From Fretibacter rubidus (lineage in GTDB: Bacteria; Pseudomonadota; Alphaproteobacteria; Caulobacterales; Maricaulaceae): a stretch of 64,000 nucleotides of DNA. The DNA is taken from contig NZ_CP163423.1 of NCBI RefSeq assembly GCF_041429785.1, positions 2,480,001-2,544,000 on the forward strand, in the 5' to 3' direction. A program made the translations under genes and the position numbers. Under the pieces are notes generated by a model. It saw nothing but the letters and a program-made list of their open reading frames with translations, made no database searches and was not told where the DNA came from. Position 1 is the first letter of the stretch. The number at the start of each line of letters is the position of its first letter. Below are positions 1-64,000 of this stretch, one piece after another.

Positions 1-1173
1 GGCCATATCAATCTCGCCCGCTTCGGCTTGAGCAAGCAAATTGTCAAACAAACCGCGCCAACTATCGGGGGCCATATACATATCGAGGCCCGCGTGAAGT
101 GCGGTTGGACAGTTTTCATTTGTGCAGCCTTCGATTTGGCCGTGAGCATTCCAGTCACCCACAACGAAACCATCAAAGCCCATTTGGCCTTTCAGCACGT
201 CATTAATCAGCCCCTTATGGCCATGCAGCTTTTTGCCCTGCCAGCTAGAGAATGAAATCATCACAGATTGCACGCCCGCATCCAGTGCAGCCGGATAACC
301 CGCCGCATGAATATCACGTAGGTCTTCCTCGCTGTCCAGATTATCCCCTTGGTCACGGCCCCCTGCTGTACCGCCGTCACCGACAAAGTGCTTGGCGGTT
401 GCGATAACTTTATTGCCTTGTAGCCAACCGTCAGATCCCGGCACACCTTGAATACCGCGCACAAGCTCGCCGGCATATGACGCTGTCACCTCTGGGTTCT
501 CAGCATAGCCTTCGTAAGTGCGCCCCCAACGGTCATCACGCACGACAGCAATGGTCGGTGCGAAGGTCCATTCTTGCCCGCCAGTGCGAATTTCTTGCGC
601 GGTAATCGCACCGATTTGACCGAGCAGAGACGGGTTACGGGTCGCACCAAGACCAATATTGTGCGGAAAGACGGTTGCGCCAGGAATATTGTTATGGCCG
701 TGAACGGCGTCCGTTCCCCATAACATTGGGATAAACGGCACACCCTCTGGATAGGCCTCTTGGGACGCCAGATAAAACGCGTCTGCGAGTTCAACCCAAG
801 CTGATGCAGGCGAGCGATTATCACCATTAGGCGCGCTATTGCCGCCGTTTAGAATAGAGCCGAGCGGATAAGTCTTGATATCTTCTGGTGTGATGGAGCC
901 AATATCAGCCTGAACGATCTGTCCGATTTTATGACGCAATGGCATTTTCGCGATAATGTCCGAGATGCGCGCCTCAACAGCAGCGTCCAAGCCAACAGGG
1001 CTTTCGAGCTTTGGCCAAATTTCTGGATTGACCGCCCCCGGTGCGCGCATTTCAGCGTCCACATTCGCTTTATCTGTTGGCATTGAGGCGTTGCTACAGC
1101 CGATCAGGGCAAGTGAAAGCGCGATAGCCGTTGTTGCCAAAGCGGCGCTTTTTAGGGGGAAGTTCAATGTCAC
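1..1173 (-). CDS. GH3 exo-beta-glucosidase lipoprotein (C-terminus cut by window edge)
   Basis: The first 391 codons of a glycoside hydrolase family 3 enzyme are visible; the reading frame runs off the left edge. GH3 exo-enzymes remove terminal glucose (or xylose) from beta-glucan or related oligosaccharides. The start is GTG at 1173, preceded by GAGG and by an in-frame TAA six codons upstream. The N-terminus is a lipoprotein signal with lipobox LIGC (Cys26), so the enzyme is probably anchored in the periplasm or outer membrane. Family landmarks in order are the DAVHGHNN motif, FAPTIAVVRDDRWGR, the AKHFVGDGGT loop, and VVGDWNAHG with the Asp expected to be the nucleophile. This spacing resembles marine exo-1,4/1,3-beta-glucosidases more than the second GH3 of this window. 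It lies downstream of the TonB receptor but behind a terminator, so it probably has its own promoter in 1174-1250. The substrate cannot be fixed from sequence. Confidence 0.9.
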   Translation of the reverse strand, partial: MTLNFPLKSAALATTAIALSLALIGCSNASMPTDKANVDAEMRAPGAVNPEIWPKLESPVGLDAAVEARISDIIAKMPLRHKIGQIVQADIGSITPEDIKTYPLGSILNGGNSAPNGDNRSPASAWVELADAFYLASQEAYPEGVPFIPMLWGTDAVHGHNNIPGATVFPHNIGLGATRNPSLLGQIGAITAQEIRTGGQEWTFAPTIAVVRDDRWGRTYEGYAENPEVTASYAGELVRGIQGVPGSDGWLQGNKVIATAKHFVGDGGTAGGRDQGDNLDSEEDLRDIHAAGYPAALDAGVQSVMISFSSWQGKKLHGHKGLINDVLKGQMGFDGFVVGDWNAHGQIEGCTNENCPTALHAGLDMYMAPDSWRGLFDNLLAQAEAGEIDMA

Positions 1174-1251
1174 GTTATCCTCGATCCGTTAGTAAGCCAT
1201 CGCTGGCATCAATCAATTATAGGGCCGATTGGCACAAACTACCAATTCGAC

Positions 1252-1284
1252 AAAAAAGGGTCCGCGAGCATAGCTGGCGGACCC
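1252..1284 (-). terminator. Rho-independent terminator after the TonB-dependent receptor gene
   Basis: Arms GGGTCCGC (1258-1265) and GCGGACCC (1277-1284) pair perfectly over 8 bp around an 11-nt loop. Read on the minus strand they are followed by six T residues (complement of 1252-1257). This sits about 55 bp past the receptor stop codon and ends that transcript before the GH3 gene. Confidence 0.85.
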
Positions 1285-1337
1285 CGATCATTTTAAAGAC
1301 GCGCAGAAAACTCCGCATCATTATGAGCTGCGTCCAA

Positions 1338-4300
1338 CTAGAAAGTGAACGAGCCAATCAGCGAGATACGACGGTCATTTTCAAAGCGTGAACGCAGGAA
1401 GCGGTCGCCTTGCGGGTTAAACTGCATCGTTGTCTCTGTAATCTCAGAGAGCAAATTCACGCCCTGCACACCGACTTGGAATTGCGGTGTGATTTTATAC
1501 TTGAACGACGCATCCAATTGACCTGTGGCTTCATTGTAAACGGGCAAGCGCGTAATCACGTCAGCCGCCGTCAACAAGAAATCAGAGCGCCAGTTATAGG
1601 CTAAGCGCGCTTCAATTTCGTCAGATTCGTAGAGACCGACGATATTAAACGTATGCTTGGATAGACGCTCCAGGCTATCAATTGGGAAAGGCTCTGTGAA
1701 ATCAGCAACACCGTTCGTTCGCACGGAGCTAATGGCCGAATTCGGAATCCGTGACTGGTCAACATAGGTGTAGTTGGCCTGCATCCCAAAGCCGCTCAGC
1801 GCACCCGGCAAGAAGTCATAGAACTGCTGATAGGCTAGCTCGAAACCTTTTACGTTACCGTCACCAGAGTTTGTTGCACCTGTGAACTGGGATGAAATAT
1901 TACCAATCGCAACGCTCGTGCTGCCACTCGAAATGATATCTTCGAGCTCTTGATAAAAAACCGAGGCCGTCAAAGAGCCGACATCGCTGAAGTAATACTC
2001 AAGAGAGGCATCAATTTTATTAGCCTTCACAGGACGAAGGTCTGGGTTGCCACCATCAACAATAAAACGGTTAAAGGCAAATGTCTCTGACGGACCACCA
2101 GGTTGCCCCGTTGACTGAATATCAGCCCGAATATTGCGGAAATTACGCAATGAGCCAACATCTGGACGCGATATAGAACGTGCCGCAGCAAAGCGCATGA
2201 TGAGCTCATCACTTAAGCCCAATTTCAGGTTAAACGACGGCAAGAAATCAACGAAAGAATTGCTTGCCACATTTTCGACCGACCCTTGAGCAAGAGTTTC
2301 ACACACCTCGCCCAATCCGACCTCGGGGCCACCACCATTTGTAAAGCAGCGATTTTCAGACTGATAATTTGTAAAACCATTTGAGTCGATTTCAGTATTA
2401 ACAATCCGCAGACCATAATTACCCTCGACATCAATGCCGCCGAAGGCATTGACATTGTCTTGACCGAAATCAACACGCGCATAGAGCGCCATTGTTGTCT
2501 CCACCGTGTCAGACAACTGCTCTGGCCCGAAATCAGCGCGAGTACCGCCATGAGGACTCCATCCTTCATTGGGGAATGAACCGCTATTTTGTGTGAAATC
2601 GACTAACGCACGATAATCAGAAACTAAAGCTTCCGACGCAAACAAGAATGTGTCGGCCCCGGTCAAAACATCACCGCGACGGAAGTTATCAAAGGTAAAC
2701 TCCTCAATATTGCCCACCGAACCTGCGTCAACAACGCCGCCAGCCCAAGCTTCTGATAGGTTACCCCAATTGTAATTGGACCAACGCGTTAGCTGATCAC
2801 GTTCGGCGAAACGACCACCAACACGAACAGACTTAAACCAGCCACCGTCTTCAAAATCATATTCAAGATCAGCTCGTAGCGCGAGCTCGTCACCTTCAGA
2901 ATCCTCGAAATGATCCATTGCCGCACGCCAGTAAGCCGTGGACGGATCAGTTGTCGACGCCCCGCCTGAACGTGTGCTTAAGTCATAACCAATTGTAGGG
3001 TCACCACATCCCGTAAAGCCTGTCGCGCAATCACCAAGATTCAGCGCAATATCCAGAGGCTGTGCGACAAAGACCGATATATCAGAATTTTTAACCGTCG
3101 AATCGACATACTGCATGTCAAAATTAGCACGCAAACGATCCGTTGGCGCCCATTTCAAATTCATTGAATAATCAGACGTTACCGTTTCGGTGTCAGACAC
3201 CCGAGTACTGTTGGCAATACGAACGCCCGGAAAACCATACCAGCCTGCGTCTTCGGATGAAATTACGCCAGATTCGAACAAGCTGCCAACGCCAACAGGC
3301 GATACATCATCGCGAGAAAAAGGAACGGTTGTTCCGCCGGGCAAAGATACAGATGTAAGGTCGGAGAAAAAGTTCCCACGACGAGCATTTGGATCTTCCT
3401 CTGACACCATACCGCGCTCTGTCCAAACATTTGATGCTTCGGAACGAATGAACTGACCTGTCAAAACCGTTGAGCCGTCGTTGCTGGCCCACTGACCCGC
3501 AAGAGCAACACCAAGGCGGTCGCGATCAAAGAACTGCGTCCGAATATTGGCCCCAGACGGCGCCGCAATCGTTCCGCCAGCACCATCATCATAAGGATAA
3601 AGCGGTGAAATTTGCGAACCATCAGAACGAGACTTTAGGTTTGAGTAGGAAATATTACCCAAAAGACCAAATTCACCATTTTTCGTATCCCAGCGGTCAG
3701 AAAACTGCGCTGAACCCGACGGTGACCACTCTTCGGCCAGATCAGTATAAGTGCCCTCAACAGTCACAGAGGCAACACGACCTGGACGATCAAATGGCAC
3801 AAGCGTTTTAAGGTTCACGACACCGGAAATACCGCCTTCGATCATATCAGCGGTTTGGTTTTTGAAAACGTCAACACCACCAACAAGCTCTGGCGGGACA
3901 TCCGCAAAACCGAGCGCGCGACCGTTATTGGCCGTAAAAGCGTCACGACCGTTAAATTCGGAGCGAACATAAGACAGACCGCGAATAACAACGCCTGAAC
4001 CTTCAACAGAGAAGTGATCTGGATCATCGCCCGCCGCAAAGCGTGAAATAGAAACACCCGGTACACGCTGTAGGGCTTCAAGGACTGAACGGTCAGGCAG
4101 CGCGCCAATATCAGACGCCGTGATTGAATCAACAAATGTATCAGCGTCACGCTTAATGTCTTGGGCGCGTTGCAGTGACTGGCGAATGCCGGTTGCAACA
4201 ACTTCGTCTTCTTCATCAACAGCTGCATCTTGGGCAAATGATGCTGTGCTAAAGGTTGCTGCCGCCAAAATAGCGATAGAGCCACCGCGAAGCAAATTGC

Positions 4301-4346
4301 GCGCGAAGCTTTGTTGTAGATTCAAATAGGTTGTGGTGTTTTTCAC
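1338..4346 (-). CDS. TonB-dependent receptor, Caulobacter/Xanthomonas carbohydrate type
   Basis: A 1002-residue outer-membrane receptor predicted to import an oligosaccharide using TonB-ExbBD energy. The start is GTG at 4346, behind AAGGGGA. Residues 1-38 form a signal peptide ending ASFA. A TonB-box-like stretch EDEVVATGI follows at about residues 46-54, then the plug domain (QRVPGVSISR, VVIRGLSYVRSEFNGRDAF) and a long beta-barrel ending in the aromatic SFTF. The plug motifs are those of the large receptors common in Caulobacterales, Xanthomonadales and sphingomonads for plant and algal glycans. It is divergent from the halogenase array, and a LacI-type operator lies 69 bp upstream. The neighbouring glycosidases, esterase and xylose genes suggest a xylan- or glucan-derived ligand; this is inference from context only. 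Confidence 0.93.
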   Translation of the reverse strand: MKNTTTYLNLQQSFARNLLRGGSIAILAAATFSTASFAQDAAVDEEDEVVATGIRQSLQRAQDIKRDADTFVDSITASDIGALPDRSVLEALQRVPGVSISRFAAGDDPDHFSVEGSGVVIRGLSYVRSEFNGRDAFTANNGRALGFADVPPELVGGVDVFKNQTADMIEGGISGVVNLKTLVPFDRPGRVASVTVEGTYTDLAEEWSPSGSAQFSDRWDTKNGEFGLLGNISYSNLKSRSDGSQISPLYPYDDGAGGTIAAPSGANIRTQFFDRDRLGVALAGQWASNDGSTVLTGQFIRSEASNVWTERGMVSEEDPNARRGNFFSDLTSVSLPGGTTVPFSRDDVSPVGVGSLFESGVISSEDAGWYGFPGVRIANSTRVSDTETVTSDYSMNLKWAPTDRLRANFDMQYVDSTVKNSDISVFVAQPLDIALNLGDCATGFTGCGDPTIGYDLSTRSGGASTTDPSTAYWRAAMDHFEDSEGDELALRADLEYDFEDGGWFKSVRVGGRFAERDQLTRWSNYNWGNLSEAWAGGVVDAGSVGNIEEFTFDNFRRGDVLTGADTFLFASEALVSDYRALVDFTQNSGSFPNEGWSPHGGTRADFGPEQLSDTVETTMALYARVDFGQDNVNAFGGIDVEGNYGLRIVNTEIDSNGFTNYQSENRCFTNGGGPEVGLGEVCETLAQGSVENVASNSFVDFLPSFNLKLGLSDELIMRFAAARSISRPDVGSLRNFRNIRADIQSTGQPGGPSETFAFNRFIVDGGNPDLRPVKANKIDASLEYYFSDVGSLTASVFYQELEDIISSGSTSVAIGNISSQFTGATNSGDGNVKGFELAYQQFYDFLPGALSGFGMQANYTYVDQSRIPNSAISSVRTNGVADFTEPFPIDSLERLSKHTFNIVGLYESDEIEARLAYNWRSDFLLTAADVITRLPVYNEATGQLDASFKYKITPQFQVGVQGVNLLSEITETTMQFNPQGDRFLRSRFENDRRISLIGSFTF

Positions 4347-4412
4347 AGTAATCCCCTTACAGATATATGTTTAGACGGCGCTCTACGGGCCTTTAGTGTC
4401 TAAAAGACGCAA

Positions 4413-4432
4413 AATTGACAACGATGTCAATT
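4413..4432. promoter_or_regulatory. LacI-type operator between TonB receptor and halogenase array
   Basis: AATTGACA and TGTCAATT are perfect inverted arms around ACGA. The core on the minus strand is TGACATCGTTGTCA, matching the operators at 13782, 14863, 14884 and 22277 apart from central bases. It lies 69 bp before the receptor start and about 165 bp before the first halogenase start, so control of the receptor is more likely. Confidence 0.7.
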
Positions 4433-4597
4433 GCAAAGTTGTAAGAATTTGCATTAAAAGAAAAACTGTGTTGTTTCTGTCACGGTATCGTTGAATTAAA
4501 GAAATTCGTCTGACGCGACATTGAGTCAGGTGACAAATGCTATAGCGCCGCATAGCGTGAATAAGGCGCTTAACAGCGTAATAAGGGGAAGCTTAGG

Positions 4598-6124
4598 GTG
4601 AATACAGATAATCGCGACATCCAAAATATTGTTATTGTTGGCGGCGGCACCGCTGGCTGGATGACAGCAGCGGCGCTGACCGCGACCTTGGGTAAAGGTG
4701 GATTAAATGTTACTTTAATTGAATCAGAAGCCATTGGCACCGTCGGTGTTGGCGAGGCGACTTTGCCTCACATTCGGTTTTTTAATCAAAAGCTGGGCAT
4801 TGATGAAGCCACATTAATGCGCGAGACCAAAGCCACCTATAAGCTAGGCATTGAGTTTAAAGATTGGGGCAAGATCGGCGATAGCTATATTCACCCCTTT
4901 GGTGATTTCGGTTTTGATATTAACCGTGTGCCGTTTCATCACTATGTCAGCCGCGCTGCCAAATTGGGACAAAACACACATCTGGATAGCTATTCCCTAC
5001 CCGTCATGGCAGCACGGCACGGAAAGTTTCAACCCCCCCATCCAGACCCTAATAATGTGCTTTCAACTTTTGGATACGCCTATCAATTTGATGCTGGGCT
5101 ATATGCACAATATCTGCGTAAGTTTTCAGAGGCGCGCGGATTGACCCGTCAAGAAGGCCGCGTTGTCCAAACCAATATAAATTCTGAAACTGGCTTCATC
5201 GACAGCGTCACATTGGAAAATGGTCAAGACATTGCGGGAGACTTCTTTATCGACTGTTCTGGCTTTCGTGGGCTTTTGATTAAAGACGCGCTTGGCGTGG
5301 GATATCGGGACTGGACGAATTATTTGCCGTGTAACCGTGCCGTTACGGCAGCGTGTGAACATATTGGTCCGTCCCTACCCTATACAACAGCCACAGCCAA
5401 AGCATCAGGCTGGCAATGGCGCATTCCGCTGCAACACCGCACAGGCAACGGCTATGTTTATTGTTCCGACTTCATATCCGATGACGAAGCGGCAAACACA
5501 TTAATGGCAGACCTTGAAGGTCCAGCCCGCACAGATCCGAAAATGCTACGCTTTACCACAGGTCAACGCGATAAATGCTGGGAGAAAAACTGTGTGGCAG
5601 TCGGGCTGTCGGGTGGATTTTTAGAACCCCTCGAATCAACGGGACTTTATCTAATACAAGAAGCCATCACGAATTTTATAGAACTGTTCCCGACCAAGGA
5701 TTGTGACGCTGTCGACCGTGATGAATATAACCGTATTATGGATATATCGTTCGAGCGGGTGCGCGATTTTCTACTGCTGCATTATGTGGCGACAACTCGC
5801 GACGATAGCCCATTTTGGAACCACTGCCGAACAATGGAAATACCAGACAGCTTGCAATATAAAATGGATTTATTCCGCAGCAGTGGACGTGTTGTGACAT
5901 ATGAAATTGGGGCGTTTAAAGACCCCAGTTGGCTCGCGGTGTATTACGGTCAAAATATCGTTCCGCAAGGCTACAATCCCCTAACCGACTTGATGCCCGA
6001 CACGGTCTTAGCGGGGCAATTGGCGCAAACGGCATCAACCGTTGATAATGCCGTTGGCACGATGCAAAATCACGGCGATTATATAAAACATCATGTGCTG
6101 CGGTCTGCCGCGATGGATGCATAG
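4598..6124 (+). CDS. Flavin-dependent tryptophan-halogenase family protein 1
   Basis: A 508-residue member of the FADH2-dependent halogenase family (PrnA/RebH relatives), which make hypohalous acid at a flavin and halogenate aromatic rings. The FAD-binding motif GGGTAGW is at residues 15-21, GVGEAT at 50-55, the family lysine at Lys82 (YKLGIEF), the diagnostic WQWRIP at 272-277 and the Glu-Ser pair of EPLEST at 346-347. All key residues are therefore present. The start is GTG at 4598. It is the first gene of a tight four-gene array (3-bp gap to the next). No flavin reductase, which these enzymes need, is seen nearby. Close homologues in TonB-receptor loci have unknown native substrates, so halogenation of tryptophan itself should not be assumed. 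Confidence 0.9.
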   Translation: MNTDNRDIQNIVIVGGGTAGWMTAAALTATLGKGGLNVTLIESEAIGTVGVGEATLPHIRFFNQKLGIDEATLMRETKATYKLGIEFKDWGKIGDSYIHPFGDFGFDINRVPFHHYVSRAAKLGQNTHLDSYSLPVMAARHGKFQPPHPDPNNVLSTFGYAYQFDAGLYAQYLRKFSEARGLTRQEGRVVQTNINSETGFIDSVTLENGQDIAGDFFIDCSGFRGLLIKDALGVGYRDWTNYLPCNRAVTAACEHIGPSLPYTTATAKASGWQWRIPLQHRTGNGYVYCSDFISDDEAANTLMADLEGPARTDPKMLRFTTGQRDKCWEKNCVAVGLSGGFLEPLESTGLYLIQEAITNFIELFPTKDCDAVDRDEYNRIMDISFERVRDFLLLHYVATTRDDSPFWNHCRTMEIPDSLQYKMDLFRSSGRVVTYEIGAFKDPSWLAVYYGQNIVPQGYNPLTDLMPDTVLAGQLAQTASTVDNAVGTMQNHGDYIKHHVLRSAAMDA

Positions 6125-6127
6125 CCC

Positions 6128-7549
6128 GTGAGCGAGCCGCGACAATCCATTGTCATCCTAAGCGGAGACATCGCTGGCCCTATGGCGGCGGCCTATCTAG
6201 CGCGACATCTGCCGAAACACAAATACGCTGTGACAGTCGTTGATACGGGCGAATGTGCGCGTGCCAGTTGGTGTAGTGTTGCCCATTACGATTTACGGCG
6301 ATTTAACAAAGCCATTGGCCTATCTGAGCTCGATTTTATAAAAACCACACAGGCCACCTTTAGCTTGGGCGACCACTATGTCGGCTTTGGTGGTGATAAT
6401 GGGGATTTTTATGCGGTTTACGCTGATTACGGCATATCGCTGGGCGGCGCCGCATTCTATCATGCTATGGCCCATTTAGGACGGTTGCCGTCATTACAGG
6501 CTATTGAAAATTACTGCCTTCCCGCCAAAGCCGCCCGCCAGGGCAAGTTCCTGCCGCCCGACACCAAAGGCCGCCCCGTGCTGTCTGATTACAGCTATGG
6601 TTACCACTTTAACGCCGAAGCTTATGCTGCGCAACTGCTCGCATTATCCGAAAAGTTCGGTGTTAATATTGTGAAGGCGTCACTTGTCTCGTTTGATACA
6701 GCAGGCAACCATATTAAAAGCCTGACGCTTGATAACGGCCAGACTTTACAGGCTGATTTATTTATCGATGCCTCTGGCCCAGACGCACGGATTGCCTGTC
6801 AACAATCTACGCGCAAATCTCAAATGTGGTCAGGCTGGGGATTTGCTAAAAGCTACAACTCAGAAACAAAAACCCCTCACGGTTCACTGCCAATAGCCAC
6901 AAAAATAGAGGCAACCAACAGCGGCTGGACGGTCCACGCGCCGCTGCAAAACACAACGCATAAGCTTGTGTTTTCAACGGCAACGGATTGCGACGCCACT
7001 ATTTCGTCTGGACGACAAGAGCAGCTCTGGGTGGGTAATGTCGTAACGCTCGGCACGGCAGCAGCGACCATTGAGCCAAGGTTCGGGGCAACACTTCGCA
7101 TGATGCAATTAGATATTGAGCGGTTATTAAAGCTGTTCCCCCCACAATTAGATGACCCGATTGAACGGTCTGAATTTAACCGACTAAGCGGGGAAACCTA
7201 TGACCGTCTCCGTGATTTTCAGATCCTGCATTATAAACTCGCGGGTACGCCAATGAGTATGAGCGTGCCAGAGTCTGTGCAGTTTAAATATGATCTTTTT
7301 AAAGCCCGAGGCCGCATGGCCATATTGGATGAAGATCATTTGTTTCGCGATCAGTGGGTCAGCCTTTTCCTCGGTCACGGCATAATACCAAAGCGGGTTG
7401 ACCCTATGGTCATCGGCATAAATCCTGACGATGTCGACGACAAAATCAAAGGCCTAGAAACGATTATCGGCCAAGCTACAGCTCAAATGCCAAGCCACGT
7501 TGATTTCATCAAACGTCACTGTGCCGCCGAGGGCTTTGCTTATGACTAG
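6128..7549 (+). CDS. Degenerate halogenase-family protein lacking catalytic residues
   Basis: A 473-residue paralogue of its three neighbours, recognisable by QATFSLGDHY, SGYHFNAEAYAAQL-like and FIDASGPDA segments and by the C-terminal RLRDFQILHY region. Every catalytic signature is changed. The nucleotide-binding GGGTAGW has become SGDIAGP (residues 12-18), and GVGEAT is absent. The family lysine is Ser79. WQWRIPLQHR reads WTVHAPLQNT, and EPLEST reads EPRFGA, so the catalytic Glu-Ser is Phe-Gly. The frame is intact with no internal stop, so it is not an ordinary pseudogene. It is probably a non-halogenating flavoprotein-fold partner, or an enzyme of changed chemistry. The start is GTG at 6128, 3 bp after gene 1; its last 8 bp overlap the start of the next gene. 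Confidence 0.8.
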   Translation: MSEPRQSIVILSGDIAGPMAAAYLARHLPKHKYAVTVVDTGECARASWCSVAHYDLRRFNKAIGLSELDFIKTTQATFSLGDHYVGFGGDNGDFYAVYADYGISLGGAAFYHAMAHLGRLPSLQAIENYCLPAKAARQGKFLPPDTKGRPVLSDYSYGYHFNAEAYAAQLLALSEKFGVNIVKASLVSFDTAGNHIKSLTLDNGQTLQADLFIDASGPDARIACQQSTRKSQMWSGWGFAKSYNSETKTPHGSLPIATKIEATNSGWTVHAPLQNTTHKLVFSTATDCDATISSGRQEQLWVGNVVTLGTAAATIEPRFGATLRMMQLDIERLLKLFPPQLDDPIERSEFNRLSGETYDRLRDFQILHYKLAGTPMSMSVPESVQFKYDLFKARGRMAILDEDHLFRDQWVSLFLGHGIIPKRVDPMVIGINPDDVDDKIKGLETIIGQATAQMPSHVDFIKRHCAAEGFAYD

Positions 7550-9065
7550 AGCAGCGCCCATAAAATCTGTCGCTATTATTGGCGGCGGCACGGCGGGGTG
7601 GATGACAGCAGCCGCCTTGTCGCGTACGCTTGATACACGCCAAACTTCTGTCACATTAATCGAAAGCGAGCAGATCGGCACCGTCGGTGTTGGCGAAGCG
7701 ACCTTGCCGAATATTGCTACCTTTAACCGTATGCTAGGTATTGATGAGCCCGCTTTTATGGCCGCAACACATGCGACGATTAAATACGGCATCGAATTTG
7801 TTGATTGGGGGCAAAAGGGCGAAAGCTATTTTCATCCCTTTGGTACGCATGGTGCGGATATGGACGGGATAAGCTTCCACCACTATTGGCGCGCTTTGAA
7901 ATCACGCGACCCTAACACGCCGCCGATTGAAAGCTTTTGCATGACAGCTATGGCGGCGGCCGCTGGCAAGGCGCTCATGCCGCAACGCGACCCCCGGTCA
8001 CCCTTGTCACGCCTTGCCTATGCGTTTCAATTTGATGCCACGGCCTATGCCGCTTATTTACGCGATTATTCTGAGGCCCGAGGCGTGTCGCGGCGTGAAG
8101 GGAAAGTCGTTGACGTGTCCTTACGCAAAAATGACGGATTTATTAGCTCGGTCACCATGATGGACGGCACCGAGATTAAAGCGGATCTATTCATTGATTG
8201 CTCTGGCTTTCGTTCCTTGCTGCTCGGCAAAGCATTGGGCACCGATTACGATGACTGGTCGCACTACCTGCCTGTGAATAGCGCCCAAGCTGTGCCGTGC
8301 GAAAAAGTCAGCCCTGCCCTGCCTTACACGCGTTGCACAGCCAAACGCGCGGGCTGGCAATGGCGTATCCCGCTGCAACACCGCACAGGCAATGGCTATG
8401 TCTATGCGTCAGATTATATTGATGACGATGCGGTCACAACCGAGCTTTTGGGCAGTCTTGGCGGGACACCAACAGGCGAGGTGAAACAGCTTCGCTTTAC
8501 AACGGGACAGCGCAAAGATTTCTGGGTCAAAAATTGTATCGGGCTTGGTCTATCCGCTGGATTTTTAGAACCGCTAGAAAGCACCTCAATTTACCTCATT
8601 CAGACGGGCATTACAAAGCTACTCGCTTTGTTCCCTGATAGCGATTTCAAATCTGTGGAACGGGATGAATATAATAAAATTATGCATAAAGAATTTGAAC
8701 AAGTGCGTGATTTCCTCATGCTGCATTATATTGCCACAAAACGTAATGATGATGCGTTTTGGGATTATGTACGCACCATGCCTGTCCCAGACAGTCTGCA
8801 AAATAAACTAGACCTATTCAAAGGCAATGGCCGCTTTTTCCGCTATGATGGCGATTTGTTTACAGAGACAAGTTGGGTGGCGGTATTTTTGGGTCAGAAT
8901 ATTATGCCAGAAGGTTACAACCCGCTCGTGGATGCGATTGAGCCCCAGCAACTTCAAGACAGCTTAGGGTCTATGCAAAACGCCATCGCCAAAGCCGCCC
9001 GAGCAATGCCGAGCCATGAAGATTTTTTAAAACAATACGGCGCAATTAGCACGAGACAATCATGA
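7542..9065 (+). CDS. Flavin-dependent tryptophan-halogenase family protein 3
   Basis: A 507-residue halogenase homologue. I chose ATG at 7542, which overlaps the previous stop codon by 8 bp and gives a length matching its paralogues; an upstream in-frame ATG at 7500 would add 14 residues with no family counterpart. It contains GGGTAGW near residue 15, GVGEAT, the lysine in IKYGIEF, WQWRIPLQHR and LEPLESTSIY. The catalytic Lys and Glu are therefore present, with Ser in place of Gly after EST compared with protein 1. It ends with TGA overlapping the ATG of the fourth gene (ATGA), indicating translational coupling. The paralogues are clearly diverged rather than recent copies. Confidence 0.9.
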   Translation: MTRAAPIKSVAIIGGGTAGWMTAAALSRTLDTRQTSVTLIESEQIGTVGVGEATLPNIATFNRMLGIDEPAFMAATHATIKYGIEFVDWGQKGESYFHPFGTHGADMDGISFHHYWRALKSRDPNTPPIESFCMTAMAAAAGKALMPQRDPRSPLSRLAYAFQFDATAYAAYLRDYSEARGVSRREGKVVDVSLRKNDGFISSVTMMDGTEIKADLFIDCSGFRSLLLGKALGTDYDDWSHYLPVNSAQAVPCEKVSPALPYTRCTAKRAGWQWRIPLQHRTGNGYVYASDYIDDDAVTTELLGSLGGTPTGEVKQLRFTTGQRKDFWVKNCIGLGLSAGFLEPLESTSIYLIQTGITKLLALFPDSDFKSVERDEYNKIMHKEFEQVRDFLMLHYIATKRNDDAFWDYVRTMPVPDSLQNKLDLFKGNGRFFRYDGDLFTETSWVAVFLGQNIMPEGYNPLVDAIEPQQLQDSLGSMQNAIAKAARAMPSHEDFLKQYGAISTRQS

Positions 9066-10582
9066 CCGATAAACAGATTAAAAACATCGTTATTATTGGT
9101 GGCGGCACAGCAGGGTGGATGGCTGCTGCGGCGCTGTCCAAAATCATGGGGCGTTCGAATATTAAAATCTATTTGGTTGAAAGCGAAGCCATTGGAACGG
9201 TCGGTGTTGGAGAAGCCACCATCCCCCAAATTGCGCTATTTAATGACCTGCTGGGCATTAATGAAAACGAGTTTATGGCCAAGACCCAAGCCACGTTTAA
9301 ACTGGGCATCGAATTTAAAGATTGGTCCGCGAAAGGCGATAGCTATATCCACCCATTTGGAGGTTACGGAGTGGATATGGAAGGCATTCACTTCCACCAT
9401 TTCTGGCTCCGTTTAAAATCAGTTATGGGTAATATTCCACCGCTGTCAGATTTCTGCCTGCAAGCTTATGGGGCCGCGCGAAACAAGTTTACCCGCCCGA
9501 TGGATGTGCCGCGCTCACCGCTGTCTAAAATCCATTATGCCTTTCAATTTGATGCGGGACTTTACGCAAAGTTCTTACGCGAGCTATCTGAAAAAAATGG
9601 TGTCACGCGCACGGAAGGACGGGTCACAAACGTTGTCCAAGATGGTGCAACAGGTCATATTACCTCTGTCACCCTAGAGGACGGCACAGACATTAAAGGT
9701 GACTTCTTTATCGACTGCACTGGCTTTATCGGGCTGCTGATTTCTAAAACTCTGGGCGTTGGATATGATGATTGGTCAGAGCACTTACCTGTTAATCGCG
9801 CCGTGGCCATTGCATGTCGTCAAGCGGATGACCCTATACCTTATACCCGCGCCACAGCGCGCGATGCCGGCTGGCAATGGCGCATTCCACTGCAACACCG
9901 CCTAGGCAATGGCTATGTTTATTGCGATAGATTTCTGACCCCTGAGCAAGCAGAAGCGGATTTACGTGAAACATTAGAAGGTGAGCCGCTGGCCCCTGCT
10001 AAGCACCTAAAATTTACGACAGGGATACGGGATAAAGTCTGGCATAAAAACTGCCTTGCCTTGGGCTTATCGGCAGGCTTCATGGAACCGCTAGAGAGTA
10101 CTTCTATTCATTTGATCCAAACGGGATTATCGCGCCTTATGTCAAACTTTCCAGATATGGATTTTGATAACAGTGTCATTGATTATTACAATGAACGCAC
10201 GCGCAATGAATATATCCGCGTGCGAGATTTCCTCGTTCTACATTACAAAGCTAGCACCCGCGATGACACACCGTTTTGGCGGCATGTTCAAAGCCTACCT
10301 GTCAGTGATAAATTAGCGCAAAAAATGGATGTGTTCAAATCTACAGGTCGTGTATTTCGCGAAGATAATGAGCTATTTAATGAGACCAGCTGGCTGGCTG
10401 TCATGCATGGTCAAAAGCTGGAACCCAAGAGCTACCACCCCGTTGTCCATGTCCTATCAGACGCCGAGATTAAACAGAGGCTAGAAGAGATACGCGCCAC
10501 AGTGATTAATTCTGAAAAAGTGATGCCCCGTCATATTGATTACATCAATGAGCACTGCAAAGCCGAGAGTGAGCGTTTTTAA
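9062..10582 (+). CDS. Flavin-dependent tryptophan-halogenase family protein 4
   Basis: A 506-residue last member of the array, with GGGTAGW at about 13-19, GVGEAT, FKLGIEFKDW with the family lysine, GWQWRIPLQHR and MEPLESTSIH. All expected catalytic residues are present. The start ATG at 9062 overlaps the previous stop by 4 bp. The array ends here: the oppositely oriented esterase lipoprotein terminates 4 bp later. Proteins 1, 3 and 4 are full-length and apparently functional, so the locus may encode three halogenases of different site or substrate specificity plus one inactive relative. Confidence 0.9.
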   Translation: MTDKQIKNIVIIGGGTAGWMAAAALSKIMGRSNIKIYLVESEAIGTVGVGEATIPQIALFNDLLGINENEFMAKTQATFKLGIEFKDWSAKGDSYIHPFGGYGVDMEGIHFHHFWLRLKSVMGNIPPLSDFCLQAYGAARNKFTRPMDVPRSPLSKIHYAFQFDAGLYAKFLRELSEKNGVTRTEGRVTNVVQDGATGHITSVTLEDGTDIKGDFFIDCTGFIGLLISKTLGVGYDDWSEHLPVNRAVAIACRQADDPIPYTRATARDAGWQWRIPLQHRLGNGYVYCDRFLTPEQAEADLRETLEGEPLAPAKHLKFTTGIRDKVWHKNCLALGLSAGFMEPLESTSIHLIQTGLSRLMSNFPDMDFDNSVIDYYNERTRNEYIRVRDFLVLHYKASTRDDTPFWRHVQSLPVSDKLAQKMDVFKSTGRVFREDNELFNETSWLAVMHGQKLEPKSYHPVVHVLSDAEIKQRLEEIRATVINSEKVMPRHIDYINEHCKAESERF

Positions 10583-10586
10583 TTAA

Positions 10587-12287
10587 TTAGTCCAGATGGG
10601 GCCTTAACTGCTCAGCCCAAAGGGCGTAGCCTGCATCATTCAGATGTAAGCCGTCATAGGTCAGTGTCGGGTCCAATGTACCGTCATCAGCGGAAAACTC
10701 ATCCGTTAAATCAATCCAGGTCACACCCGCTTGCACGGCATTCTCACGCAAAGACTTATTCATCGTATGAACCTCATCGCGCTTATCAATGTCCCGCGGT
10801 AGAATGGACTGCACGTATATATCTGCCTTTGGAAAGCGCTTTTTCAAAATCTCTATCAGAGTTTTATAATTTGCCTTTATGTCGGTTTTTGCGACGCCCC
10901 AGCTTAGGTCATTGGTGCCAATCATGACAAAAATCTTATTTGGGTTATGGCGGGATATTTGCGGCATACGCGCAAGAACGCCCGCCGTCGTATCCCAACC
11001 CACACCATGATTTGTAAGGGACCTGACTGGTAGTAAATCCTCACGGCCCAACCAGCCTTCCGTGATGCTATCACCAATTAACATGACGCCGTTCTTGATG
11101 ATTGGGGCGCCGTCAATAGCCTGAACACGGTTTTTAAAATGCGTTTGACCGTCTTTGGGCAAGTCAGGCGGCGTAATCATGGGCAACGCCGTGCGTAAAT
11201 CCCAGCCCGTTTGCTGAGTGATATGCACAGACAATTCGCGCGCTATTTTGGCCATGCTGTCACGACCTGGGTGGCTATTACAGCTCCATTTTATACCTGT
11301 ATTTGACAGGCTTACATCAAGAGTCGAAATTTCATTATCCGCCATTGCATCCATAGCAAAATCAATGCCGTCGCGAATAGCCGCCCCTTTTTCACCGCCC
11401 AAGAGCGGGCCGTTCACCGTTACGATATGCGCCGCAGGAAAGCGCGTGCGAAAGTTACGTAACATGTGCAGATAGCCACTGCGAAATTTATCGCGCCCCG
11501 GATTTATCACCGACCAATCATTGGTGCCCAAAGTGGTAACAATCACGTCAGGCGTGAATTTGGAATGATCCCAGAGCGGGCCAGCCACATCATCAGGCAG
11601 CGCATAATCAATTTGCATTGGCATGACGGGGGCAGGGTTGGCGTCCCAATTATGCACCACACCTCGGCCTGATATTGCAATCAATTGCGCCTCTGCCGCA
11701 AGGGTGTCTGCCGTCAGACTAGCGTAAGCTTGCAAAGGCGCATTCGTGCTAGGGTCGTACTCGCAGTCTTTTGTTGTGCCGCGCACACCAAACCCCGCCG
11801 TAATACTATCACCCATGAACAATATTTTTCGGTTTGGGCGATCACGATTGAGAAGGCGTCCGTCTATCATCGACGCGCGAATTGTGAACAGTCCTGTATC
11901 AAACACTTCTGTTCGGCGAGTAACAGAGACGTCAAAATTAGCTGACTTGGTCACGTCGACTACCGAGTAACGATGAACCCCAGCCTTTAGCTTTAGCGGT
12001 GTGTGTTCTTGACCATTGATGACGACATCCATGATACCGTGACCGTCATCTTCAATCTCTATTGAAAATGTCTGGCCGTGAAAGGACAACGCAAGCCCAG
12101 AGCCTGGCCACCCCATTTTTAAGCCGTCATCCGTTGCCACGTGACGCCCCAAAACGGTGAGTTTTTCATTATCAAAGGAAATAAGTTTTTCAGTCGTTGC
12201 AGAACCACAGGCCGAGGCGATCACTGCCAAAGCTATTAGAAAAAACCGTATAAAAAAAGCGAGGGTAGGTCGTGCGCTTAACTGCAT
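10587..12287 (-). CDS. Two-domain esterase lipoprotein: CE2-like plus second SGNH hydrolase
   Basis: A 566-residue exported protein with lipobox ASAC (Cys27). Residues of roughly 40-140 look like the jelly-roll of carbohydrate esterase family 2. An SGNH esterase domain follows, with FMGDSITAGFG, TLGTNDWS and a C-terminal HPGRDS carrying the candidate His. A second, separate SGNH/GDSL domain begins near residue 370, with MLIGDSITEGW, IGTNDLSWG and DGLHLNDAG supplying Asp and His. CE2 enzymes deacetylate xylan- and mannan-type sugars, which fits the xylose genes nearby. The second domain resembles GDSL lipases/acetylhydrolases. It lies 39 bp downstream of the sugar permease, on the same strand, and is probably co-transcribed. 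A fusion of two esterase modules is unusual. Confidence 0.85.
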   Translation of the reverse strand: MQLSARPTLAFFIRFFLIALAVIASACGSATTEKLISFDNEKLTVLGRHVATDDGLKMGWPGSGLALSFHGQTFSIEIEDDGHGIMDVVINGQEHTPLKLKAGVHRYSVVDVTKSANFDVSVTRRTEVFDTGLFTIRASMIDGRLLNRDRPNRKILFMGDSITAGFGVRGTTKDCEYDPSTNAPLQAYASLTADTLAAEAQLIAISGRGVVHNWDANPAPVMPMQIDYALPDDVAGPLWDHSKFTPDVIVTTLGTNDWSVINPGRDKFRSGYLHMLRNFRTRFPAAHIVTVNGPLLGGEKGAAIRDGIDFAMDAMADNEISTLDVSLSNTGIKWSCNSHPGRDSMAKIARELSVHITQQTGWDLRTALPMITPPDLPKDGQTHFKNRVQAIDGAPIIKNGVMLIGDSITEGWLGREDLLPVRSLTNHGVGWDTTAGVLARMPQISRHNPNKIFVMIGTNDLSWGVAKTDIKANYKTLIEILKKRFPKADIYVQSILPRDIDKRDEVHTMNKSLRENAVQAGVTWIDLTDEFSADDGTLDPTLTYDGLHLNDAGYALWAEQLRPHLD

Positions 12288-12326
12288 TTATCTACCCTCG
12301 CTATCGCTTTATTATGGGGAGAGGCT

Positions 12327-13739
12327 CTAGCCTTGCATGTCCTCAAGTTCCATCCCTTTTGTCTCCGAGACACCTTTGATAACAAAGAAGATAGAGAGGA
12401 AGGCGAAGGCGGCATAAATACCAAATGACGCTGCAAGACCGATGGAGCCAAGCATCACTGGGAATGACAGCGTCACAAGGAAGTTAGCCATCCACTGTGC
12501 AAATCCTGCAACCGCCAAGGCTGAACCGCGGATTTGATTGGGGAACATTTCACCAAGCAGCACCCACATCACAGGGCCCCACGTCATGTTAAAGAAGAAC
12601 ACATAAGCCATAGCCGCATAAAGCGCAGTGCGTCCCATATTATCGCTTAGCACCAAGGCGTCATTGACCAACTCGCCCGATGAAAAGGCATAAGCGACAA
12701 TGGCTAGCATAATTGACATACCGATAGAACCAATCAGCAAGAACGGCTTACGACCAAATCTATCAATGAGGAACAATGTGATGAGCGTCGCGAAAATTGA
12801 CATCACACCCATAAAGACATTTTGCTTAAGCGCGTCAGCCTCTGTAAAGCCGGCTGCTTCCCACATCACGGCACCGTAATAGAAGATCACGTTGATACCG
12901 ACTAATTGCTGGAACACAGCCAAACCAATACCAACCCAAACGATTGGACGTAATCCGCCGCCGCTCGTCTTTAATAAATCCGACAACCGTGGTTTATGGT
13001 CACTTGCGAGAGACGCTTTAATTTCGTTGATTTTATTGGCAGCCACATCGCTACCAAATAGCCGTGTCATTGATGCAAGCGCACCAGGTTCATCGCCTTT
13101 CACCATTAAATAACGCGGGCTTTTGGGAATGAAAAACAGCAGGATTAGGAACAAAAAGGCAGGGGCCAATTCAACCCAAAACATCCAGCGCCATGTTTCA
13201 TGACCATTAAAAATTTCCGTGGCCCCACCCGATGCACCTGCGAGGTAGTAATTCGAGAAAAACGCAGCCGTTAGACCCACAACAATGGCAATCTGTTGAA
13301 TGGAAGCCAGACCGCCGCGTAAATGGGCTGGTGCAATTTCAGAAATATAAGCTGGAGCCATGACCGATGCTGCGCCAACAGCCAAACCGCCAAAAATACG
13401 AAAAATAATAAAGCTGCCCGAACTGCCTGCGATACCAGAGCCCCAAGCGGATATTATAAAGAAAACCGCTGCAATCATCATCATATTACGACGACCATAT
13501 TGATCGGATAACTTGCCCGCAAAAAATGCACCGACAGCACAACCAAGCAGCATAGAGGCTACATTTAGCCCACTGGCAAAATTCTCTGCGTTAAAGGCCG
13601 CATCAAGGCCTTTAACGGTGCCGTTAATAACCCCGCTGTCAAAGCCAAATAGAAAGCCGCCTAGCGTTGCGACAAGGCAAATTAGGACAATGAATCCTAT
13701 GTTACCCGACTGTTTTGAACTGGTCGATGTATCTGACAT
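12327..13739 (-). CDS. Sugar porter, major facilitator superfamily
   Basis: A 470-residue inner-membrane permease with about 12 predicted membrane segments. Sugar-porter signatures are GFLFGFDSGVINGT in helix 1, DQYGRRN in the first cytoplasmic loop, PKSPRYLM after helix 6, QQLVGINVIFYY in helix 7, and DRFGRKP in the second half. Relatives (XylE, GalP, Glf types) import xylose, glucose or galactose by proton symport or facilitated diffusion. Adjacent xylose and glucose catabolic genes suggest one of these sugars. The start ATG at 13739 follows GGGGATAGAG. A LacI-type operator lies 42 bp upstream, so expression is probably derepressed by the sugar sensed by the neighbouring LacI protein. Confidence 0.93.
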   Translation of the reverse strand: MSDTSTSSKQSGNIGFIVLICLVATLGGFLFGFDSGVINGTVKGLDAAFNAENFASGLNVASMLLGCAVGAFFAGKLSDQYGRRNMMMIAAVFFIISAWGSGIAGSSGSFIIFRIFGGLAVGAASVMAPAYISEIAPAHLRGGLASIQQIAIVVGLTAAFFSNYYLAGASGGATEIFNGHETWRWMFWVELAPAFLFLILLFFIPKSPRYLMVKGDEPGALASMTRLFGSDVAANKINEIKASLASDHKPRLSDLLKTSGGGLRPIVWVGIGLAVFQQLVGINVIFYYGAVMWEAAGFTEADALKQNVFMGVMSIFATLITLFLIDRFGRKPFLLIGSIGMSIMLAIVAYAFSSGELVNDALVLSDNMGRTALYAAMAYVFFFNMTWGPVMWVLLGEMFPNQIRGSALAVAGFAQWMANFLVTLSFPVMLGSIGLAASFGIYAAFAFLSIFFVIKGVSETKGMELEDMQG

Positions 13740-13781
13740 CTCTATCCCCTTTATATTTATTTACCCTAAGCAATGCCAAAA

Positions 13782-13795
13782 TGACAAGGTTGTCA
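13782..13795. promoter_or_regulatory. LacI-type operator upstream of sugar permease
   Basis: TGACAAGGTTGTCA has 6-bp inverted arms and a GG centre. It is 42 bp before the permease start. The same 14-mer occurs twice in the lacI/GH3 intergenic region. Confidence 0.75.
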
Positions 13796-13820
13796 ATCGT
13801 TTTCACGGACAATGACGACT

Positions 13821-14819
13821 TTAGTTCGGGATAAACGGCCCTGTAGAATCACGGATGACCAATTCATGCGGTAGTTTAACGACGATTTCTTCATCGCTAT
13901 CTTGCCGTCTTTTTTGATCAAGAAGGGCAATCGCCTTTTGGCTCATATCGCGGGTGGCTTGGTGCAATGTAGTCAAAGCAGGGTAAATCACCCGCGCCAC
14001 GGGACTGTCATCAAACCCAGTTACCGACAGCTTTTCAGGCACGCGAATATTACGGCGATAAGCTGCGGCAAGACACCCTGCCGCCATTTCGTCATTGCTG
14101 GCAAATATCGCTGACGGGCGGTTTTCTAGCGCCAAAAGACGCTCTGAAAGCGTAAGCCCCGATGCATAAGTGAAGTCGCCGCGCTCTATGATGTCATTAT
14201 CAAAAGCTATACCCGCTGCCTGCAAAGCGTCGCAATAGCCCTTATAACGGCGCAAGCTGGCCTCATGGTCTTGCGGTCCGCAAATAAAACCAATGCGTCT
14301 ATGACCAAGGCCAATCAAATAATTTGTCATATCCACCGCCGCTGCACGGTCATCAATACCGACCTGGTTGCTGCCTGCCACAGACCGCTCGGTGCCGATA
14401 CGCACAAAGGGCACGCGCGCAGCATTCAATCGTGCAATAATTTTTGGGTCGTCGGATTGCGGCGGCGTTAGGATAGCGCCGAGCAAACCATCCTGCGCGG
14501 CGAGCCGTTCTATGGCACCGTTTTTTTCAGGGTCTTCAACAACCAGTGTGAAACCTGCGTCTTGGCATCCTGCCATGGCACCAATTTGCACATCCTGGGC
14601 ATAGCTGCGCGAGGGATTATTCAAAAACAGTGCCACCAAATGCGGCGTCTTAGAGCGCAATCGCCGGGCGGCACTGTTAACCCGATAATTTAAGGCCTGG
14701 GCAGCCTGCAAAACTTTATCTTTGGTTTCGGGGCGCACATTTGATTCGCCGTTCAGCACACGGGAGACCGTTTTGAACGACACCCCAGCCTGTTTTGCGA
14801 CATCAATTATCGTTGTCAT
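13821..14819 (-). CDS. LacI-family transcriptional regulator 1
   Basis: A 332-residue repressor. The N-terminal helix-turn-helix reads IDVAKQAGVSFKTVSRVLNG, and the hinge helix follows at about residues 46-60 (NSAARRLRSK). A periplasmic-binding-protein-like effector domain occupies the rest (FICGPQDHEASLRRYKG, ASNDEMAAG, SVTGFDDS). The effector is probably a sugar or sugar phosphate released from the glycan handled by the island. It is transcribed away from the GH3-xylB-xylA operon. The shared intergenic region carries two copies of an operator that also precedes the permease gene, so autoregulation together with control of both flanking operons is likely. The ATG at 14819 follows GGGGATAG. 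Confidence 0.9.
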   Translation of the reverse strand: MTTIIDVAKQAGVSFKTVSRVLNGESNVRPETKDKVLQAAQALNYRVNSAARRLRSKTPHLVALFLNNPSRSYAQDVQIGAMAGCQDAGFTLVVEDPEKNGAIERLAAQDGLLGAILTPPQSDDPKIIARLNAARVPFVRIGTERSVAGSNQVGIDDRAAAVDMTNYLIGLGHRRIGFICGPQDHEASLRRYKGYCDALQAAGIAFDNDIIERGDFTYASGLTLSERLLALENRPSAIFASNDEMAAGCLAAAYRRNIRVPEKLSVTGFDDSPVARVIYPALTTLHQATRDMSQKAIALLDQKRRQDSDEEIVVKLPHELVIRDSTGPFIPN

Positions 14820-14862
14820 AATCTATCCCCATAACAACGACGCTAGCCGAATTAAATGTGAA

Positions 14863-14876
14863 TGACAACCTTGTCA
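14863..14876. promoter_or_regulatory. LacI-type operator, lacI-proximal copy
   Basis: TGACAACCTTGTCA, whose reverse complement is identical to the 13782 and 14884 sites. It lies 43 bp before the lacI start, and its centre is 21 bp (two helical turns) from the centre of the next copy. Confidence 0.78.
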
Positions 14877-14880
14877 TAAA

Positions 14881-14900
14881 AATTGACAAGGTTGTCAATT
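14881..14900. promoter_or_regulatory. LacI-type operator, GH3-proximal copy
   Basis: AATTGACAAGGTTGTCAATT is a palindrome with 9-bp arms and a GG centre, the best copy in the window. It lies about 50 bp before the GH3 start and on the same helical face as the 14863 site, consistent with cooperative binding by a LacI dimer pair. Confidence 0.8.
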
Positions 14901-14948
14901 TCGCTTAGCCCTGATGAAAATAGTGATTTTTGAGGAAAATAGGGGATT

Positions 14949-17375
14949 ATGATGTCGAGACTATCCACTCTGATTTTAACACGCTGTGCTGTGATGGCAC
15001 TGACCGCTTGTACCGCCCAAGGTCCCGTCTCTGACAAGGCTACTACCGATAGTCACGTTAAAGGGGCCATGGACACCCTGCCCGTCGTCACCACATCGAC
15101 ATCCGACCGCGTTAATCAACTTCTGGCGGATATGACACTAGACGAAAAACTCGCACAAATCAGCTGCATTTGGTTTGACAAAGCCAAAGTATTAGAAACG
15201 GACGGCAGCTTTAATCCAGAGAAAATGAAGGCAGAATTTCCGCACGGTATTGGATGCTTTGCTCGCCCACAAGACACCTTTGGCATGGAAGAACAAGCCG
15301 CAGACCGCGACCCTAATGACAGCTCTGTTGTTCGGCGCATGTCGGCGCGCACACCATCAGAGACTGTTGCCTTAATTAATGATATTCAAAAATGGCATAT
15401 TGAGGAAACACGTCACGGTATACCAACTATGTTCCACGAAGAAGGCCTACATGGTTTTCAGGGGCGCTACGCCACGTCATTTCCGCAATCTATCGCGCTG
15501 GCTGCGACCTTTGATACGGACCTTGTCAAAGAAGTCTATTCTGTTACCGCGCGTGAAATTCGCGTGCGAGGCGCGCATCATGTGCTCTCGCCCGTTGTTG
15601 ATATTGCCCTTGATCCGCGTTGGGGTCGTATTGAGGAAACCTTTGGCGAGGACCCTTATCTTGTGTCGCGTATGGGTGTTGCGGCAATTAACGGTTTTCA
15701 AGGCGACGGATTTCCCATCGCTGATGACAAAGTTCTAACCACACTGAAGCATATGACAGGTCACGGACAACCCGAAGCCGGTATGAATGTCGGGCCGAGC
15801 CAAGTATCAGAGCGCGTTTTGCGCGAGACATTCTTCCCACCCTTTGAAGCGGCCGTGAAAGAAGCAGGTGCGGCATCTGTCATGGCAAGCTATAATGAAA
15901 TTGACGGCATTCCGTCCCATGCCAATCCGTGGCTTTTAAATGATATCCTGCGCGGCGAATGGGGGTTTGACGGCGTTGTGGTCGCTGATTACTTCGCCAT
16001 TAACGAGCTAGAGCGTCGTCACCACATTGTTGATAATTTGGCGGACGCTGGCGCGATTGCACTGCGCTCTGGCGTTGATATTGAGCTCCCTGACGGGGTG
16101 GCTTATTATCAATTGAAGGAAAAAATCGAAGCGGGCGAATTTGACGTAAAATATGTCGATCAAGCTGTCCGCCGTATGTTGGAAATGAAAGAGCGCGGCA
16201 ATGTCTTTGACACGCCTTTCGCTGACGGCGAAGCGGCAGATGCCCTCACGGGTAACGCAGAGGCCCGCGCCCTTGCCACAACCGCAGCACATAAAGGCGC
16301 TGTGCTTTTAAAAAACGAAGGCGGTCTTCTTCCGCTCGATGCGTCTAAATATAATAAAATCGCCGTCATCGGCCCTAATGCCGCCATTACTGTGCTGGGC
16401 GGATATAGCGACGAACCCCGCCAGACGATTTCTATTCTTGATGGTATCACAGCCAAAGTCGGCGCCGACAAAGTCGTCCACGCCCAAGGCGTGACGCTGA
16501 CTGATAATCGCTCTTGGTGGGATGACGCGGTTAACCTGACCGACCGCGATCAGAACCTGTCTGATATTTACAAAGCTGTTTCCGTCGCGAAAGACGCAGA
16601 CTTAATCATTCTAGCTATCGGCGGGGATGAAAGCACATCGCGCGAAGCGTGGAATGAGCAACATATGGGTGACCGCAATGATATTACCCTTATCGGCGAA
16701 CAAAAGGAACTTATCGACGCCCTAGCCGCGACCGGGAAGCCGATGGCTACTGTCGTTATTTCGGGCCGTCCGCTGTCACTGGCTAATGTCGAGGATAAAT
16801 TACCTGCCATTTTATATGGCTGGATTTTGGGTCAAGAAACAGGCACAGCGGTTGCGGATATTTTGTTTGGTGACGTTAATCCCTCTGGCAAAATGCCTGT
16901 AACGGTGCCCCGCACCGTCGGACAAATCCCAGCGTTTTACAATCATAAGCCCACGGCACGCCGCGGCTATGCTTTTGCTGACGCCAGCCCGCTTTATGCA
17001 TTTGGTTATGGCCTGTCTTACACGACATTTGAGATATCAGAGCCTAGCCTGTCTGCCGCGACAATTGCGCCTGACGGAACAACGAGCGTCTCTGTCTCTG
17101 TGACGAACACGGGCGATGTTGCGGGCGACGAAGTTGTGCAGCTATATATCCGCGACAAGGTCAGTTCCGTGACCCGCCCTGTCAAAGAGCTAAAAGGTTT
17201 TGCCCGCGTAAGCCTTGCACCTGGCGAGACAAAGACCGTGAGTTTGCCTATCATCAAAGACGCGTTGCAATTTTTCAACCGTGATATGGTGCGTGTCGTC
17301 GAGCCTGGTGAATTTGACATCATGGTCGGCAATAGTTCTGATAATGTGAAAACGACAACGCTGACTGTGAAATAG
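14949..17375 (+). CDS. GH3 beta-xylosidase/beta-glucosidase lipoprotein
   Basis: An 808-residue exported enzyme with lipobox LTAC (Cys21). Landmarks are the N-terminal TIM barrel with HEEGLHGF and LSPVVDIALDPRWGR, the LKHMTGHGQPE loop, and GVVVADYFAINEL whose Asp is the predicted nucleophile. The alpha/beta sandwich (KIAVIGPNA, GWILGQETG, PSGKMPVTVPR) and a C-terminal fibronectin-III-like domain (VTNTGDVAGDEVVQLYI) complete the long GH3 form. The role is exo-hydrolysis of periplasmic oligosaccharides. The gene ends 2 bp before xylB and 1.5 kb before xylA, so release of xylose (beta-xylosidase activity) is favoured over glucose. Two adjacent ATG codons (14949, 14952) are possible starts behind AGGGGATT. 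Paired LacI operators precede it. Confidence 0.92.
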   Translation: MMSRLSTLILTRCAVMALTACTAQGPVSDKATTDSHVKGAMDTLPVVTTSTSDRVNQLLADMTLDEKLAQISCIWFDKAKVLETDGSFNPEKMKAEFPHGIGCFARPQDTFGMEEQAADRDPNDSSVVRRMSARTPSETVALINDIQKWHIEETRHGIPTMFHEEGLHGFQGRYATSFPQSIALAATFDTDLVKEVYSVTAREIRVRGAHHVLSPVVDIALDPRWGRIEETFGEDPYLVSRMGVAAINGFQGDGFPIADDKVLTTLKHMTGHGQPEAGMNVGPSQVSERVLRETFFPPFEAAVKEAGAASVMASYNEIDGIPSHANPWLLNDILRGEWGFDGVVVADYFAINELERRHHIVDNLADAGAIALRSGVDIELPDGVAYYQLKEKIEAGEFDVKYVDQAVRRMLEMKERGNVFDTPFADGEAADALTGNAEARALATTAAHKGAVLLKNEGGLLPLDASKYNKIAVIGPNAAITVLGGYSDEPRQTISILDGITAKVGADKVVHAQGVTLTDNRSWWDDAVNLTDRDQNLSDIYKAVSVAKDADLIILAIGGDESTSREAWNEQHMGDRNDITLIGEQKELIDALAATGKPMATVVISGRPLSLANVEDKLPAILYGWILGQETGTAVADILFGDVNPSGKMPVTVPRTVGQIPAFYNHKPTARRGYAFADASPLYAFGYGLSYTTFEISEPSLSAATIAPDGTTSVSVSVTNTGDVAGDEVVQLYIRDKVSSVTRPVKELKGFARVSLAPGETKTVSLPIIKDALQFFNRDMVRVVEPGEFDIMVGNSSDNVKTTTLTVK

Positions 17376-17377
17376 TC

Positions 17378-18826
17378 ATGTATCTGGGCATTGATATTGG
17401 CACGTCTGGCGTCAAAGCCGTCTTAGTTGACGATGCACAAAATATCGTCGACCAAGCCAGCGCCCCATTATCGGTGCAGCGTCCCCAGCCACTTTGGTCT
17501 GAACAAGACCCAGCCGATTGGTGGGCGGCGACATGCAAAGCTGTCACCGCGCTGGACCCGCATAAACGCTCTGGCGTAAAGGCCATTGGCCTATCGGGGC
17601 AAATGCACGGCGCGACATGCCTTGACGACGCGGATAATGTCCTTCGTCGTGCAATCCTATGGAATGACGGACGCAGCGCTGTGGAATGCTCGGCCATGAT
17701 GGGCGCGCTCCCAAGCCTAACGTCTATTACAGGTAATCTGGCCATGCCAGGATTTACCGCGCCCAAGCTCGTTTGGATGCAACGCCACGAACCCGAAACA
17801 TTTAAAAAGACTGCAAAAGTCCTATTACCCAAAGACTATGTGCGGCTTTTGATGTCAGGAGATTACGCCTCTGATATGTCAGATAGTGCTGGCACATTAT
17901 GGATGGATGTCGCCGCGCGGGATTGGTCAGATGACGTCTTGTCCCTCACAGGTCTTCACCGCAAGCATATGCCAGACCTCTTTGAAGGCTCGTCTGCGAC
18001 AGGCAAGCTTTCCAAATCTGTCGCCAATGATTGGGGTATGGACTGCGTACCGATTGCTGGCGGCGGTGGGGATAATGCAGCCGGCGCTGTGGGCTCTGGC
18101 ACAATCAGCTCTGGCGACGGGTTTATCAGCCTTGGCACATCTGGTGTGGTGTTTTTGGCAGACGGGCAGTACCGCCCTAACCCAGAGAGCGCAGTGCATA
18201 CGTTCTGCCACGCCCTCCCAGCGCTATGGCATCAAATGAGCGTGATGTTATCAGCGGCCAGTGCTGTTGATTTTGTCGCTAAAATAACGGGCTTCAAGAC
18301 ACCCGCAGATTTATACGCGACAGCCGAACACGCTAATGAACCAGGGCGAGGAGCGATGTTCCTGCCCTATTTATCGGGTGAGCGGACACCGCATAACAAC
18401 CCCAATGCCAAGGGCGCATTTTTTGGTTTAACCCATGAAGATAACTCTGCAACGCTTGCGCAGGCGGCACTAGAGGGTGTGGCCTTTGCGTTGGCTGACG
18501 GCATTGACGCGCTACGTGACACTGGTGCAAGTATTGAGACGTTATCCGTGATTGGCGGCGGCGCGCGTAGTCTGTATTGGGGCAAAATTTTGGCCAGCGC
18601 CTTTGATGTAACCCTGCATTACCGCGGCGGCGCAGACGTTGGGCCAGCCTTTGGCGCGGCGCGACTCGCGCGGCTATGCGTTAGCAGCGAAAGCGCTGAA
18701 GACATTTGCACTCCACCCCCGATTGAGGCGACCATTGAGCCTGATAACAGTTTGCGCGATTTATACAGCCAGCGCCGCGTGAGCTTTCAAAAACTATATC
18801 AAAACACAAAAGATTTAACTGCGTAA
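17378..18826 (+). CDS. xylB: Xylulokinase
   Basis: A 482-residue FGGY-family kinase that phosphorylates D-xylulose to xylulose 5-phosphate. It begins with the phosphate-binding segment LGIDIGTSGVKAVLVD. It carries GLSGQMHGA (the xylulokinase-type substrate loop), ILWNDGR, GGGGDNAAGAVG in the second domain, and PYLSGERTPHN near residue 330, followed by VIGGGARS. Length matches the family (about 480). It starts 2 bp after the GH3 stop codon and is followed 10 bp later by xylA, forming an operon that couples release of the pentose to its isomerisation and phosphorylation. Confidence 0.94.
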   Translation: MYLGIDIGTSGVKAVLVDDAQNIVDQASAPLSVQRPQPLWSEQDPADWWAATCKAVTALDPHKRSGVKAIGLSGQMHGATCLDDADNVLRRAILWNDGRSAVECSAMMGALPSLTSITGNLAMPGFTAPKLVWMQRHEPETFKKTAKVLLPKDYVRLLMSGDYASDMSDSAGTLWMDVAARDWSDDVLSLTGLHRKHMPDLFEGSSATGKLSKSVANDWGMDCVPIAGGGGDNAAGAVGSGTISSGDGFISLGTSGVVFLADGQYRPNPESAVHTFCHALPALWHQMSVMLSAASAVDFVAKITGFKTPADLYATAEHANEPGRGAMFLPYLSGERTPHNNPNAKGAFFGLTHEDNSATLAQAALEGVAFALADGIDALRDTGASIETLSVIGGGARSLYWGKILASAFDVTLHYRGGADVGPAFGAARLARLCVSSESAEDICTPPPIEATIEPDNSLRDLYSQRRVSFQKLYQNTKDLTA

Positions 18827-18836
18827 GGAGCCTGTC

Positions 18837-20153
18837 ATGAGCGGCTATTTTGATCATATTGACCCTATTAAATTTGAAGGAAAAGACAGCGATGATCCGC
18901 TGGCCTTTAAATATTATGACTCGTCTAAAAAGATTATGGGCAAAACAATCGCAGAGCATTTGCGCGTCTCTGTTTGTTATTGGCATAATTTCTGTTGGGA
19001 CGGCTTTGACGTCTTTGGCGGCGGCACGTTTAATCGGCCTTGGCATGGTGACAAAAATGACCAAGCCGCCGCAGAGGCAAAGCTAGACGCAGCCTTTGAT
19101 TTCTTTGACCGCCTTGGTAATAAATTTTGGTGCTTCCACGATGTCGACGTTATGGCCGCAGCAGAAACCCCGCGCCAGCACGTTGAAAATTTTGCCACCA
19201 TTGTCGATAAAATTGAAGCCAAAATGGACGCCCGCGATATTAATCTGCTGTGGGGTACAGCCAATATGTTTTCGCATCCACGCTATATGGCGGGGGCATC
19301 CACCAATCCCAATCCTGATGTGGCCGCCTTTGCGGCACTACAAGTCAAACATTGCCTAGAGGCGACACACCGTTTGGGCGGATCAGGTTATGTCTTGTGG
19401 GGCGGGCGCGAAGGCTATGACACAATCCTTAACACCAATGTCGGACAGGAGATGAACCAATTAGGGCGATTCCTTAACATGGTCGTCGAGCATAAACATA
19501 AGATCGGATTTAAAGGTGATATATGGGTCGAACCGAAACCACATGAGCCAACAAAACATCAATATGACCGCGATGTTGGGACGATCTACGGCTTTTTGAA
19601 AGAACACGGCCTAGAGGGGCAAGTGGGGGTGAATATTGAACCCAACCACGCGACTTTGGCGGGCAATAGTTTTGAGCATGAAATTGAAATGGCCAATGCC
19701 TTTGGTATGTTTGGGTCGATCGATTTCAATCGCGGTGATCCGCAAAATGGCTGGGACACCGACCAGTTTCCCAATGACCTGCGCGAGACCACACTGGCGC
19801 TCTATTACATCCTTAAGGGCGGTGGTTTTAAAAACGGCGGCTCTAATTTTGATGCCAAAGTGCGTCGCCAAAGTATAGATGCCGAAGACTTGTTCCATGG
19901 TCATATTGGCGGGATGGATTTGCTGGCCCGCGCACTGGAAAATGCGGCGGCTATGATTGAGACGGATACGTTGCAAGCATTTAAAGACGCACGCTATGCA
20001 GGATGGAAATCAGGTATGGGGGCCAAAATGATGGACGGCTCTGCAGATTTAGACGCTATGGCCGGCTATAGTTTGTCAGTTAACACATCCCCTGCTCCCA
20101 TTTCTGGCGCGCAGGAAAAACTGGAAAACTATATTACAAATGCTGTGAAATAA
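18837..20153 (+). CDS. xylA: Xylose isomerase
   Basis: A 438-residue class II xylose isomerase converting D-xylose to D-xylulose in the cytoplasm. Diagnostic segments are KFWCFHDVDV with the catalytic His, LWGGREGYD, WVEPKPHEPTKHQYD with metal-ligand Glu, VNIEPNHATLAG, FGSIDFNRGDPQNGWDTD with metal-ligand Asp, and the C-terminal LLARALE. Length and motifs match the long class II enzymes. The ATG at 18837 has a good Shine-Dalgarno sequence (AAGGAG). It is the last gene of the GH3-xylB-xylA operon and converges on the aldose epimerase gene, with 5 bp between the stops. Confidence 0.96.
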   Translation: MSGYFDHIDPIKFEGKDSDDPLAFKYYDSSKKIMGKTIAEHLRVSVCYWHNFCWDGFDVFGGGTFNRPWHGDKNDQAAAEAKLDAAFDFFDRLGNKFWCFHDVDVMAAAETPRQHVENFATIVDKIEAKMDARDINLLWGTANMFSHPRYMAGASTNPNPDVAAFAALQVKHCLEATHRLGGSGYVLWGGREGYDTILNTNVGQEMNQLGRFLNMVVEHKHKIGFKGDIWVEPKPHEPTKHQYDRDVGTIYGFLKEHGLEGQVGVNIEPNHATLAGNSFEHEIEMANAFGMFGSIDFNRGDPQNGWDTDQFPNDLRETTLALYYILKGGGFKNGGSNFDAKVRRQSIDAEDLFHGHIGGMDLLARALENAAAMIETDTLQAFKDARYAGWKSGMGAKMMDGSADLDAMAGYSLSVNTSPAPISGAQEKLENYITNAVK

Positions 20154-20158
20154 TCAGC

Positions 20159-21040
20159 TTACGTATTATCAGCCACAGTAAAATTTGTTGTGGCTGAGAC
20201 GGTTTCCCCAGGCGAGAGGACACGCAGTCCTGTCGCCTTGGTTTTACCTTCAAAATTTACCGCGTCATTCATATGGCTAACAGGCTCAAAGCAGAAGTAG
20301 TCCTGTTCTTCTGGTACATAAACGACGGCAAATCCCAAGACCTCATCAGCGCTGATATCCATGCCGTAGCGCGCATTGTCCCAGCGAATGCTGGCTTGGC
20401 CGCTAAAGCCTGTAAAACAATTATCAACAACCACATCTTTAAGCTTGCGCGCTTGGGTGAAGTCCCATGGCTCTGGTATCGCCGCGTGAATTGTCGGAAG
20501 CGCTGCTTCATCCGATAGCCAAACACCACTTGCGTTAAATTGGAGCCGCGCGTTTTTCTTATTTGGAAAATAGGGATGTGTACCAATGCCAGCGGGCATA
20601 CCGGCCGAACTCTCGTTAGTGATAGATACGGTCATGGAAAGCCGTCCATCGGATAGCTCTAAGGACTGCGTCGCATGGAACGCCCATGGCCAGATATCTG
20701 CAGTGTGATTAAGCGAACACACACAGTCGCGTTCAGATTGTTGCGTCACTGTCCAAGGCCGCACCCACCCCAAACCATGGAGCGCATGGCCGTGGTCTGT
20801 TTCATGAAATTCCAGCGATATATCTTCACCGCCGAAATGAAACCGTCCATCGCGAATACGATTTGAATAAGGAATAAGCGGAAAGCATGATGTCTTTAAT
20901 GGATCACGCGCCGCTTTCCATCCGGCCTCAACAGATTTAAACATCTCTTGACCGTCATGGGTGAAACGTAAAACTGCCGCGCCGGAGTCGGGCGAGAGCG
21001 TGAGTTCGCTTTTGCCATTCTTTAATGTTACGTGAGCCAT
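20159..21040 (-). CDS. Aldose 1-epimerase family protein
   Basis: A 293-residue GalM-like mutarotase that interconverts alpha and beta anomers of a hexose or pentose. The sequence shows PYSNRIRDGRF with the substrate-binding Arg, ETDHGHALHGLGW with the predicted catalytic His pair region, PAGIGTHPYFPN with the second His, and FCFEPVSHMNDAVN with the Glu. The ATG at 21040 is preferred because GGAG lies 7 nt upstream; the in-frame ATG four codons earlier has no such site. It stands on the strand opposite xylA, and 170 bp separate it from the divergent second LacI gene. Its place suggests mutarotation of imported xylose or glucose. Confidence 0.88.
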   Translation of the reverse strand: MAHVTLKNGKSELTLSPDSGAAVLRFTHDGQEMFKSVEAGWKAARDPLKTSCFPLIPYSNRIRDGRFHFGGEDISLEFHETDHGHALHGLGWVRPWTVTQQSERDCVCSLNHTADIWPWAFHATQSLELSDGRLSMTVSITNESSAGMPAGIGTHPYFPNKKNARLQFNASGVWLSDEAALPTIHAAIPEPWDFTQARKLKDVVVDNCFTGFSGQASIRWDNARYGMDISADEVLGFAVVYVPEEQDYFCFEPVSHMNDAVNFEGKTKATGLRVLSPGETVSATTNFTVADNT

Positions 21041-21141
21041 AATTTTCTCCAAAGCGGGTTAAAGCCCGCCTTATAACGCATTGTGCGCGACCTAACCGAA
21101 AGCATAAAGGAAATTCAACCTATTCAAAGCGCTGAGAATTG

Positions 21142-21159
21142 TTATGTATAGCTACATAA
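21142..21159. promoter_or_regulatory. Palindrome in epimerase/LacI-2 intergenic region
   Basis: TTATGTA and TACATAA are perfect 7-bp arms around TAGC, between two divergent promoters and 49 bp before the LacI-2 start. It does not match the TGACA-type operators. It may be the binding site of LacI-2 or of another regulator. Confidence 0.45.
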
Positions 21160-21208
21160 AGTTGGGCATGTCGCATAAATTGCGGCCTGTCACAATCGCG
21201 AGGGGACC

Positions 21209-22231
21209 ATGAAAAAAATTACGATTGAGGACATCGCCAAAGAAGCGCATGTCTCCATCAAGACTGTTTCGCGCGTGTTTAATCACGAACCTAATGTTCG
21301 CGATAATACGCGTGACCGCGTTTTGGCCGTGGCAGAGGCGATGAATTACCGCCCCAATTTGTCGGCTCGGAGCTTAGCCTCGAATAAGTCCTTCATTATC
21401 GTGCATTTCCATGACAACCCAAACCCCGATTATCTTGACCGTATAAACCAAGGTCTGCACAAAGCGTGTCGCGCCGCCGGGTATTTTTCTGTGAATGAGC
21501 CTCTGCCCTTAACAAACGGCAGCTATGCGGCTTTAGCGGCGACTTACTTGACGTCATTTCACGTAGACGGCGCATTGCTCAGCCCGCCGTTATCCGATGA
21601 CCCTGCATTGCTGGCGGTACTGCGTGAGAAGAATGTTCCTTACACACGTGTATCTCCACAATTTGAAAAACGCTCTAGCGGTGCGACCTACATTGATGAC
21701 AAAGCCGCCAGTTTGATGATGACTAACCACTTGATCGAATTAGGGCACAAGAATATTGCCTTTATTGCTGGCCCGTCCAGTCATGGCTCAACGATCGAAC
21801 GCACCGCGGGGTTTTTAAAAGCGCTAGAAACCGCAGGTCTGTCGGTACAGAATTGCCCGCAATATAGTGGAGACTTCTCTTTTCGGTCGGGCCTCAACGC
21901 CGGTCAGAAAATCATCGAGTCAGGTCATAATGTCACTGCGATTTTTGCAGCCAATGATGAAATGGCTGTAGGCGCTATGATGGCCGCCATGAAAGCAGGG
22001 CTCGACATTCCCAAGGATATGTCCATAGCGGGCTTTGATGGCTCACGCATTGGAGACGTGTTGTGGCCGCAGCTAACCACTATTCGACAACCCATTAGGC
22101 AGCTATCGGAACGCGCTACCGATATATTGCTGACAAGCCTGCGAACTTCTGAGACGGATATCATATGCGAGGAGCTTCCCGTCACGCTTCTCGCGCGGGG
22201 TAGTAGTTCCGTCCCGAAAATTTCATCTTAA
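21209..22231 (+). CDS. LacI-family transcriptional regulator 2
   Basis: A 340-residue repressor with helix-turn-helix IEDIAKEAHVSIKTVSRVFN and hinge LSARSLASNK. The ligand-binding domain shows HVDGALLSPPLSD, FIAGPSSHGSTIERT, FAANDEMAVGAM and MSIAGFDGSRIGD. The recognition-helix residues (Ile-Lys-Thr) differ from LacI-1 (Phe-Lys-Thr) by one position, so the two may read similar operators. It lies immediately upstream of the zwf operon (102 bp gap), whose promoter carries a CG-centred version of the TGACA palindrome, so LacI-2 may be the regulator of that operon. The start ATG follows GAGGGGAC. Confidence 0.9.
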   Translation: MKKITIEDIAKEAHVSIKTVSRVFNHEPNVRDNTRDRVLAVAEAMNYRPNLSARSLASNKSFIIVHFHDNPNPDYLDRINQGLHKACRAAGYFSVNEPLPLTNGSYAALAATYLTSFHVDGALLSPPLSDDPALLAVLREKNVPYTRVSPQFEKRSSGATYIDDKAASLMMTNHLIELGHKNIAFIAGPSSHGSTIERTAGFLKALETAGLSVQNCPQYSGDFSFRSGLNAGQKIIESGHNVTAIFAANDEMAVGAMMAAMKAGLDIPKDMSIAGFDGSRIGDVLWPQLTTIRQPIRQLSERATDILLTSLRTSETDIICEELPVTLLARGSSSVPKISS

Positions 22232-22276
22232 CACAGCGCCATTAGCCCTATAGACTTTTGAATAACTAAGCTGTAT

Positions 22277-22290
22277 TGACAGCGTTGTCA
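22277..22290. promoter_or_regulatory. LacI-type operator upstream of zwf operon
   Basis: TGACAGCGTTGTCA has 5-bp inverted arms with a CG centre and lies 43 bp before the zwf start, the same distance as the lacI-1 and permease sites from their genes. It also holds a TTGACA hexamer (22276-22281) that may serve as the -35 element. Confidence 0.72.
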
Positions 22291-22333
22291 TAATATTGGG
22301 TCTAAGCCCGAACCGCTATACTGGAGACGCCGA

Positions 22334-23797
22334 ATGGCTGAATTTATTCCTGTCGATCCCTTTGATATCGTCATTTTTGGCGGCACAGGTGATTTATCAC
22401 GGCGCAAATTACTACCCGCCCTTTATCACCGTTATCTAGACGGCCAAATTGACGACAGCAGTAAAATCATTGGTGTCGCTCGCACCGAACTTGACCGTCA
22501 GGCCTTCAATGATTTGGCTAAAAAAGCATGCAAGGCGCATACGGAAAATTTTGATGAGGCTGCATGGGAAAGATTTTCAGAAAGACTGCACTACCTGACG
22601 ATGGATGCCACCAATCAGGATGCCGATTGGGGCGCTTTGAAATCCCTGCTTGCAAAAGACACGCGGCCCGTTGTGTTCTACCTCGCAACGACACCATTAA
22701 TCTACGTCGACTTATGCCAAGCTATGGCCCGTGCAGGACTAAACACGCCCAATACGCGTCTAGTTTTGGAAAAGCCAATCGGCACTGACCTTGCCTCTGC
22801 TCAAGCGATAAATGAGGGCGTCGGGGCCGTCTTTGAAGAAAACAAAATCTACCGTATTGATCATTATTTGGGCAAAGAAACGGTACAAAATCTTTTAGTT
22901 TTGCGCTTTGCTAATACGCTATTTGAGCCCATTTGGTCACGTCACACAATTGATCATGTTCAAATCACAGTCAGCGAGTCCATTGGCCTCGAAGGGCGCG
23001 CGGATTACTATGACCGATCTGGCGCCGTGCGTGATATGGTTCAAAATCATATCTTGCAGCTTCTGTGTCTGACCGCAATGGAACCGCCCAATAATTTGGA
23101 CGGCGATGAGGTTCGCACTGAGAAGATCAAAGTTCTAAAAGCACTGCAACGCTTCACACCAGAGACAGCGAAAACACACACAGTGCGCGGACAATATGCA
23201 GAAGGCCTCGTCGAGGGCGACCCCGTTACGTCCTATGTCGATACCTTGTCCAAAGACAATTCTGACACCGAGACCTTTGTTGCGATTAAAACAGGGCTTG
23301 ATAATTGGCGCTGGGCTGGCGTGCCGTTCTACCTGCGTACTGGCAAGCGGATGAAAGAGCGGCGCTCTGAAATTGTCATTCAGTTCAAACCTACGCCGCA
23401 CGCCCTATTCAAAGGGGCAGACCAGGCGCCGAACCGCCTTGTTATCCGTTTGCAGCCCGATGAAGGTATGCAGCTTTATATGCAAGTCAAAGAACCGGGC
23501 CCGGGTGGTCTTCGCCTAAAATCACTGCCGCTGAACTTGTCCTATGCCGATAATTTTCTTGTCCGTTATCCTGATGCCTATGAGCGTTTATTAATGGATG
23601 TCGTGCGCGGGAACCTCGCCTTGTTTATGCGCCGCGACGAAGTGGAAGCCGCATGGTCATGGGTCGATAATTTACTCGAGAGTTGGCATGACGGCAATCA
23701 ACCGCTGGAAAGCTATGCCGCTGGCACGTCGGGGCCGTTGCAATCTGCCATGTTAATGGACCGTGACCACCGCGAGTGGTGGGAAAGCAAACGCTAG
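22334..23797 (+). CDS. zwf: Glucose-6-phosphate 1-dehydrogenase
   Basis: A 487-residue enzyme that oxidises glucose 6-phosphate to 6-phosphogluconolactone with NADP(H), the entry step to the Entner-Doudoroff and pentose-phosphate routes. FGGTGDLSRRKLLPALY forms the dinucleotide fold near the N-terminus. RIDHYLGKETVQNL contains the catalytic His and Lys, and VPFYLRTGKRM is the substrate-side signature. Length is normal. It leads the zwf-pgl-edd-glk operon; its TAG overlaps the GTG start of pgl by one base. A LacI-type operator precedes it. Confidence 0.96.
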   Translation: MAEFIPVDPFDIVIFGGTGDLSRRKLLPALYHRYLDGQIDDSSKIIGVARTELDRQAFNDLAKKACKAHTENFDEAAWERFSERLHYLTMDATNQDADWGALKSLLAKDTRPVVFYLATTPLIYVDLCQAMARAGLNTPNTRLVLEKPIGTDLASAQAINEGVGAVFEENKIYRIDHYLGKETVQNLLVLRFANTLFEPIWSRHTIDHVQITVSESIGLEGRADYYDRSGAVRDMVQNHILQLLCLTAMEPPNNLDGDEVRTEKIKVLKALQRFTPETAKTHTVRGQYAEGLVEGDPVTSYVDTLSKDNSDTETFVAIKTGLDNWRWAGVPFYLRTGKRMKERRSEIVIQFKPTPHALFKGADQAPNRLVIRLQPDEGMQLYMQVKEPGPGGLRLKSLPLNLSYADNFLVRYPDAYERLLMDVVRGNLALFMRRDEVEAAWSWVDNLLESWHDGNQPLESYAAGTSGPLQSAMLMDRDHREWWESKR

Positions 23798-24504
23798 TGT
23801 CAGGACATTTTCAAATAGTCTCGTCACGCGCGGCCATTGCTCCCATAGCTGCCGATATGATTGCGTCGGCAATCTTGCGCGATGTACACTCACGCGGCAC
23901 GGCCTCTATTATGCTGTCAGGCGGTTCAACCCCTGGCGCAACATTTGAGGCGCTATCGCATTACGACTTGCCTTGGGACAAAGTTACTATCGGCCTTGTT
24001 GATGACCGTTGGGTACCAGAAACTAACAAGGGCTCTAATGGCGCCCTCATTCGGCGCACATTACTGCGTAACAAAGCAAAATCCGCGACCTTTATCCCGA
24101 TGAAAACACATCATGACACAATACAGGGCGGATTGGCGAATGTGGCCAAAGCTTATGCGGCCCTGTCCCGCCCCTATAGCTTTGTCTTGCTGGGTATGGG
24201 CCCTGATGGTCATACGGCGTCTTGGTTTCCAAAGGCTGACGGCCTTGATTACGCACTTGATATGAACAGCGGGGCGATCGTTGCGCCAATCACAGCCAAT
24301 AAATCACCTGTTACTGGGGACTATCTGCACCGCATGACATTGACCCTGCCCGCGATTGCCGATGCGCGTTTTGCGCTTTTATTACTGACCGGGGCAGAAA
24401 AGCGCGTCGTGTTTGAAGCCGCGCAAGATGCCTCTTTGAATTATCCTATCACCCATGCCATCACGGCCCTTGGCGAACGCCTAACAACCTTATACGCTGA
24501 ATAA
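23797..24504 (+). CDS. pgl: 6-Phosphogluconolactonase
   Basis: A 235-residue DevB/Pgl-type lactonase that hydrolyses 6-phosphogluconolactone to 6-phosphogluconate. Motifs are [24 protein letters not shown]-type [10 protein letters not shown], and [14 protein letters not shown]. The chosen start is GTG at 23797, overlapping the zwf stop (TAGTG). An ATG at 23776 would push 7 extra residues into zwf and is less likely. It is followed by edd after 2 bp. Confidence 0.93.
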
Positions 24505-24506
24505 AT

Positions 24507-26357
24507 ATGACCCATCCTGTATTAGACTCTGTCACGGCGAAAATCGTAGAGCGTTCGCGCGAAACGCGGGCTGCCTATCTTGACGATATGCACGCGCGTC
24601 GTCCCGAGGGATTAGCACGCAAACGACTATCAGCTGGAAACCAAGCCCATGCCTTTGCGGGATGCGCGCTGCATGACAAAAAAGAACTCTTTGGTGCCAG
24701 TTGGCCCAATATCGGCATCATCACATCTTATAATGATATGTTGTCCGCCCATCAGCCGTTCGAAGCTTTTCCGGAAATCATTCGTATGGCAGCGCGCAAA
24801 GCAGGGGCAACGGCGCAAGTCTCTGGCGGCGTACCCGCTATGTGTGACGGCGTTACCCAAGGTCAAACAGGCATGGAAATGTCGTTATTTTCGCGCGACG
24901 TCATTGCCATGGCAACAGCCGTATCTTTGTCACATGATACATATGACGCGGCGCTTTATCTGGGCGTATGCGATAAAATCGTTCCTGGACTTTTGATCGG
25001 GGCTCTACAATTTGGTTATCTGCCCGCGATTTTTGTCCCGGCTGGTCCGATGCCGTCTGGTCTGCCTAATCAGGAGAAACAACGTATTCGCCAGTTATTT
25101 GCCGAAGGCAAAGCCACACGCGAAGACTTGATGAAAGCCGAAGCTGAGAGCTACCACAGCCCCGGAACCTGCACCTTTTACGGCACGGCCAATTCTAATC
25201 AGATGCTGATGGAGATCATGGGGCTTCACTTACCTGGCGCGGCCTTTGTTAATCCCAATACGCCGCTTCGCAAAGCTTTGACCGAGGCAGCAACGCAGCG
25301 CGCTGTCGAGATTACTGCGGCCAAAGACAGCTACACACCAATCGGCGAGGTCGTGACCGAGAAATCAATTGTCAACGCCATTGTCGGCTTGTTGGCCACG
25401 GGCGGATCAACCAATCATACCCTTCATATTCCTGCCATTGCGCGCGCGGCGGGCATCATCGTCAATTGGGATGATTTCACAGAACTATCCCATATCACCC
25501 CGCTGCTGACGAAAATTTATCCCAATGGTTACGCCGATGTAAACCATTTCCACACAGCTGGCGGCATGGGACTTTTGACCCGTGAATTACTAGACGCAGG
25601 GTTACTGCACCGCGACGTTAAAACCGTCTCTGGCGGGGATTTATCCGATTACACAACAGAACCCATTTTAGACGGCGGTAAAGCCGTTTGGCGTGAAGCC
25701 CCCATTGCGTCCAAGGACACAGCAATAATAAGCACAGTCGAAAAACCCTTCAACGCTGAAGGCGGCGTTCGCGTTCTCGCGGGGAAGCTTGGACGGGGCG
25801 TCGTCAAAGTTTCTGCCGTCGCAGAACAGCACCGCAAAGTCACCGCACCTGCCCGCGTTTTTGATGACCAAAATGATATGTATAAAGCCTTTGAAGCGGG
25901 GGAGCTTAATAAAGACGTTGTTTGCGTTGTTCGGTTCCAAGGCCCGCGCGCAAACGGCATGCCAGAACTTCATAAACTAACTCCGCCACTGGGTGTACTG
26001 CAAGACAAGGGCTTTGCCGTTGCCCTTGTAACAGACGGACGTATGTCGGGCGCATCGGGGAAAATTCCAGCCGCAATTCATGTTGGGCCGGAAGCTGCAA
26101 GCGGTGGGCCGCTGGCCTATGTGCAAGACGGCGACATCATCACACTGGACGCAGAAGCGGGCGTATTAGAAATTGACGTTGATGAAGCCGTGTTAATGGC
26201 ACGTATCCCCGCGCAACAACCAACCAATCGCGGACGCCTTGGGTTTGGTCGCGACCTATTTGGGTCGTTCCGCGCGCAATGCACAGAAGCCGAAGCGGGC
26301 GCGTCCTGTTTTCATCCCAATGAAAATGCCCGTCAGACATTTGAGGGCAAAGCCTAA
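24507..26357 (+). CDS. edd: Phosphogluconate dehydratase
   Basis: A 616-residue enzyme of the IlvD/Edd family that dehydrates 6-phosphogluconate to KDPG, the committing Entner-Doudoroff step. Family features visible are [31 protein letters not shown] and [12 protein letters not shown], which hold iron-sulfur cluster cysteines. Further features are [27 protein letters not shown] and the C-terminal [14 protein letters not shown]. Its TAA overlaps the ATG of glk. KDPG aldolase (eda), the next enzyme, is not in this window. Confidence 0.96.
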
Positions 26358-27328
26358 TGTGGGGTGTCAAAGATACGATTTTAGTCGGCGATGTTGGCGG
26401 TACAAATGTACGCCTAGGTTTGGCCGATAAAGGTGCAGACGGTAAGCTGATCTTGACGCAATTTTCAAAAGTACGTGGTGATGACGTCGGCAGTCTTGAT
26501 GACGCGATTGATCAATTTCTCGCCGAGACACATTTTAAACCGCGCCATGTCTGTATGGCGCTTGCGGGCCCTGTTGCCAATGGAGAAGTCAGCCTAACCA
26601 ACCGAGAATGGCATATATCAGAGACCGCTCTGTCAAAGCGGTTCGGCTTTGACAATGTTCGACTTTATAATGATTTCACCGCCATGGCGCGTTCTGTCCC
26701 CGAACTCCAAGCCAATGATTTTCGCTCACTCCACAAAGGCACTCAAGTCCCCGGAAAGCCCGTTTTGGTTGCAGGGCCGGGTACTGGTTTTGGCACATCA
26801 ACGATTATACAGATTAATGGCCGCTGGCACGTTATTAGCGGTGAAGGCGGACATCAGGCATGGGCACCCCAATCTGAAGCTGAAACTGAATTATTACATA
26901 TTTTACAAAAGTCCCATGATTTTGTTTCGCTAGAACTGGTTAGCTCTGGGCACGGCATGGATACAGTGCATTCAGCAATTTGTGAGCGTCACGGATTAGC
27001 CTATAAGAAAATGCGTCCTGCCGATATCCTGACCGCCGCCCATTCCGGAGACGCCGTTTGTCGCGAGGTATGCGAAGTGCGCGGGGCCGCAGTCATGGGC
27101 GCTCTTGGTGATATGGCGATGATATTTGGGGCGCAAGGCGGTATTGTACTTGCCGGTGGCGTTTCAGAACGTCTTGTCGATTTCATTGATACACCCAAAG
27201 CGCTCAGTCGTTTTACGAACAGGGGTCCCATGAGCGATTACGTTGCCGACATACCCGTTGACCTTTTACTCAATTCAGCAGCCCCCTTATTTGGTGTTGC
27301 CGCACTTTATTTGGATAGCATGTCATAA
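26357..27328 (+). CDS. glk: Glucokinase
   Basis: A 323-residue bacterial Glk-type kinase (not of the ROK class) making glucose 6-phosphate from glucose and ATP. The phosphate-binding loop LVGDVGGTNVRLGL is near residue 10. LYNDFTAMA carries the catalytic Asp. GPGTGFGTS and SGEGGHQAW follow, and GGIVLAGGVSERL is near the C-terminus. The start ATG overlaps the edd stop codon (TAATG). As last gene of the operon it feeds zwf, so free glucose from cell-surface glycosidases would enter the Entner-Doudoroff path directly. Confidence 0.95.
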   Translation: MWGVKDTILVGDVGGTNVRLGLADKGADGKLILTQFSKVRGDDVGSLDDAIDQFLAETHFKPRHVCMALAGPVANGEVSLTNREWHISETALSKRFGFDNVRLYNDFTAMARSVPELQANDFRSLHKGTQVPGKPVLVAGPGTGFGTSTIIQINGRWHVISGEGGHQAWAPQSEAETELLHILQKSHDFVSLELVSSGHGMDTVHSAICERHGLAYKKMRPADILTAAHSGDAVCREVCEVRGAAVMGALGDMAMIFGAQGGIVLAGGVSERLVDFIDTPKALSRFTNRGPMSDYVADIPVDLLLNSAAPLFGVAALYLDSMS

Positions 27329-27478
27329 TGCTATAATTACCCATGTGTCATTTTTATATTCGCAAACGCACATTTTACTAGAATAATGCGCGAATTCGCA
27401 CTAATGACAGCGGTGACACAGTAACACCTAGGGGTTCATACATTTAGCCCCTTTTACAACCTCTCACAGGAGTTTGAT

Positions 27479-28486
27479 ATGAGCCTTTCAATAGCCATTA
27501 ACGGATTTGGCCGCATTGGCCGCAATGTACTGCGCGCCCTTATCGAGACAGGCCGCACCGATATGAAAGTCGTTGCGATTAACGATCTTGCCGATGCGGC
27601 GTCGCTCGCACGGCTTTTAAAATATGACAGTGTTCACGGCCGATTTAAAGCTGACGTATCAGTGGATGGTGACGACATCATTGTGAACGGCCACCGGATT
27701 GCCGTTTACGGCGAGCGCGACCCAGCGGACCTCCCTTGGGCAAAGCACGGCATTGATGTCGCGATGGAATGCACCGGGTTTTTCCTGACCCAAGATACAG
27801 CGGGCAAGCATATCACGGCAGGCGCGAAACGTGTCCTCATCTCGGCCCCAGCAAAAGACGATAGCAAGACCATTGTCTACGGTATTAATCACGACACGAT
27901 TAATACTGACGATGTCATCTTGTCCAACGCGTCCTGTACAACCAATGCCTTGGCCCCCCTCGCCTCTCTCCTGCACAATGAATACGGCATAGAGAGCGGC
28001 ATGATGACGACTATTCACGCCTATACAGGTGACCAGCCCACCCACGATAGCGTTCACCGCGACCCCTACCGTGGCCGCGCTGCCGCCCTATCGATGGTCC
28101 CCACATCAACGGGTGCTGCCAAAGCCATTTCAAAAGTCATCCCAGAGCTTGCAGGTGTACTGGACGGTGTTGCCATTCGCGTTCCAACGCCCAATGTATC
28201 GGCTGTCGATTTGACCGTGAATTTGAAAAAAGCCACGACCGTCGAAGCCGTTCAAGCCCTATTTAAAACAGCCGCGCAAGGCCCACTTGCGGGCGTGATG
28301 GGTTATGTGGAGGACAAGCTTGTCAGTATTGATTTCAACCATGACCCCCACTCCACAAGCTTTGTGCATGACGGTGTCTATGTGAATAATGGCACTATGT
28401 TACGGGTTCTTTCGTGGTATGATAATGAGTGGGGCTTTTCAAACCGTATGCTCGACACGGCGTCCGTCATGGCGAAATATCTATAA
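27479..28486 (+). CDS. gap: Glyceraldehyde-3-phosphate dehydrogenase, type I
   Basis: A 335-residue NAD-dependent GAPDH. INGFGRIGRNVLRAL is the dinucleotide fold, SNASCTTNALAPL contains the active-site Cys, TGDQPTHDSVHRDPYRGRAAA is the substrate loop, and SWYDNEWGFSNRM lies near the C-terminus. It starts after a strong Shine-Dalgarno site (CACAGGAG). The 150-bp leader has no convincing terminator for the preceding operon but does hold a weak AGGGG/CCCCT hairpin followed by TTTT (27430-27455). It is 22 bp upstream of the PEP carboxylase-like gene and probably co-transcribed with it. Confidence 0.96.
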   Translation: MSLSIAINGFGRIGRNVLRALIETGRTDMKVVAINDLADAASLARLLKYDSVHGRFKADVSVDGDDIIVNGHRIAVYGERDPADLPWAKHGIDVAMECTGFFLTQDTAGKHITAGAKRVLISAPAKDDSKTIVYGINHDTINTDDVILSNASCTTNALAPLASLLHNEYGIESGMMTTIHAYTGDQPTHDSVHRDPYRGRAAALSMVPTSTGAAKAISKVIPELAGVLDGVAIRVPTPNVSAVDLTVNLKKATTVEAVQALFKTAAQGPLAGVMGYVEDKLVSIDFNHDPHSTSFVHDGVYVNNGTMLRVLSWYDNEWGFSNRMLDTASVMAKYL

Positions 28487-28496
28487 CCGAATACAT

Positions 28497-28502
28497 AGGA
28501 GG
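28497..28502 (+). promoter_or_regulatory. Perfect Shine-Dalgarno site placing an ATC start
   Basis: AGGAGG lies 5 nt upstream of ATC at 28508, in the only frame that continues without a stop into the PEP carboxylase-like gene. No ATG, GTG or TTG occurs in that frame until TTG at 28616. Confidence 0.6.
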
Positions 28503-28507
28503 CGATC

Positions 28508-31342
28508 ATCGCCAAACGCACATCTAATGAGGATTTCCTAGAACGGCTTACGCAACAGCTTGCGACCCACAAGTCGCGCATTGAAAGTGACCCGCAATTT
28601 AATCCTGTTAAGCTTTTGGCCTATGACATTTCTAAGGATGTCGAAGATCGCAAAGTCGCCTTTCGCAATATCGAAAGCCTCGTAAAAGCGATATCTGATG
28701 ACGGCTTAGTTGCGCGCGCGCGGCGGTTACGGCACCGTGCCGGTATCAAAGCGATTGAAGCGCTGGACGCCGACGTCGAGGCCTTATGCGAAGCCAAAGC
28801 CAAAGACGGCTTTGACGCATTTAAATCATGGGCTGAACATGCCGCGCAAGGTATCGTGCTGACCGCGCACCCGACCTTTAGCCTCTCTCGCGATATTCGT
28901 GATACATTGGGTGAAATCGCCTCAAGCGAGGACGGCGAATTTGATGATTGTCTAGAGCATCTTAAAACGCTGCCTTACCTGCCTAAACGCGCTCCGACAC
29001 TGCAAGAAGAACATGTCGACACCCAGGCCACATTAGCACGCATGCAAGTCGCCATTGCGGCCATAAACGGCAAAATCCTTGATACCGCAAAACGACTTTT
29101 CCCGGATAGCTGGACGGAATTAACGCCTTGTCTTGTTAAAATTTATAGCTGGGTGGGTTATGATATTGATGGCCGCACTGACATTAGCTGGGGCGACGCC
29201 CTGCGGTTGCGCTTATCTGAAAAATCTGTGCAAGTGCAGCGATACCTCATGAGCGCTAAAATCATCGACAGCGCCCACGGTTTTGACGCTGACGGAAAAA
29301 AAGCGGTATCAGAGTTAATCAAACAACTATCCAATGGGTATGAGAGCTCTGAACGAGATTTGGTTTTGTTTAACCAAGACCTAACTGACACGGATAACCT
29401 TGTCGCAGCGGCCAATAATTTGACCCGTCAATCCGCACGCCGCCTGCGCAGCACAACGGCGCTTTATCCCCTGATTGAACGGGCCATAAAAGCGGCCAAA
29501 TCCGACGCCGCCAAACGGCAGCTGATTCTGCTGCGTTCTGATTTGCGCACTTACGGCCTTGGTACCTCGCGTATCCATTTCCGCCTTAACGCGCGCCACG
29601 TGACTAATGCGATGCGCCAAGAGTTTGGGCTATCTGATAACGCGACAGATAATCGTACGATGCTTTTAAAAGCGTCGAAACTGACCAAGAACGTGAAACC
29701 TCAACCCGTTAATTTCGCCTCGCTGGCTTTAGAGAAATCTACCGCTCACCAGCAGATGATTTTAACGGCACAAATCCACAAATATATTGATGACGAAACC
29801 CCTATCCGCCTGCTGATTGCAGAATGCGAAGACAGCCTAACCCCACTGGGAATGCTTTATCTGGCGCGGCGTTACGGGCTCGATAAACATCTTGATATCT
29901 CGCCCTTATTTGAAACTGCGAGCGCGCTAAACAACGGCGGGCGTATTATTGATAAAATGCTGAGCAATCCCGTTTACCGCGATTACATTGTCTCGCGCGG
30001 GACCTTTGCTATTCAAACGGGTTTCTCTGATGCTGGGCGTTTCATGGGACAAATCCCGGCGACCCTCGCGATTGAGCGTCTACAAAGCCACTTTGCTGCC
30101 GCAATGGCCAAGCATGAGATGACAGATGTCACCGCGATTGTGTTTAACACGCACGGTGAAGGCATGGGGCGCGGTGGTCACCCCGGCACATTATCTGAAC
30201 GCGTGGATTACGTCATGAGTCCGTGGGCCATGCGCCAATTTGAAAAACGCGGCATACCGCTGTGTCATGAAACCAGCTTTCAAGGCGGTGACGGCTTTTT
30301 ATGGTTCCAAACAGACACACTGGCCCGTGCCAGTGTCGGCAGCCTGATAGGCGCGCGCTTTGCAGATTTTAGCGCGTCCGAAGATGACGTCTTTTATACT
30401 GATCGTGATTTCTCTTGGGACGTTTTTCGTACCATCGGCTCAGAACAAGACAGTCTTTATAATGACGCCAATTACGTCGGGCTTCTCGGTGGGTTTGGGC
30501 AGAACCTCTTAATTCCAACAGGGTCGCGTGCCGCGCAGCGCAAGAAAACGACGACGGATATGTTCAATCCGCGCCAGTTACGCGCCATTCCGCATAATGC
30601 GATTTTACAGCAATTTGGCGTGCCCGCGAATATCTTCTACGGCGTTGGCCGCGCAACCGCAATTGATCCCGAAAAATTTGCGACCATGTACCGCGATAGC
30701 GCGCGTGCACGCTCTATTTTCGGCTTGGTAATTACCGCGATGCAGCGTTCCAATGTGTCCATACTGACGGCTTATGGGCGTCTGCTTGACCCGGGTTTTT
30801 GGGTCAGCCGGTCCCTGTCAGGCAATGAGCCACGTCTTGCGCTTAAATCCCGCGACGTGAGCAAGACACTCATCGCGCAGCCTTGGCGGTCCCATATTAT
30901 GGATCTCGCCAATCGCTTGCGACTTGATATCTTTGACAGTCTTGATTTCTTCTGTACCTATGATCATTGCCTTGCTTTTGATAATGATGACAATCTTCAA
31001 ATCCTGCATGCGCTACGTCTTGCTGTGATTATGAAAATGATGATTATTGCAACCGACCTGCCAGCGATTGGACCGGAAGGGACATCACAGCTTAACGTGC
31101 TGCAAAAACTGCAAACGCTACAAGTTGATAATATTTTGAATGATTTGAAAGAGCGCTACCCCGAAACACGCGAGGCGTTGAAGTGGACGGAGAAGCTGAC
31201 AGAGAAAACGGACGCCCCTGTCGCACCAGCGGGCGGCTTTCCGCATATCACAGAAACGGTGATTAAACCGCTAGAGCGTGCAAGCCAATTGATGCGTCAA
31301 ATCACAATTGCCATTACCCATGCTTATGATGCCTATGGCTAG
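28508..31342 (+). CDS. ppc: Divergent phosphoenolpyruvate carboxylase
   Basis: A 944-residue protein if begun at ATC 28508, or 908 if begun at TTG 28616. The 36 extra codons read as genuine protein (charged, helical, for example NEDFLERLTQQLATHKSRIE) and directly follow a perfect Shine-Dalgarno site, so the ATC start is favoured. PEP carboxylases make oxaloacetate from PEP and bicarbonate. Matches to the family are IVLTAHPTFSLSRDI (catalytic His), GSRAAQRKK followed by FNPRQLRAIPHNA, and NIFYGVGRA. The glycine-rich loop differs: the usual HGRGG-x-x-GRGG is shortened to HGEGMGRGGHPG, losing one Arg. The protein is therefore a divergent member of the family, and activity is not certain. It follows gap by 21 bp. 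Confidence 0.8.
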   Translation: MAKRTSNEDFLERLTQQLATHKSRIESDPQFNPVKLLAYDISKDVEDRKVAFRNIESLVKAISDDGLVARARRLRHRAGIKAIEALDADVEALCEAKAKDGFDAFKSWAEHAAQGIVLTAHPTFSLSRDIRDTLGEIASSEDGEFDDCLEHLKTLPYLPKRAPTLQEEHVDTQATLARMQVAIAAINGKILDTAKRLFPDSWTELTPCLVKIYSWVGYDIDGRTDISWGDALRLRLSEKSVQVQRYLMSAKIIDSAHGFDADGKKAVSELIKQLSNGYESSERDLVLFNQDLTDTDNLVAAANNLTRQSARRLRSTTALYPLIERAIKAAKSDAAKRQLILLRSDLRTYGLGTSRIHFRLNARHVTNAMRQEFGLSDNATDNRTMLLKASKLTKNVKPQPVNFASLALEKSTAHQQMILTAQIHKYIDDETPIRLLIAECEDSLTPLGMLYLARRYGLDKHLDISPLFETASALNNGGRIIDKMLSNPVYRDYIVSRGTFAIQTGFSDAGRFMGQIPATLAIERLQSHFAAAMAKHEMTDVTAIVFNTHGEGMGRGGHPGTLSERVDYVMSPWAMRQFEKRGIPLCHETSFQGGDGFLWFQTDTLARASVGSLIGARFADFSASEDDVFYTDRDFSWDVFRTIGSEQDSLYNDANYVGLLGGFGQNLLIPTGSRAAQRKKTTTDMFNPRQLRAIPHNAILQQFGVPANIFYGVGRATAIDPEKFATMYRDSARARSIFGLVITAMQRSNVSILTAYGRLLDPGFWVSRSLSGNEPRLALKSRDVSKTLIAQPWRSHIMDLANRLRLDIFDSLDFFCTYDHCLAFDNDDNLQILHALRLAVIMKMMIIATDLPAIGPEGTSQLNVLQKLQTLQVDNILNDLKERYPETREALKWTEKLTEKTDAPVAPAGGFPHITETVIKPLERASQLMRQITIAITHAYDAYG

Positions 31343-31352
31343 GCTTTAAGTC

Positions 31353-32282
31353 TTGTCACGGCTTAGTCATATCGCTAAGCCGTGGCCTATGTTTACACGT
31401 GATGAGCTTTTATCTTTCATGCATGTCGAAGAAATCGACAGCCTTTTATTTCAGGGAAAATCCTTGCAAATGGGGCTGCCGCGCGTCTTTGGCGGACAGG
31501 TTTTAGGCCAAGTCTTAAATGCGGCTGTACGCACTGTGGCCGATGACCGTCACCCACATTCACTCCATGGTTATTTCCTGCGACCCGGTGATATTTCTCG
31601 GCCGATTATATATGAAGTTGATCCTATTCGCGACGGGCGCAGTTTTTCGACCCGCCGTGTTGTAGGCAAGCAAAAGGGCGAAGCGATTTTTAACGCATCT
31701 GTGTCGTTCCAAATCAAAGAGCCAGGGCTATCCCACCAATATGATATGCCGACGTCTGTTCCGCATTTTTCAGAGCTACAATCCGATATTGATTATATCA
31801 CAGCACTATCCAAAAAAGACGATAGTGTGTCTGTTGAAATCTATCGCGCCATGAATTTGGTCTTTGATGAGGACATCGTTGAATTTCGGACACCCCATGT
31901 TGCTGAGCAAATCAAACCTGGAAATGTGACAGATAGCTATGGTTTCTGGTTTAAATTTCACGACGGTATCGGCGATGATCCGATTACGCATCAAACGTTA
32001 CTCGCGTTTATCTCTGACAAAGGCCTCATGAGCACAGCGCTTCGTGCGCATCCTGTTAGTTTTACAACCCATAAAATTATCGGCGCGAGCCTTGATCACG
32101 CCATGTGGTTCCATGACGATATAAAGGTCAATGATTGGATTTATTACCATATCGATAGCCCCCGATCCAGCGGGGCGCGGGGCCTTAATCGTGGTAGTTT
32201 TTATAACGCCGACGGGGTGTTGATTGCCTCTACCGCACAAGAAGGCCTCATGCGGGTCGTCGGCAAAAAAGACGGCGCATAA
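31353..32282 (+). CDS. tesB: Acyl-CoA thioesterase II
   Basis: A 309-residue double-hotdog thioesterase of the TesB family, hydrolysing medium- and long-chain acyl-CoA. The N-terminal half has LFQGKSLQMGLPRVFGGQV and LHGYFLRPGD. The segment DGRSFSTRRVVGKQ is highly typical. The second hotdog has the Asp of SLDHAMWFH and SPRSSGARGLNRG. The start is TTG at 31353, or ATG at 31389, which would align better with E. coli TesB; neither has a strong ribosome site. It begins 10 bp after the PEP carboxylase-like gene and converges on the Old Yellow Enzyme gene. Confidence 0.93.
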   Translation: MSRLSHIAKPWPMFTRDELLSFMHVEEIDSLLFQGKSLQMGLPRVFGGQVLGQVLNAAVRTVADDRHPHSLHGYFLRPGDISRPIIYEVDPIRDGRSFSTRRVVGKQKGEAIFNASVSFQIKEPGLSHQYDMPTSVPHFSELQSDIDYITALSKKDDSVSVEIYRAMNLVFDEDIVEFRTPHVAEQIKPGNVTDSYGFWFKFHDGIGDDPITHQTLLAFISDKGLMSTALRAHPVSFTTHKIIGASLDHAMWFHDDIKVNDWIYYHIDSPRSSGARGLNRGSFYNADGVLIASTAQEGLMRVVGKKDGA

Positions 32283-32293
32283 GAAAATAATGC

Positions 32294-33388
32294 TTAGTAA
32301 AGTGTATGAAGCGCTTTCGCATCATAATCTGACAGCTTATCAAAATCACCCGCTTTGACTTTGGACGCCCATTCCGGGTCTTGCAAAAGCGCGCGGCCCA
32401 CAGCCACCATATCAAATTCTCCGCGCTCTAGCCGCTCAATCACATCATCCAGTGACGCGGCCCCGGAGTCTTGACCACGAAACGCACCAATAAAATCAGA
32501 GTTTAGCCCGACAGAGCCCACCGTAATCGTCGGCAGCCCTGTCAGCTTTTTCGCCCAGCCCGCTAGGTTAAGGGTTGAACCTTCAAACTCTGGCTCTTGA
32601 TAACGGCGTTGCGAACAGTGCAAGACATCAACGCCTGCATCGACAAACACCTTTAAAAACGCTTCTAGTTCGGCAGGCGTCTCGGCCAACTTTGCAGTAA
32701 ACTCTTGTTGTTTCCATTGTGAAAAGCGCAAGATAATCGGCATGTTCGCCCCGACCGCTTTGCGGCATTCACGAATGACGTCAGCCGCAAAAGTTGCGCG
32801 CTGTGCTAAGTCACCGCCGTAACGGTCTTCGCGTTGGTTCATCACACCCCAGAAAAACTCATCAATCAAGTAACCATGCGCACCGTGAATTTCTATGGCA
32901 TCAAAACCGAGGTCCGCTGCGTGTTTGGCCGAGCGCGCAAAGGACATAACCATATCATCGACATCAGCCTCTGACGGCGCGTCCATAACCGCTTTTCCGT
33001 GATGGGTCAGACCAGACGGGCTATCGGTTACGGCATCAGGGAAATGACCTGTGCCAGCTTTGCGCATCATACCCGTGTGCCAAAGTTGCGGCGCGATTTT
33101 ACCGCCAGCCGCCTGCGTGCGCTCGCAGATTGTCTTCCATCCCGCTAGGGCCTCATCGCCGTGAAACATTGGCACATTTTCATCATTCCCCGCACCAAGG
33201 CGGTCAACCGTTGTGCCCTCTGTGATAATCAGTCCAACATCATGGGCTGCACGGCGCTCGTAATAGTCCGCCACATTATCGCCGGGCACGCCATTAGGGC
33301 TAAAGCTACGCGTCATGGGGGCCATGACAATACGGTTGGGTACAGTCAGGCCGCGAACAGAAAATGGGGAGAATAAGGCGTTGGTCAT
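32294..33388 (-). CDS. Old Yellow Enzyme family alkene reductase
   Basis: A 364-residue FMN-dependent NAD(P)H:flavin oxidoreductase of the NemA/OYE type, reducing activated C=C bonds or nitro compounds. Features are RIVMAPMTRSFSPNGVP at the N-terminus, LWHTGMMRK, DAIEIHGAHGYLIDEFFWG with the active-site His pair region, REDRYGG, and the C-terminal GRALLQDPEWASKV. Length is standard. Its promoter-proximal neighbour on the same strand is a phosphoribosyltransferase 7 bp upstream, so the two are probably co-transcribed. The physiological substrate is unknown, as for most of this family. Confidence 0.93.
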   Translation of the reverse strand: MTNALFSPFSVRGLTVPNRIVMAPMTRSFSPNGVPGDNVADYYERRAAHDVGLIITEGTTVDRLGAGNDENVPMFHGDEALAGWKTICERTQAAGGKIAPQLWHTGMMRKAGTGHFPDAVTDSPSGLTHHGKAVMDAPSEADVDDMVMSFARSAKHAADLGFDAIEIHGAHGYLIDEFFWGVMNQREDRYGGDLAQRATFAADVIRECRKAVGANMPIILRFSQWKQQEFTAKLAETPAELEAFLKVFVDAGVDVLHCSQRRYQEPEFEGSTLNLAGWAKKLTGLPTITVGSVGLNSDFIGAFRGQDSGAASLDDVIERLERGEFDMVAVGRALLQDPEWASKVKAGDFDKLSDYDAKALHTLY

Positions 33389-33395
33389 ATCGATC

Positions 33396-33947
33396 CTATA
33401 ATGTCAATTTATGTGTGAATATGCGCTCTGGTAACAAGCCGCGAGATTTAAGCTCGTTTAAGTCTGCGCCGCGCAGTTCATGTGGAAAAACGAGCCATTT
33501 ATCGGTTTCATAAAGATGGTAATCGGGCACGCGCTCTGTTTTGTTGAGTGTCGGTTTAAAATAGAGCGTTGCGACCCGTATCTCGCAGCTCACCCCTGCC
33601 TCGCGCAATTGGGTAATAACGGCATCGACGCTGCGGCCTGTATCAAATGTATCATCAACAATTAAAACGCGGTCAGCGGGGCGCAGGGATTTCGCAACAG
33701 GGGCTAGGCCAAAAACCTCTACGCGGCGGGATGTTGTGCCGCCCCCATAAGATGATGTTCGCAAAGAGGCATGATCCGTCGGATAGCCCATGACGTCTAG
33801 CAATTCCTGAATTGCAATGGCGATAGGGGCTCCGCCGCGCCAAATACCAATAACAAAGCTAGGGTGGTAATCAGACTCTGCGATACGCAGTCCAAGCTCA
33901 AAGCTATCTTTTAACATCGCTTCGGCGTCTATAAAAACCTTATCCAT
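33396..33947 (-). CDS. Purine phosphoribosyltransferase-like protein
   Basis: A 183-residue type I phosphoribosyltransferase. The PRPP-binding motif VLIVDDTFDTGRSVDAV is clear, and the N-terminal PPi loop appears as IWRGGAPIA. The hood differs from E. coli Hpt or Gpt. Relatives are annotated as hypoxanthine or xanthine transferases that salvage purines to nucleotides, but the base specificity is not deducible. I use ATG at 33947; an upstream in-frame TTG at 33959 is the alternative. Its stop lies 7 bp before the Old Yellow Enzyme gene. Confidence 0.85.
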   Translation of the reverse strand: MDKVFIDAEAMLKDSFELGLRIAESDYHPSFVIGIWRGGAPIAIAIQELLDVMGYPTDHASLRTSSYGGGTTSRRVEVFGLAPVAKSLRPADRVLIVDDTFDTGRSVDAVITQLREAGVSCEIRVATLYFKPTLNKTERVPDYHLYETDKWLVFPHELRGADLNELKSRGLLPERIFTHKLTL

Positions 33948-33989
33948 ACTGGCTTTCAAAACTTGGCGACATCAGCGTGCCACGCGTTA

Positions 33990-34625
33990 TTATTGGCGAT
34001 CTGCGCTTACAACAAAGCGCACCTTCACGGGGAAGGCAACCCATTCTTCTGTCTTAAAGTCACTGCTATCTGTGCCTAGTTTAAAATCAGGGCGCATGAG
34101 GGTTGTTGTTCCCGAAGCCTTGGCGCGGTCACCATCAATAGTCAGTTGAAAATCAAGCTGCGTCGGTTGGGATATCCCCTTGATGGATAAATCACCCCGC
34201 GCGATATAATCATTACCGCTAACTCTTGTAATATCTGTCGCGCTGAATTTGGCATAAGGAAAGGCTTTGATGTTAAACCAATCCTTTTCAGGAAGATTGG
34301 CATTGCGGTCATCGTCATTGGCGTCAACGGAGGCGATATCAACGACCACATGAACTTCACCGTCTTCGGGGTTTTCAGGATCAAGTTTAATCACGGCAGA
34401 AAAGCTGTTAAAATCACCGGTAAAGGTGTTTCCCGCATGCACGGCATTAAACTGCAATGTGCTGGCGCTGTAATCCACAGTCCAAATATTGGCACCGCTG
34501 ACAGTTGGAAGTGCATTTACCATTTCAGTTGACGGCGTCGCGCTACCTGTTTGCGAAACTGTTTCAGCCGCGCCGCTGCAAGCTGCCATTGTTAAGGCGC
34601 AGCCGAGTAAAAATAGCTTTTTCAT
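33990..34625 (-). CDS. YceI-family lipoprotein
   Basis: A 211-residue exported protein with lipobox-type MAAC (Cys16) and a YceI/lipocalin-like domain. Matching features are WTVDYSASTLQFNAVHAGNTFTG-like opening, the ASVDANDDDRN loop, WFNIKAFPYAKF and GDLSIKGISQPT. YceI proteins bind polyprenyl or other amphiphilic isoprenoids in a beta-barrel and are often induced by base or stress. I chose ATG at 34625, 5 nt after GGAGG. ATGs at 34637 and 34628 are in frame but too close to that site. It is separate from the ccm genes, its stop facing a phosphoribosyltransferase on the same strand. Confidence 0.88.
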   Translation of the reverse strand: MKKLFLLGCALTMAACSGAAETVSQTGSATPSTEMVNALPTVSGANIWTVDYSASTLQFNAVHAGNTFTGDFNSFSAVIKLDPENPEDGEVHVVVDIASVDANDDDRNANLPEKDWFNIKAFPYAKFSATDITRVSGNDYIARGDLSIKGISQPTQLDFQLTIDGDRAKASGTTTLMRPDFKLGTDSSDFKTEEWVAFPVKVRFVVSADRQ

Positions 34626-34699
34626 CATTACCTCCATGATAGATATAATCTAACTACGTCTGGCAAGATAATAAGGTTGCCAATGGCCCGTAGCGAGCC

Positions 34700-35149
34700 T
34701 TACTCTTTACTGTGCAAAATACCGTCCAGAATTTGACGTTCATCCTCAGATAAAGGCGCGACAGTTTCCGCGGTGTGTTTGCGCCGCGCCGATACGACAA
34801 ACCACACACCGCCTAGCAGAGCGATACCAAAAGGTGCGAACCACAATATATAAGTGTTGCGCTGAACAGGCGGTTTTAACAGCACATAATCGCCGTAGCG
34901 TTCGCGCATAAAATCTATGACTTCTGCATCTGTGTCGCCATTTTTTAACCGAGAGCGCACAAGGCGCCGCATATCTTCGGCAAGGCTAGCATCTGATTCT
35001 TCAATGGATTGATTTTGACACACAACGCAGCGCAGCATGTGACCAACATCTTTGGCGCGGGCCTCAAGCTCCGCCTCATTCGGGCCTTGCGCTAAGACTG
35101 TAAGCGCAAACATAAATGACGCAACCATTATTATAATACCGCGCATCAT
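34700..35149 (-). CDS. ccmH: Cytochrome c maturation protein CcmH (CycL type)
   Basis: A 149-residue thiol oxidoreductase that reduces the apocytochrome c heme-binding cysteines in the periplasm before heme ligation. It has an N-terminal signal segment ending VLAQG, the LRCVVCQNQSIEESDA motif with the CxxC pair, the helical RERYGDYVLLKPP segment, and one C-terminal membrane span (LWFAPFGIALLGGVWFVV). It is the short CcmH form without a fused CcmI domain. ATG overlaps the ccmG stop by 4 bp. Confidence 0.94.
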   Translation of the reverse strand: MMRGIIIMVASFMFALTVLAQGPNEAELEARAKDVGHMLRCVVCQNQSIEESDASLAEDMRRLVRSRLKNGDTDAEVIDFMRERYGDYVLLKPPVQRNTYILWFAPFGIALLGGVWFVVSARRKHTAETVAPLSEDERQILDGILHSKE

Positions 35150-35685
35150 GATTCTGTTTCCGCGTTTAACATATCGACCAAGGGCTTAATTTCTTCGCGC
35201 CAAAGCTTGGGTGTGATAATGCCGACATGCTTGTAACGGATTCGCCCGTCTTTCCCGATAAGGAAGCTCTCGGGCGCGCCTGTAATGCCCAAATCAATGG
35301 CCAGCAAACTGCCTTCATCAAAAATGACCTGGTCATACGGGTCTTGATAACGTTCCAACCAACGCATACCCGCCTCGCGCGTGTCGCGCCAATCAACGCC
35401 AATGATGGGCACAGCGCCAGACTTGCTGATCTCCATGAGAGTGGGATGCTCTTGCACACAGGCAACACACCAAGACCCAAAGATATTCAGCAGGCTGACT
35501 TGGCCTTTGAACAATGCTTCTGTCAGCATCACATCTGGTTCATACAGACTGGGCAACGAAAACGCGGGCATGGGTTTGTCAATCATAGCGCTTTCTAATA
35601 TGCGCGGATCATCGCGCATCAAGCCAAAGCCAAAAGCTGCAAGAAGCCCTGCAAAAACAAGAAGTGGAGCAAAACGGCGTATCAT
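35146..35685 (-). CDS. ccmG: Thiol:disulfide interchange protein CcmG/DsbE
   Basis: A 179-residue membrane-anchored thioredoxin-fold protein that reduces CcmH or apocytochrome c. It has one N-terminal signal anchor, then the thioredoxin-like domain with FGSWCVACVQEHPTL carrying the WCxxC active site, the GVDWRDTREAG segment typical of DsbE, and the cis-Pro region TGAPESFLI. It overlaps ccmF and ccmH at both ends by 4 bp, a tightly coupled operon. Confidence 0.94.
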   Translation of the reverse strand: MIRRFAPLLVFAGLLAAFGFGLMRDDPRILESAMIDKPMPAFSLPSLYEPDVMLTEALFKGQVSLLNIFGSWCVACVQEHPTLMEISKSGAVPIIGVDWRDTREAGMRWLERYQDPYDQVIFDEGSLLAIDLGITGAPESFLIGKDGRIRYKHVGIITPKLWREEIKPLVDMLNAETES

Positions 35686-37673
35686 TCGGCTGGCACCGCA
35701 CTTGTCGTATCAGAAGGCAAAGCCCCACGGCGCGTGATATCCTTGGGGTCGCGCAAACGCCTATCGGCAAGCGCAACAAATCCCGATAGAGCCATAAGCA
35801 CACAGCCCCACCAAATCCAAATAACATAAGGGTGTAGATAGGCCCGCACGACCCAGCCACTTTGCTCTGTGCCTTCACCAATTGATGCAAAGAGCGAATT
35901 ACCCGGCGACAAATGCATGCCAGCCTCTGTTGTAATCATGTCGCGTACAGGAAAGAAACGACGTTCCGAGTAAACGGTTTTAATTAATTGATCATCTTTG
36001 GTGATGTCGACATTCCCGCCAAAATATTGGTAATTTTCCCGCTGGCCAGACCCCATGTCTTTGAGGGTAAATGTGTAGCCTGCCAAATCCATACTCTCAC
36101 CAACCTTTAAGGCCTTTGCGTCATCTTGCTGCCAAACATACATTGTTGTTACGCCGACAGCGAACATGGCCACGCCCAAATGCGCCCCGACGAAAGCATA
36201 GGTCGCCGCTGGTTGCGCGCGCAGCAGCCGCTTGCTGTCCGCCCATGACACCTGACCAATACGAGCGCGCTTCACGAGCACCATAATAGTGCCAAAAGCG
36301 AGATAGGCACAAATACCGAGCGACAAACCGCCCAGCACGGATTTGCCAAATATAACGGTCAGCACGGTAATAACCGCTATTAATACCGCTGATATAATAC
36401 CAAATGTCTTTAGCCGCCCAAGACTATCTTCGCGCCATTTCAGCATAGGGCCGACGCCCATAAACACCATCAATATGACCATTAATGGCCCAAAGGTTAG
36501 GTTGAAATAAGGCGCACCAACAGAGATTTTTTCGCCCGTCGTCGCGTCCATAAATAAGGGATAAAATGTGCCAAGAAAAACGGTCGCAGTTGCGGTGACT
36601 AGCAAAATATTATTTGTCACCAGCGCCCCGTCGCGTGACACCGCTTTGAAGGTATCAGACACACGCAGGCTGTTAGCGCGCAGAGCATAAAGCGCTAAGG
36701 CCCCGCCAGTAGCAATTGCCATTAAAGCAAGTAAGTAAACGCCGCGTTCCGGATCTGTTGCAAAGGCATGGACAGATACAAGCACGCCAGAGCGCACAAC
36801 AAATGTGCCGATCAAGCTCAGCGAAAAGGTCGCAATGGCGAGCAATATCGTCCAACTCGCCATGCTGTGTCGCGTGCCCAACACGAGGATGGAATGAAGC
36901 AATGCTGTTGCGGCAAGCCACGGCATGAAAGATACGTTTTCAACAGGATCCCACATCCACCAGCCGCCCCAACCTAGTTCGTAATAAGCCCAATAACTCC
37001 CAAGGGCGATACCAACGGTCAGAAAGCTCCAGGCGATAAGCACCCACGGCCGCAGCCATTTTGCCCAAACTGCATCGACACGTCCCTCAATTAACGCTGC
37101 AATAGCGAATGAAAAAGCGACGGAAAAACCGACATAGCCGAGATATAAAAACGGTGGGTGAAAGGCGAGCCCGGGGTCTTGCAAGAGCGGGTTCATACCT
37201 TTGCCGTCAATCGGCACAGGATTTAAACGCTCAAACGGATTTGACGTGAGAAGGGTAAAGCCGACGAATCCAACCGCCAACATGCCCTGCACAGCAATGG
37301 CACGCGCTTTCAGGGGGCTTGGCAAACGCCGTCCAAAGATAGGTATCATCGCGCCGTAAATCGCCAAAATTAGAATCCACAACAGCATAGAGCCTTCATG
37401 ATTGGCCCATACACCAGATATTTTATACAGTAACGGCTTGGCGGAATGGGAATGCTCCACCGCCAATTTTACACTGAAATCGGACGATAAAAACACCACA
37501 GTTAACATGGCATAAGACAACACGGTCAGTAGCATTTGAATGATAGACGCGCGGTCGCCAAAGGCCATCAACCGCACATCTCCACGGTGCGCGCCAACCA
37601 TCGGCAGAATTGATTGTGCTACGGCCACCATAAAGGCGGCGATTAAGGCAATATGTCCAAATTCTGCTATCAT
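35682..37673 (-). CDS. ccmF: Cytochrome c heme lyase subunit CcmF
   Basis: A 663-residue polytopic membrane protein that transfers heme to apocytochrome c with CcmH. It shows the conserved LWANHEGSMLLWILIL, the WWMWDPVENVSFMPWL WWD-type tryptophan-rich motif, and a large periplasmic C-terminal region. I start at ATG 37673 (MIAEFGHIAL). The upstream in-frame ATG at 37739 would add 22 arginine-rich residues with no family support and would approach the divergent glpK. ccmE and ccmI are not adjacent, unlike the usual ccmIEFGH order in this class. Confidence 0.93.
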   Translation of the reverse strand: MIAEFGHIALIAAFMVAVAQSILPMVGAHRGDVRLMAFGDRASIIQMLLTVLSYAMLTVVFLSSDFSVKLAVEHSHSAKPLLYKISGVWANHEGSMLLWILILAIYGAMIPIFGRRLPSPLKARAIAVQGMLAVGFVGFTLLTSNPFERLNPVPIDGKGMNPLLQDPGLAFHPPFLYLGYVGFSVAFSFAIAALIEGRVDAVWAKWLRPWVLIAWSFLTVGIALGSYWAYYELGWGGWWMWDPVENVSFMPWLAATALLHSILVLGTRHSMASWTILLAIATFSLSLIGTFVVRSGVLVSVHAFATDPERGVYLLALMAIATGGALALYALRANSLRVSDTFKAVSRDGALVTNNILLVTATATVFLGTFYPLFMDATTGEKISVGAPYFNLTFGPLMVILMVFMGVGPMLKWREDSLGRLKTFGIISAVLIAVITVLTVIFGKSVLGGLSLGICAYLAFGTIMVLVKRARIGQVSWADSKRLLRAQPAATYAFVGAHLGVAMFAVGVTTMYVWQQDDAKALKVGESMDLAGYTFTLKDMGSGQRENYQYFGGNVDITKDDQLIKTVYSERRFFPVRDMITTEAGMHLSPGNSLFASIGEGTEQSGWVVRAYLHPYVIWIWWGCVLMALSGFVALADRRLRDPKDITRRGALPSDTTSAVPAE

Positions 37674-37798
37674 TGGGCGTCCCGTAACCAATCCTGTTTC
37701 GCGCCAACATAATCGCTTTGGCCGATATGTAAACGACAATAGGCGCGCCAGAATAACACAGCATATTGACGGAAATTACCGCCCTGTTAGTGTGCCCT

Positions 37799-39283
37799 AT
37801 GACCGACACAGTTATTGTATCCATTGACCAAGGCACGACAAGCTCGCGCACCCTCGTTTTCTCTCCAGGCGGCGATATTTTATTCACTGCCCAACAGGAA
37901 TTTCCGCAAATTTACCCCCAAGACGGATGGGTAGAACACGACCCCGAAGCGATATGGAATAGCACGCTATCAACTATGCGCGACGCCGTGGCTTTTACAA
38001 AAAAAAACAAGCAGAGAGTTTTGGGCATCGGCATTACAAATCAACGCGAGACCACCATTGTCTGGGACCGAAAAACAGGCAAACCCATCTATAACGCCAT
38101 TGTCTGGCAAGATCGCCGCACCGCCCAAACTTGCCGCGATTTGGGCGGTAAATATGATGTCAGAACACTAAGCGCGAAAACCGGCCTCATCCTTGACCCT
38201 TATTTTAGTGCCACCAAAATCGCTTGGATACTTGATAACGTGAAAGGTGCCCGCAAACGTGCTGAGGCGGGTGAGTTGGCATTTGGCACTGTTGACAGCT
38301 TTCTTATCTGGCGCTTAACGGGCGGAGCTGTTCATGCCACGGACGCTACCAATGCCAGCCGCACAAATATTTTTAATATCCATAGCCAGTCCTGGGATAC
38401 AGAGCTGCTATCGCTATTTGATGTCCCCGCATCCGTCCTGCCCGATGTGAAAGACTGTGCCGATAATTACGGCATGACAGATAAGGCAATCACAGGTGTC
38501 AACGCGCCAATCCTAGGTGTCGCCGGCGACCAACAGGCCGCGGCCATTGGCCAAGCCTGCTTTACGTCAGGGTCAGTCAAAAGCACCTATGGCACAGGCT
38601 GTTTTGTTATTTTAAACACGGGCGAGACCTGCGTGAGCTCAACAGCAAAACTGCTCTCTACCGTGGCTTACCGTTTAAATGGCCAGACAACTTATGCGCT
38701 GGAAGGATCAATCTTTGTTGCGGGCGCGGCGATACAGTGGCTGCGCGACGGTCTGCGCATTATTGAACACTCATCTGAATCAGAGAATTTAATTGAGAGC
38801 CTGCCGGGTAATCAGGGCGTCTATATGGTGCCCGCCTTCACGGGGCTAGGCGCGCCGCATTGGGACCCTGACGCGCGAGGTGCTATATTTGGTCTGACCC
38901 GTGATACAGGCCGCGCTCATTTCGTAAGAGCAGCAGTTGAAAGCGTTGTGTACCAGACGTCTGACCTGCTCGGCGCAATGGCGAGTGACGGGGCGAAGTT
39001 GACATCGTTACGCGTGGACGGCGGCATGACCCATAATAAATGGATGGTCCAATATCTGGCCAATGTGCTTGATTTGCCCATTGAGCGTCCCATGATTGTC
39101 GAGACAACAGCGCTGGGCGTCGCCTTTTTAGTCGGCTTGCAATGCGGTCTTTATAAAGACTTGGATGCCATATCCAAACAATGGAACCGCAAAGACGCCT
39201 TTACGCCGTCTATGGATACCCACGAGCGCAAGAGCCGATTGACCGAATGGCATGGATATGTGCAAAAGGTTTTAAGCCAATAA
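37799..39283 (+). CDS. glpK: Glycerol kinase
   Basis: A 494-residue FGGY kinase phosphorylating glycerol to sn-glycerol 3-phosphate. Features are [72 protein letters not shown], and [19 protein letters not shown] start at ATG 37799, which gives a normal length; the ATG at 37766 adds 11 residues without counterpart. It is divergent from ccmF with a 125-bp intergenic region. glpD lies 3.2 kb away on the other strand; no glpF or glpR is seen. Confidence 0.96.
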
Positions 39284-39326
39284 TAACCAAGGCATGGTTG
39301 ACGCGCTTATTTTTGTTCTTTATTTG

Positions 39327-39349
39327 TTTCACCCCATCCAAAGGTGAAA
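39327..39349 (+). other. Hairpin covering the ribosome site of the nuclease gene
   Basis: TTTCACC (39327-39333) and GGTGAAA (39343-39349) pair perfectly with a 9-nt loop. The right arm includes AGGTG, the only Shine-Dalgarno-like sequence ahead of GTG 39357, so the mRNA hairpin could limit translation. Confidence 0.45.
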
Positions 39350-39356
39350 TCATCCC

Positions 39357-41585
39357 GTGAGCTTTGCATCCGCGCCATTATCCGACCTTACGTCCAATCG
39401 CACCGGGCACTTTTCCGCGCGCAAGAGAAGCAAGCGTGCGCTGCCTGATTTACCGCAATTTTATTACCACGCCAATTTTTGCGATATGCTCTCATCCGTC
39501 GACCGACTATACGGCGATATTTTAGACCCTGACGCGCAAAGTTTCTTAAACGGTTTCGCCGCCCTACCCTTCCCAGCACAATGCGCCTATGTCCGTATGG
39601 TAGGACGCAAGGGCTTTGTCTTTGATAGCGCGAAATTATCCTATCCAGAAATTGACAGAATAGCGGTACAGATAAAATGCTTACGAGAGAGCGGTTTTAT
39701 ACGTTCGATCCCCAAGAGCCATCACACAGATTACCTATCTGTTCTAACCAAACCTGAGTTAATTGCCGTGATGGAACAGCATTTATGCAAGAGCGCGTTT
39801 AAGCGGTCTTGGAAAAAAGACGCACTGATTGACGTTGCTCTCGCGCATATCAATGCTGATGATTTAACGCCGCCTGCGCGGTTTATCATGCAAGGGCGCC
39901 GCGATACCTTGCGTTACCTCAGTTATCTATATTTCGGTAAGATAGAGGATAACCTGCAACCGCTGACGATGCGAGATTTAGGACTCGTGAAAACGCGCAA
40001 ATATGAAGGCGATATTACACCGCGCTTTGATGATAGCGCTTGCGCAAAAGCCGCCTATTTTTACGCAAGTGCCTTGCATGATTTCAGACACGGGACAGAC
40101 GCGCAGATTACAACCCTGATTGATAGTGTTAAGGCTTGGCCCAAGGCCGCCTGTGATATCAGCGCCGCTGGACGCGATAAATTACTGCATAAGCTCGGCG
40201 GACTATCGGAAAGACTGAGCGATGTGGATACGGCGCTCTCCCTCTACCGCCTTAGCGATAGCCCGCTGTGTAATGAACGGCGTATCCGTCTTTTATATGC
40301 CCGCAATACTGGCGATGACAGGGAGGCGGTAAAAGCCGAGCTTGAAACCCTAATCGACAATCCAGGCAGTGACGGAGAGCATGATTTTGCCAGTGACTTT
40401 TACGCTCGCAAATATCAAAAAAAACGCACTAGCCAAGTCACCGATATGCTGCGCAGGGCGACGCGCATTGGTCTTGATGACGCCCACCGCGCCGCCCCCG
40501 AACGTGCGGCCAAAGCCTATTACAATGCCCAAGGTTACGATACATATCGCAGCGAGAACGGACCGTGGCGCATGCTATTTGGGCTATTATTTTGGGATAT
40601 GCTATTTGGGGATCAGGCGCATATCCATAGTGATTTTGAACGCATGCCAACGGCCCTGAAATCTGGCTCGTTTTATGATGATAATAGTAAGGCGATTGAA
40701 GAGCGGCTATCCCTTATTCCAGATAAAAAGCGACTGCTGCTTTATCTCTTGAAAATCACTACACAGTATCACGGACATGGTAATGCTATCTTTCGCTGGA
40801 GTAGTGCGATGCTAGACCGCGTCAAAGTCCTGATAAATCACGCAGACCCTGACGGCTTGATCAGCATAATGCGTCTAACAGCTCAGAATTACACAGCCAC
40901 GAAAGACGGCTATCCCGACCTTATGTTACTCAAGGACGGAACGATAAGCTTTGTCGAAATTAAAGCCGAAGGTGACGTCATTCGCCGCAATCAATTGACA
41001 CGGTTCAAGCAACTCCGCGTGGCTGGCTTTAAAGTCGACATTGTCTGTATCGACTGGATTGTCGACCCCAATCAAATCTATGTTGTTGTGGATATAGAAA
41101 CCACAGGTGGGCGCGCGGCAGGGCACCGCATCACGGAAATTGGTGCGGTGAAAATGCAAGGCGACCACGTCATTGATGAATGGCAAAGCCTGATTAATCC
41201 GCAGCGCCCGATACCGGAGCACATTACACGCCTTACGGGGATTACAGACGCTATGGTCGCAGACGCGCCGATATTTGCAGAAATTGCAGATGATTTTGCC
41301 GCCTTTATGGGGGACGCTATATTTGTCGCCCATAATGTCAATTTTGATTACGGCTTTATAAAAGCTGAATACGGCCGGCTCGAACGCCATTTTCGGTTCC
41401 CGAAACTTTGTACGGTTGCTTCCATGCGAAAGCTTTATTCAGGTCACAAATCCTATAGCCTTAAAAACCTGACCCAAGCTTACGCAATTGATTTATCCAG
41501 CCATCACCGCGCGCTATGCGATGCCAAGGCAGCGGCTGAATTACTTGTCTTAGTGAACGCGAAACGCCGAGACGATTTGGCTTAA
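39357..41585 (+). CDS. FAN1-like VRR-NUC nuclease fused to DnaQ-like 3'-5' exonuclease
   Basis: A 742-residue protein with two nuclease modules. The first ~480 residues are helical, with a short segment LIAVMEQHLCKSAFKRSWKK that resembles the SAP/winged-helix part of FAN1. A VRR-NUC domain follows at about residues 515-570: GYPDLML, FVEIKAEGD and RNQLTRF give the PD-(D/E)xK residues, with Asp near 520, and Glu and Lys near 533-535. A DEDDh exonuclease like DNA polymerase III epsilon then occupies about 575-735, with VVDIETTGG, VAHNVNFDYGF and HHRALCDAKAA supplying the acidic residues and His. FAN1 proteins act on crosslinked or branched DNA, so this may be a combined crosslink-unhooking and trimming enzyme. 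The start is GTG at 39357. It tail-overlaps xdhC by 4 bp. Confidence 0.85.
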   Translation: MSFASAPLSDLTSNRTGHFSARKRSKRALPDLPQFYYHANFCDMLSSVDRLYGDILDPDAQSFLNGFAALPFPAQCAYVRMVGRKGFVFDSAKLSYPEIDRIAVQIKCLRESGFIRSIPKSHHTDYLSVLTKPELIAVMEQHLCKSAFKRSWKKDALIDVALAHINADDLTPPARFIMQGRRDTLRYLSYLYFGKIEDNLQPLTMRDLGLVKTRKYEGDITPRFDDSACAKAAYFYASALHDFRHGTDAQITTLIDSVKAWPKAACDISAAGRDKLLHKLGGLSERLSDVDTALSLYRLSDSPLCNERRIRLLYARNTGDDREAVKAELETLIDNPGSDGEHDFASDFYARKYQKKRTSQVTDMLRRATRIGLDDAHRAAPERAAKAYYNAQGYDTYRSENGPWRMLFGLLFWDMLFGDQAHIHSDFERMPTALKSGSFYDDNSKAIEERLSLIPDKKRLLLYLLKITTQYHGHGNAIFRWSSAMLDRVKVLINHADPDGLISIMRLTAQNYTATKDGYPDLMLLKDGTISFVEIKAEGDVIRRNQLTRFKQLRVAGFKVDIVCIDWIVDPNQIYVVVDIETTGGRAAGHRITEIGAVKMQGDHVIDEWQSLINPQRPIPEHITRLTGITDAMVADAPIFAEIADDFAAFMGDAIFVAHNVNFDYGFIKAEYGRLERHFRFPKLCTVASMRKLYSGHKSYSLKNLTQAYAIDLSSHHRALCDAKAAAELLVLVNAKRRDDLA

Positions 41586-42475
41586 AACGCGGTTCGCTCC
41601 GCATCGATAATCTCGGCTAAGACCGACACTGAAAGACGACCTGCATCGCGCATAGACGGCACCAGGCCAATAGGCCCGCGTAAGCGTGATAACGCCGCTT
41701 TATCCGCGCCTGCTATCGCTAGCGCATGAAGCCGTGCGGCATGGGTGTTACGGCTCCCCATCGCGCCAATGTAAAATGCCTCTGACGCCAGCGCCTCTTG
41801 TAACAGCGGCAACTCATAATCATGATCATGAAATAGCGTGATAAAAGCCGTCCATCTATCCATCGTGACCAATGTATCGTCTCGCGCGTTAAACGGAACC
41901 ATAGTCGCGCCTAAACAGCTCAGGGCCTCAACTTCATTTTCATCAGGGCACAGCACTTGCACCGATATTCCTGCCGCAATGGCCGTTTTCACAAAAAATA
42001 GAAGATTTTCACCGCGCCCCGCAGAACAGATGTGAAGTGGCGGATAATAATGTTGCGCTGGCGCAAGCTCGCCCAAAGAGAATGTTATTGATTGGCGCGC
42101 CATAAGATTATTAAGACACATTTCCAACGCATCTATATTTGGGTCAGGTATGACCGCGGCGGTTATACCGCCCCCACATGGCAATCGAACATCAAGATAG
42201 GGCGACCCGGCGCCGTAACGTACGGTCTTTGATTTTCCGTCTTTTAATGCCGTTTTCGCATGGAGCGCAATATCGGCATCAACACAGCCATTGGACAGAT
42301 AACCTGCATATTCGCCATTTTCGCAAACAATCATCGGGGTACCAATGGGTCGCGCAGAGGCACCTGAAATTTCGGTCAAAACCACGAGAACAACGCGCTG
42401 CCCAGCTTTAATGCGGGTGAGGGCGAAGGTTAAAATGTCAAGCGCGTGATATCGCGGCAGGACGGCACGCTTCAT
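41582..42475 (-). CDS. XdhC/CoxI-family protein
   Basis: A 297-residue protein of the XdhC family, which in characterised cases protects and inserts the sulfurated molybdenum cofactor into xanthine dehydrogenase. Features are LSNGCVDADIALHA in the N-terminal XdhC domain, RLPCGGGI, and the C-terminal Rossmann-like FYIGAMGSRNTHAARLHAL and RLRGPIGL. No molybdenum hydroxylase gene is in the window, so the client enzyme is not identified. The ATG abuts the glpD stop codon (TAAATG), and the gene is probably co-transcribed with glpD. Its 3' end overlaps the convergent nuclease gene by 4 bp at TTAA. Confidence 0.87.
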   Translation of the reverse strand: MKRAVLPRYHALDILTFALTRIKAGQRVVLVVLTEISGASARPIGTPMIVCENGEYAGYLSNGCVDADIALHAKTALKDGKSKTVRYGAGSPYLDVRLPCGGGITAAVIPDPNIDALEMCLNNLMARQSITFSLGELAPAQHYYPPLHICSAGRGENLLFFVKTAIAAGISVQVLCPDENEVEALSCLGATMVPFNARDDTLVTMDRWTAFITLFHDHDYELPLLQEALASEAFYIGAMGSRNTHAARLHALAIAGADKAALSRLRGPIGLVPSMRDAGRLSVSVLAEIIDAERTAF

Positions 42476-43975
42476 TTATTCAAACGTCTTTTCAAACCAA
42501 GTCGTGAAGCCTGCACGCTCAGCCTCGCTCATATGCAGTCCAAGCTTAGAGCGCCGCCACACAACATCATCAGCGCGAGTGACCCATTCATGCCCGACCA
42601 GATAGCGCACTTCTGCCTCTGTTAATCCAGCGCCAAATTCATGGCCGAGGTCTACATCAGGGCCAGCCCCTAATATCAGAGTCACACGCGTTCCGTAGCT
42701 CCGAGCCAAGCGGTGCAGCAAGGCAGCATCCATATCGGGGTAGCGATCGCATGTCTCTTGATAAAATTTAGTAAAATCAGCTTTGGGAATATCGCCGCCT
42801 GGCAGTTGCGCAGACTTTGTCCAAGGCACCGATTTACGCATGTAAAACGGCGCAAGCTTTTGCATCGCGTGCTCGGCAAGCTTTCGCGACGTCGTAATCT
42901 TTCCACCGTAAATCGACAGAAACGGCGCACCGTCGGTGAACTCATCGATATCAAGCACGTAATCTCGCGTGACGGCCGATGCATCGGCACTTTTATCATC
43001 ATAAAGCGGGCGCACACCAGAATATGACCACAGTACATCATCAGCTGTGATATCATTCTCAAAATATTCTGACGCAGCGTCGCAGAGATAGGTTGTTTCC
43101 TCTGGAGAAATTTTGACGGGGCCCGGTGCATGATCAAAAGGCACATCCGTTGTCCCAATCAACGTATAGTCCCCTTCATAGGGAATAGCGAAAATAATAC
43201 GGTTATCAGCATTTTGGAAAATATAGGCATGGTCACCGTCATATAATTTGCGTGTCACGATATGACTGCCCTTGACCAATCGTAGTCCCGCGTCATTGCG
43301 GCCCTTGTTCAGGCGTCCCAAGATTTCATCCACCCAAGGGCCCGCTGAATTGACGACCCCTTTGGCGCAAATAGTTTTAAGCTTTCCGTCTGGCCCAACG
43401 ATATCGGCTTCATAGCCCGCATCTACCGCACGAAGGTCTTTGACTTCTGTACGGGTGCGGATGTCGGCTTTATGGGCAGCGGCGTCTACGGCGTTCAGCA
43501 CAACCAAGCGTGCGTCTTCGACCCAGCAATCAGAATACTCAAATCCCATTTTCAACCGCTGTTCCAACACACCTTTATGCTTACCCTTACGCAAAGATAT
43601 GGTCTTCGTGCCTGGCAATAATTCACGCCCGCCCAAGCTATCATATAAAAATAGGCCTGCCCGCAGTAACCACGCAGGTCGCAGACCTTTGTCATAAGGC
43701 AGCACAAAACGCATAGGCCAGATGATATGCGGGGCACCGCGTAGCAGGACTTCGCGCTCTATCAACGCCTCACGCACAAGGCGGAACTCATAATGCTCTA
43801 GATAGCGCAGCCCACCGTGGATAAGCTTGGTCGAGGAGCTTGATGTATGATTGGCTAAATCATCGCGTTCGCACAATAAAACGGATAGTCCCCGTCCTGC
43901 CGCATCGCGCGCAATAGCCGTGCCGTTGATACCGCCGCCAATGATTAACAGATCAAATTGTGATGTTTTGCTCAT
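42476..43975 (-). CDS. glpD: Aerobic glycerol-3-phosphate dehydrogenase
   Basis: A 499-residue FAD-dependent inner-membrane-associated enzyme oxidising glycerol 3-phosphate to dihydroxyacetone phosphate with electron transfer to ubiquinone. LLIIGGGINGTAIARDAAG is the FAD site. SSSSTKLIHGGLRYLEHYEF, TDVPFDH, YSGVRPLYDD and SIYGGKITTSRKLAEHA follow, and the C-terminal GHEWVTRADDVVWRRSKLGLH domain completes the enzyme. It lies downstream of oxyR on the same strand with a 57-bp gap. Confidence 0.96.
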   Translation of the reverse strand: MSKTSQFDLLIIGGGINGTAIARDAAGRGLSVLLCERDDLANHTSSSSTKLIHGGLRYLEHYEFRLVREALIEREVLLRGAPHIIWPMRFVLPYDKGLRPAWLLRAGLFLYDSLGGRELLPGTKTISLRKGKHKGVLEQRLKMGFEYSDCWVEDARLVVLNAVDAAAHKADIRTRTEVKDLRAVDAGYEADIVGPDGKLKTICAKGVVNSAGPWVDEILGRLNKGRNDAGLRLVKGSHIVTRKLYDGDHAYIFQNADNRIIFAIPYEGDYTLIGTTDVPFDHAPGPVKISPEETTYLCDAASEYFENDITADDVLWSYSGVRPLYDDKSADASAVTRDYVLDIDEFTDGAPFLSIYGGKITTSRKLAEHAMQKLAPFYMRKSVPWTKSAQLPGGDIPKADFTKFYQETCDRYPDMDAALLHRLARSYGTRVTLILGAGPDVDLGHEFGAGLTEAEVRYLVGHEWVTRADDVVWRRSKLGLHMSEAERAGFTTWFEKTFE

Positions 43976-44032
43976 GTGGATACTCTAGGCTAGGGCGTTA
44001 AATTGGCAAGCGAAACTGACGTTAGGCAGCGA

Positions 44033-44896
44033 TTAAAACATATCAATAATCGCTTCATATATAGCCGTGCGCTTTGATGTTTTGCGCCAAACCAGTCCGA
44101 TCGTGCGGTGCGGCGGGCGACCCTGAAACGGCAAATAAACGATGGTATCATCTGATGGTTCTATCGCCAGCTTTGGCATTAGTGTGATGCCACTTCCGAT
44201 TTTAACCATTTGACGGAGCGTCTCTAGGCTTGTCGCGCGGTAATCGGTTTGCCCCCCTGACCCGACAATATGGCAAATATCTAGCGCTTGATCGCGGAGG
44301 CAATGCCCCTCCTCTAGCAACAACAAACGATGCTCGCGCAGGACATCCGTTGGCACAGATTTATGACGCGCAAGCGTATGATCCGCAGGCACGGCCAAGT
44401 AAAAATCATCATCAAATAATTTAGCCGCTATCAGCGCAGGATCATCAACGGGCAGCGCAATAAAAGCTGCATCGAGTGTCCCTTGCCGCAGTTCCTCAAT
44501 TAATACATCAGTTTTTTCTTCGCGTAGAACCAAAGATAGATCCGGTAAAGTCTTTCGAATTTTCGGCAAGACTTGCGGAAATAAATAACTCGCCAGAGTC
44601 GGGAACGCCCCAAGATTAAATCGACCCGCAAGTGGTTCCTGTGCCGTTGTCGCGGTTTCGCGCATAACGGCCACTTCGCGTAATATACGCCGCGCAGAAG
44701 CAATGATATCCGCGCCGACAGCGGTGATATGAACGCGGCGATTGCTCCGTTCAAAAATGGTCACGCCGAGGCTGCCCTCTATCTTTTTGACCTGGGAGCT
44801 TAGCGTCGGTTGACTGACATGACATAGTTCTGCCGCGCGCGAGAAAGACAGCGTGTCCCCAACTGCGATTATATATTCAAATTCTCTTAGGGTCAT
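44033..44896 (-). CDS. oxyR: LysR-type peroxide sensor OxyR
   Basis: A 287-residue LysR-family regulator. The helix-turn-helix is in FSRAAELCHVSQPTLSSQVKKIE. The effector domain holds EEGHCLRDQALDIC, where the two cysteines correspond to the redox pair Cys199 and Cys208 of E. coli OxyR; the context GHCLRDQAL is diagnostic. It is divergently transcribed from katG, 97 bp apart, the classic arrangement for OxyR-controlled catalase. Regulation of katG and of itself through the intergenic palindrome is likely. Confidence 0.94.
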   Translation of the reverse strand: MTLREFEYIIAVGDTLSFSRAAELCHVSQPTLSSQVKKIEGSLGVTIFERSNRRVHITAVGADIIASARRILREVAVMRETATTAQEPLAGRFNLGAFPTLASYLFPQVLPKIRKTLPDLSLVLREEKTDVLIEELRQGTLDAAFIALPVDDPALIAAKLFDDDFYLAVPADHTLARHKSVPTDVLREHRLLLLEEGHCLRDQALDICHIVGSGGQTDYRATSLETLRQMVKIGSGITLMPKLAIEPSDDTIVYLPFQGRPPHRTIGLVWRKTSKRTAIYEAIIDMF

Positions 44897-44929
44897 AAGC
44901 TCTGCCTATCACCATCATAGATAAAATCA

Positions 44930-44949
44930 ATTGTATTTTTAAAAACAAT
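44930..44949. promoter_or_regulatory. AT-rich palindrome in oxyR-katG intergenic region
   Basis: ATTGT and ACAAT arms flank an A/T core; 18 of 20 positions are self-complementary. Outside it ATAGAT (44917) and ATCTAT (44957) form a second, wider inverted pair. This is a candidate OxyR binding region controlling both genes. Confidence 0.55.
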
Positions 44950-44975
44950 ATATATAATCTATGAAAGAAATATGA

Positions 44976-47201
<2,226 letters not shown>

Positions 47202-47225
47202 AGCTATATCAGATCTGAATAACTA

Positions 47226-47254
47226 AACCCCGCCATTTCGGCGGGGTTTTTATT
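47226..47254 (+). terminator. Rho-independent terminator after katG
   Basis: AACCCCGCC (47226-47234) and GGCGGGGTT (47240-47248) form a perfect 9-bp stem around ATTTC, followed by a T run. Confidence 0.92.
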
Positions 47255-47286
47255 TAGAAATCAGAGATTAAAACAAGACACCTCTG

Positions 47287-47317
47287 TCCCAACAACTTTC
47301 CCTATCCCAACAACTTT
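47287..47317. repeat. 13-bp direct repeat spanning the cca stop codon
   Basis: TCCCAACAACTTT occurs at 47287-47299 and 47305-47317, 18 bp apart, one copy inside the end of cca and one just beyond its stop codon. It looks like a small tandem duplication. Confidence 0.7.
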
Positions 47318-48546
47318 AATGCCATCAGTAATTTATCTTTATCCACACTAAACCCGCTGCGGACCCAAAGCGCTTTTAAGGCCGCCATTTTCTTACCCAT
47401 AGCTTCACCTGGCTCGACGCCGGCTTTAATCAGGTCTTTACCCGTCAACGGAAATGTCGGCCGTGTCCACCCCATCGCTAGGTCTGCAAGGCTCATCCAG
47501 CGGGAAGACTTGATGGGATCATCACTCCCAGCCGCACGAATACGCGCACGGTCAATGATCACTTGTTTACCGGCCGTGTATATCGCAATCCGCTTGGTAC
47601 GGTCGTCTGCATTGGGGTCCAGCGCCGTCGCATCATCCGCCCACGCGCGCAGCCGCGTGCTCTCGGAGTTGGACATTTTCAAACGCTTCGTCAAAAGAAC
47701 AATGGCGAGCGGTTCGCGAGCGCCCATCGCCATAAGGCGCAACAGCGGATCAGGCTTTATCGCCTCTCTACGTTCCAGTGCCACAATAGCATCAAGCCCC
47801 ACGCTATTGCTCGCCTCTGGCAGCAGCGTATCCAATATATCATTGGTCAGCATAATACGCACAGCACGGCATGGGTCAGGCGCGCTCAACAGCTTTTTCG
47901 TCTCTGACCAAATCCGTTCAGCGGACAGTGTTTTAAGTCCCTTTGCGTTTTCGCGACACGCCCGCAGAGCGTCTGCGTCAATTACGCCTTGGCCGTCTTT
48001 ATGGGTGCTGCCGTACCACGCGATAAAACGGAAAAACCGCAAAATGCGAAGATAGTCTTCGCGCACACGCGCATCAGCGTCGCCCACAAAACGAAAACGG
48101 CGGGCCTTCAAATCGTCAACCCCCTGCCCGCAAGGGTCATAAACTGTCCCGTCAAAATCCGCATAAAGCGCATTCATCGTCAGGTCTCGGCGATAGGCAT
48201 CCTCTGTCCAATCGGTCGTGAAGGCAACCACCGCGCGGCGGCCGTCGGTCTCCACATCTTTGCGCAGGCTGGTAACCTCATAGGGTTTACCATCAATGAT
48301 GACGGTCACTGTGCCGTGATCGATGCCCGTTGGAATATGACGAATACTGGCAGCGTCCAGCACCTTGATAACGGCATCAGGTGTCAACGGCGTGGCAAGA
48401 TCAACATCCGCCACGGCCTCCCCCATCAGGGCATTGCGCACACAGCCGCCAACAAAGCGAAGTTGACCTTTCGGAAAAGCCTTAAAAAGCTGGCTTACTG
48501 CTGGCTCTCGCATCCAAGCGTATTGTTGTGGGTTTAAATCGGTCAT
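47302..48546 (-). CDS. cca: CCA tRNA nucleotidyltransferase
   Basis: A 414-residue class II nucleotidyltransferase of the poly(A) polymerase/CCA-adding family, adding or repairing the 3' CCA of tRNA. The head domain has VGGCVRNALMG and ADVDLATPL with the catalytic Asp pair. RRDLTMNALYADFDGTVYDP and the RREDYLRILRFFRF-like VREDYLRILRFFRF motif of the neck follow. No HD phosphohydrolase domain is present, as in most alphaproteobacterial enzymes. It lies downstream of the polysaccharide deacetylase on the same strand after 30 bp. Confidence 0.94.
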   Translation of the reverse strand: MTDLNPQQYAWMREPAVSQLFKAFPKGQLRFVGGCVRNALMGEAVADVDLATPLTPDAVIKVLDAASIRHIPTGIDHGTVTVIIDGKPYEVTSLRKDVETDGRRAVVAFTTDWTEDAYRRDLTMNALYADFDGTVYDPCGQGVDDLKARRFRFVGDADARVREDYLRILRFFRFIAWYGSTHKDGQGVIDADALRACRENAKGLKTLSAERIWSETKKLLSAPDPCRAVRIMLTNDILDTLLPEASNSVGLDAIVALERREAIKPDPLLRLMAMGAREPLAIVLLTKRLKMSNSESTRLRAWADDATALDPNADDRTKRIAIYTAGKQVIIDRARIRAAGSDDPIKSSRWMSLADLAMGWTRPTFPLTGKDLIKAGVEPGEAMGKKMAALKALWVRSGFSVDKDKLLMALKLLG

Positions 48547-48576
48547 GGTCGCGTTCTAACCAAAACCGCATCCCTG

Positions 48577-49497
48577 TCAAAGGCCAAGCGCGTCCATCGT
48601 GTCTTTGCCAAATCCGTGATAGGCTTTTGGAAAACCCTGATCCGCAACGCCGCGCTCTTGCGCCAACACCGACAGTACGCTGCGCCCACGGTTTGGAATG
48701 TTGGGGCGAAGATTATAAACGGGATGGGTAAGCATCGTCTCCGCATCAATAAATTGCCAACCGTCGGCAACTAAGGCGTCCATGACGTCACGTAAATACA
48801 GGCCGTTTAAAATATTATGATGCATCAAAAGGCTATGCGGCATATCAGGATAACCGAGCCTGACAGCTAAGTCGTGTTTATACTGGGCGATCTCCAATAC
48901 GGCTTTAACGTAGTAATCTCCATAGGACGATGTGTCCGTATTCGGGTCAGACTTAAGCCGTTTTTCTAATCGGTCAGTTGTGTACCAATCAATACTATCG
49001 ATTGTGACAGGGGCATTTTTAAACCCGTTGGCGTCCATAAATGCGCGGTAGTCATTGACTTTGTCCATGGTGCCGCCTTCGGCCAAATACGGAAATCTAA
49101 AATAAGGTTGATAGCCTGCGTAGCCTTTCATGGCGGCGTGGTTTTTCAAAATATCAGCTTTGATAATATCAACGGGCTCATCACTACTGTTCATATGGGT
49201 ATATGTGTGATTGCCGAGCATATGCCCCGCCGAGGCCCAGCTTTGCACAACCGCGCGACCCACGTCGCTTTCAATGAACTGTCCGGTCACAAATCCTGCC
49301 GCCTTATGATTATGGGCAGCAAAGGCATCTAGAATGGCTTGGTTACGCGCAAGCGAATCTAGTCGAATGTCAAAACCCAAATTAAAATCATCCATTGTAA
49401 TGGCAATTGTTTTGACGGGTTTGGACGAAGCGGTTCGACACGCTGTTACAGCTAAGGCTGCACTTCCGACTAAAAATCCCCGCCTATTCATGCTCAT
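48577..49497 (-). CDS. Polysaccharide deacetylase family lipoprotein
   Basis: A 306-residue exported protein with a NodB-homology (CE4) fold, a metal-dependent de-N-acetylase type. The N-terminus NRRGFLVGS is a twin-arginine-like signal ending in a possible lipobox VTAC (Cys20), so secretion folded and lipid-anchored is possible. Catalytic motifs are ITMDDFN (Asp-Asp) and GNHTYTHMNSS (His-x3-His metal site), with RFPYLAEGG (motif 3) and SLLMHHNILN (catalytic His, motif 5). The substrate, peptidoglycan or another amino-sugar polymer, is not evident. It overlaps the Nudix gene by 4 bp. Confidence 0.87.
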   Translation of the reverse strand: MSMNRRGFLVGSAALAVTACRTASSKPVKTIAITMDDFNLGFDIRLDSLARNQAILDAFAAHNHKAAGFVTGQFIESDVGRAVVQSWASAGHMLGNHTYTHMNSSDEPVDIIKADILKNHAAMKGYAGYQPYFRFPYLAEGGTMDKVNDYRAFMDANGFKNAPVTIDSIDWYTTDRLEKRLKSDPNTDTSSYGDYYVKAVLEIAQYKHDLAVRLGYPDMPHSLLMHHNILNGLYLRDVMDALVADGWQFIDAETMLTHPVYNLRPNIPNRGRSVLSVLAQERGVADQGFPKAYHGFGKDTMDALGL

Positions 49498-50093
49498 GCG
49501 AATTCCCGTTCATAGAGGCGGCGCATCATCATCGCCGTCATGCCCCAAATGTTACGGTGTTTACCGTCTGGGCCGTCATAAGGCATATCATAAAGTCGGT
49601 GGTCCCGCCCGTCAAAAAAGACGTCTCGTGCAATGTGGTTATTGCCATTTAGGATGAAATCAAGCGGCACTTCAAAGGCTTCTTCGACCTCGCGCTCACA
49701 TGGGACGATAGTAGCCTTATTATCAACAACACCCACAAAAGGCGTGACGCGGTAATCCGACACAGCGTCAAAGCTCGGCAGGCGGCCTAGCACTGTAATC
49801 ACGCTCGCGGGCAATCCCACCTCTTCTTCGGTTTCGCGCAGGGCCGCTTGCAGCGCCGTCTCGTCGTCTTCGCGCCGCCCGCCCGGAAAGCTAATTTGCC
49901 CAGGGTGACGGGGCATAGTCATCGGGCGTTGGGTCAAGATAACCTGCCAGCCTAAATCGCGTTGCACCAAGGGCATAAGGACTGACGCCACGCGTTGCCC
50001 GTCACGTTTCACAAGGTCGGTGTCGTCATCAATCCGAAGCGGCAAAAGCGCCGATGTAATGCGTTTAATAATGGGGGCGTTTATATCAGACAT
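49494..50093 (-). CDS. CoA-type Nudix hydrolase
   Basis: A 199-residue Nudix pyrophosphatase. The Nudix box is GRREDDETALQAALRETEEEVGL. The upstream ILTQRPMTMPRHPGQISFPGG matches the NUDIX-CoA signature, pointing to hydrolysis of coenzyme A or acyl-CoA to phosphopantetheine and 3',5'-ADP. The rest has RVTPFVG. It is followed by the deacetylase (4-bp overlap) and preceded by the DUF1285 gene, whose stop overlaps its ATG by one base, forming an operon of unrelated functions, DUF1285-Nudix-deacetylase-cca. Confidence 0.9.
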   Translation of the reverse strand: MSDINAPIIKRITSALLPLRIDDDTDLVKRDGQRVASVLMPLVQRDLGWQVILTQRPMTMPRHPGQISFPGGRREDDETALQAALRETEEEVGLPASVITVLGRLPSFDAVSDYRVTPFVGVVDNKATIVPCEREVEEAFEVPLDFILNGNNHIARDVFFDGRDHRLYDMPYDGPDGKHRNIWGMTAMMMRRLYEREFA

Positions 50094-50737
50094 TAAATTT
50101 GGTGAGCCCCAACAGGGCCGAGCGGGAAAAACGTGCCGTGACTGTAAACGCCAAGTTGAGGGCCGGCATCCGTTTGCAATTCTACCGCATGTTCAACGAG
50201 TTCATAAAATACAGCGCGCGTTAGTGAGGCCTCCAACCGTCCCCGCACCAGCACAAATGGCGAGGGTTCCAATGTGTCGGGATCCGTTTCCACCCGCAGC
50301 GGATGGGTGTCACTGACTTCGACCGTGCCGCCAAGATTGGTTTTGAAAAACAGTCTTGCGTCTTTACCGCTCCCAGTGACGTCGAGCCGCGTTGCGATGA
50401 ACGGGGCACGTTCAACGGTGATACGCATTTTCTCGACGGGGGTCACCAGATATGTCTCACCGTCTTCATCTTTGCGCAGGACAGAGGCGAACAACTCAAG
50501 CAAACCCCGACGCGCAATAGAGCCGCCTTCGTGATACCAGCTCCCGTCAGATTTTATGACAATATCAATGTCCCCGCAAAAGCTGGGATTCCAATTCTCA
50601 ACTGGGCGCTCGCCCGATTTAGCGTCGCCAATCGCCTTTAACAGGTCTTGCAGGGAGAAACCCTCCGCCGCTGGATTGACCGTCCCTGCGTCGTTTTGCG
50701 CTTTTTTGCTGCGTCCGTTTGTTGCGTTGTTATTCAT
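50093..50737 (-). CDS. DUF1285-family protein
   Basis: A 214-residue cytoplasmic protein of the DUF1285 family, conserved in alphaproteobacteria and of unknown role. Family features are VENWNPSFCGDIDIVI, GSWYHEGGSIARR, LVTPVEKMRITVERAPF, NLGGTVEVSDTHPLRV and RAVFYELVEHAV. There is no signal peptide. The first ~35 residues are low-complexity and charged. The family has been proposed to bind ligands as a two-domain beta fold, but no reaction is known. It is divergent from the MoxR operon. Confidence 0.85.
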   Translation of the reverse strand: MNNNATNGRSKKAQNDAGTVNPAAEGFSLQDLLKAIGDAKSGERPVENWNPSFCGDIDIVIKSDGSWYHEGGSIARRGLLELFASVLRKDEDGETYLVTPVEKMRITVERAPFIATRLDVTGSGKDARLFFKTNLGGTVEVSDTHPLRVETDPDTLEPSPFVLVRGRLEASLTRAVFYELVEHAVELQTDAGPQLGVYSHGTFFPLGPVGAHQI

Positions 50738-50862
50738 GACAAAAGTTTTACTGATAATCCGTATTATTCCCAGCTAAAATGCTGTTAAAGGTGTTAAAAG
50801 ACAATCGGCCATTTGCCGCAGAGTGCTTTAATCCGTGCGCTTTGACAGATTATGAGAGAGTT

Positions 50863-51870
50863 ATGACCAAGATTGACCCGTCCGAGCCCATCACCAAAGC
50901 GCTAGAAAAATCAGCCCTCACGGCAGCGACCAAACTGCAAGGCGCGCGCGATAACATTAGCGCCGTGATTTTGGGCCAAGACCGCGTGGTTGATTTGACA
51001 ATTGCAGCAGTTTTATCGGGCGGACACGCCCTGCTTGTGGGTGTTCCGGGTCTTGCCAAAACATTGCTGGTTGAAACCCTAGGCACGGTCTTGGGTCTTG
51101 ATGAAAAACGCGTACAGTTCACGCCCGACCTAATGCCTGCCGATATCATTGGTTCCGAAGTGTTAGAAGAAGGTGCGAAAGGCAAACGTTCATTTCGTTT
51201 TATTCCCGGGCCTGTGTTTTGTCAGCTTTTGATGGCCGATGAGATTAACCGCGCCAGTCCGCGCACTCAATCAGCGCTATTGCAAGCGATGCAAGAACGT
51301 TTTGTGACTGTTGCAGGTGTGCGTCACGACCTGCCCGCGCCGTTTCATGTACTCGCCACGCAAAACCCAATTGAACAAGAAGGCACCTATCCTCTTCCCG
51401 AAGCGCAACTTGACCGCTTCTTGTTTCAAATCAATGTCGACTTTCCGACGCTGGACACAGAACGTGAAATCTTGCTGGCCACGACGGGCGCCAACCTGGC
51501 CACAGCAAAAGCCGCTATTACGGCCAAGCAATTGATGGATATGCAAAAGCTAGTCCGCAAATTACCCGTCGGTGAAAAAGTGCTCGAAGGGATTTTGACA
51601 CTCGTGCGCAACGCCAGACCCGACCAAAGCGCGATGGAGAGCGTGCGCCAAAATGTCAGCTGGGGCCCCGGCCCGCGCGCTGGACAAGCGCTTATGCTTA
51701 CCGCGCGCGCGAAAGCGCTGATGGATGGTCGCTTGTCGCCCTCCATTGATGATGTGCTTGATTTAGCTGAGCCCGTTTTACAGCACCGCATGGCGCTTAA
51801 TTTTGCGGCCCGCGCCGATGGGGTCACGATTGCTGAGACCATCAATGCACTGAAAGACAGCATCCGCTAA
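50863..51870 (+). CDS. MoxR-family AAA+ ATPase
   Basis: A 335-residue AAA+ chaperone-like ATPase. The Walker A is GVPGLAKTLL, Walker B is LLMADEINRASPRTQ, sensor 1 is in VLATQNPIEQEGTYPLPEAQ, and the C-terminal lid is at about residues 225-335. ATG at 50863 is used, as the in-frame ATG 28 codons upstream gives a non-conserved tail. Such proteins work with the DUF58/vWA genes that follow and are thought to aid assembly or maturation of other complexes. It leads a four-gene operon. Confidence 0.93.
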   Translation: MTKIDPSEPITKALEKSALTAATKLQGARDNISAVILGQDRVVDLTIAAVLSGGHALLVGVPGLAKTLLVETLGTVLGLDEKRVQFTPDLMPADIIGSEVLEEGAKGKRSFRFIPGPVFCQLLMADEINRASPRTQSALLQAMQERFVTVAGVRHDLPAPFHVLATQNPIEQEGTYPLPEAQLDRFLFQINVDFPTLDTEREILLATTGANLATAKAAITAKQLMDMQKLVRKLPVGEKVLEGILTLVRNARPDQSAMESVRQNVSWGPGPRAGQALMLTARAKALMDGRLSPSIDDVLDLAEPVLQHRMALNFAARADGVTIAETINALKDSIR

Positions 51871-52791
51871 GTGCCCGTCGCGCCTCTGACATCACAGACC
51901 AAATCGCTTGAGTTGCGAAAGCGGGCCGAGGCGTTAGCGGCGCCTTATCCAACGCTGCTGGCCGAAGCCGAACGCGTTGCCGCCGTGGTGACACAAGGCG
52001 TGCATGGCCGCAGACGCCCGGGTCAAGGCGAGACATTTTGGCAGTACCGCAATTATCAATCATCAGATTCCGCGCACCGCATTGACTGGCGACGCTCTGC
52101 GCGTGGTGACCAAGTCTATATTCGTGAAAATGAATGGGAAGCCGCCAATACAGTCTACTTCTGGCGCGACGGCCGCCCCGGTATGGACTGGACATCCGGT
52201 AAGAAAGTGAACGGCGTCAAACTACCAACCAAACAAGACCGCGCTTCGGTGGTCACAATGGCGCTGGCGATACTTCTTATGCGGGCTGGTGAGCGCTGTG
52301 CCGTTATGGGCGAAACCAATTTCCCTCGGACAGGCCGCGTCGGGCTAGAACGTATCGCCCATAGGCTTGCGGGCAGCGACGGGCCGATAGGTAACTTAGA
52401 CGCCGATATTCCGTCACACGCGCGCTTGATTATTGCGTCGGATTTTTTAGAAGGCGCAGATGTCTGGCGCGCGCGGCTAGCTAAATTATCAGCCCGTCCA
52501 GCGAAAGGCATTCTCATTCATATTATCGATCCGGCGGAACGGGATTTTCCTTATAAAGGTCGGATGCAACTTCGTCTGCCGGGCGGATTGGCCAAATCCT
52601 TGCCACCTTTATTAGTCGGTCGCGCAGAACAAGCCCGAGAAGATTATCAAAAACGGTTCCAAGCCCATTGTGATAATATGGCGCAAATTGCGCGACGCCT
52701 CGACTGGCCGTTAATTGTCCATGAAACCGATAAGCCCGCGACTAAGGCGTTAACGGCGGCCTATGCAGCGATGGCGGGAGACGCATTATGA
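51871..52791 (+). CDS. DUF58 domain protein
   Basis: A 306-residue soluble protein of the DUF58 family, usually encoded beside MoxR. The motif FWQYRNYQSSDSAHRIDWR at about residues 52-70 is the family signature. Its fold may be a degenerate von Willebrand A domain, but no metal site is obvious here. The GTG start at 51871 directly follows the moxR stop (TAAGTG), and the stop overlaps the next gene by 4 bp (ATGA), so the three are translationally coupled. Confidence 0.9.
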   Translation: MPVAPLTSQTKSLELRKRAEALAAPYPTLLAEAERVAAVVTQGVHGRRRPGQGETFWQYRNYQSSDSAHRIDWRRSARGDQVYIRENEWEAANTVYFWRDGRPGMDWTSGKKVNGVKLPTKQDRASVVTMALAILLMRAGERCAVMGETNFPRTGRVGLERIAHRLAGSDGPIGNLDADIPSHARLIIASDFLEGADVWRARLAKLSARPAKGILIHIIDPAERDFPYKGRMQLRLPGGLAKSLPPLLVGRAEQAREDYQKRFQAHCDNMAQIARRLDWPLIVHETDKPATKALTAAYAAMAGDAL

Positions 52792-55574
52792 TGTCTGCGG
52801 CGCTGTCATATTTGGTTTTAGGGCCTGTCACGTTTTTGTCACCACTTGTCTTGCTGGGTTTGCTTGTGCTGCCGATTATCTGGTGGATTTTACGGGTAAC
52901 ACCGCCCCAGCCTAAAAAGGCAGAATTTCCGCCACTGCAAATCCTCGCTGACGTGATGACCGAAGAAGAGACACCCGATAGCACCCCGCCGTGGCTTTTA
53001 TTGTTTCGACTTTTACTCGCAGCCATTATCGCCATTGCACTGGCTCGCCCTATCTTGGGCGGTACGACTAACGACATCAGTCGCCCGCTGGCGCTAGTGA
53101 TTGACAACGGCTGGGACGCGGCACCGAATTGGGCGGTGACGATAAAGGATGCGGAGAAACGTATCAGCAAAGCCCGCCGTGACAATCTAGAGGTGTTGCT
53201 TTTAACTACAACGACCCCTGATGAGACTGCAGCCTTCGGTCCAGCCCAAGCCGCGCTTGATATAATTAAGACACTCTCGCCCACAGCGTTACCGCCACAA
53301 CGTGAAGCCGCCGCCAAAGTCTTGGCGTCTGTTGATTTATCTGATGCAAAAACCATCTGGATCAGCAGTGGGCTGGATTTTGGTGCGGCAGAAATTCTAG
53401 GTACAGAGGTCGCAAAGTCTGCCAGCGCTAGTCGCCTTCAACCTCTGCCGACAACCCTTCCGATAGTGCCGGGTGACGTTGTTGAAACGGGTAGCGGTTT
53501 TCGCACTATCTGGCACAATCCGCTTGCAACCGCGCGCACAATCGGCGTGACAGCCCATGATCGCAGCGGATCAGTTATCACCCGCGGCGAGCTTAATTTT
53601 ATTCCAGGTAAAACGACGGCAGAGGCTGAATTTGAATTACCAGCAGATTTGCGCAACCGTATCAGTTCGCTCCGCGCGGTGGGTTTGCCGTCTGCTGGCA
53701 CAGTAAAACTTCTGGATGATAGCTGGGGACGTCCCCTGATTGGCGTTTTAACCACGGGCAAGGACACGTCTAGTCCGCTGCTCTCTGAGCCTTATTATGC
53801 TCAAACGGCGCTTACGCCTCATGCCGATATCTTCACAGGCACACTTGATACGCTTTTGCCCCTCGCCCCCTCCATTATTATTATGCCAGATGAAGCGCGT
53901 ATTGATGACCCCGAACTGACGGATTATGTCGAGACGGGCGGCTTGCTTATCCGTTTTGCGGGACCGAAACTCGCCAAGCGCTCTGATAGTCTTTTACCTG
54001 TTCTTATCCGCCAAGGTGACAGGGCACTTGGCGGCGCGCTCACATGGGAAGACCCACAAACACTAAGTCAATTCTCTCAAGAAAGCCCATTTTTTGGGTT
54101 AAATATCCCAAACGATGTGTTGGTTAAACAGCAGATCATGGCTGAACCCGGCGCGCAAACTGACGCGGCAACATGGGCCAGATTGGACGACGGGTCCCCC
54201 ATTGTGACGTCATCGGTCAAAGGCCTTGGGCGCATAGTTCTTTTTCACGTCACCGCAGGGCCAGAATGGTCTAACCTGCCCGTTAGCGGTCTTTATGTTG
54301 ATATGTTGCGCCGTATTTTACCCCTCGCTAATGCAACGCCTGCACCTGAACAAAGTACAATCGGGGATTGGTCGCCAGACCGTGTCTTATCAGGATATGG
54401 CCGCCTGATCACGCCGTCGATACAAACGGGTTCGCTCGCGGATGATGTGTTTGAACAAACACCTTTATCTGAAACCCATCCTGCCGGATTGTATAAACAA
54501 GGCTCTCGACTGCGGGCACGAAATGTCGTGACCGAGCCAGGGGCGCTAAAGCCGATTGGCAATGTTGCAGGCGTAACGCCCATGAACTTTGACACTGCAA
54601 CAGACCGCACGCTTGGCGGATTACTGCTGTCTATTGCACTTATCATGCTAGCGATTGATGTTCTGTTCTCACTACTAGCTTCGGGGCGGATGGGATATTT
54701 GAAACCAAATTTCGGCAAAGCGTCCAAAGTTTTTGGCCTGATCGCCGCGCTGTCACTTATCATGATTGTGCCGTTTGACGCACAGGCCCAAGACACTGAG
54801 GCGGATAACAACCCCGAAGCGGTATCAGACGCGCTGGGGCTACATCTGGCCTATGTGAAAACAGGTAATGGACAGATTGATGATTTATCAGATGCCGCAT
54901 TGCAATCTTTGTCGCGCGCGCTCACCCAACGCACAACCATTGAACCTGTGGGTGTGCGGGGCGTGACGCCAGGACAAGACCCTCTAGTGTTTTATCCGTT
55001 CCTTTATTACCCGCTAGAGCGTGATGCACAGCCCCTATCCCCCGAAGCATCTGCCGATATAAACGCCTATATGGCAGGCGGGGGAACAGTCGTGTTTGAT
55101 ACGCGCGACCAAGGTGACCGTGCCTTAACAGGTAACCTTATCCACCCCGGATTAGCAGCCGTCACCCAGTCGCTAGACGTCCCGCAAATCGGCCCAACAC
55201 CAGAAGACCATGTTCTGACGAAGTCCTTTTATCTTATCCAGCGCTACCCCGGCCGATGGGTCGACGGCACAGTGTGGGTTGATAAAAACCGCAACGGTAC
55301 AGCCCGCGACGGTGTGTCCTCAGTTATTATCGGGTCTAATGATTGGGCCGCGGCTTGGGCACTGGATGACGAGGGCCAAGGGCTTATTACACTGGAGGAT
55401 GACATGCCACGTCAACGCGAAATGGCGATGCGCTTTGGTGTGAATTTAGCCATGTATGCGCTGTCGGGGAATTATAAATCCGACCAAGTCCACGCCAAAG
55501 CCCTTGTCGAACGGCTTGGCCAACAACAACGCGATATACGTGATTTGGGTCGCAGCGATGATGGAGAGCCGTAA
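52788..55574 (+). CDS. BatA-like membrane protein with C-terminal DUF4159
   Basis: A 928-residue membrane protein. The N-terminus (about 1-75) is the BatA/aerotolerance-type pair of membrane helices (FLSPLVLLGLLVLPIIWWIL and FRLLLAAIIAIALARPI). A long periplasmic or soluble middle follows, and a second pair of helices occurs near residues 605-665. A DUF4159 domain (LHLAYVKTGNGQIDDLSD, FYPFLYYPLERDAQPL, GGGTVVFDTRDQGDR) makes up the last ~260 residues, related to glutamine-amidotransferase-like folds. The combination with MoxR and DUF58 is characteristic of alphaproteobacteria. Function is unknown; it is thought to lie in envelope-stress or complex assembly. Confidence 0.88.
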   Translation: MMSAALSYLVLGPVTFLSPLVLLGLLVLPIIWWILRVTPPQPKKAEFPPLQILADVMTEEETPDSTPPWLLLFRLLLAAIIAIALARPILGGTTNDISRPLALVIDNGWDAAPNWAVTIKDAEKRISKARRDNLEVLLLTTTTPDETAAFGPAQAALDIIKTLSPTALPPQREAAAKVLASVDLSDAKTIWISSGLDFGAAEILGTEVAKSASASRLQPLPTTLPIVPGDVVETGSGFRTIWHNPLATARTIGVTAHDRSGSVITRGELNFIPGKTTAEAEFELPADLRNRISSLRAVGLPSAGTVKLLDDSWGRPLIGVLTTGKDTSSPLLSEPYYAQTALTPHADIFTGTLDTLLPLAPSIIIMPDEARIDDPELTDYVETGGLLIRFAGPKLAKRSDSLLPVLIRQGDRALGGALTWEDPQTLSQFSQESPFFGLNIPNDVLVKQQIMAEPGAQTDAATWARLDDGSPIVTSSVKGLGRIVLFHVTAGPEWSNLPVSGLYVDMLRRILPLANATPAPEQSTIGDWSPDRVLSGYGRLITPSIQTGSLADDVFEQTPLSETHPAGLYKQGSRLRARNVVTEPGALKPIGNVAGVTPMNFDTATDRTLGGLLLSIALIMLAIDVLFSLLASGRMGYLKPNFGKASKVFGLIAALSLIMIVPFDAQAQDTEADNNPEAVSDALGLHLAYVKTGNGQIDDLSDAALQSLSRALTQRTTIEPVGVRGVTPGQDPLVFYPFLYYPLERDAQPLSPEASADINAYMAGGGTVVFDTRDQGDRALTGNLIHPGLAAVTQSLDVPQIGPTPEDHVLTKSFYLIQRYPGRWVDGTVWVDKNRNGTARDGVSSVIIGSNDWAAAWALDDEGQGLITLEDDMPRQREMAMRFGVNLAMYALSGNYKSDQVHAKALVERLGQQQRDIRDLGRSDDGEP

Positions 55575-57673
55575 TGGAGTGGCTGCCTGATTCTATCCCG
55601 AGCCTCGCGCTAGACCCGCTTGTTCCGCTGCCCTTTATTATAGGCTTTGGTATTATTGCGCTGATTGCGGCTTTATTGGCCGGGGCTGGACGATTGCGGT
55701 CCATGTTTCTGCGTAGCTTTGCCGCCATTGCGGTGATCGCTGCGCTTCTTAATCCGCAAAGTGTTGAAGAAGACCGCACGCCGTTGCGTGATATTGCGCT
55801 AATTATTTCAGATGGGTCTGAGAGCGTGATGCTTGGCACCCGCGCGGATCAAGTCAATACCGCGCTTGATGGTTTGCAAGCTAAACTTAGCACGGACAAT
55901 ACGCTTGAGCTTGTCACTGCGCGCATCCCCATGGATAGTGACGGGACGCGGTTGACCGCCACCCTTATCGAAGCCTTGGGCAATATTCCGTCCGCAAGAC
56001 TGGCTGGCGTGATTGTTGTCACGGATGGTCAGATTCATGATTTGCCAAATAGTGCTGACGGTATCTTACCGGTAGGCGTTCCGTTTCATGCTTTTGTCAT
56101 TGGCGACCCAAAGCGCCGCGACCGCCGCATCCGCGCCACGCTTGCCCCACGCTACGGCCTTGTTGGGGAACAGGCAGAATTTCAAATACAAGTCGATGAT
56201 CCGGGTTTTGAAGGCGAGCGCGCGCAGATCGAGATTAAACTCAACGGCGAATTAATTGCACGCTTTGGGGCTATTATTGGCAATCAAATTTCTATCCCAC
56301 TGACCATTGAGCGGCGCGGCAGCAATACTGTCGAACTCAGCGTCGCCGAAGCACCTGATGAATTAACGATTAAAAACAATGTCTTTGTATCGGAGATTTC
56401 AGGCATTCGTGACCGCTTGCAAGTTCTACTCGTCACGGGGGAACCGCACCGCGGCGGGCGAGCATGGCGGAATCTTTTGAAATCCGACCCTGCGGTGGAT
56501 TTGGTGCAATTTACCATTCTAACAAATCCCGGTATTAAATATACGAATGCCCGGCAAAACGAATTATCACTTATCGCCTTCCCAACACGGGAGCTATTTG
56601 AGGAAAAGCTTGATGAATTTGATCTGATTATCTTTGATCAATTTAAACGGCGCGGCAGAGGGGCCAATGGGCGAATGTCCCGCCCACTCCTGCCTGCGAT
56701 ATATTTCCAAAACATCGCAGAATATGTTGAACGCGGCGGCGCATTATTGACCGCGACTGGCCCTGCCTTTGCAACAGCGGATTCGATTTACCGCTCGCCG
56801 CTTGCCGCAGTTCTGCCCGCGCGGCCGACTGGCGAAACGGTAGAAGTCAGCTTTCGTCCCACATTAAACACCAAAGGCGAACGCCACCCCATTACGGCTG
56901 ATTTTAAAAACGGCGCTTCTGACAGCTGGGGCCCGTGGTACCGCATCATTGAGAACGCGGCCGTGTCGGGTGATGTATTAATGGAAGGCCCGGGCGGAGA
57001 ACCTCTGTTGATTATCGATAGTGTGCGCGAAGGTCGCGTCGGGATGTTAATGTCTGACCAAGCCTGGCTTTGGGCAAAAGGATACCAAGGCGGCGGTCCC
57101 TATTCTGAAATGTTTCGGCGTATGGCGCATTGGTTGATGGGCGAACCCGACCTCGCCGCAGAGCGCCTATCCGCGCGTGCAGATGGCGATACATTGGTTA
57201 TAGAACGCAATTCGCTTGGTGATGAGGTGGCGGACGTGCTTGTGGAAAAACCAGACGGCACCTCTGAAACCGTCACCTTGACCGCGCGCGGTGACGGACG
57301 GTTTACAGGGACTGTCTCCACATCTGGACAAGGGGCATACCGCCTGTCATCCGGCACGCTTGCCACTGTGACAGCCATTGGTGCGTTAAACCCCAAGGAG
57401 TTCTCAGACTTAACCCCGACCACCAACATCCTAGCGCCCTTTGTCAACGCCACAGGTGGTTTTGGTCAATTAATTGGGGACGGCACAAACCTGCCATCAT
57501 TGCGCCGCGTTAGCCCGACCGCTGCCACCTCTGGTAATAATTGGTACGGGCTACGCGCTTATGAGCGTTACAATGTGGACGCATCACGCCGCGCACCGCT
57601 GGCCCCGGGCTGGTTATTCTTTTTGCTGGCTGCGATTGCGCTGGCTTGGGCGTGGCGCAGAGAAGGTCAATAA
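55574..57673 (+). CDS. Large membrane protein of MoxR operon, function unknown
   Basis: A 699-residue protein that starts at ATG 55574 on the last base of the previous stop. Two N-terminal membrane segments lie at about residues 15-60 (LPFIIGFGIIALIAALLAGA). A domain with ALIISDGSES and GVIVVTDGQIHDLP resembles a vWA-like fold. A region with LLVTGEPHRGGRAWRNLL and LIIFDQFKRRG resembles glutamine-amidotransferase-like domains. A single membrane helix lies at the C-terminus (LFFLLAAIALAWAWR). It completes the moxR-DUF58-BatA/DUF4159 unit. I do not recognise a named function. Confidence 0.85.
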   Translation: MEWLPDSIPSLALDPLVPLPFIIGFGIIALIAALLAGAGRLRSMFLRSFAAIAVIAALLNPQSVEEDRTPLRDIALIISDGSESVMLGTRADQVNTALDGLQAKLSTDNTLELVTARIPMDSDGTRLTATLIEALGNIPSARLAGVIVVTDGQIHDLPNSADGILPVGVPFHAFVIGDPKRRDRRIRATLAPRYGLVGEQAEFQIQVDDPGFEGERAQIEIKLNGELIARFGAIIGNQISIPLTIERRGSNTVELSVAEAPDELTIKNNVFVSEISGIRDRLQVLLVTGEPHRGGRAWRNLLKSDPAVDLVQFTILTNPGIKYTNARQNELSLIAFPTRELFEEKLDEFDLIIFDQFKRRGRGANGRMSRPLLPAIYFQNIAEYVERGGALLTATGPAFATADSIYRSPLAAVLPARPTGETVEVSFRPTLNTKGERHPITADFKNGASDSWGPWYRIIENAAVSGDVLMEGPGGEPLLIIDSVREGRVGMLMSDQAWLWAKGYQGGGPYSEMFRRMAHWLMGEPDLAAERLSARADGDTLVIERNSLGDEVADVLVEKPDGTSETVTLTARGDGRFTGTVSTSGQGAYRLSSGTLATVTAIGALNPKEFSDLTPTTNILAPFVNATGGFGQLIGDGTNLPSLRRVSPTAATSGNNWYGLRAYERYNVDASRRAPLAPGWLFFLLAAIALAWAWRREGQ

Positions 57674-57697
57674 GCGAAGGTCAACAACCCAAAAATG

Positions 57698-57740
57698 TAA
57701 GGCTTTATCAACTGTGTTTTTTAAGTGTTTTTAAGCCTTA
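57698..57740. other. Inverted repeat between MoxR operon and repeat lipoprotein
   Basis: TAAGGCTT (57698-57705) and AAGCCTTA (57733-57740) are perfect 8-bp arms around a 27-nt T-rich loop. No clean T-tract follows on either side. It could be a weak terminator or a protein-binding site. Confidence 0.35.
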
Positions 57741-57778
57741 ATACGCTAATACTGTAGCATATTATTTGGGAGTGGGCT

Positions 57779-58258
57779 GTGACATCATCTATTTTTAAAC
57801 TAGCCGTTATTGGCATTATAGGCCTTTCTGTAAGCGGCTGTGGTGTTGCTAAAACAACTGGCAAGGTTGCAGCACTGCCCTTTAAAGCCGTTTATAAAAC
57901 GGGCGAATTTGCAGGTAAAAGCGTTTACCACACGGGCCGCCTTGCGGGAAAAGGTGCCTATAAAACGGGCGAATATACGGGCAAAGGTATTTATCACACC
58001 GGTAAATTTGCAGGCGAGAGCGTTATCGCGACAGGTAAAGGCGTTTATTACGTCGGCACTGTGCCTGTCAAAGTCACAGACAAAGCGCTTGATACATCCG
58101 CCAAAGTCCTATCTGTCACCACCCAAGCTGTGGACCTGACAGGCAAAGTTGTGACGGTGTCACGCCGCATCAACGCCTCACAACTCGACAGCGAACTTGC
58201 CGCCTTAGAAGGCGCCACCAATGTTCTGGGCGTTGTCGTCGATGTTTTAGGCGGTTAA
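57779..58258 (+). CDS. Small lipoprotein made of 11-residue repeats
   Basis: A 159-residue protein starting at GTG 57779 after GGGAGTGG. The N-terminal hydrophobic segment ends in lipobox VSGC (Cys21). From about residue 35 to 89 it consists of five consecutive 11-residue units with the pattern GK-x-x-Y-x-TG-x-F-A, for example GKSVYHTGRLA, GKGAYKTGEYT and GKGIYHTGKFA. A different basic/hydrophobic tail follows. I recognise no named family. An 11-residue period suggests a long amphipathic helix or a repeated beta-unit. It follows the MoxR operon but after a 105-bp gap. No enzymatic motif is visible. Confidence 0.75.
   Translation: MTSSIFKLAVIGIIGLSVSGCGVAKTTGKVAALPFKAVYKTGEFAGKSVYHTGRLAGKGAYKTGEYTGKGIYHTGKFAGESVIATGKGVYYVGTVPVKVTDKALDTSAKVLSVTTQAVDLTGKVVTVSRRINASQLDSELAALEGATNVLGVVVDVLGG
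57881..58045 (+). repeat. Five 33-bp tandem repeats coding for 11-residue units
   Basis: Repeat units of 33 bp run in frame through codons 35-89 of the lipoprotein. Units are diverged at the third codon position but keep the TG and GK core, so they are old and maintained by selection on the protein. Confidence 0.7.
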
Positions 58259-58355
58259 GCTCACGTTAAAGTGTATCCATTGACACCGCTGTCGGCAGTC
58301 AGTGATTAGGAACCATTCGTGTTTTGTGGTATTATACTATGAAACAGGAGGTTTT

Positions 58356-58973
58356 ATGCGACACACATATCTAACATCTATTTTAGTCACAATGGGCACA
58401 GCAGCCCTGCTCAGCGCACCAGCGCAGGCCGGACATGGCTTTGACACAACAATCACGGCACCAGTTCAAACAACGGTTAAGCTTGACGTGCAGCTATCGG
58501 ATGAAATGGCTTATCGTGCGAATAACTTACCCAAGAGCCTTCGCGACCGCGGCGGCGTTGGCCTGTCTCGTTCTGGTTTTAGCGCTAATGGCTATTACGG
58601 CGAGAAAGACTTGAACCGCCTCACCGCGCGTCTTGAAAAACGCTTAAACGAGCAATTAGCCAAACGCGGTGTCACCGTTGATGATAATGCAAGTACAGTC
58701 TTGCGTGTCGTCCTAACCGATGTGCGCAACAACCGCCCGACGTTCAAGCAGCTCTCGAAAGAGCCAGGTCTATCTTATGACAGCTTCGGTAACGGCGGGG
58801 CAGAAATTGAAGCCGAGCTTATTCGTGCAGGCGGTGAAGCCTTAGGCGAAATGTCATATCAATGGTATGAAAACGATATTCAAGACGCACGCTTTGGCGG
58901 TACCTGGTCCGATGCCAACCGTACCATTGACCGTTTTGCAAAAAAAGCGGCCAAGACACTCGGCACCTCATAG
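58356..58973 (+). CDS. Exported protein, function unknown
   Basis: A 205-residue protein with a clean signal peptide cleaved after APAQA. ATG at 58356 follows AGGAGGTTTT, a near-perfect ribosome site; the in-frame ATG at 58302 has none. The mature part contains a helical segment (RLTARLEKRLNEQLAKRG) followed by a mixed region with VLRVVLTDVRNNRPTF and RAGGEALGEMSYQWYEND, ending in FAKKAAKTLG. The alternation resembles small periplasmic lipid- or pilus-associated folds, but I cannot name a family. An extended -10 TGGTATTAT lies at 58327-58335. A terminator follows the stop. Confidence 0.78.
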   Translation: MRHTYLTSILVTMGTAALLSAPAQAGHGFDTTITAPVQTTVKLDVQLSDEMAYRANNLPKSLRDRGGVGLSRSGFSANGYYGEKDLNRLTARLEKRLNEQLAKRGVTVDDNASTVLRVVLTDVRNNRPTFKQLSKEPGLSYDSFGNGGAEIEAELIRAGGEALGEMSYQWYENDIQDARFGGTWSDANRTIDRFAKKAAKTLGTS

Positions 58974-58995
58974 CCATTGTCTATATACCTAAAAC

Positions 58996-59026
58996 GGCTC
59001 CCAGCTTTGGTTGCGGAGCCTTTTTT
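58996..59026 (+). terminator. Rho-independent terminator
   Basis: GGCTCC (58996-59001) pairs with GGAGCC (59015-59020) around a 13-nt loop, followed by six T residues. It ends the exported-protein transcript. Confidence 0.8.
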
Positions 59027-59098
59027 ATGCTGTCATTTCACAGTGACGTGATTGTCCATTAACTGCGCCCAGGGTTATAAAACATCAGGAGGGTTATC

Positions 59099-59536
59099 AT
59101 GCGATCTGTTTTATTAAGTCTTGCCTTATTTTTCACACTGGTAAGCGCCGTTCCGAGTTACGCTGCAGACAATAAGAAAAGCGCATCAACAGCTGAACAA
59201 AGCTTTGTTAAAAAGCGTTACACAATTAAAGGCGAATGGAGCGTGGGCGAACAAGACGGGAAAACAGTCATTCATTTTAATGATGCGTTTAAAACCAAAA
59301 GCGGCCCTGATTTAAAAGTCGTTCTGCACACCGAAACTGTCGATAATGTCGATCCGAAAACGGCTATAGAAGACGGCGTAAAAATCGGCGTTTTGAAGTC
59401 AAATCGTGGCGCGCAAAGTTATATCTTGCCAGACGACATTACGTTGTCAGATTTTAAAAGTGTGCTTATCCATTGCGAGGCCTTCTCTGTGTTATGGGGT
59501 GGATTTGATATTGTGGACGCGGCCAGCGCGCCGTAA
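59099..59536 (+). CDS. DM13-domain exported protein
   Basis: A 145-residue protein with a signal peptide ending PSYA and a DM13 domain. Family features are YTIKGEWSVGEQDGKTVIHF, GPDLKVVLHT, and the C-terminal SVLIHCEAFSVLWGG, which keeps the single conserved Cys. DM13 domains are proposed to take part in electron transfer or redox binding in the envelope; the precise partner is unknown. It starts after AGGAGG (ATG 59099). The next gene begins 9 bp after its stop, so the two may be co-transcribed. Confidence 0.82.
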   Translation: MRSVLLSLALFFTLVSAVPSYAADNKKSASTAEQSFVKKRYTIKGEWSVGEQDGKTVIHFNDAFKTKSGPDLKVVLHTETVDNVDPKTAIEDGVKIGVLKSNRGAQSYILPDDITLSDFKSVLIHCEAFSVLWGGFDIVDAASAP

Positions 59537-59545
59537 CATCGCGCT

Positions 59546-60373
59546 ATGACCCGCAGCCTTCGTTCTTTTGACCGCCTTATCTCCCACCGCTTTCGCGGCT
59601 TTGCGCCGCTTGAAAATACGGTTGAGGGTCTGAACACGGCGCTCACCTTTGGGGTGCAGCATCTGGAATTCGATATCCGCGTGGCGCGTTGCGGCACACC
59701 GATGATTTATCATGATGAATACGCCTTGGACGGGCATGGCAAGCGCCGCTTATTATGCGATGTCATGGCCAAAGATTTTGCTGCGATAGGTGGTCGATTT
59801 GTAACGATACCAACTGCAGAAGATTTATTTAATGCGGCCCGCGACCACGAGGTGACATCGGCGCAATTATTAGTCGATATAAAGGACGCAGGCTTTGAGC
59901 TTGAAATTCATGCGCTTGTCATGGCAGCAGGCCTATCAAAGCGCGTGACCTATGTGTCTTGGGTGCCCGAAGCGCTTTATCAAATTCACGCCATTGCGCC
60001 GAATATTCCGCTCTGTCTGTCACATTGGTGCGAAGACCCGAACGCCATGATCCGCGCGCATCATGTTGTTTATACGGCTGCTGATGGGCATATATCAAAG
60101 ACCGCCCAAAGCCGCATTCACGGCCAGCGGTCAGGTTATTATGTAAAAGGTGGTCTGCGCGGAACGTTACGCGATATGATTATGAAAACAGGCGGTAGCG
60201 TCTGCGTTCCGCAAGACATGGTCAGCACGGACTTAGTTGCGGATTATCACCGTGACGGCATAGCGGTCTCGACATTTTCATATATCAATTGGCCGTCAAT
60301 TGAGGCCCATGATGAGGCGATGAATATCGACCTTTATTTCATTGACGATAAAGTGGTCTTTGACGCGCTATAA
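59546..60373 (+). CDS. Glycerophosphodiester phosphodiesterase family protein
   Basis: A 275-residue cytoplasmic GDPD-type enzyme that splits glycerophosphodiesters to glycerol 3-phosphate and an alcohol. ISHRFRGFAPLENTVEGL carries the catalytic His and the Glu-Asn pair, and LEFDIRVARCGTPMIYHDEYALD carries the EFD metal residues and the HD. QLLVDIKD follows. The C-terminal YFIDDKVVF holds the barrel closure. The canonical Gly after His-Arg is replaced (HRFRG), so this is a divergent member. Its end overlaps yacG by 6 bp on the opposite strand. It would supply glycerol 3-phosphate to glpD. Confidence 0.85.
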   Translation: MTRSLRSFDRLISHRFRGFAPLENTVEGLNTALTFGVQHLEFDIRVARCGTPMIYHDEYALDGHGKRRLLCDVMAKDFAAIGGRFVTIPTAEDLFNAARDHEVTSAQLLVDIKDAGFELEIHALVMAAGLSKRVTYVSWVPEALYQIHAIAPNIPLCLSHWCEDPNAMIRAHHVVYTAADGHISKTAQSRIHGQRSGYYVKGGLRGTLRDMIMKTGGSVCVPQDMVSTDLVADYHRDGIAVSTFSYINWPSIEAHDEAMNIDLYFIDDKVVFDAL

Positions 60374-60568
60374 ATCACGATCAGGGTTACCATCATTAGC
60401 CGGGATTAACGCCTCGCCGTCTTGGCCCGCGATTGCATAATTCCCTTTTAACCAGCGCCCTAAATCAATATCGCCACAGCGTTTTGAACAAAACGGTGCA
60501 GGCGCATTATCAGCAACAATCTTTTTGCAAATTGGGCATGTCTCTGTCTTACCGCCAGCACTACTCAT
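60368..60568 (-). CDS. yacG: DNA gyrase inhibitor YacG
   Basis: A 66-residue zinc protein with CPICKK and FCSKRCGDIDLGRWL, giving the four metal cysteines. Homologues bind GyrB and inhibit gyrase in E. coli. It is the last gene of the infA-maf-rng-yacG operon and overlaps the preceding RNase-like gene by 4 bp. Confidence 0.93.
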   Translation of the reverse strand: MSSAGGKTETCPICKKIVADNAPAPFCSKRCGDIDLGRWLKGNYAIAGQDGEALIPANDGNPDRDL

Positions 60569-61581
60569 CGGTCTGCACTCACGTCAATGATGTCGCCTTT
60601 AATCATGTCAAACCGCGCACCAAGACGGTCCGTCATAGCCGCTCTCCAACCAATCGTGTCCGCATCCAACCAATCAAATATGTCCGACGTCGCGGTCAGC
60701 ATCAGCTTAGCCCCGGCATTGGCGCGCCCCTCTTTTTCCAAACGCCTTAACGCGCCAACCGCTCGGGTTTCAACTGTCGGTTCCCCGCGGCTATCCAGCA
60801 TAACATCAGCTAATGACGCATGGGTCTTAGCCCGCGTCATTTCGACAGTGCCAAACCGTGAAACGGGCGCGATTTTGACGACGTTGGGATCATTGTCAAA
60901 AGCCCGTAACATGGCATCAAACAACTTTTCGCGCTGCTTGACTTGGCGCAGATTAGGAAAATCAATCACGAATAGACCACCCAAGCCGCGCAATCGGACT
61001 TGGCTAGCAATTAATTCACAGGCACTCAGGCTAACGTCAAATCCGCTGGGGGCGTAACCCTTGTCCACGTCAATCGCGACGAGCGCCCGGGTCTGCTCAA
61101 TCGCAATATCCCCGCCGCCCGCAATCGCGACTTCAATCTCTAAGGCGTCATCAACGGCGTTCACAGCCGCCTTATCAACTTTGGCATTAGGAAAACGAGT
61201 TAGCAAAAATTCTTCCAAGCTCTGGGCTTTAATAAGTCCAATCTTCTCGCCGTCAGCGACGCTATCAAACTTCAGCACAGGGCCTTTGTCGTCTTCCGCA
61301 TCGCGTGTGACCAAGACCTGAATATAGCGACCTTCAGACAGGCGCGGTGCCCCTTGAGCATTGGTGAATTTCAAAAACCCGTCCGGGCCAAATCCCAAAT
61401 CGACAAAGGCGGCGTCCATCTGCGGCTCGATACGCGTTATACGACCGCAAACAATATCGCCAGCGCGCGGTTTGCCGGCCTCGCTCCAGCGTCGCACATA
61501 AAGTTCGGCAATGGATTTGCCTTCGTAAACGGCGGCGCGTGTTTCGCCAACGGCGTGCTCTATAACGATGCGGTGTTTCAT
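60565..61581 (-). CDS. Ribonuclease E/G family protein, short form
   Basis: A 338-residue short RNase E/G relative. The N-terminal S1-like domain has GDIVCGRITRIEPQMDAAFVDLG. The catalytic part has LVAIDVDKGY with an acidic metal residue, LRGLGGLFVIDFPN, and SRFGTVEMTRAKT. The zinc-link Cys motif of full RNase E is not seen, and the C-terminal degradosome scaffold is absent. Such proteins process or decay RNA in alphaproteobacteria. It overlaps yacG and maf at its ends, a compact operon typical of this group. Confidence 0.88.
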   Translation of the reverse strand: MKHRIVIEHAVGETRAAVYEGKSIAELYVRRWSEAGKPRAGDIVCGRITRIEPQMDAAFVDLGFGPDGFLKFTNAQGAPRLSEGRYIQVLVTRDAEDDKGPVLKFDSVADGEKIGLIKAQSLEEFLLTRFPNAKVDKAAVNAVDDALEIEVAIAGGGDIAIEQTRALVAIDVDKGYAPSGFDVSLSACELIASQVRLRGLGGLFVIDFPNLRQVKQREKLFDAMLRAFDNDPNVVKIAPVSRFGTVEMTRAKTHASLADVMLDSRGEPTVETRAVGALRRLEKEGRANAGAKLMLTATSDIFDWLDADTIGWRAAMTDRLGARFDMIKGDIIDVSADR

Positions 61582-62174
61582 AATGTATATCCAGAGGCGA
61601 GCAGAAGATTACGCGTTTCAAAAACAGGCAAACCAACAACACCTGTATAGCTGCCAATAATATGGCTGATAAAGGCCCCCGCACGCCCTTGAATACCATA
61701 GCCGCCCGCTTTACCGCGCCATTCATCGCTTGCGATATAGCTGTCAATTTCGGACTGCGTTAGGCGTTTCATCTTAAGCCGTGTTTCCGACACACGAGCG
61801 CGCATAACACCTTCACCATCAATGATACACACACTCGTGTAAACACGGTGGCCCCGACCCGATAAAAGACGAAGGCAATCGCGCGCTTCAGTCTCGGTTT
61901 CGGTTTTTGGAAGGATACGCCGACCAACGCCGACAACTGTATCGGCGGCTAGGATTATGCTGCCGCTATTATTCACGGAGAGCTTATGGGCTTTTTCTTG
62001 GGAAAGTCTTAGGGCGTGAGGCTTGGGCAGCTCACCAGCGATAGGGTCTTCATTAATATCTGCGGGAATTACATGATTGGGGACAACGCCAATTTGCGCG
62101 AGTAAGTCAAGCCTACGGGGTGAGGCCGACGCCAAAATAAGCGGCGGACAGTCAGAGTGCGGCGCGCCGTGCAT
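61578..62174 (-). CDS. maf: Maf-type nucleoside triphosphate pyrophosphatase
   Basis: A 198-residue Maf/YhdE-type enzyme that hydrolyses non-canonical or damaged nucleoside triphosphates (dTTP/UTP type). LILASASPRRLDLLAQIG is the family N-terminus, ILAADTVVGVG carries the substrate Asp, and the GRGHRVYTSVC and YGIQGRAGAFI segments complete it. It lies 9 bp downstream of infA and overlaps the RNase-like gene by 4 bp. Confidence 0.93.
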   Translation of the reverse strand: MHGAPHSDCPPLILASASPRRLDLLAQIGVVPNHVIPADINEDPIAGELPKPHALRLSQEKAHKLSVNNSGSIILAADTVVGVGRRILPKTETETEARDCLRLLSGRGHRVYTSVCIIDGEGVMRARVSETRLKMKRLTQSEIDSYIASDEWRGKAGGYGIQGRAGAFISHIIGSYTGVVGLPVFETRNLLLASGYTL

Positions 62175-62183
62175 AGGCGCAGA

Positions 62184-62402
62184 TTACTTGAAACGGTAAG
62201 TAATACGACCCTTGGTCAGGTCATATGGGGTCATCTCGACAGTGACCTTATCGCCCGCCAAAACGCGGATACGGTTTTTACGCATACGACCAGCCGTATG
62301 GGCAATGATCTCGTGATCATTAATGAGTTTCACGCGAAATGTCGCATTCGGCAGAAGTTCTACAACTTCGCCTTCAAACTCGAGTAATTCTTCTTTAGCC
62401 AA
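62184..62402 (-). CDS. infA: Translation initiation factor IF-1
   Basis: A 72-residue S1/OB-fold factor that binds the ribosomal A site during initiation. The sequence [18 protein letters not shown] and [20 protein letters not shown] is almost invariant in bacteria. The start codon is TTG at 62402 (complement CAA), preceded by AAGGA. It is the first gene of the infA-maf-rng-yacG operon, with a candidate -10 TATATA at 62448-62453 on the minus strand. Confidence 0.97.
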
Positions 62403-62465
62403 ACTTATTCCTTTTTTCAGCTCTGCAACTTTTGTGTTACCGTGCGCTATATAGGGGTTTATTTG

Positions 62466-62488
62466 AAAAAAACAGCCCTAATGGCTGT
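62466..62488 (-). terminator. Rho-independent terminator after the phosphatase gene
   Basis: On the minus strand ACAGCC and GGCTGT (arms at 62483-62488 and 62472-62477) form a 6-bp stem with loop ATTAG, followed by seven T residues. It separates the murA-phosphatase operon from infA. Confidence 0.85.
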
Positions 62489-62497
62489 GATTACGCC

Positions 62498-62944
62498 CTA
62501 TTTTGCGGGCTTTTGCTCAAAATGCCGCGCTAAACGGTTGTCAATATAGTCCCGCACGGCCCGGTAATTGTTCATCATCGCCCGTACATCAAGCGACCCT
62601 GTCGTCGGGTCGGGGATGGACCAAACCTCGACCGTGGTATCGCTATCTTCAAAAACAGCCTTGGCGGCCTCCCCTGCGGCATCGGTAAAGGCAATGACGT
62701 GATCAAAATTTGTATCGCCCAAATCGCCCAGAGTTCGGGCGTGATGGGCGCTCATATCGACGCCTTTCTCAGCCATCACCGATACCATAATGTCATCAAG
62801 GTGACCGCTGGCCATACCCGCCGATTGTACATAAATGTCGCGACCAAACCGCTTTTTCATAAGACCTTCGGCCATGGGCGAACGAATGGAGTTTAGATAA
62901 CACACAAACAATATCGATGATGGGAGCGGAATAGATTTTCCCAT
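62498..62944 (-). CDS. Low-molecular-weight protein tyrosine phosphatase-like
   Basis: A 148-residue phosphatase-fold protein. The P-loop is VCYLNSIRSPMAEG: the C-x5-R core is kept, but the usual Gly, Ile and Cys of CxGNxCRS are replaced by Leu, Ser and Ile. The general-acid DP motif is present (WSIPDPTTGS). Start is ATG 62944; an in-frame ATG at 63007 lies inside the next gene. It follows UPF0262 closely. It may be a tyrosine phosphatase or an arsenate-reductase-like enzyme, and substrate is unclear. Confidence 0.82.
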   Translation of the reverse strand: MGKSIPLPSSILFVCYLNSIRSPMAEGLMKKRFGRDIYVQSAGMASGHLDDIMVSVMAEKGVDMSAHHARTLGDLGDTNFDHVIAFTDAAGEAAKAVFEDSDTTVEVWSIPDPTTGSLDVRAMMNNYRAVRDYIDNRLARHFEQKPAK

Positions 62945-62945
62945 A

Positions 62946-63452
62946 TCACGTCCGCCTGTGCAACGAGCAGATGAGGGTAAACAAGCGCCGCGAGGTGTTA
63001 AAATCAATCTCGGCCTGATTACGAAGGCTATCAGTTAAAAGCCGCGATCCTTCATTATGAAGGCCCCTTCGTCCCATATCTATCGCTTCAATCTGTGCGC
63101 TTGTCGCTGTACGAATAGCGTTGTGATAGCTTTCACAAATCATAAAATAGTCTTTGACGATGCGTCGAAATGGGGTCAGTGACAGCGTAATATCATCCCG
63201 CTCTGCCCCGTTTGATCGTTTGACCTTCATAATGAGTTTGGACGCATCGCGAAGCGCTATATCAACAATATAAGGACCAGCATCACTGGTCAGCGGGCGG
63301 AAGACGTTATCTTCCAGCAAATCAAAAATCGCAACACGGCGTTCATGCTGCATTTCGGGACTGGTCGCCGGCAAGCTATCAGCATCAATGTTTAGCTCAT
63401 TAATATAATGGTCACCGTCTATAGGATCAGAGTTGTCGCTTGTTTCACTCAT
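62946..63452 (-). CDS. UPF0262 family protein
   Basis: A 168-residue protein of a family found almost only in alphaproteobacteria and lacking known function. Features are LPATSPEMQHERRVAIFDLLE, DIALRDASKLIMKV and LTPFRRIVKDYFMICESY. No signal peptide or membrane segment is present. It lies between DUF2948 and the phosphatase in a conserved operon. Confidence 0.9.
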   Translation of the reverse strand: MSETSDNSDPIDGDHYINELNIDADSLPATSPEMQHERRVAIFDLLEDNVFRPLTSDAGPYIVDIALRDASKLIMKVKRSNGAERDDITLSLTPFRRIVKDYFMICESYHNAIRTATSAQIEAIDMGRRGLHNEGSRLLTDSLRNQAEIDFNTSRRLFTLICSLHRRT

Positions 63453-63466
63453 ATAATCACAGCGCC

Positions 63467-63904
63467 CTAATCATCGGGGTGAAGCGGCACAGATTTGGTC
63501 CTGCGCGGCGGGGCTGTATCAGCGAGTATCAAATCAATCGCCTCGACATCACAAACAATCTCACCATTACCCGCAAAAACGAGATGTAGTTTTCCGGAAG
63601 GGGCCAAAGTAACATTTTCAGACGGCACAAACCCAACGGATAGCAAGACTGCCAGCGCCTCTTTATTATCGCGTTCAATACCGCGCGAGGCGACTGACAG
63701 AATACCGTCAACTCTAAGGCCGCAAAGCACACGTTCTTGCCCGTCACCATTTTCGTGGCGAAAGCGGGTCAAGCGCAAGGTGAGCGAACGCCCTTTGCGG
63801 TCATAGCTGATTTCACCGATACGAATAATCGCATCTTGTAAGACGCTACTGATTACGGTCAGGTCATCAGCGCTTTCCGCTTTTAATTTCAGCCCTAATG
63901 GCAC
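63467..63904 (-). CDS. DUF2948 family protein
   Basis: A 145-residue cytoplasmic protein of the alphaproteobacterial DUF2948 family, function unknown. Features are LKLKAESADDLTVISSVLQDA, SLTLRLTRFRHE, VLCGLRVDGIL and AIDLILADTAPPR. I choose GTG at 63904, which follows GGAGG by 4 nt; an upstream ATG at 63952 would run through the murA stop. It is 14 bp from murA and co-transcribed. Confidence 0.85.
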   Translation of the reverse strand: MPLGLKLKAESADDLTVISSVLQDAIIRIGEISYDRKGRSLTLRLTRFRHENGDGQERVLCGLRVDGILSVASRGIERDNKEALAVLLSVGFVPSENVTLAPSGKLHLVFAGNGEIVCDVEAIDLILADTAPPRRTKSVPLHPDD

Positions 63905-63918
63905 ACAGCCTCCATATG

Positions 63919-64000
63919 TTATTCTGGAACGCGGGAGATTTTCGCCCCGCATTGTCCAAGTTTAACTTCGATGTGTTCAAAGCCGCGGTCAAGGTGATAA
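63919..64000 (-). CDS. murA: UDP-N-acetylglucosamine 1-carboxyvinyltransferase, C-terminal end only
   Basis: Only the last 26 codons are in the window, with the stop TAA at 63919-63921. They read YHLDRGFEHIEVKLGQ, then a short tail CGAKISRVPE. This matches the end of MurA (YHLDRGYERLEEKLRALGA type), the first committed enzyme of peptidoglycan precursor synthesis. Its position before DUF2948 and UPF0262 is the usual alphaproteobacterial order, which supports the assignment. Confidence 0.8.
   Translation of the reverse strand, partial: YHLDRGFEHIEVKLGQCGAKISRVPE

Follow-up and report, generated by a model that had tools for sequence, protein, structure and literature searches.

Reading along the window, by which we mean the whole 64,000-nucleotide stretch of Fretibacter rubidus DNA analysed here, we see a TonB-dependent receptor (TBDR) of 1002 aa on the minus strand (1338–4346; TIGR01782 617 bits, over the cut-off, together with PF00593 and PF07715) and, divergent from it on the plus strand, an array of four consecutive genes that all match PF04820: H1 (4598–6124; 508 aa, 623.5 bits), H2 (6128–7549; 473 aa, 245.5 bits), H3 (7542–9065; 507 aa, 622.7 bits) and H4 (9062–10582; 506 aa, 623.6 bits). 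H1 and H2 are separated by 3 bp, H2 and H3 overlap by 8 bp and H3 and H4 by 4 bp; the 507 aa given for H3 assume a start at the ATG of 7542, and its longest open frame begins at a TTG at 7500. Beyond the array, on the minus strand, lie an esterase of GDSL type that has an N-terminal CE2 domain (10587–12287; acetylxylan-esterase-like, the AxeC2 model giving 197 bits against a cut-off of 500), an XylE-like sugar porter of the MFS type (12327–13739) and a LacI-family regulator (13821–14819), the latter two assigned from profile matches; these are followed on the plus strand by a GH3 glycosidase of xylosidase type (14949–17375; xylosidase models match, below their cut-offs), the xylulokinase XylB (17378–18826; TIGR01312 over cut-off) and the xylose isomerase XylA (18837–20153; TIGR02630 over cut-off), and then by an aldose epimerase, a second LacI and zwf-pgl-edd-glk. 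The picture given in the initial annotation—four tandem halogenase homologues with these lengths and junctions, facing a TonB-dependent receptor in sugar-handling surroundings—is thereby borne out. So is its remark that a flavin reductase is missing nearby, for PF01613, the one family searched, whose sole match in the genome is unlinked at 1.739 Mb; likewise, we see no biosynthetic cluster at the window locus.

An 18-nucleotide palindrome of LacI type sits in the gap between receptor and H1 (4414–4431; zero mismatches, the search pattern having been derived from this very site) and recurs in the MFS–LacI gap (13780–13797, two mismatches) and the LacI–GH3 gap (14882–14899, one mismatch), with its core motif also enriched in the receptor–H1 gaps of related loci. 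This sharing supports a common LacI-type control, such that the array is probably repressed here by a LacI regulator jointly with xylan/xylose catabolism. In its gene set—TBDR, inner-membrane sugar transporter, regulator and degradative enzymes—the locus shares the make-up of the CUT loci of Xanthomonas and Caulobacter, which likewise group a receptor, an inner-membrane transporter, a regulator and glycosidases. Halogenase genes next to receptors have been noted in both of these genera. A xylan CUT locus with an inducible receptor has been described (PMC1790865); the word ‘halogenase’ is absent from the available text of that paper, whereas the present locus includes four halogenase homologues.

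Three of the four array proteins retain their catalytic residues, as had been reported at first: H1, H3 and H4 each carry GGGTAGW, WQWRIP, the family Lys and the EPLEST-motif Glu (K82 and E346, respectively, in H1), the residues expected of a flavin-dependent halogenase of PF04820. In H2 the corresponding positions read SGDIAG, Ser, WTVHAP and Phe, with loss of both GxGxxG and WxWxIP, and the protein belongs to PF04820 by descent and fold only, its predicted structure superposing on that of BrvH with a TM score of 0.90. Among solved structures, those closest to H1, H3 and H4 are BrvH from Brevundimonas (PDB: 6frl), Xcc4156 from Xanthomonas (PDB: 6y1w) and 9luq (457–514 bits), with weaker matches to PrnA, RebH and PyrH (at most about 315 bits); by these scores the three are closer to BrvH/Xcc4156, with which they have their catalytic residues in common, than to the tryptophan halogenases, which share family and motifs with the array but serve natural-product pathways. 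BrvH and Xcc4156 have been studied singly, and H2, whilst sharing their fold, differs from both in lacking the catalytic residues. A second halogenase gene adjoins brvH (PMC5945002), in likeness to the array; in the available text of that paper and of PMC7336383 we find no mention of a receptor or dead partner for BrvH/Xcc4156, the term ‘TonB’ occurring zero times. Among the matches listed for a search of the open full-text literature, which covers open rather than subscription papers, there is no description of the array or of a dead partner.

The layout seen in the window is a conserved one. In 54 distinct four-gene arrays (pooled, all less than 95% identical in H1 and forming 45 groups at 80%), the catalytic Lys/Glu pair is incomplete or absent at position 2 in all 54, and kept at position 1 in 54, at position 3 in 54 and at position 4 in 53, the lone exception being a gene cut by a contig end; the 54 include locus L054, whose second gene has 266 aa, scores 23 bits and is without a Pfam match. 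The second gene also has the lowest halogenase score in every four-gene array of two samples (24/24 and 34/34; duplicates were left out of the new-array counts). H1 is followed directly by H2 for 97 of 101 H1 genes, in split arrays too, and 100 of 104 H2 calls are directly preceded by H1; these adjacency counts are partly circular for four-gene arrays, the H1 and H2 class models having been trained by position, but not for split ones. The loci behind the H1-anchored set are the best 80 of at least 545 H1 relatives, and the sample leans to H1. As antisense frames can mask genes in GC-rich loci, family matches were given priority in gene calling; a few arrays (L083, L087, L149, L154) nevertheless remain split by starts called too far upstream, which is why the H1–H2 adjacency count was built from stop codons.

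Is H2 simply the decaying copy left by a plain tandem duplication, with no special role? It does evolve fastest (mean pairwise identity 0.28, against 0.55–0.58 for H1, H3 and H4), and it is shortened in several lineages. Against this, the frame at position 2 is open in 54 of 54 four-gene arrays, the gene stands nearly always directly after H1, and its dN/dS is 0.19–0.43 in seven pairs (rough ratios, several with dS > 2; the saturated pair L043/L044 yields none). H2 is thus under purifying selection, and we consider decay very improbable; a frameshift or annotation artefact is likewise ruled out by the open frames and low dN/dS. The early description of the four genes as ‘diverged paralogues’ holds as regards divergence but is incomplete, the second gene being conserved as a partner of H1 that is itself catalytically dead. 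As to the history of the dead state, a FastTree tree (without row L054.4.2) does not recover the second genes as a single clade, their common ancestor spanning the whole of a tree that long branches make unsure, although the nearest row to most second genes is another second gene; the tree as it stands does not show a single origin. We think it reasonably probable, though far from certain, that H1 and H2 form a heteromer, in which H1 would act as the flavin enzyme and H2 as its non-catalytic subunit, serving as a scaffold or in substrate hand-off.

The second constant of these loci is the receptor. The initial annotation had offered a test in advance, namely whether the array would prove unlinked from the receptor in relatives, and the linkage withstood it: in a receptor-anchored search, a halogenase homologue lies within 5 kb of 77 of the 80 receptors of the clade and within 9 kb of 79 (60 of 97 places, 11 having been fetched earlier and the 26 weakest omitted, with scoring in this 97-place search confined to the two top candidates of each genome, plus 19 of 23 and 1 of 11). 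None of the three receptors that miss the 5 kb limit is a real exception: for two of them an array sits at roughly that distance, and the third stands on a contig of 7 kb in a genome that has halogenase genes running from another contig’s edge. The receptors of all 40 arrays with at least three genes fall in one clade (54 members in the tree, support 0.98); against the reading we prefer below, 16 receptors of the same clade have one enzyme only and no H1–H2 pair. The present genome has 33 plug-domain matches, and its 11 halogenase-family genes occupy five places, each of which is no more than 1.3 kb from a receptor gene. Chance linkage of halogenase and receptor was considered and ruled out, since, on a rough estimate, about 5% of the genome is within that distance of a receptor gene. 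We are confident that the four genes form a dedicated accessory module of one TBDR clade.

What might such a module act on? One candidate is a small aromatic—a ligand of phenolic or indolic nature, or a feruloyl-type glycan substituent—either taken up through the receptor or produced in response to it, with H2 supporting H1. Free indole is weakly brominated by BrvH (PMC5945002), and the window locus is a xylan/xylose island equipped with an esterase. The sugar neighbours vary, however: within 9 kb of the 80 receptors we count GH3 at 42, LacI at 34, XylB at 4 and XylA at 1, against 79 for the halogenase homologue (neighbour families besides PF04820 and the receptor being located with home-made models, which makes absences soft). 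With the receptor constant and the sugar genes variable, the aromatic glycan substituent suggested at the outset is now less favoured as substrate. Aromatic esters can occur on xylans, which speaks for such a substituent. No export signal is seen in the array enzymes, so that a substituent would first need to enter the cytoplasm; moreover, three or four enzymes are many for a single small ligand. A small aromatic substrate is, in our judgement, a serious possibility that falls short of probable.

The reading we prefer is that the module acts on its own receptor. H3 and H4 would be further active flavin enzymes beside the H1–H2 pair, FADH2 would be supplied by a general cellular reductase outside the module, and the enzymes would halogenate or oxygenate an aromatic group of the receptor polypeptide. 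Our structure model predicts an extracellular loop at residues 523–610 of the receptor (2517–2780, minus strand), specific to the clade, with W527 (2766–2768) and W534 (2745–2747) as candidate sites. As the enzymes have no export signal that we can see and the loop would lie outside, modification would have to precede export. A peptide substrate was proposed earlier for BrvH and Xcc4156 (PMC7336383), a group marked by a short, open substrate loop (PMC5945002), and QhpG, a related flavoprotein, can modify Trp within a protein (PMC7876137). The receptor polypeptide is to our mind the likeliest substrate, albeit on inference and still with less than an even chance of being the right one; the reading as a whole (receptor-dedicated module, H1–H2 pair, receptor as likeliest substrate) we put forward tentatively. 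A fuller proposal is more doubtful again: that invariant tryptophans in the extracellular loop of an outer-membrane nutrient receptor are halogenated or oxygenated by the flavin enzymes clustered with it, one being heteromeric with a dead halogenase, and that this would be the native role of the BrvH/Xcc4156 type.

The array proteins might instead be halogenases no longer, but flavin oxygenases, oxidases or sensors working on sugars or envelope parts, with H2 regulatory or ligand-binding. Halogenation by the array members is a prediction from sequence, and QhpG, which belongs with GoxB and LodB (tryptophylquinone cofactor formation) to the same superfamily as the array, hydroxylates, oxidising Trp inside a protein (PMC7876137). 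We regard this as unlikely: Lys, Glu and WxWxIP are retained in H1, H3 and H4 of nearly all arrays, and the nearest solved relatives include the indole-brominating BrvH. The QhpG/GoxB/LodB models score 23–47 bits here, far below their cut-offs of 240–400.

We know of no native substrate for BrvH-type halogenases; the constant receptor, the near-invariable dead partner and the probable sugar-responsive control offer three direct handles on it, and should other enzymes of the kind depend on a partner too, the weak activity of single enzymes could be explained in this way. Within the receptor, W527 and W534 are invariant in 81 of 81 sequences. Loss of these tryptophans in halogenase-free receptors was sought in the same 81, all of which keep both and none of which is truly halogenase-free; glycan binding would account for the two residues equally well as modification. 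Co-variation of the array with the receptor (computed after setting aside L054, L221 and eight duplicated loci) yields no co-evolution for H2 beyond what H1, H3 and H4 account for (partial correlation −0.05, reached by 95% of 500 permutations). Among the array members it is H4 that co-varies most with the receptor, with a partial correlation of distances of 0.52 that was reached by 0 of 500 permutations.

Working along the window from the receptor, the four reading frames of the halogenase array (H1–H4, numbered by position; 4598–10582, plus strand) and their translational linkage, as given in the initial annotation, are borne out on the sequence; all four genes match PF04820, with the halogenase motif set present in H1, H3 and H4 and absent from H2. 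The TonB-dependent receptor (1338–4346, minus strand) faces H1 across ~250 bp. Past H4 lie an esterase, sugar porter, LacI regulator, GH3 glycosidase, XylB and XylA and, farther out, an aldose epimerase, a second LacI and zwf-pgl-edd-glk; by annotation, a xylan/xylose island. Beside the receptor, a GH3-like reading frame (1–1173) continues beyond the window start. A xylan CUT locus is described in PMC1790865, the word halogenase being absent from its text, and no description of the array or its catalytically dead partner, H2, was found in the open full-text literature among the matches listed.

There is a strong case that these genes form a conserved module with a dead partner. Relatives were drawn from an H2 search of 41 genomes and an H1-alignment search of a named genome collection (best 80 of 545), giving, together with the window, 24 four-gene, 2 five-gene and 19 three-gene arrays (loci L043–L162); organisms with arrays among the best 80 include Caulobacter, Asticcacaulis, Robiginitomaculum, Maricaulis, Sphingomonas, Erythrobacter and Niveispirillum, as well as the gammaproteobacteria Aliiglaciecola, Gilvimarinus and Cellvibrio. 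Among the four-gene arrays the lowest score is that of the second gene in 24/24 (23–496 bits versus 713–807 for the others). With catalytic residues taken from a single alignment, positions 1, 3 and 4 retain Lys, Glu and WxW in all 24; at position 2, Lys is kept in one (L131) and Glu in five, one of which (L054) rests on a doubtful alignment, and no array keeps both. Lys or Glu is likewise lacking from the second gene in 16 of the 19 three-gene arrays, the exceptions being L056 (all three genes intact), L126 (third gene only 478 bits, Lys and Glu kept, other motif residues lost) and L160 (contig beginning at a gene without Glu). In the five-gene arrays (L108:8451–16130; L116:5653–13330) the weakest is the third gene (632 and 616 bits), which lacks Glu in L116 and retains Lys and Glu in L108; it is at an early stage of degeneration, making these arrays useful for tracing the loss of catalysis. 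In some arrays H4 is followed by a TPR protein and a CBM_4_9-like protein (L043:13274–14678; L050:5460–6894).

As loci should not be picked by their halogenase genes, a second sample was anchored on the receptor, searched with receptor alignment A3: 80/299 genomes of the order carry such a receptor (E ≤1e-240), and the sample comprised 80 loci. A halogenase homologue lies ≤5 kb from 77/80 of these receptors and ≤9 kb from 79/80; the one remaining sits on a 7 kb contig, in a genome with halogenase genes starting at another contig's edge. The second gene again scores lowest in 34/34 four-gene arrays, 30 of them absent from the first set; in these 30, position 2 keeps Lys in four, Glu in one and both in none, with the pair kept at positions 1 and 3 in 30/30 and at position 4 in 29/30 (the single shortfall being a gene cut by a contig end). 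Pooling both samples (H1 identity <95% between arrays), the Lys/Glu pair is missing from 54/54 second genes.

H2 is a kept protein: its frames are open, with dN/dS for the degenerate gene of 0.19–0.43 versus 0.06–0.26 for its siblings (seven pairs). The predicted structure of the window H2 (mean pLDDT 91.9) superposes on BrvH, a flavin-dependent halogenase among the nearest solved relatives of H1, H3 and H4, with a TM of 0.90, a model biased towards a BrvH-like fold because its 50-sequence alignment included ten canonical homologues. In some lineages H2 has 344–377 amino acids and no WxWxIP segment. By class models, H2 directly follows 97/101 distinct H1 genes (exceptions: three H1-type genes belonging to the pair of five-gene arrays, and L134, where the gene in second place is degenerate and of ambiguous class), and H1 directly precedes H2 in 100/104 H2 calls (exceptions: L160 at a contig end, two weak L195 matches, and L126, preceded by another type). 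The pair stays unbroken in split arrays (L048, L229, L230, L231, L234, L237, L239); H3 and H4 are also found without it, and 16 receptor-anchored loci lack the pair and hold one enzyme, of a class intermediate between H3 and H4. In the tree, the H1 genes group in a supported clade, those of H3 and H4 sort mostly by position with weak support, and second genes form no single clade, having long branches with the nearest row mostly another second gene. On balance we favour, with some reserve, H1 and H2 acting as a heteromer.

The receptor is the constant partner of the arrays, lying ≤6 kb from 26/26 arrays of four or more genes. Near those 26 we find GH3 in 14, Cupin_8 in 9, LacI in 8 and MFS in 4; ≤9 kb from the 80 anchored receptors, GH3 in 42, LacI in 34, Cupin_8 in 20, MFS in 10, XylB in 4 and XylA in 1. 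Because this sugar context varies, the earlier suggestion of a glycan substituent as substrate becomes less favoured. Where an array has at least three genes, its receptor belongs to a single clade of 54 (support 0.98) in 40/40 cases; the 46 outside comprise seven own-genome receptors with no halogenase gene alongside and 39 that adjoin one or two. Receptor and H4 distances correlate at 0.89 over 51 arrays, with partial correlations with the receptor of 0.52 for H4 and 0.20 for H3 (0/500 permutations each), 0.09 for H1 (0.8% of 500) and −0.05 for H2 (95% of 500).

Within the receptor, W527 (54/54 versus 3/46 outside), N526 (54/54; 77/81 in the second sample) and W534 (53/54 versus 28% outside) are among the residues specific to the clade; both tryptophans occur in 81/81 receptors of the second sample plus window. 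In the receptor model (pLDDT 81.8) they lie at the start of an 88-residue segment between strands 504–522 and 611–632, whose length, given the usual topology, suggests that it is probably extracellular. BrvH slowly brominates indole and does not accept tryptophan, its authors doubting indole as the natural substrate (PMC5945002); the peptide-substrate idea was carried over to Xcc4156, the other near relative (PMC7336383), and the related flavoprotein QhpG dihydroxylates protein-bound Trp (PMC7876137). The receptor as substrate, with these two tryptophans as the candidate site, is the most specific testable idea, its odds being put below even; glycan binding would account equally well for the conservation of W527 and W534.

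The receptor–H1 gap contains ATTGACAACGATGTCAAT, a palindrome from which a pattern was read (central W-CG-W form, ≤3 mismatches). The window holds 5 matches versus 0.07 expected, this source site included; the others lie in the MFS–LacI gap (2 mismatches), the LacI–GH3 gap (1 mismatch), at 22275–22292 (a weaker copy, 3 mismatches) and, beyond the limits of the island, at 46938 (3 mismatches). The copy at 22275–22292 is just upstream of zwf-pgl-edd-glk, and the Entner–Doudoroff genes may therefore share control with the receptor–H1 gap. Across 104 loci (2.06 Mb) there are 39 copies of the core TGACA-N4-TGTCA, of which 20 fall inside receptor–halogenase gaps (30.6 kb in all, 60-base margins included) at 18/104 loci, window included. 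We infer that the palindrome would be bound by the LacI regulator.

Across the whole genome (3.45 Mb, single contig), PF04820 identifies 11 genes, array included, at five places (12 matches, H2 being matched twice), each with a TonB-dependent receptor gene ≤1.3 kb away (the window and loci L063–L066); three of the eight TIGR01782 receptors over cut-off adjoin halogenase genes. A search for PF01613 flavin reductases gave one, which is unlinked. At L063:5859–14813 the genes after another receptor are GH16 and two halogenase homologues, the latter separated by SapC and Cupin_8. At L064:6502–12172 a single halogenase gene has a receptor on one side and, on the other, a TPR protein carrying a putative 2OG-Fe(II) oxygenase domain.
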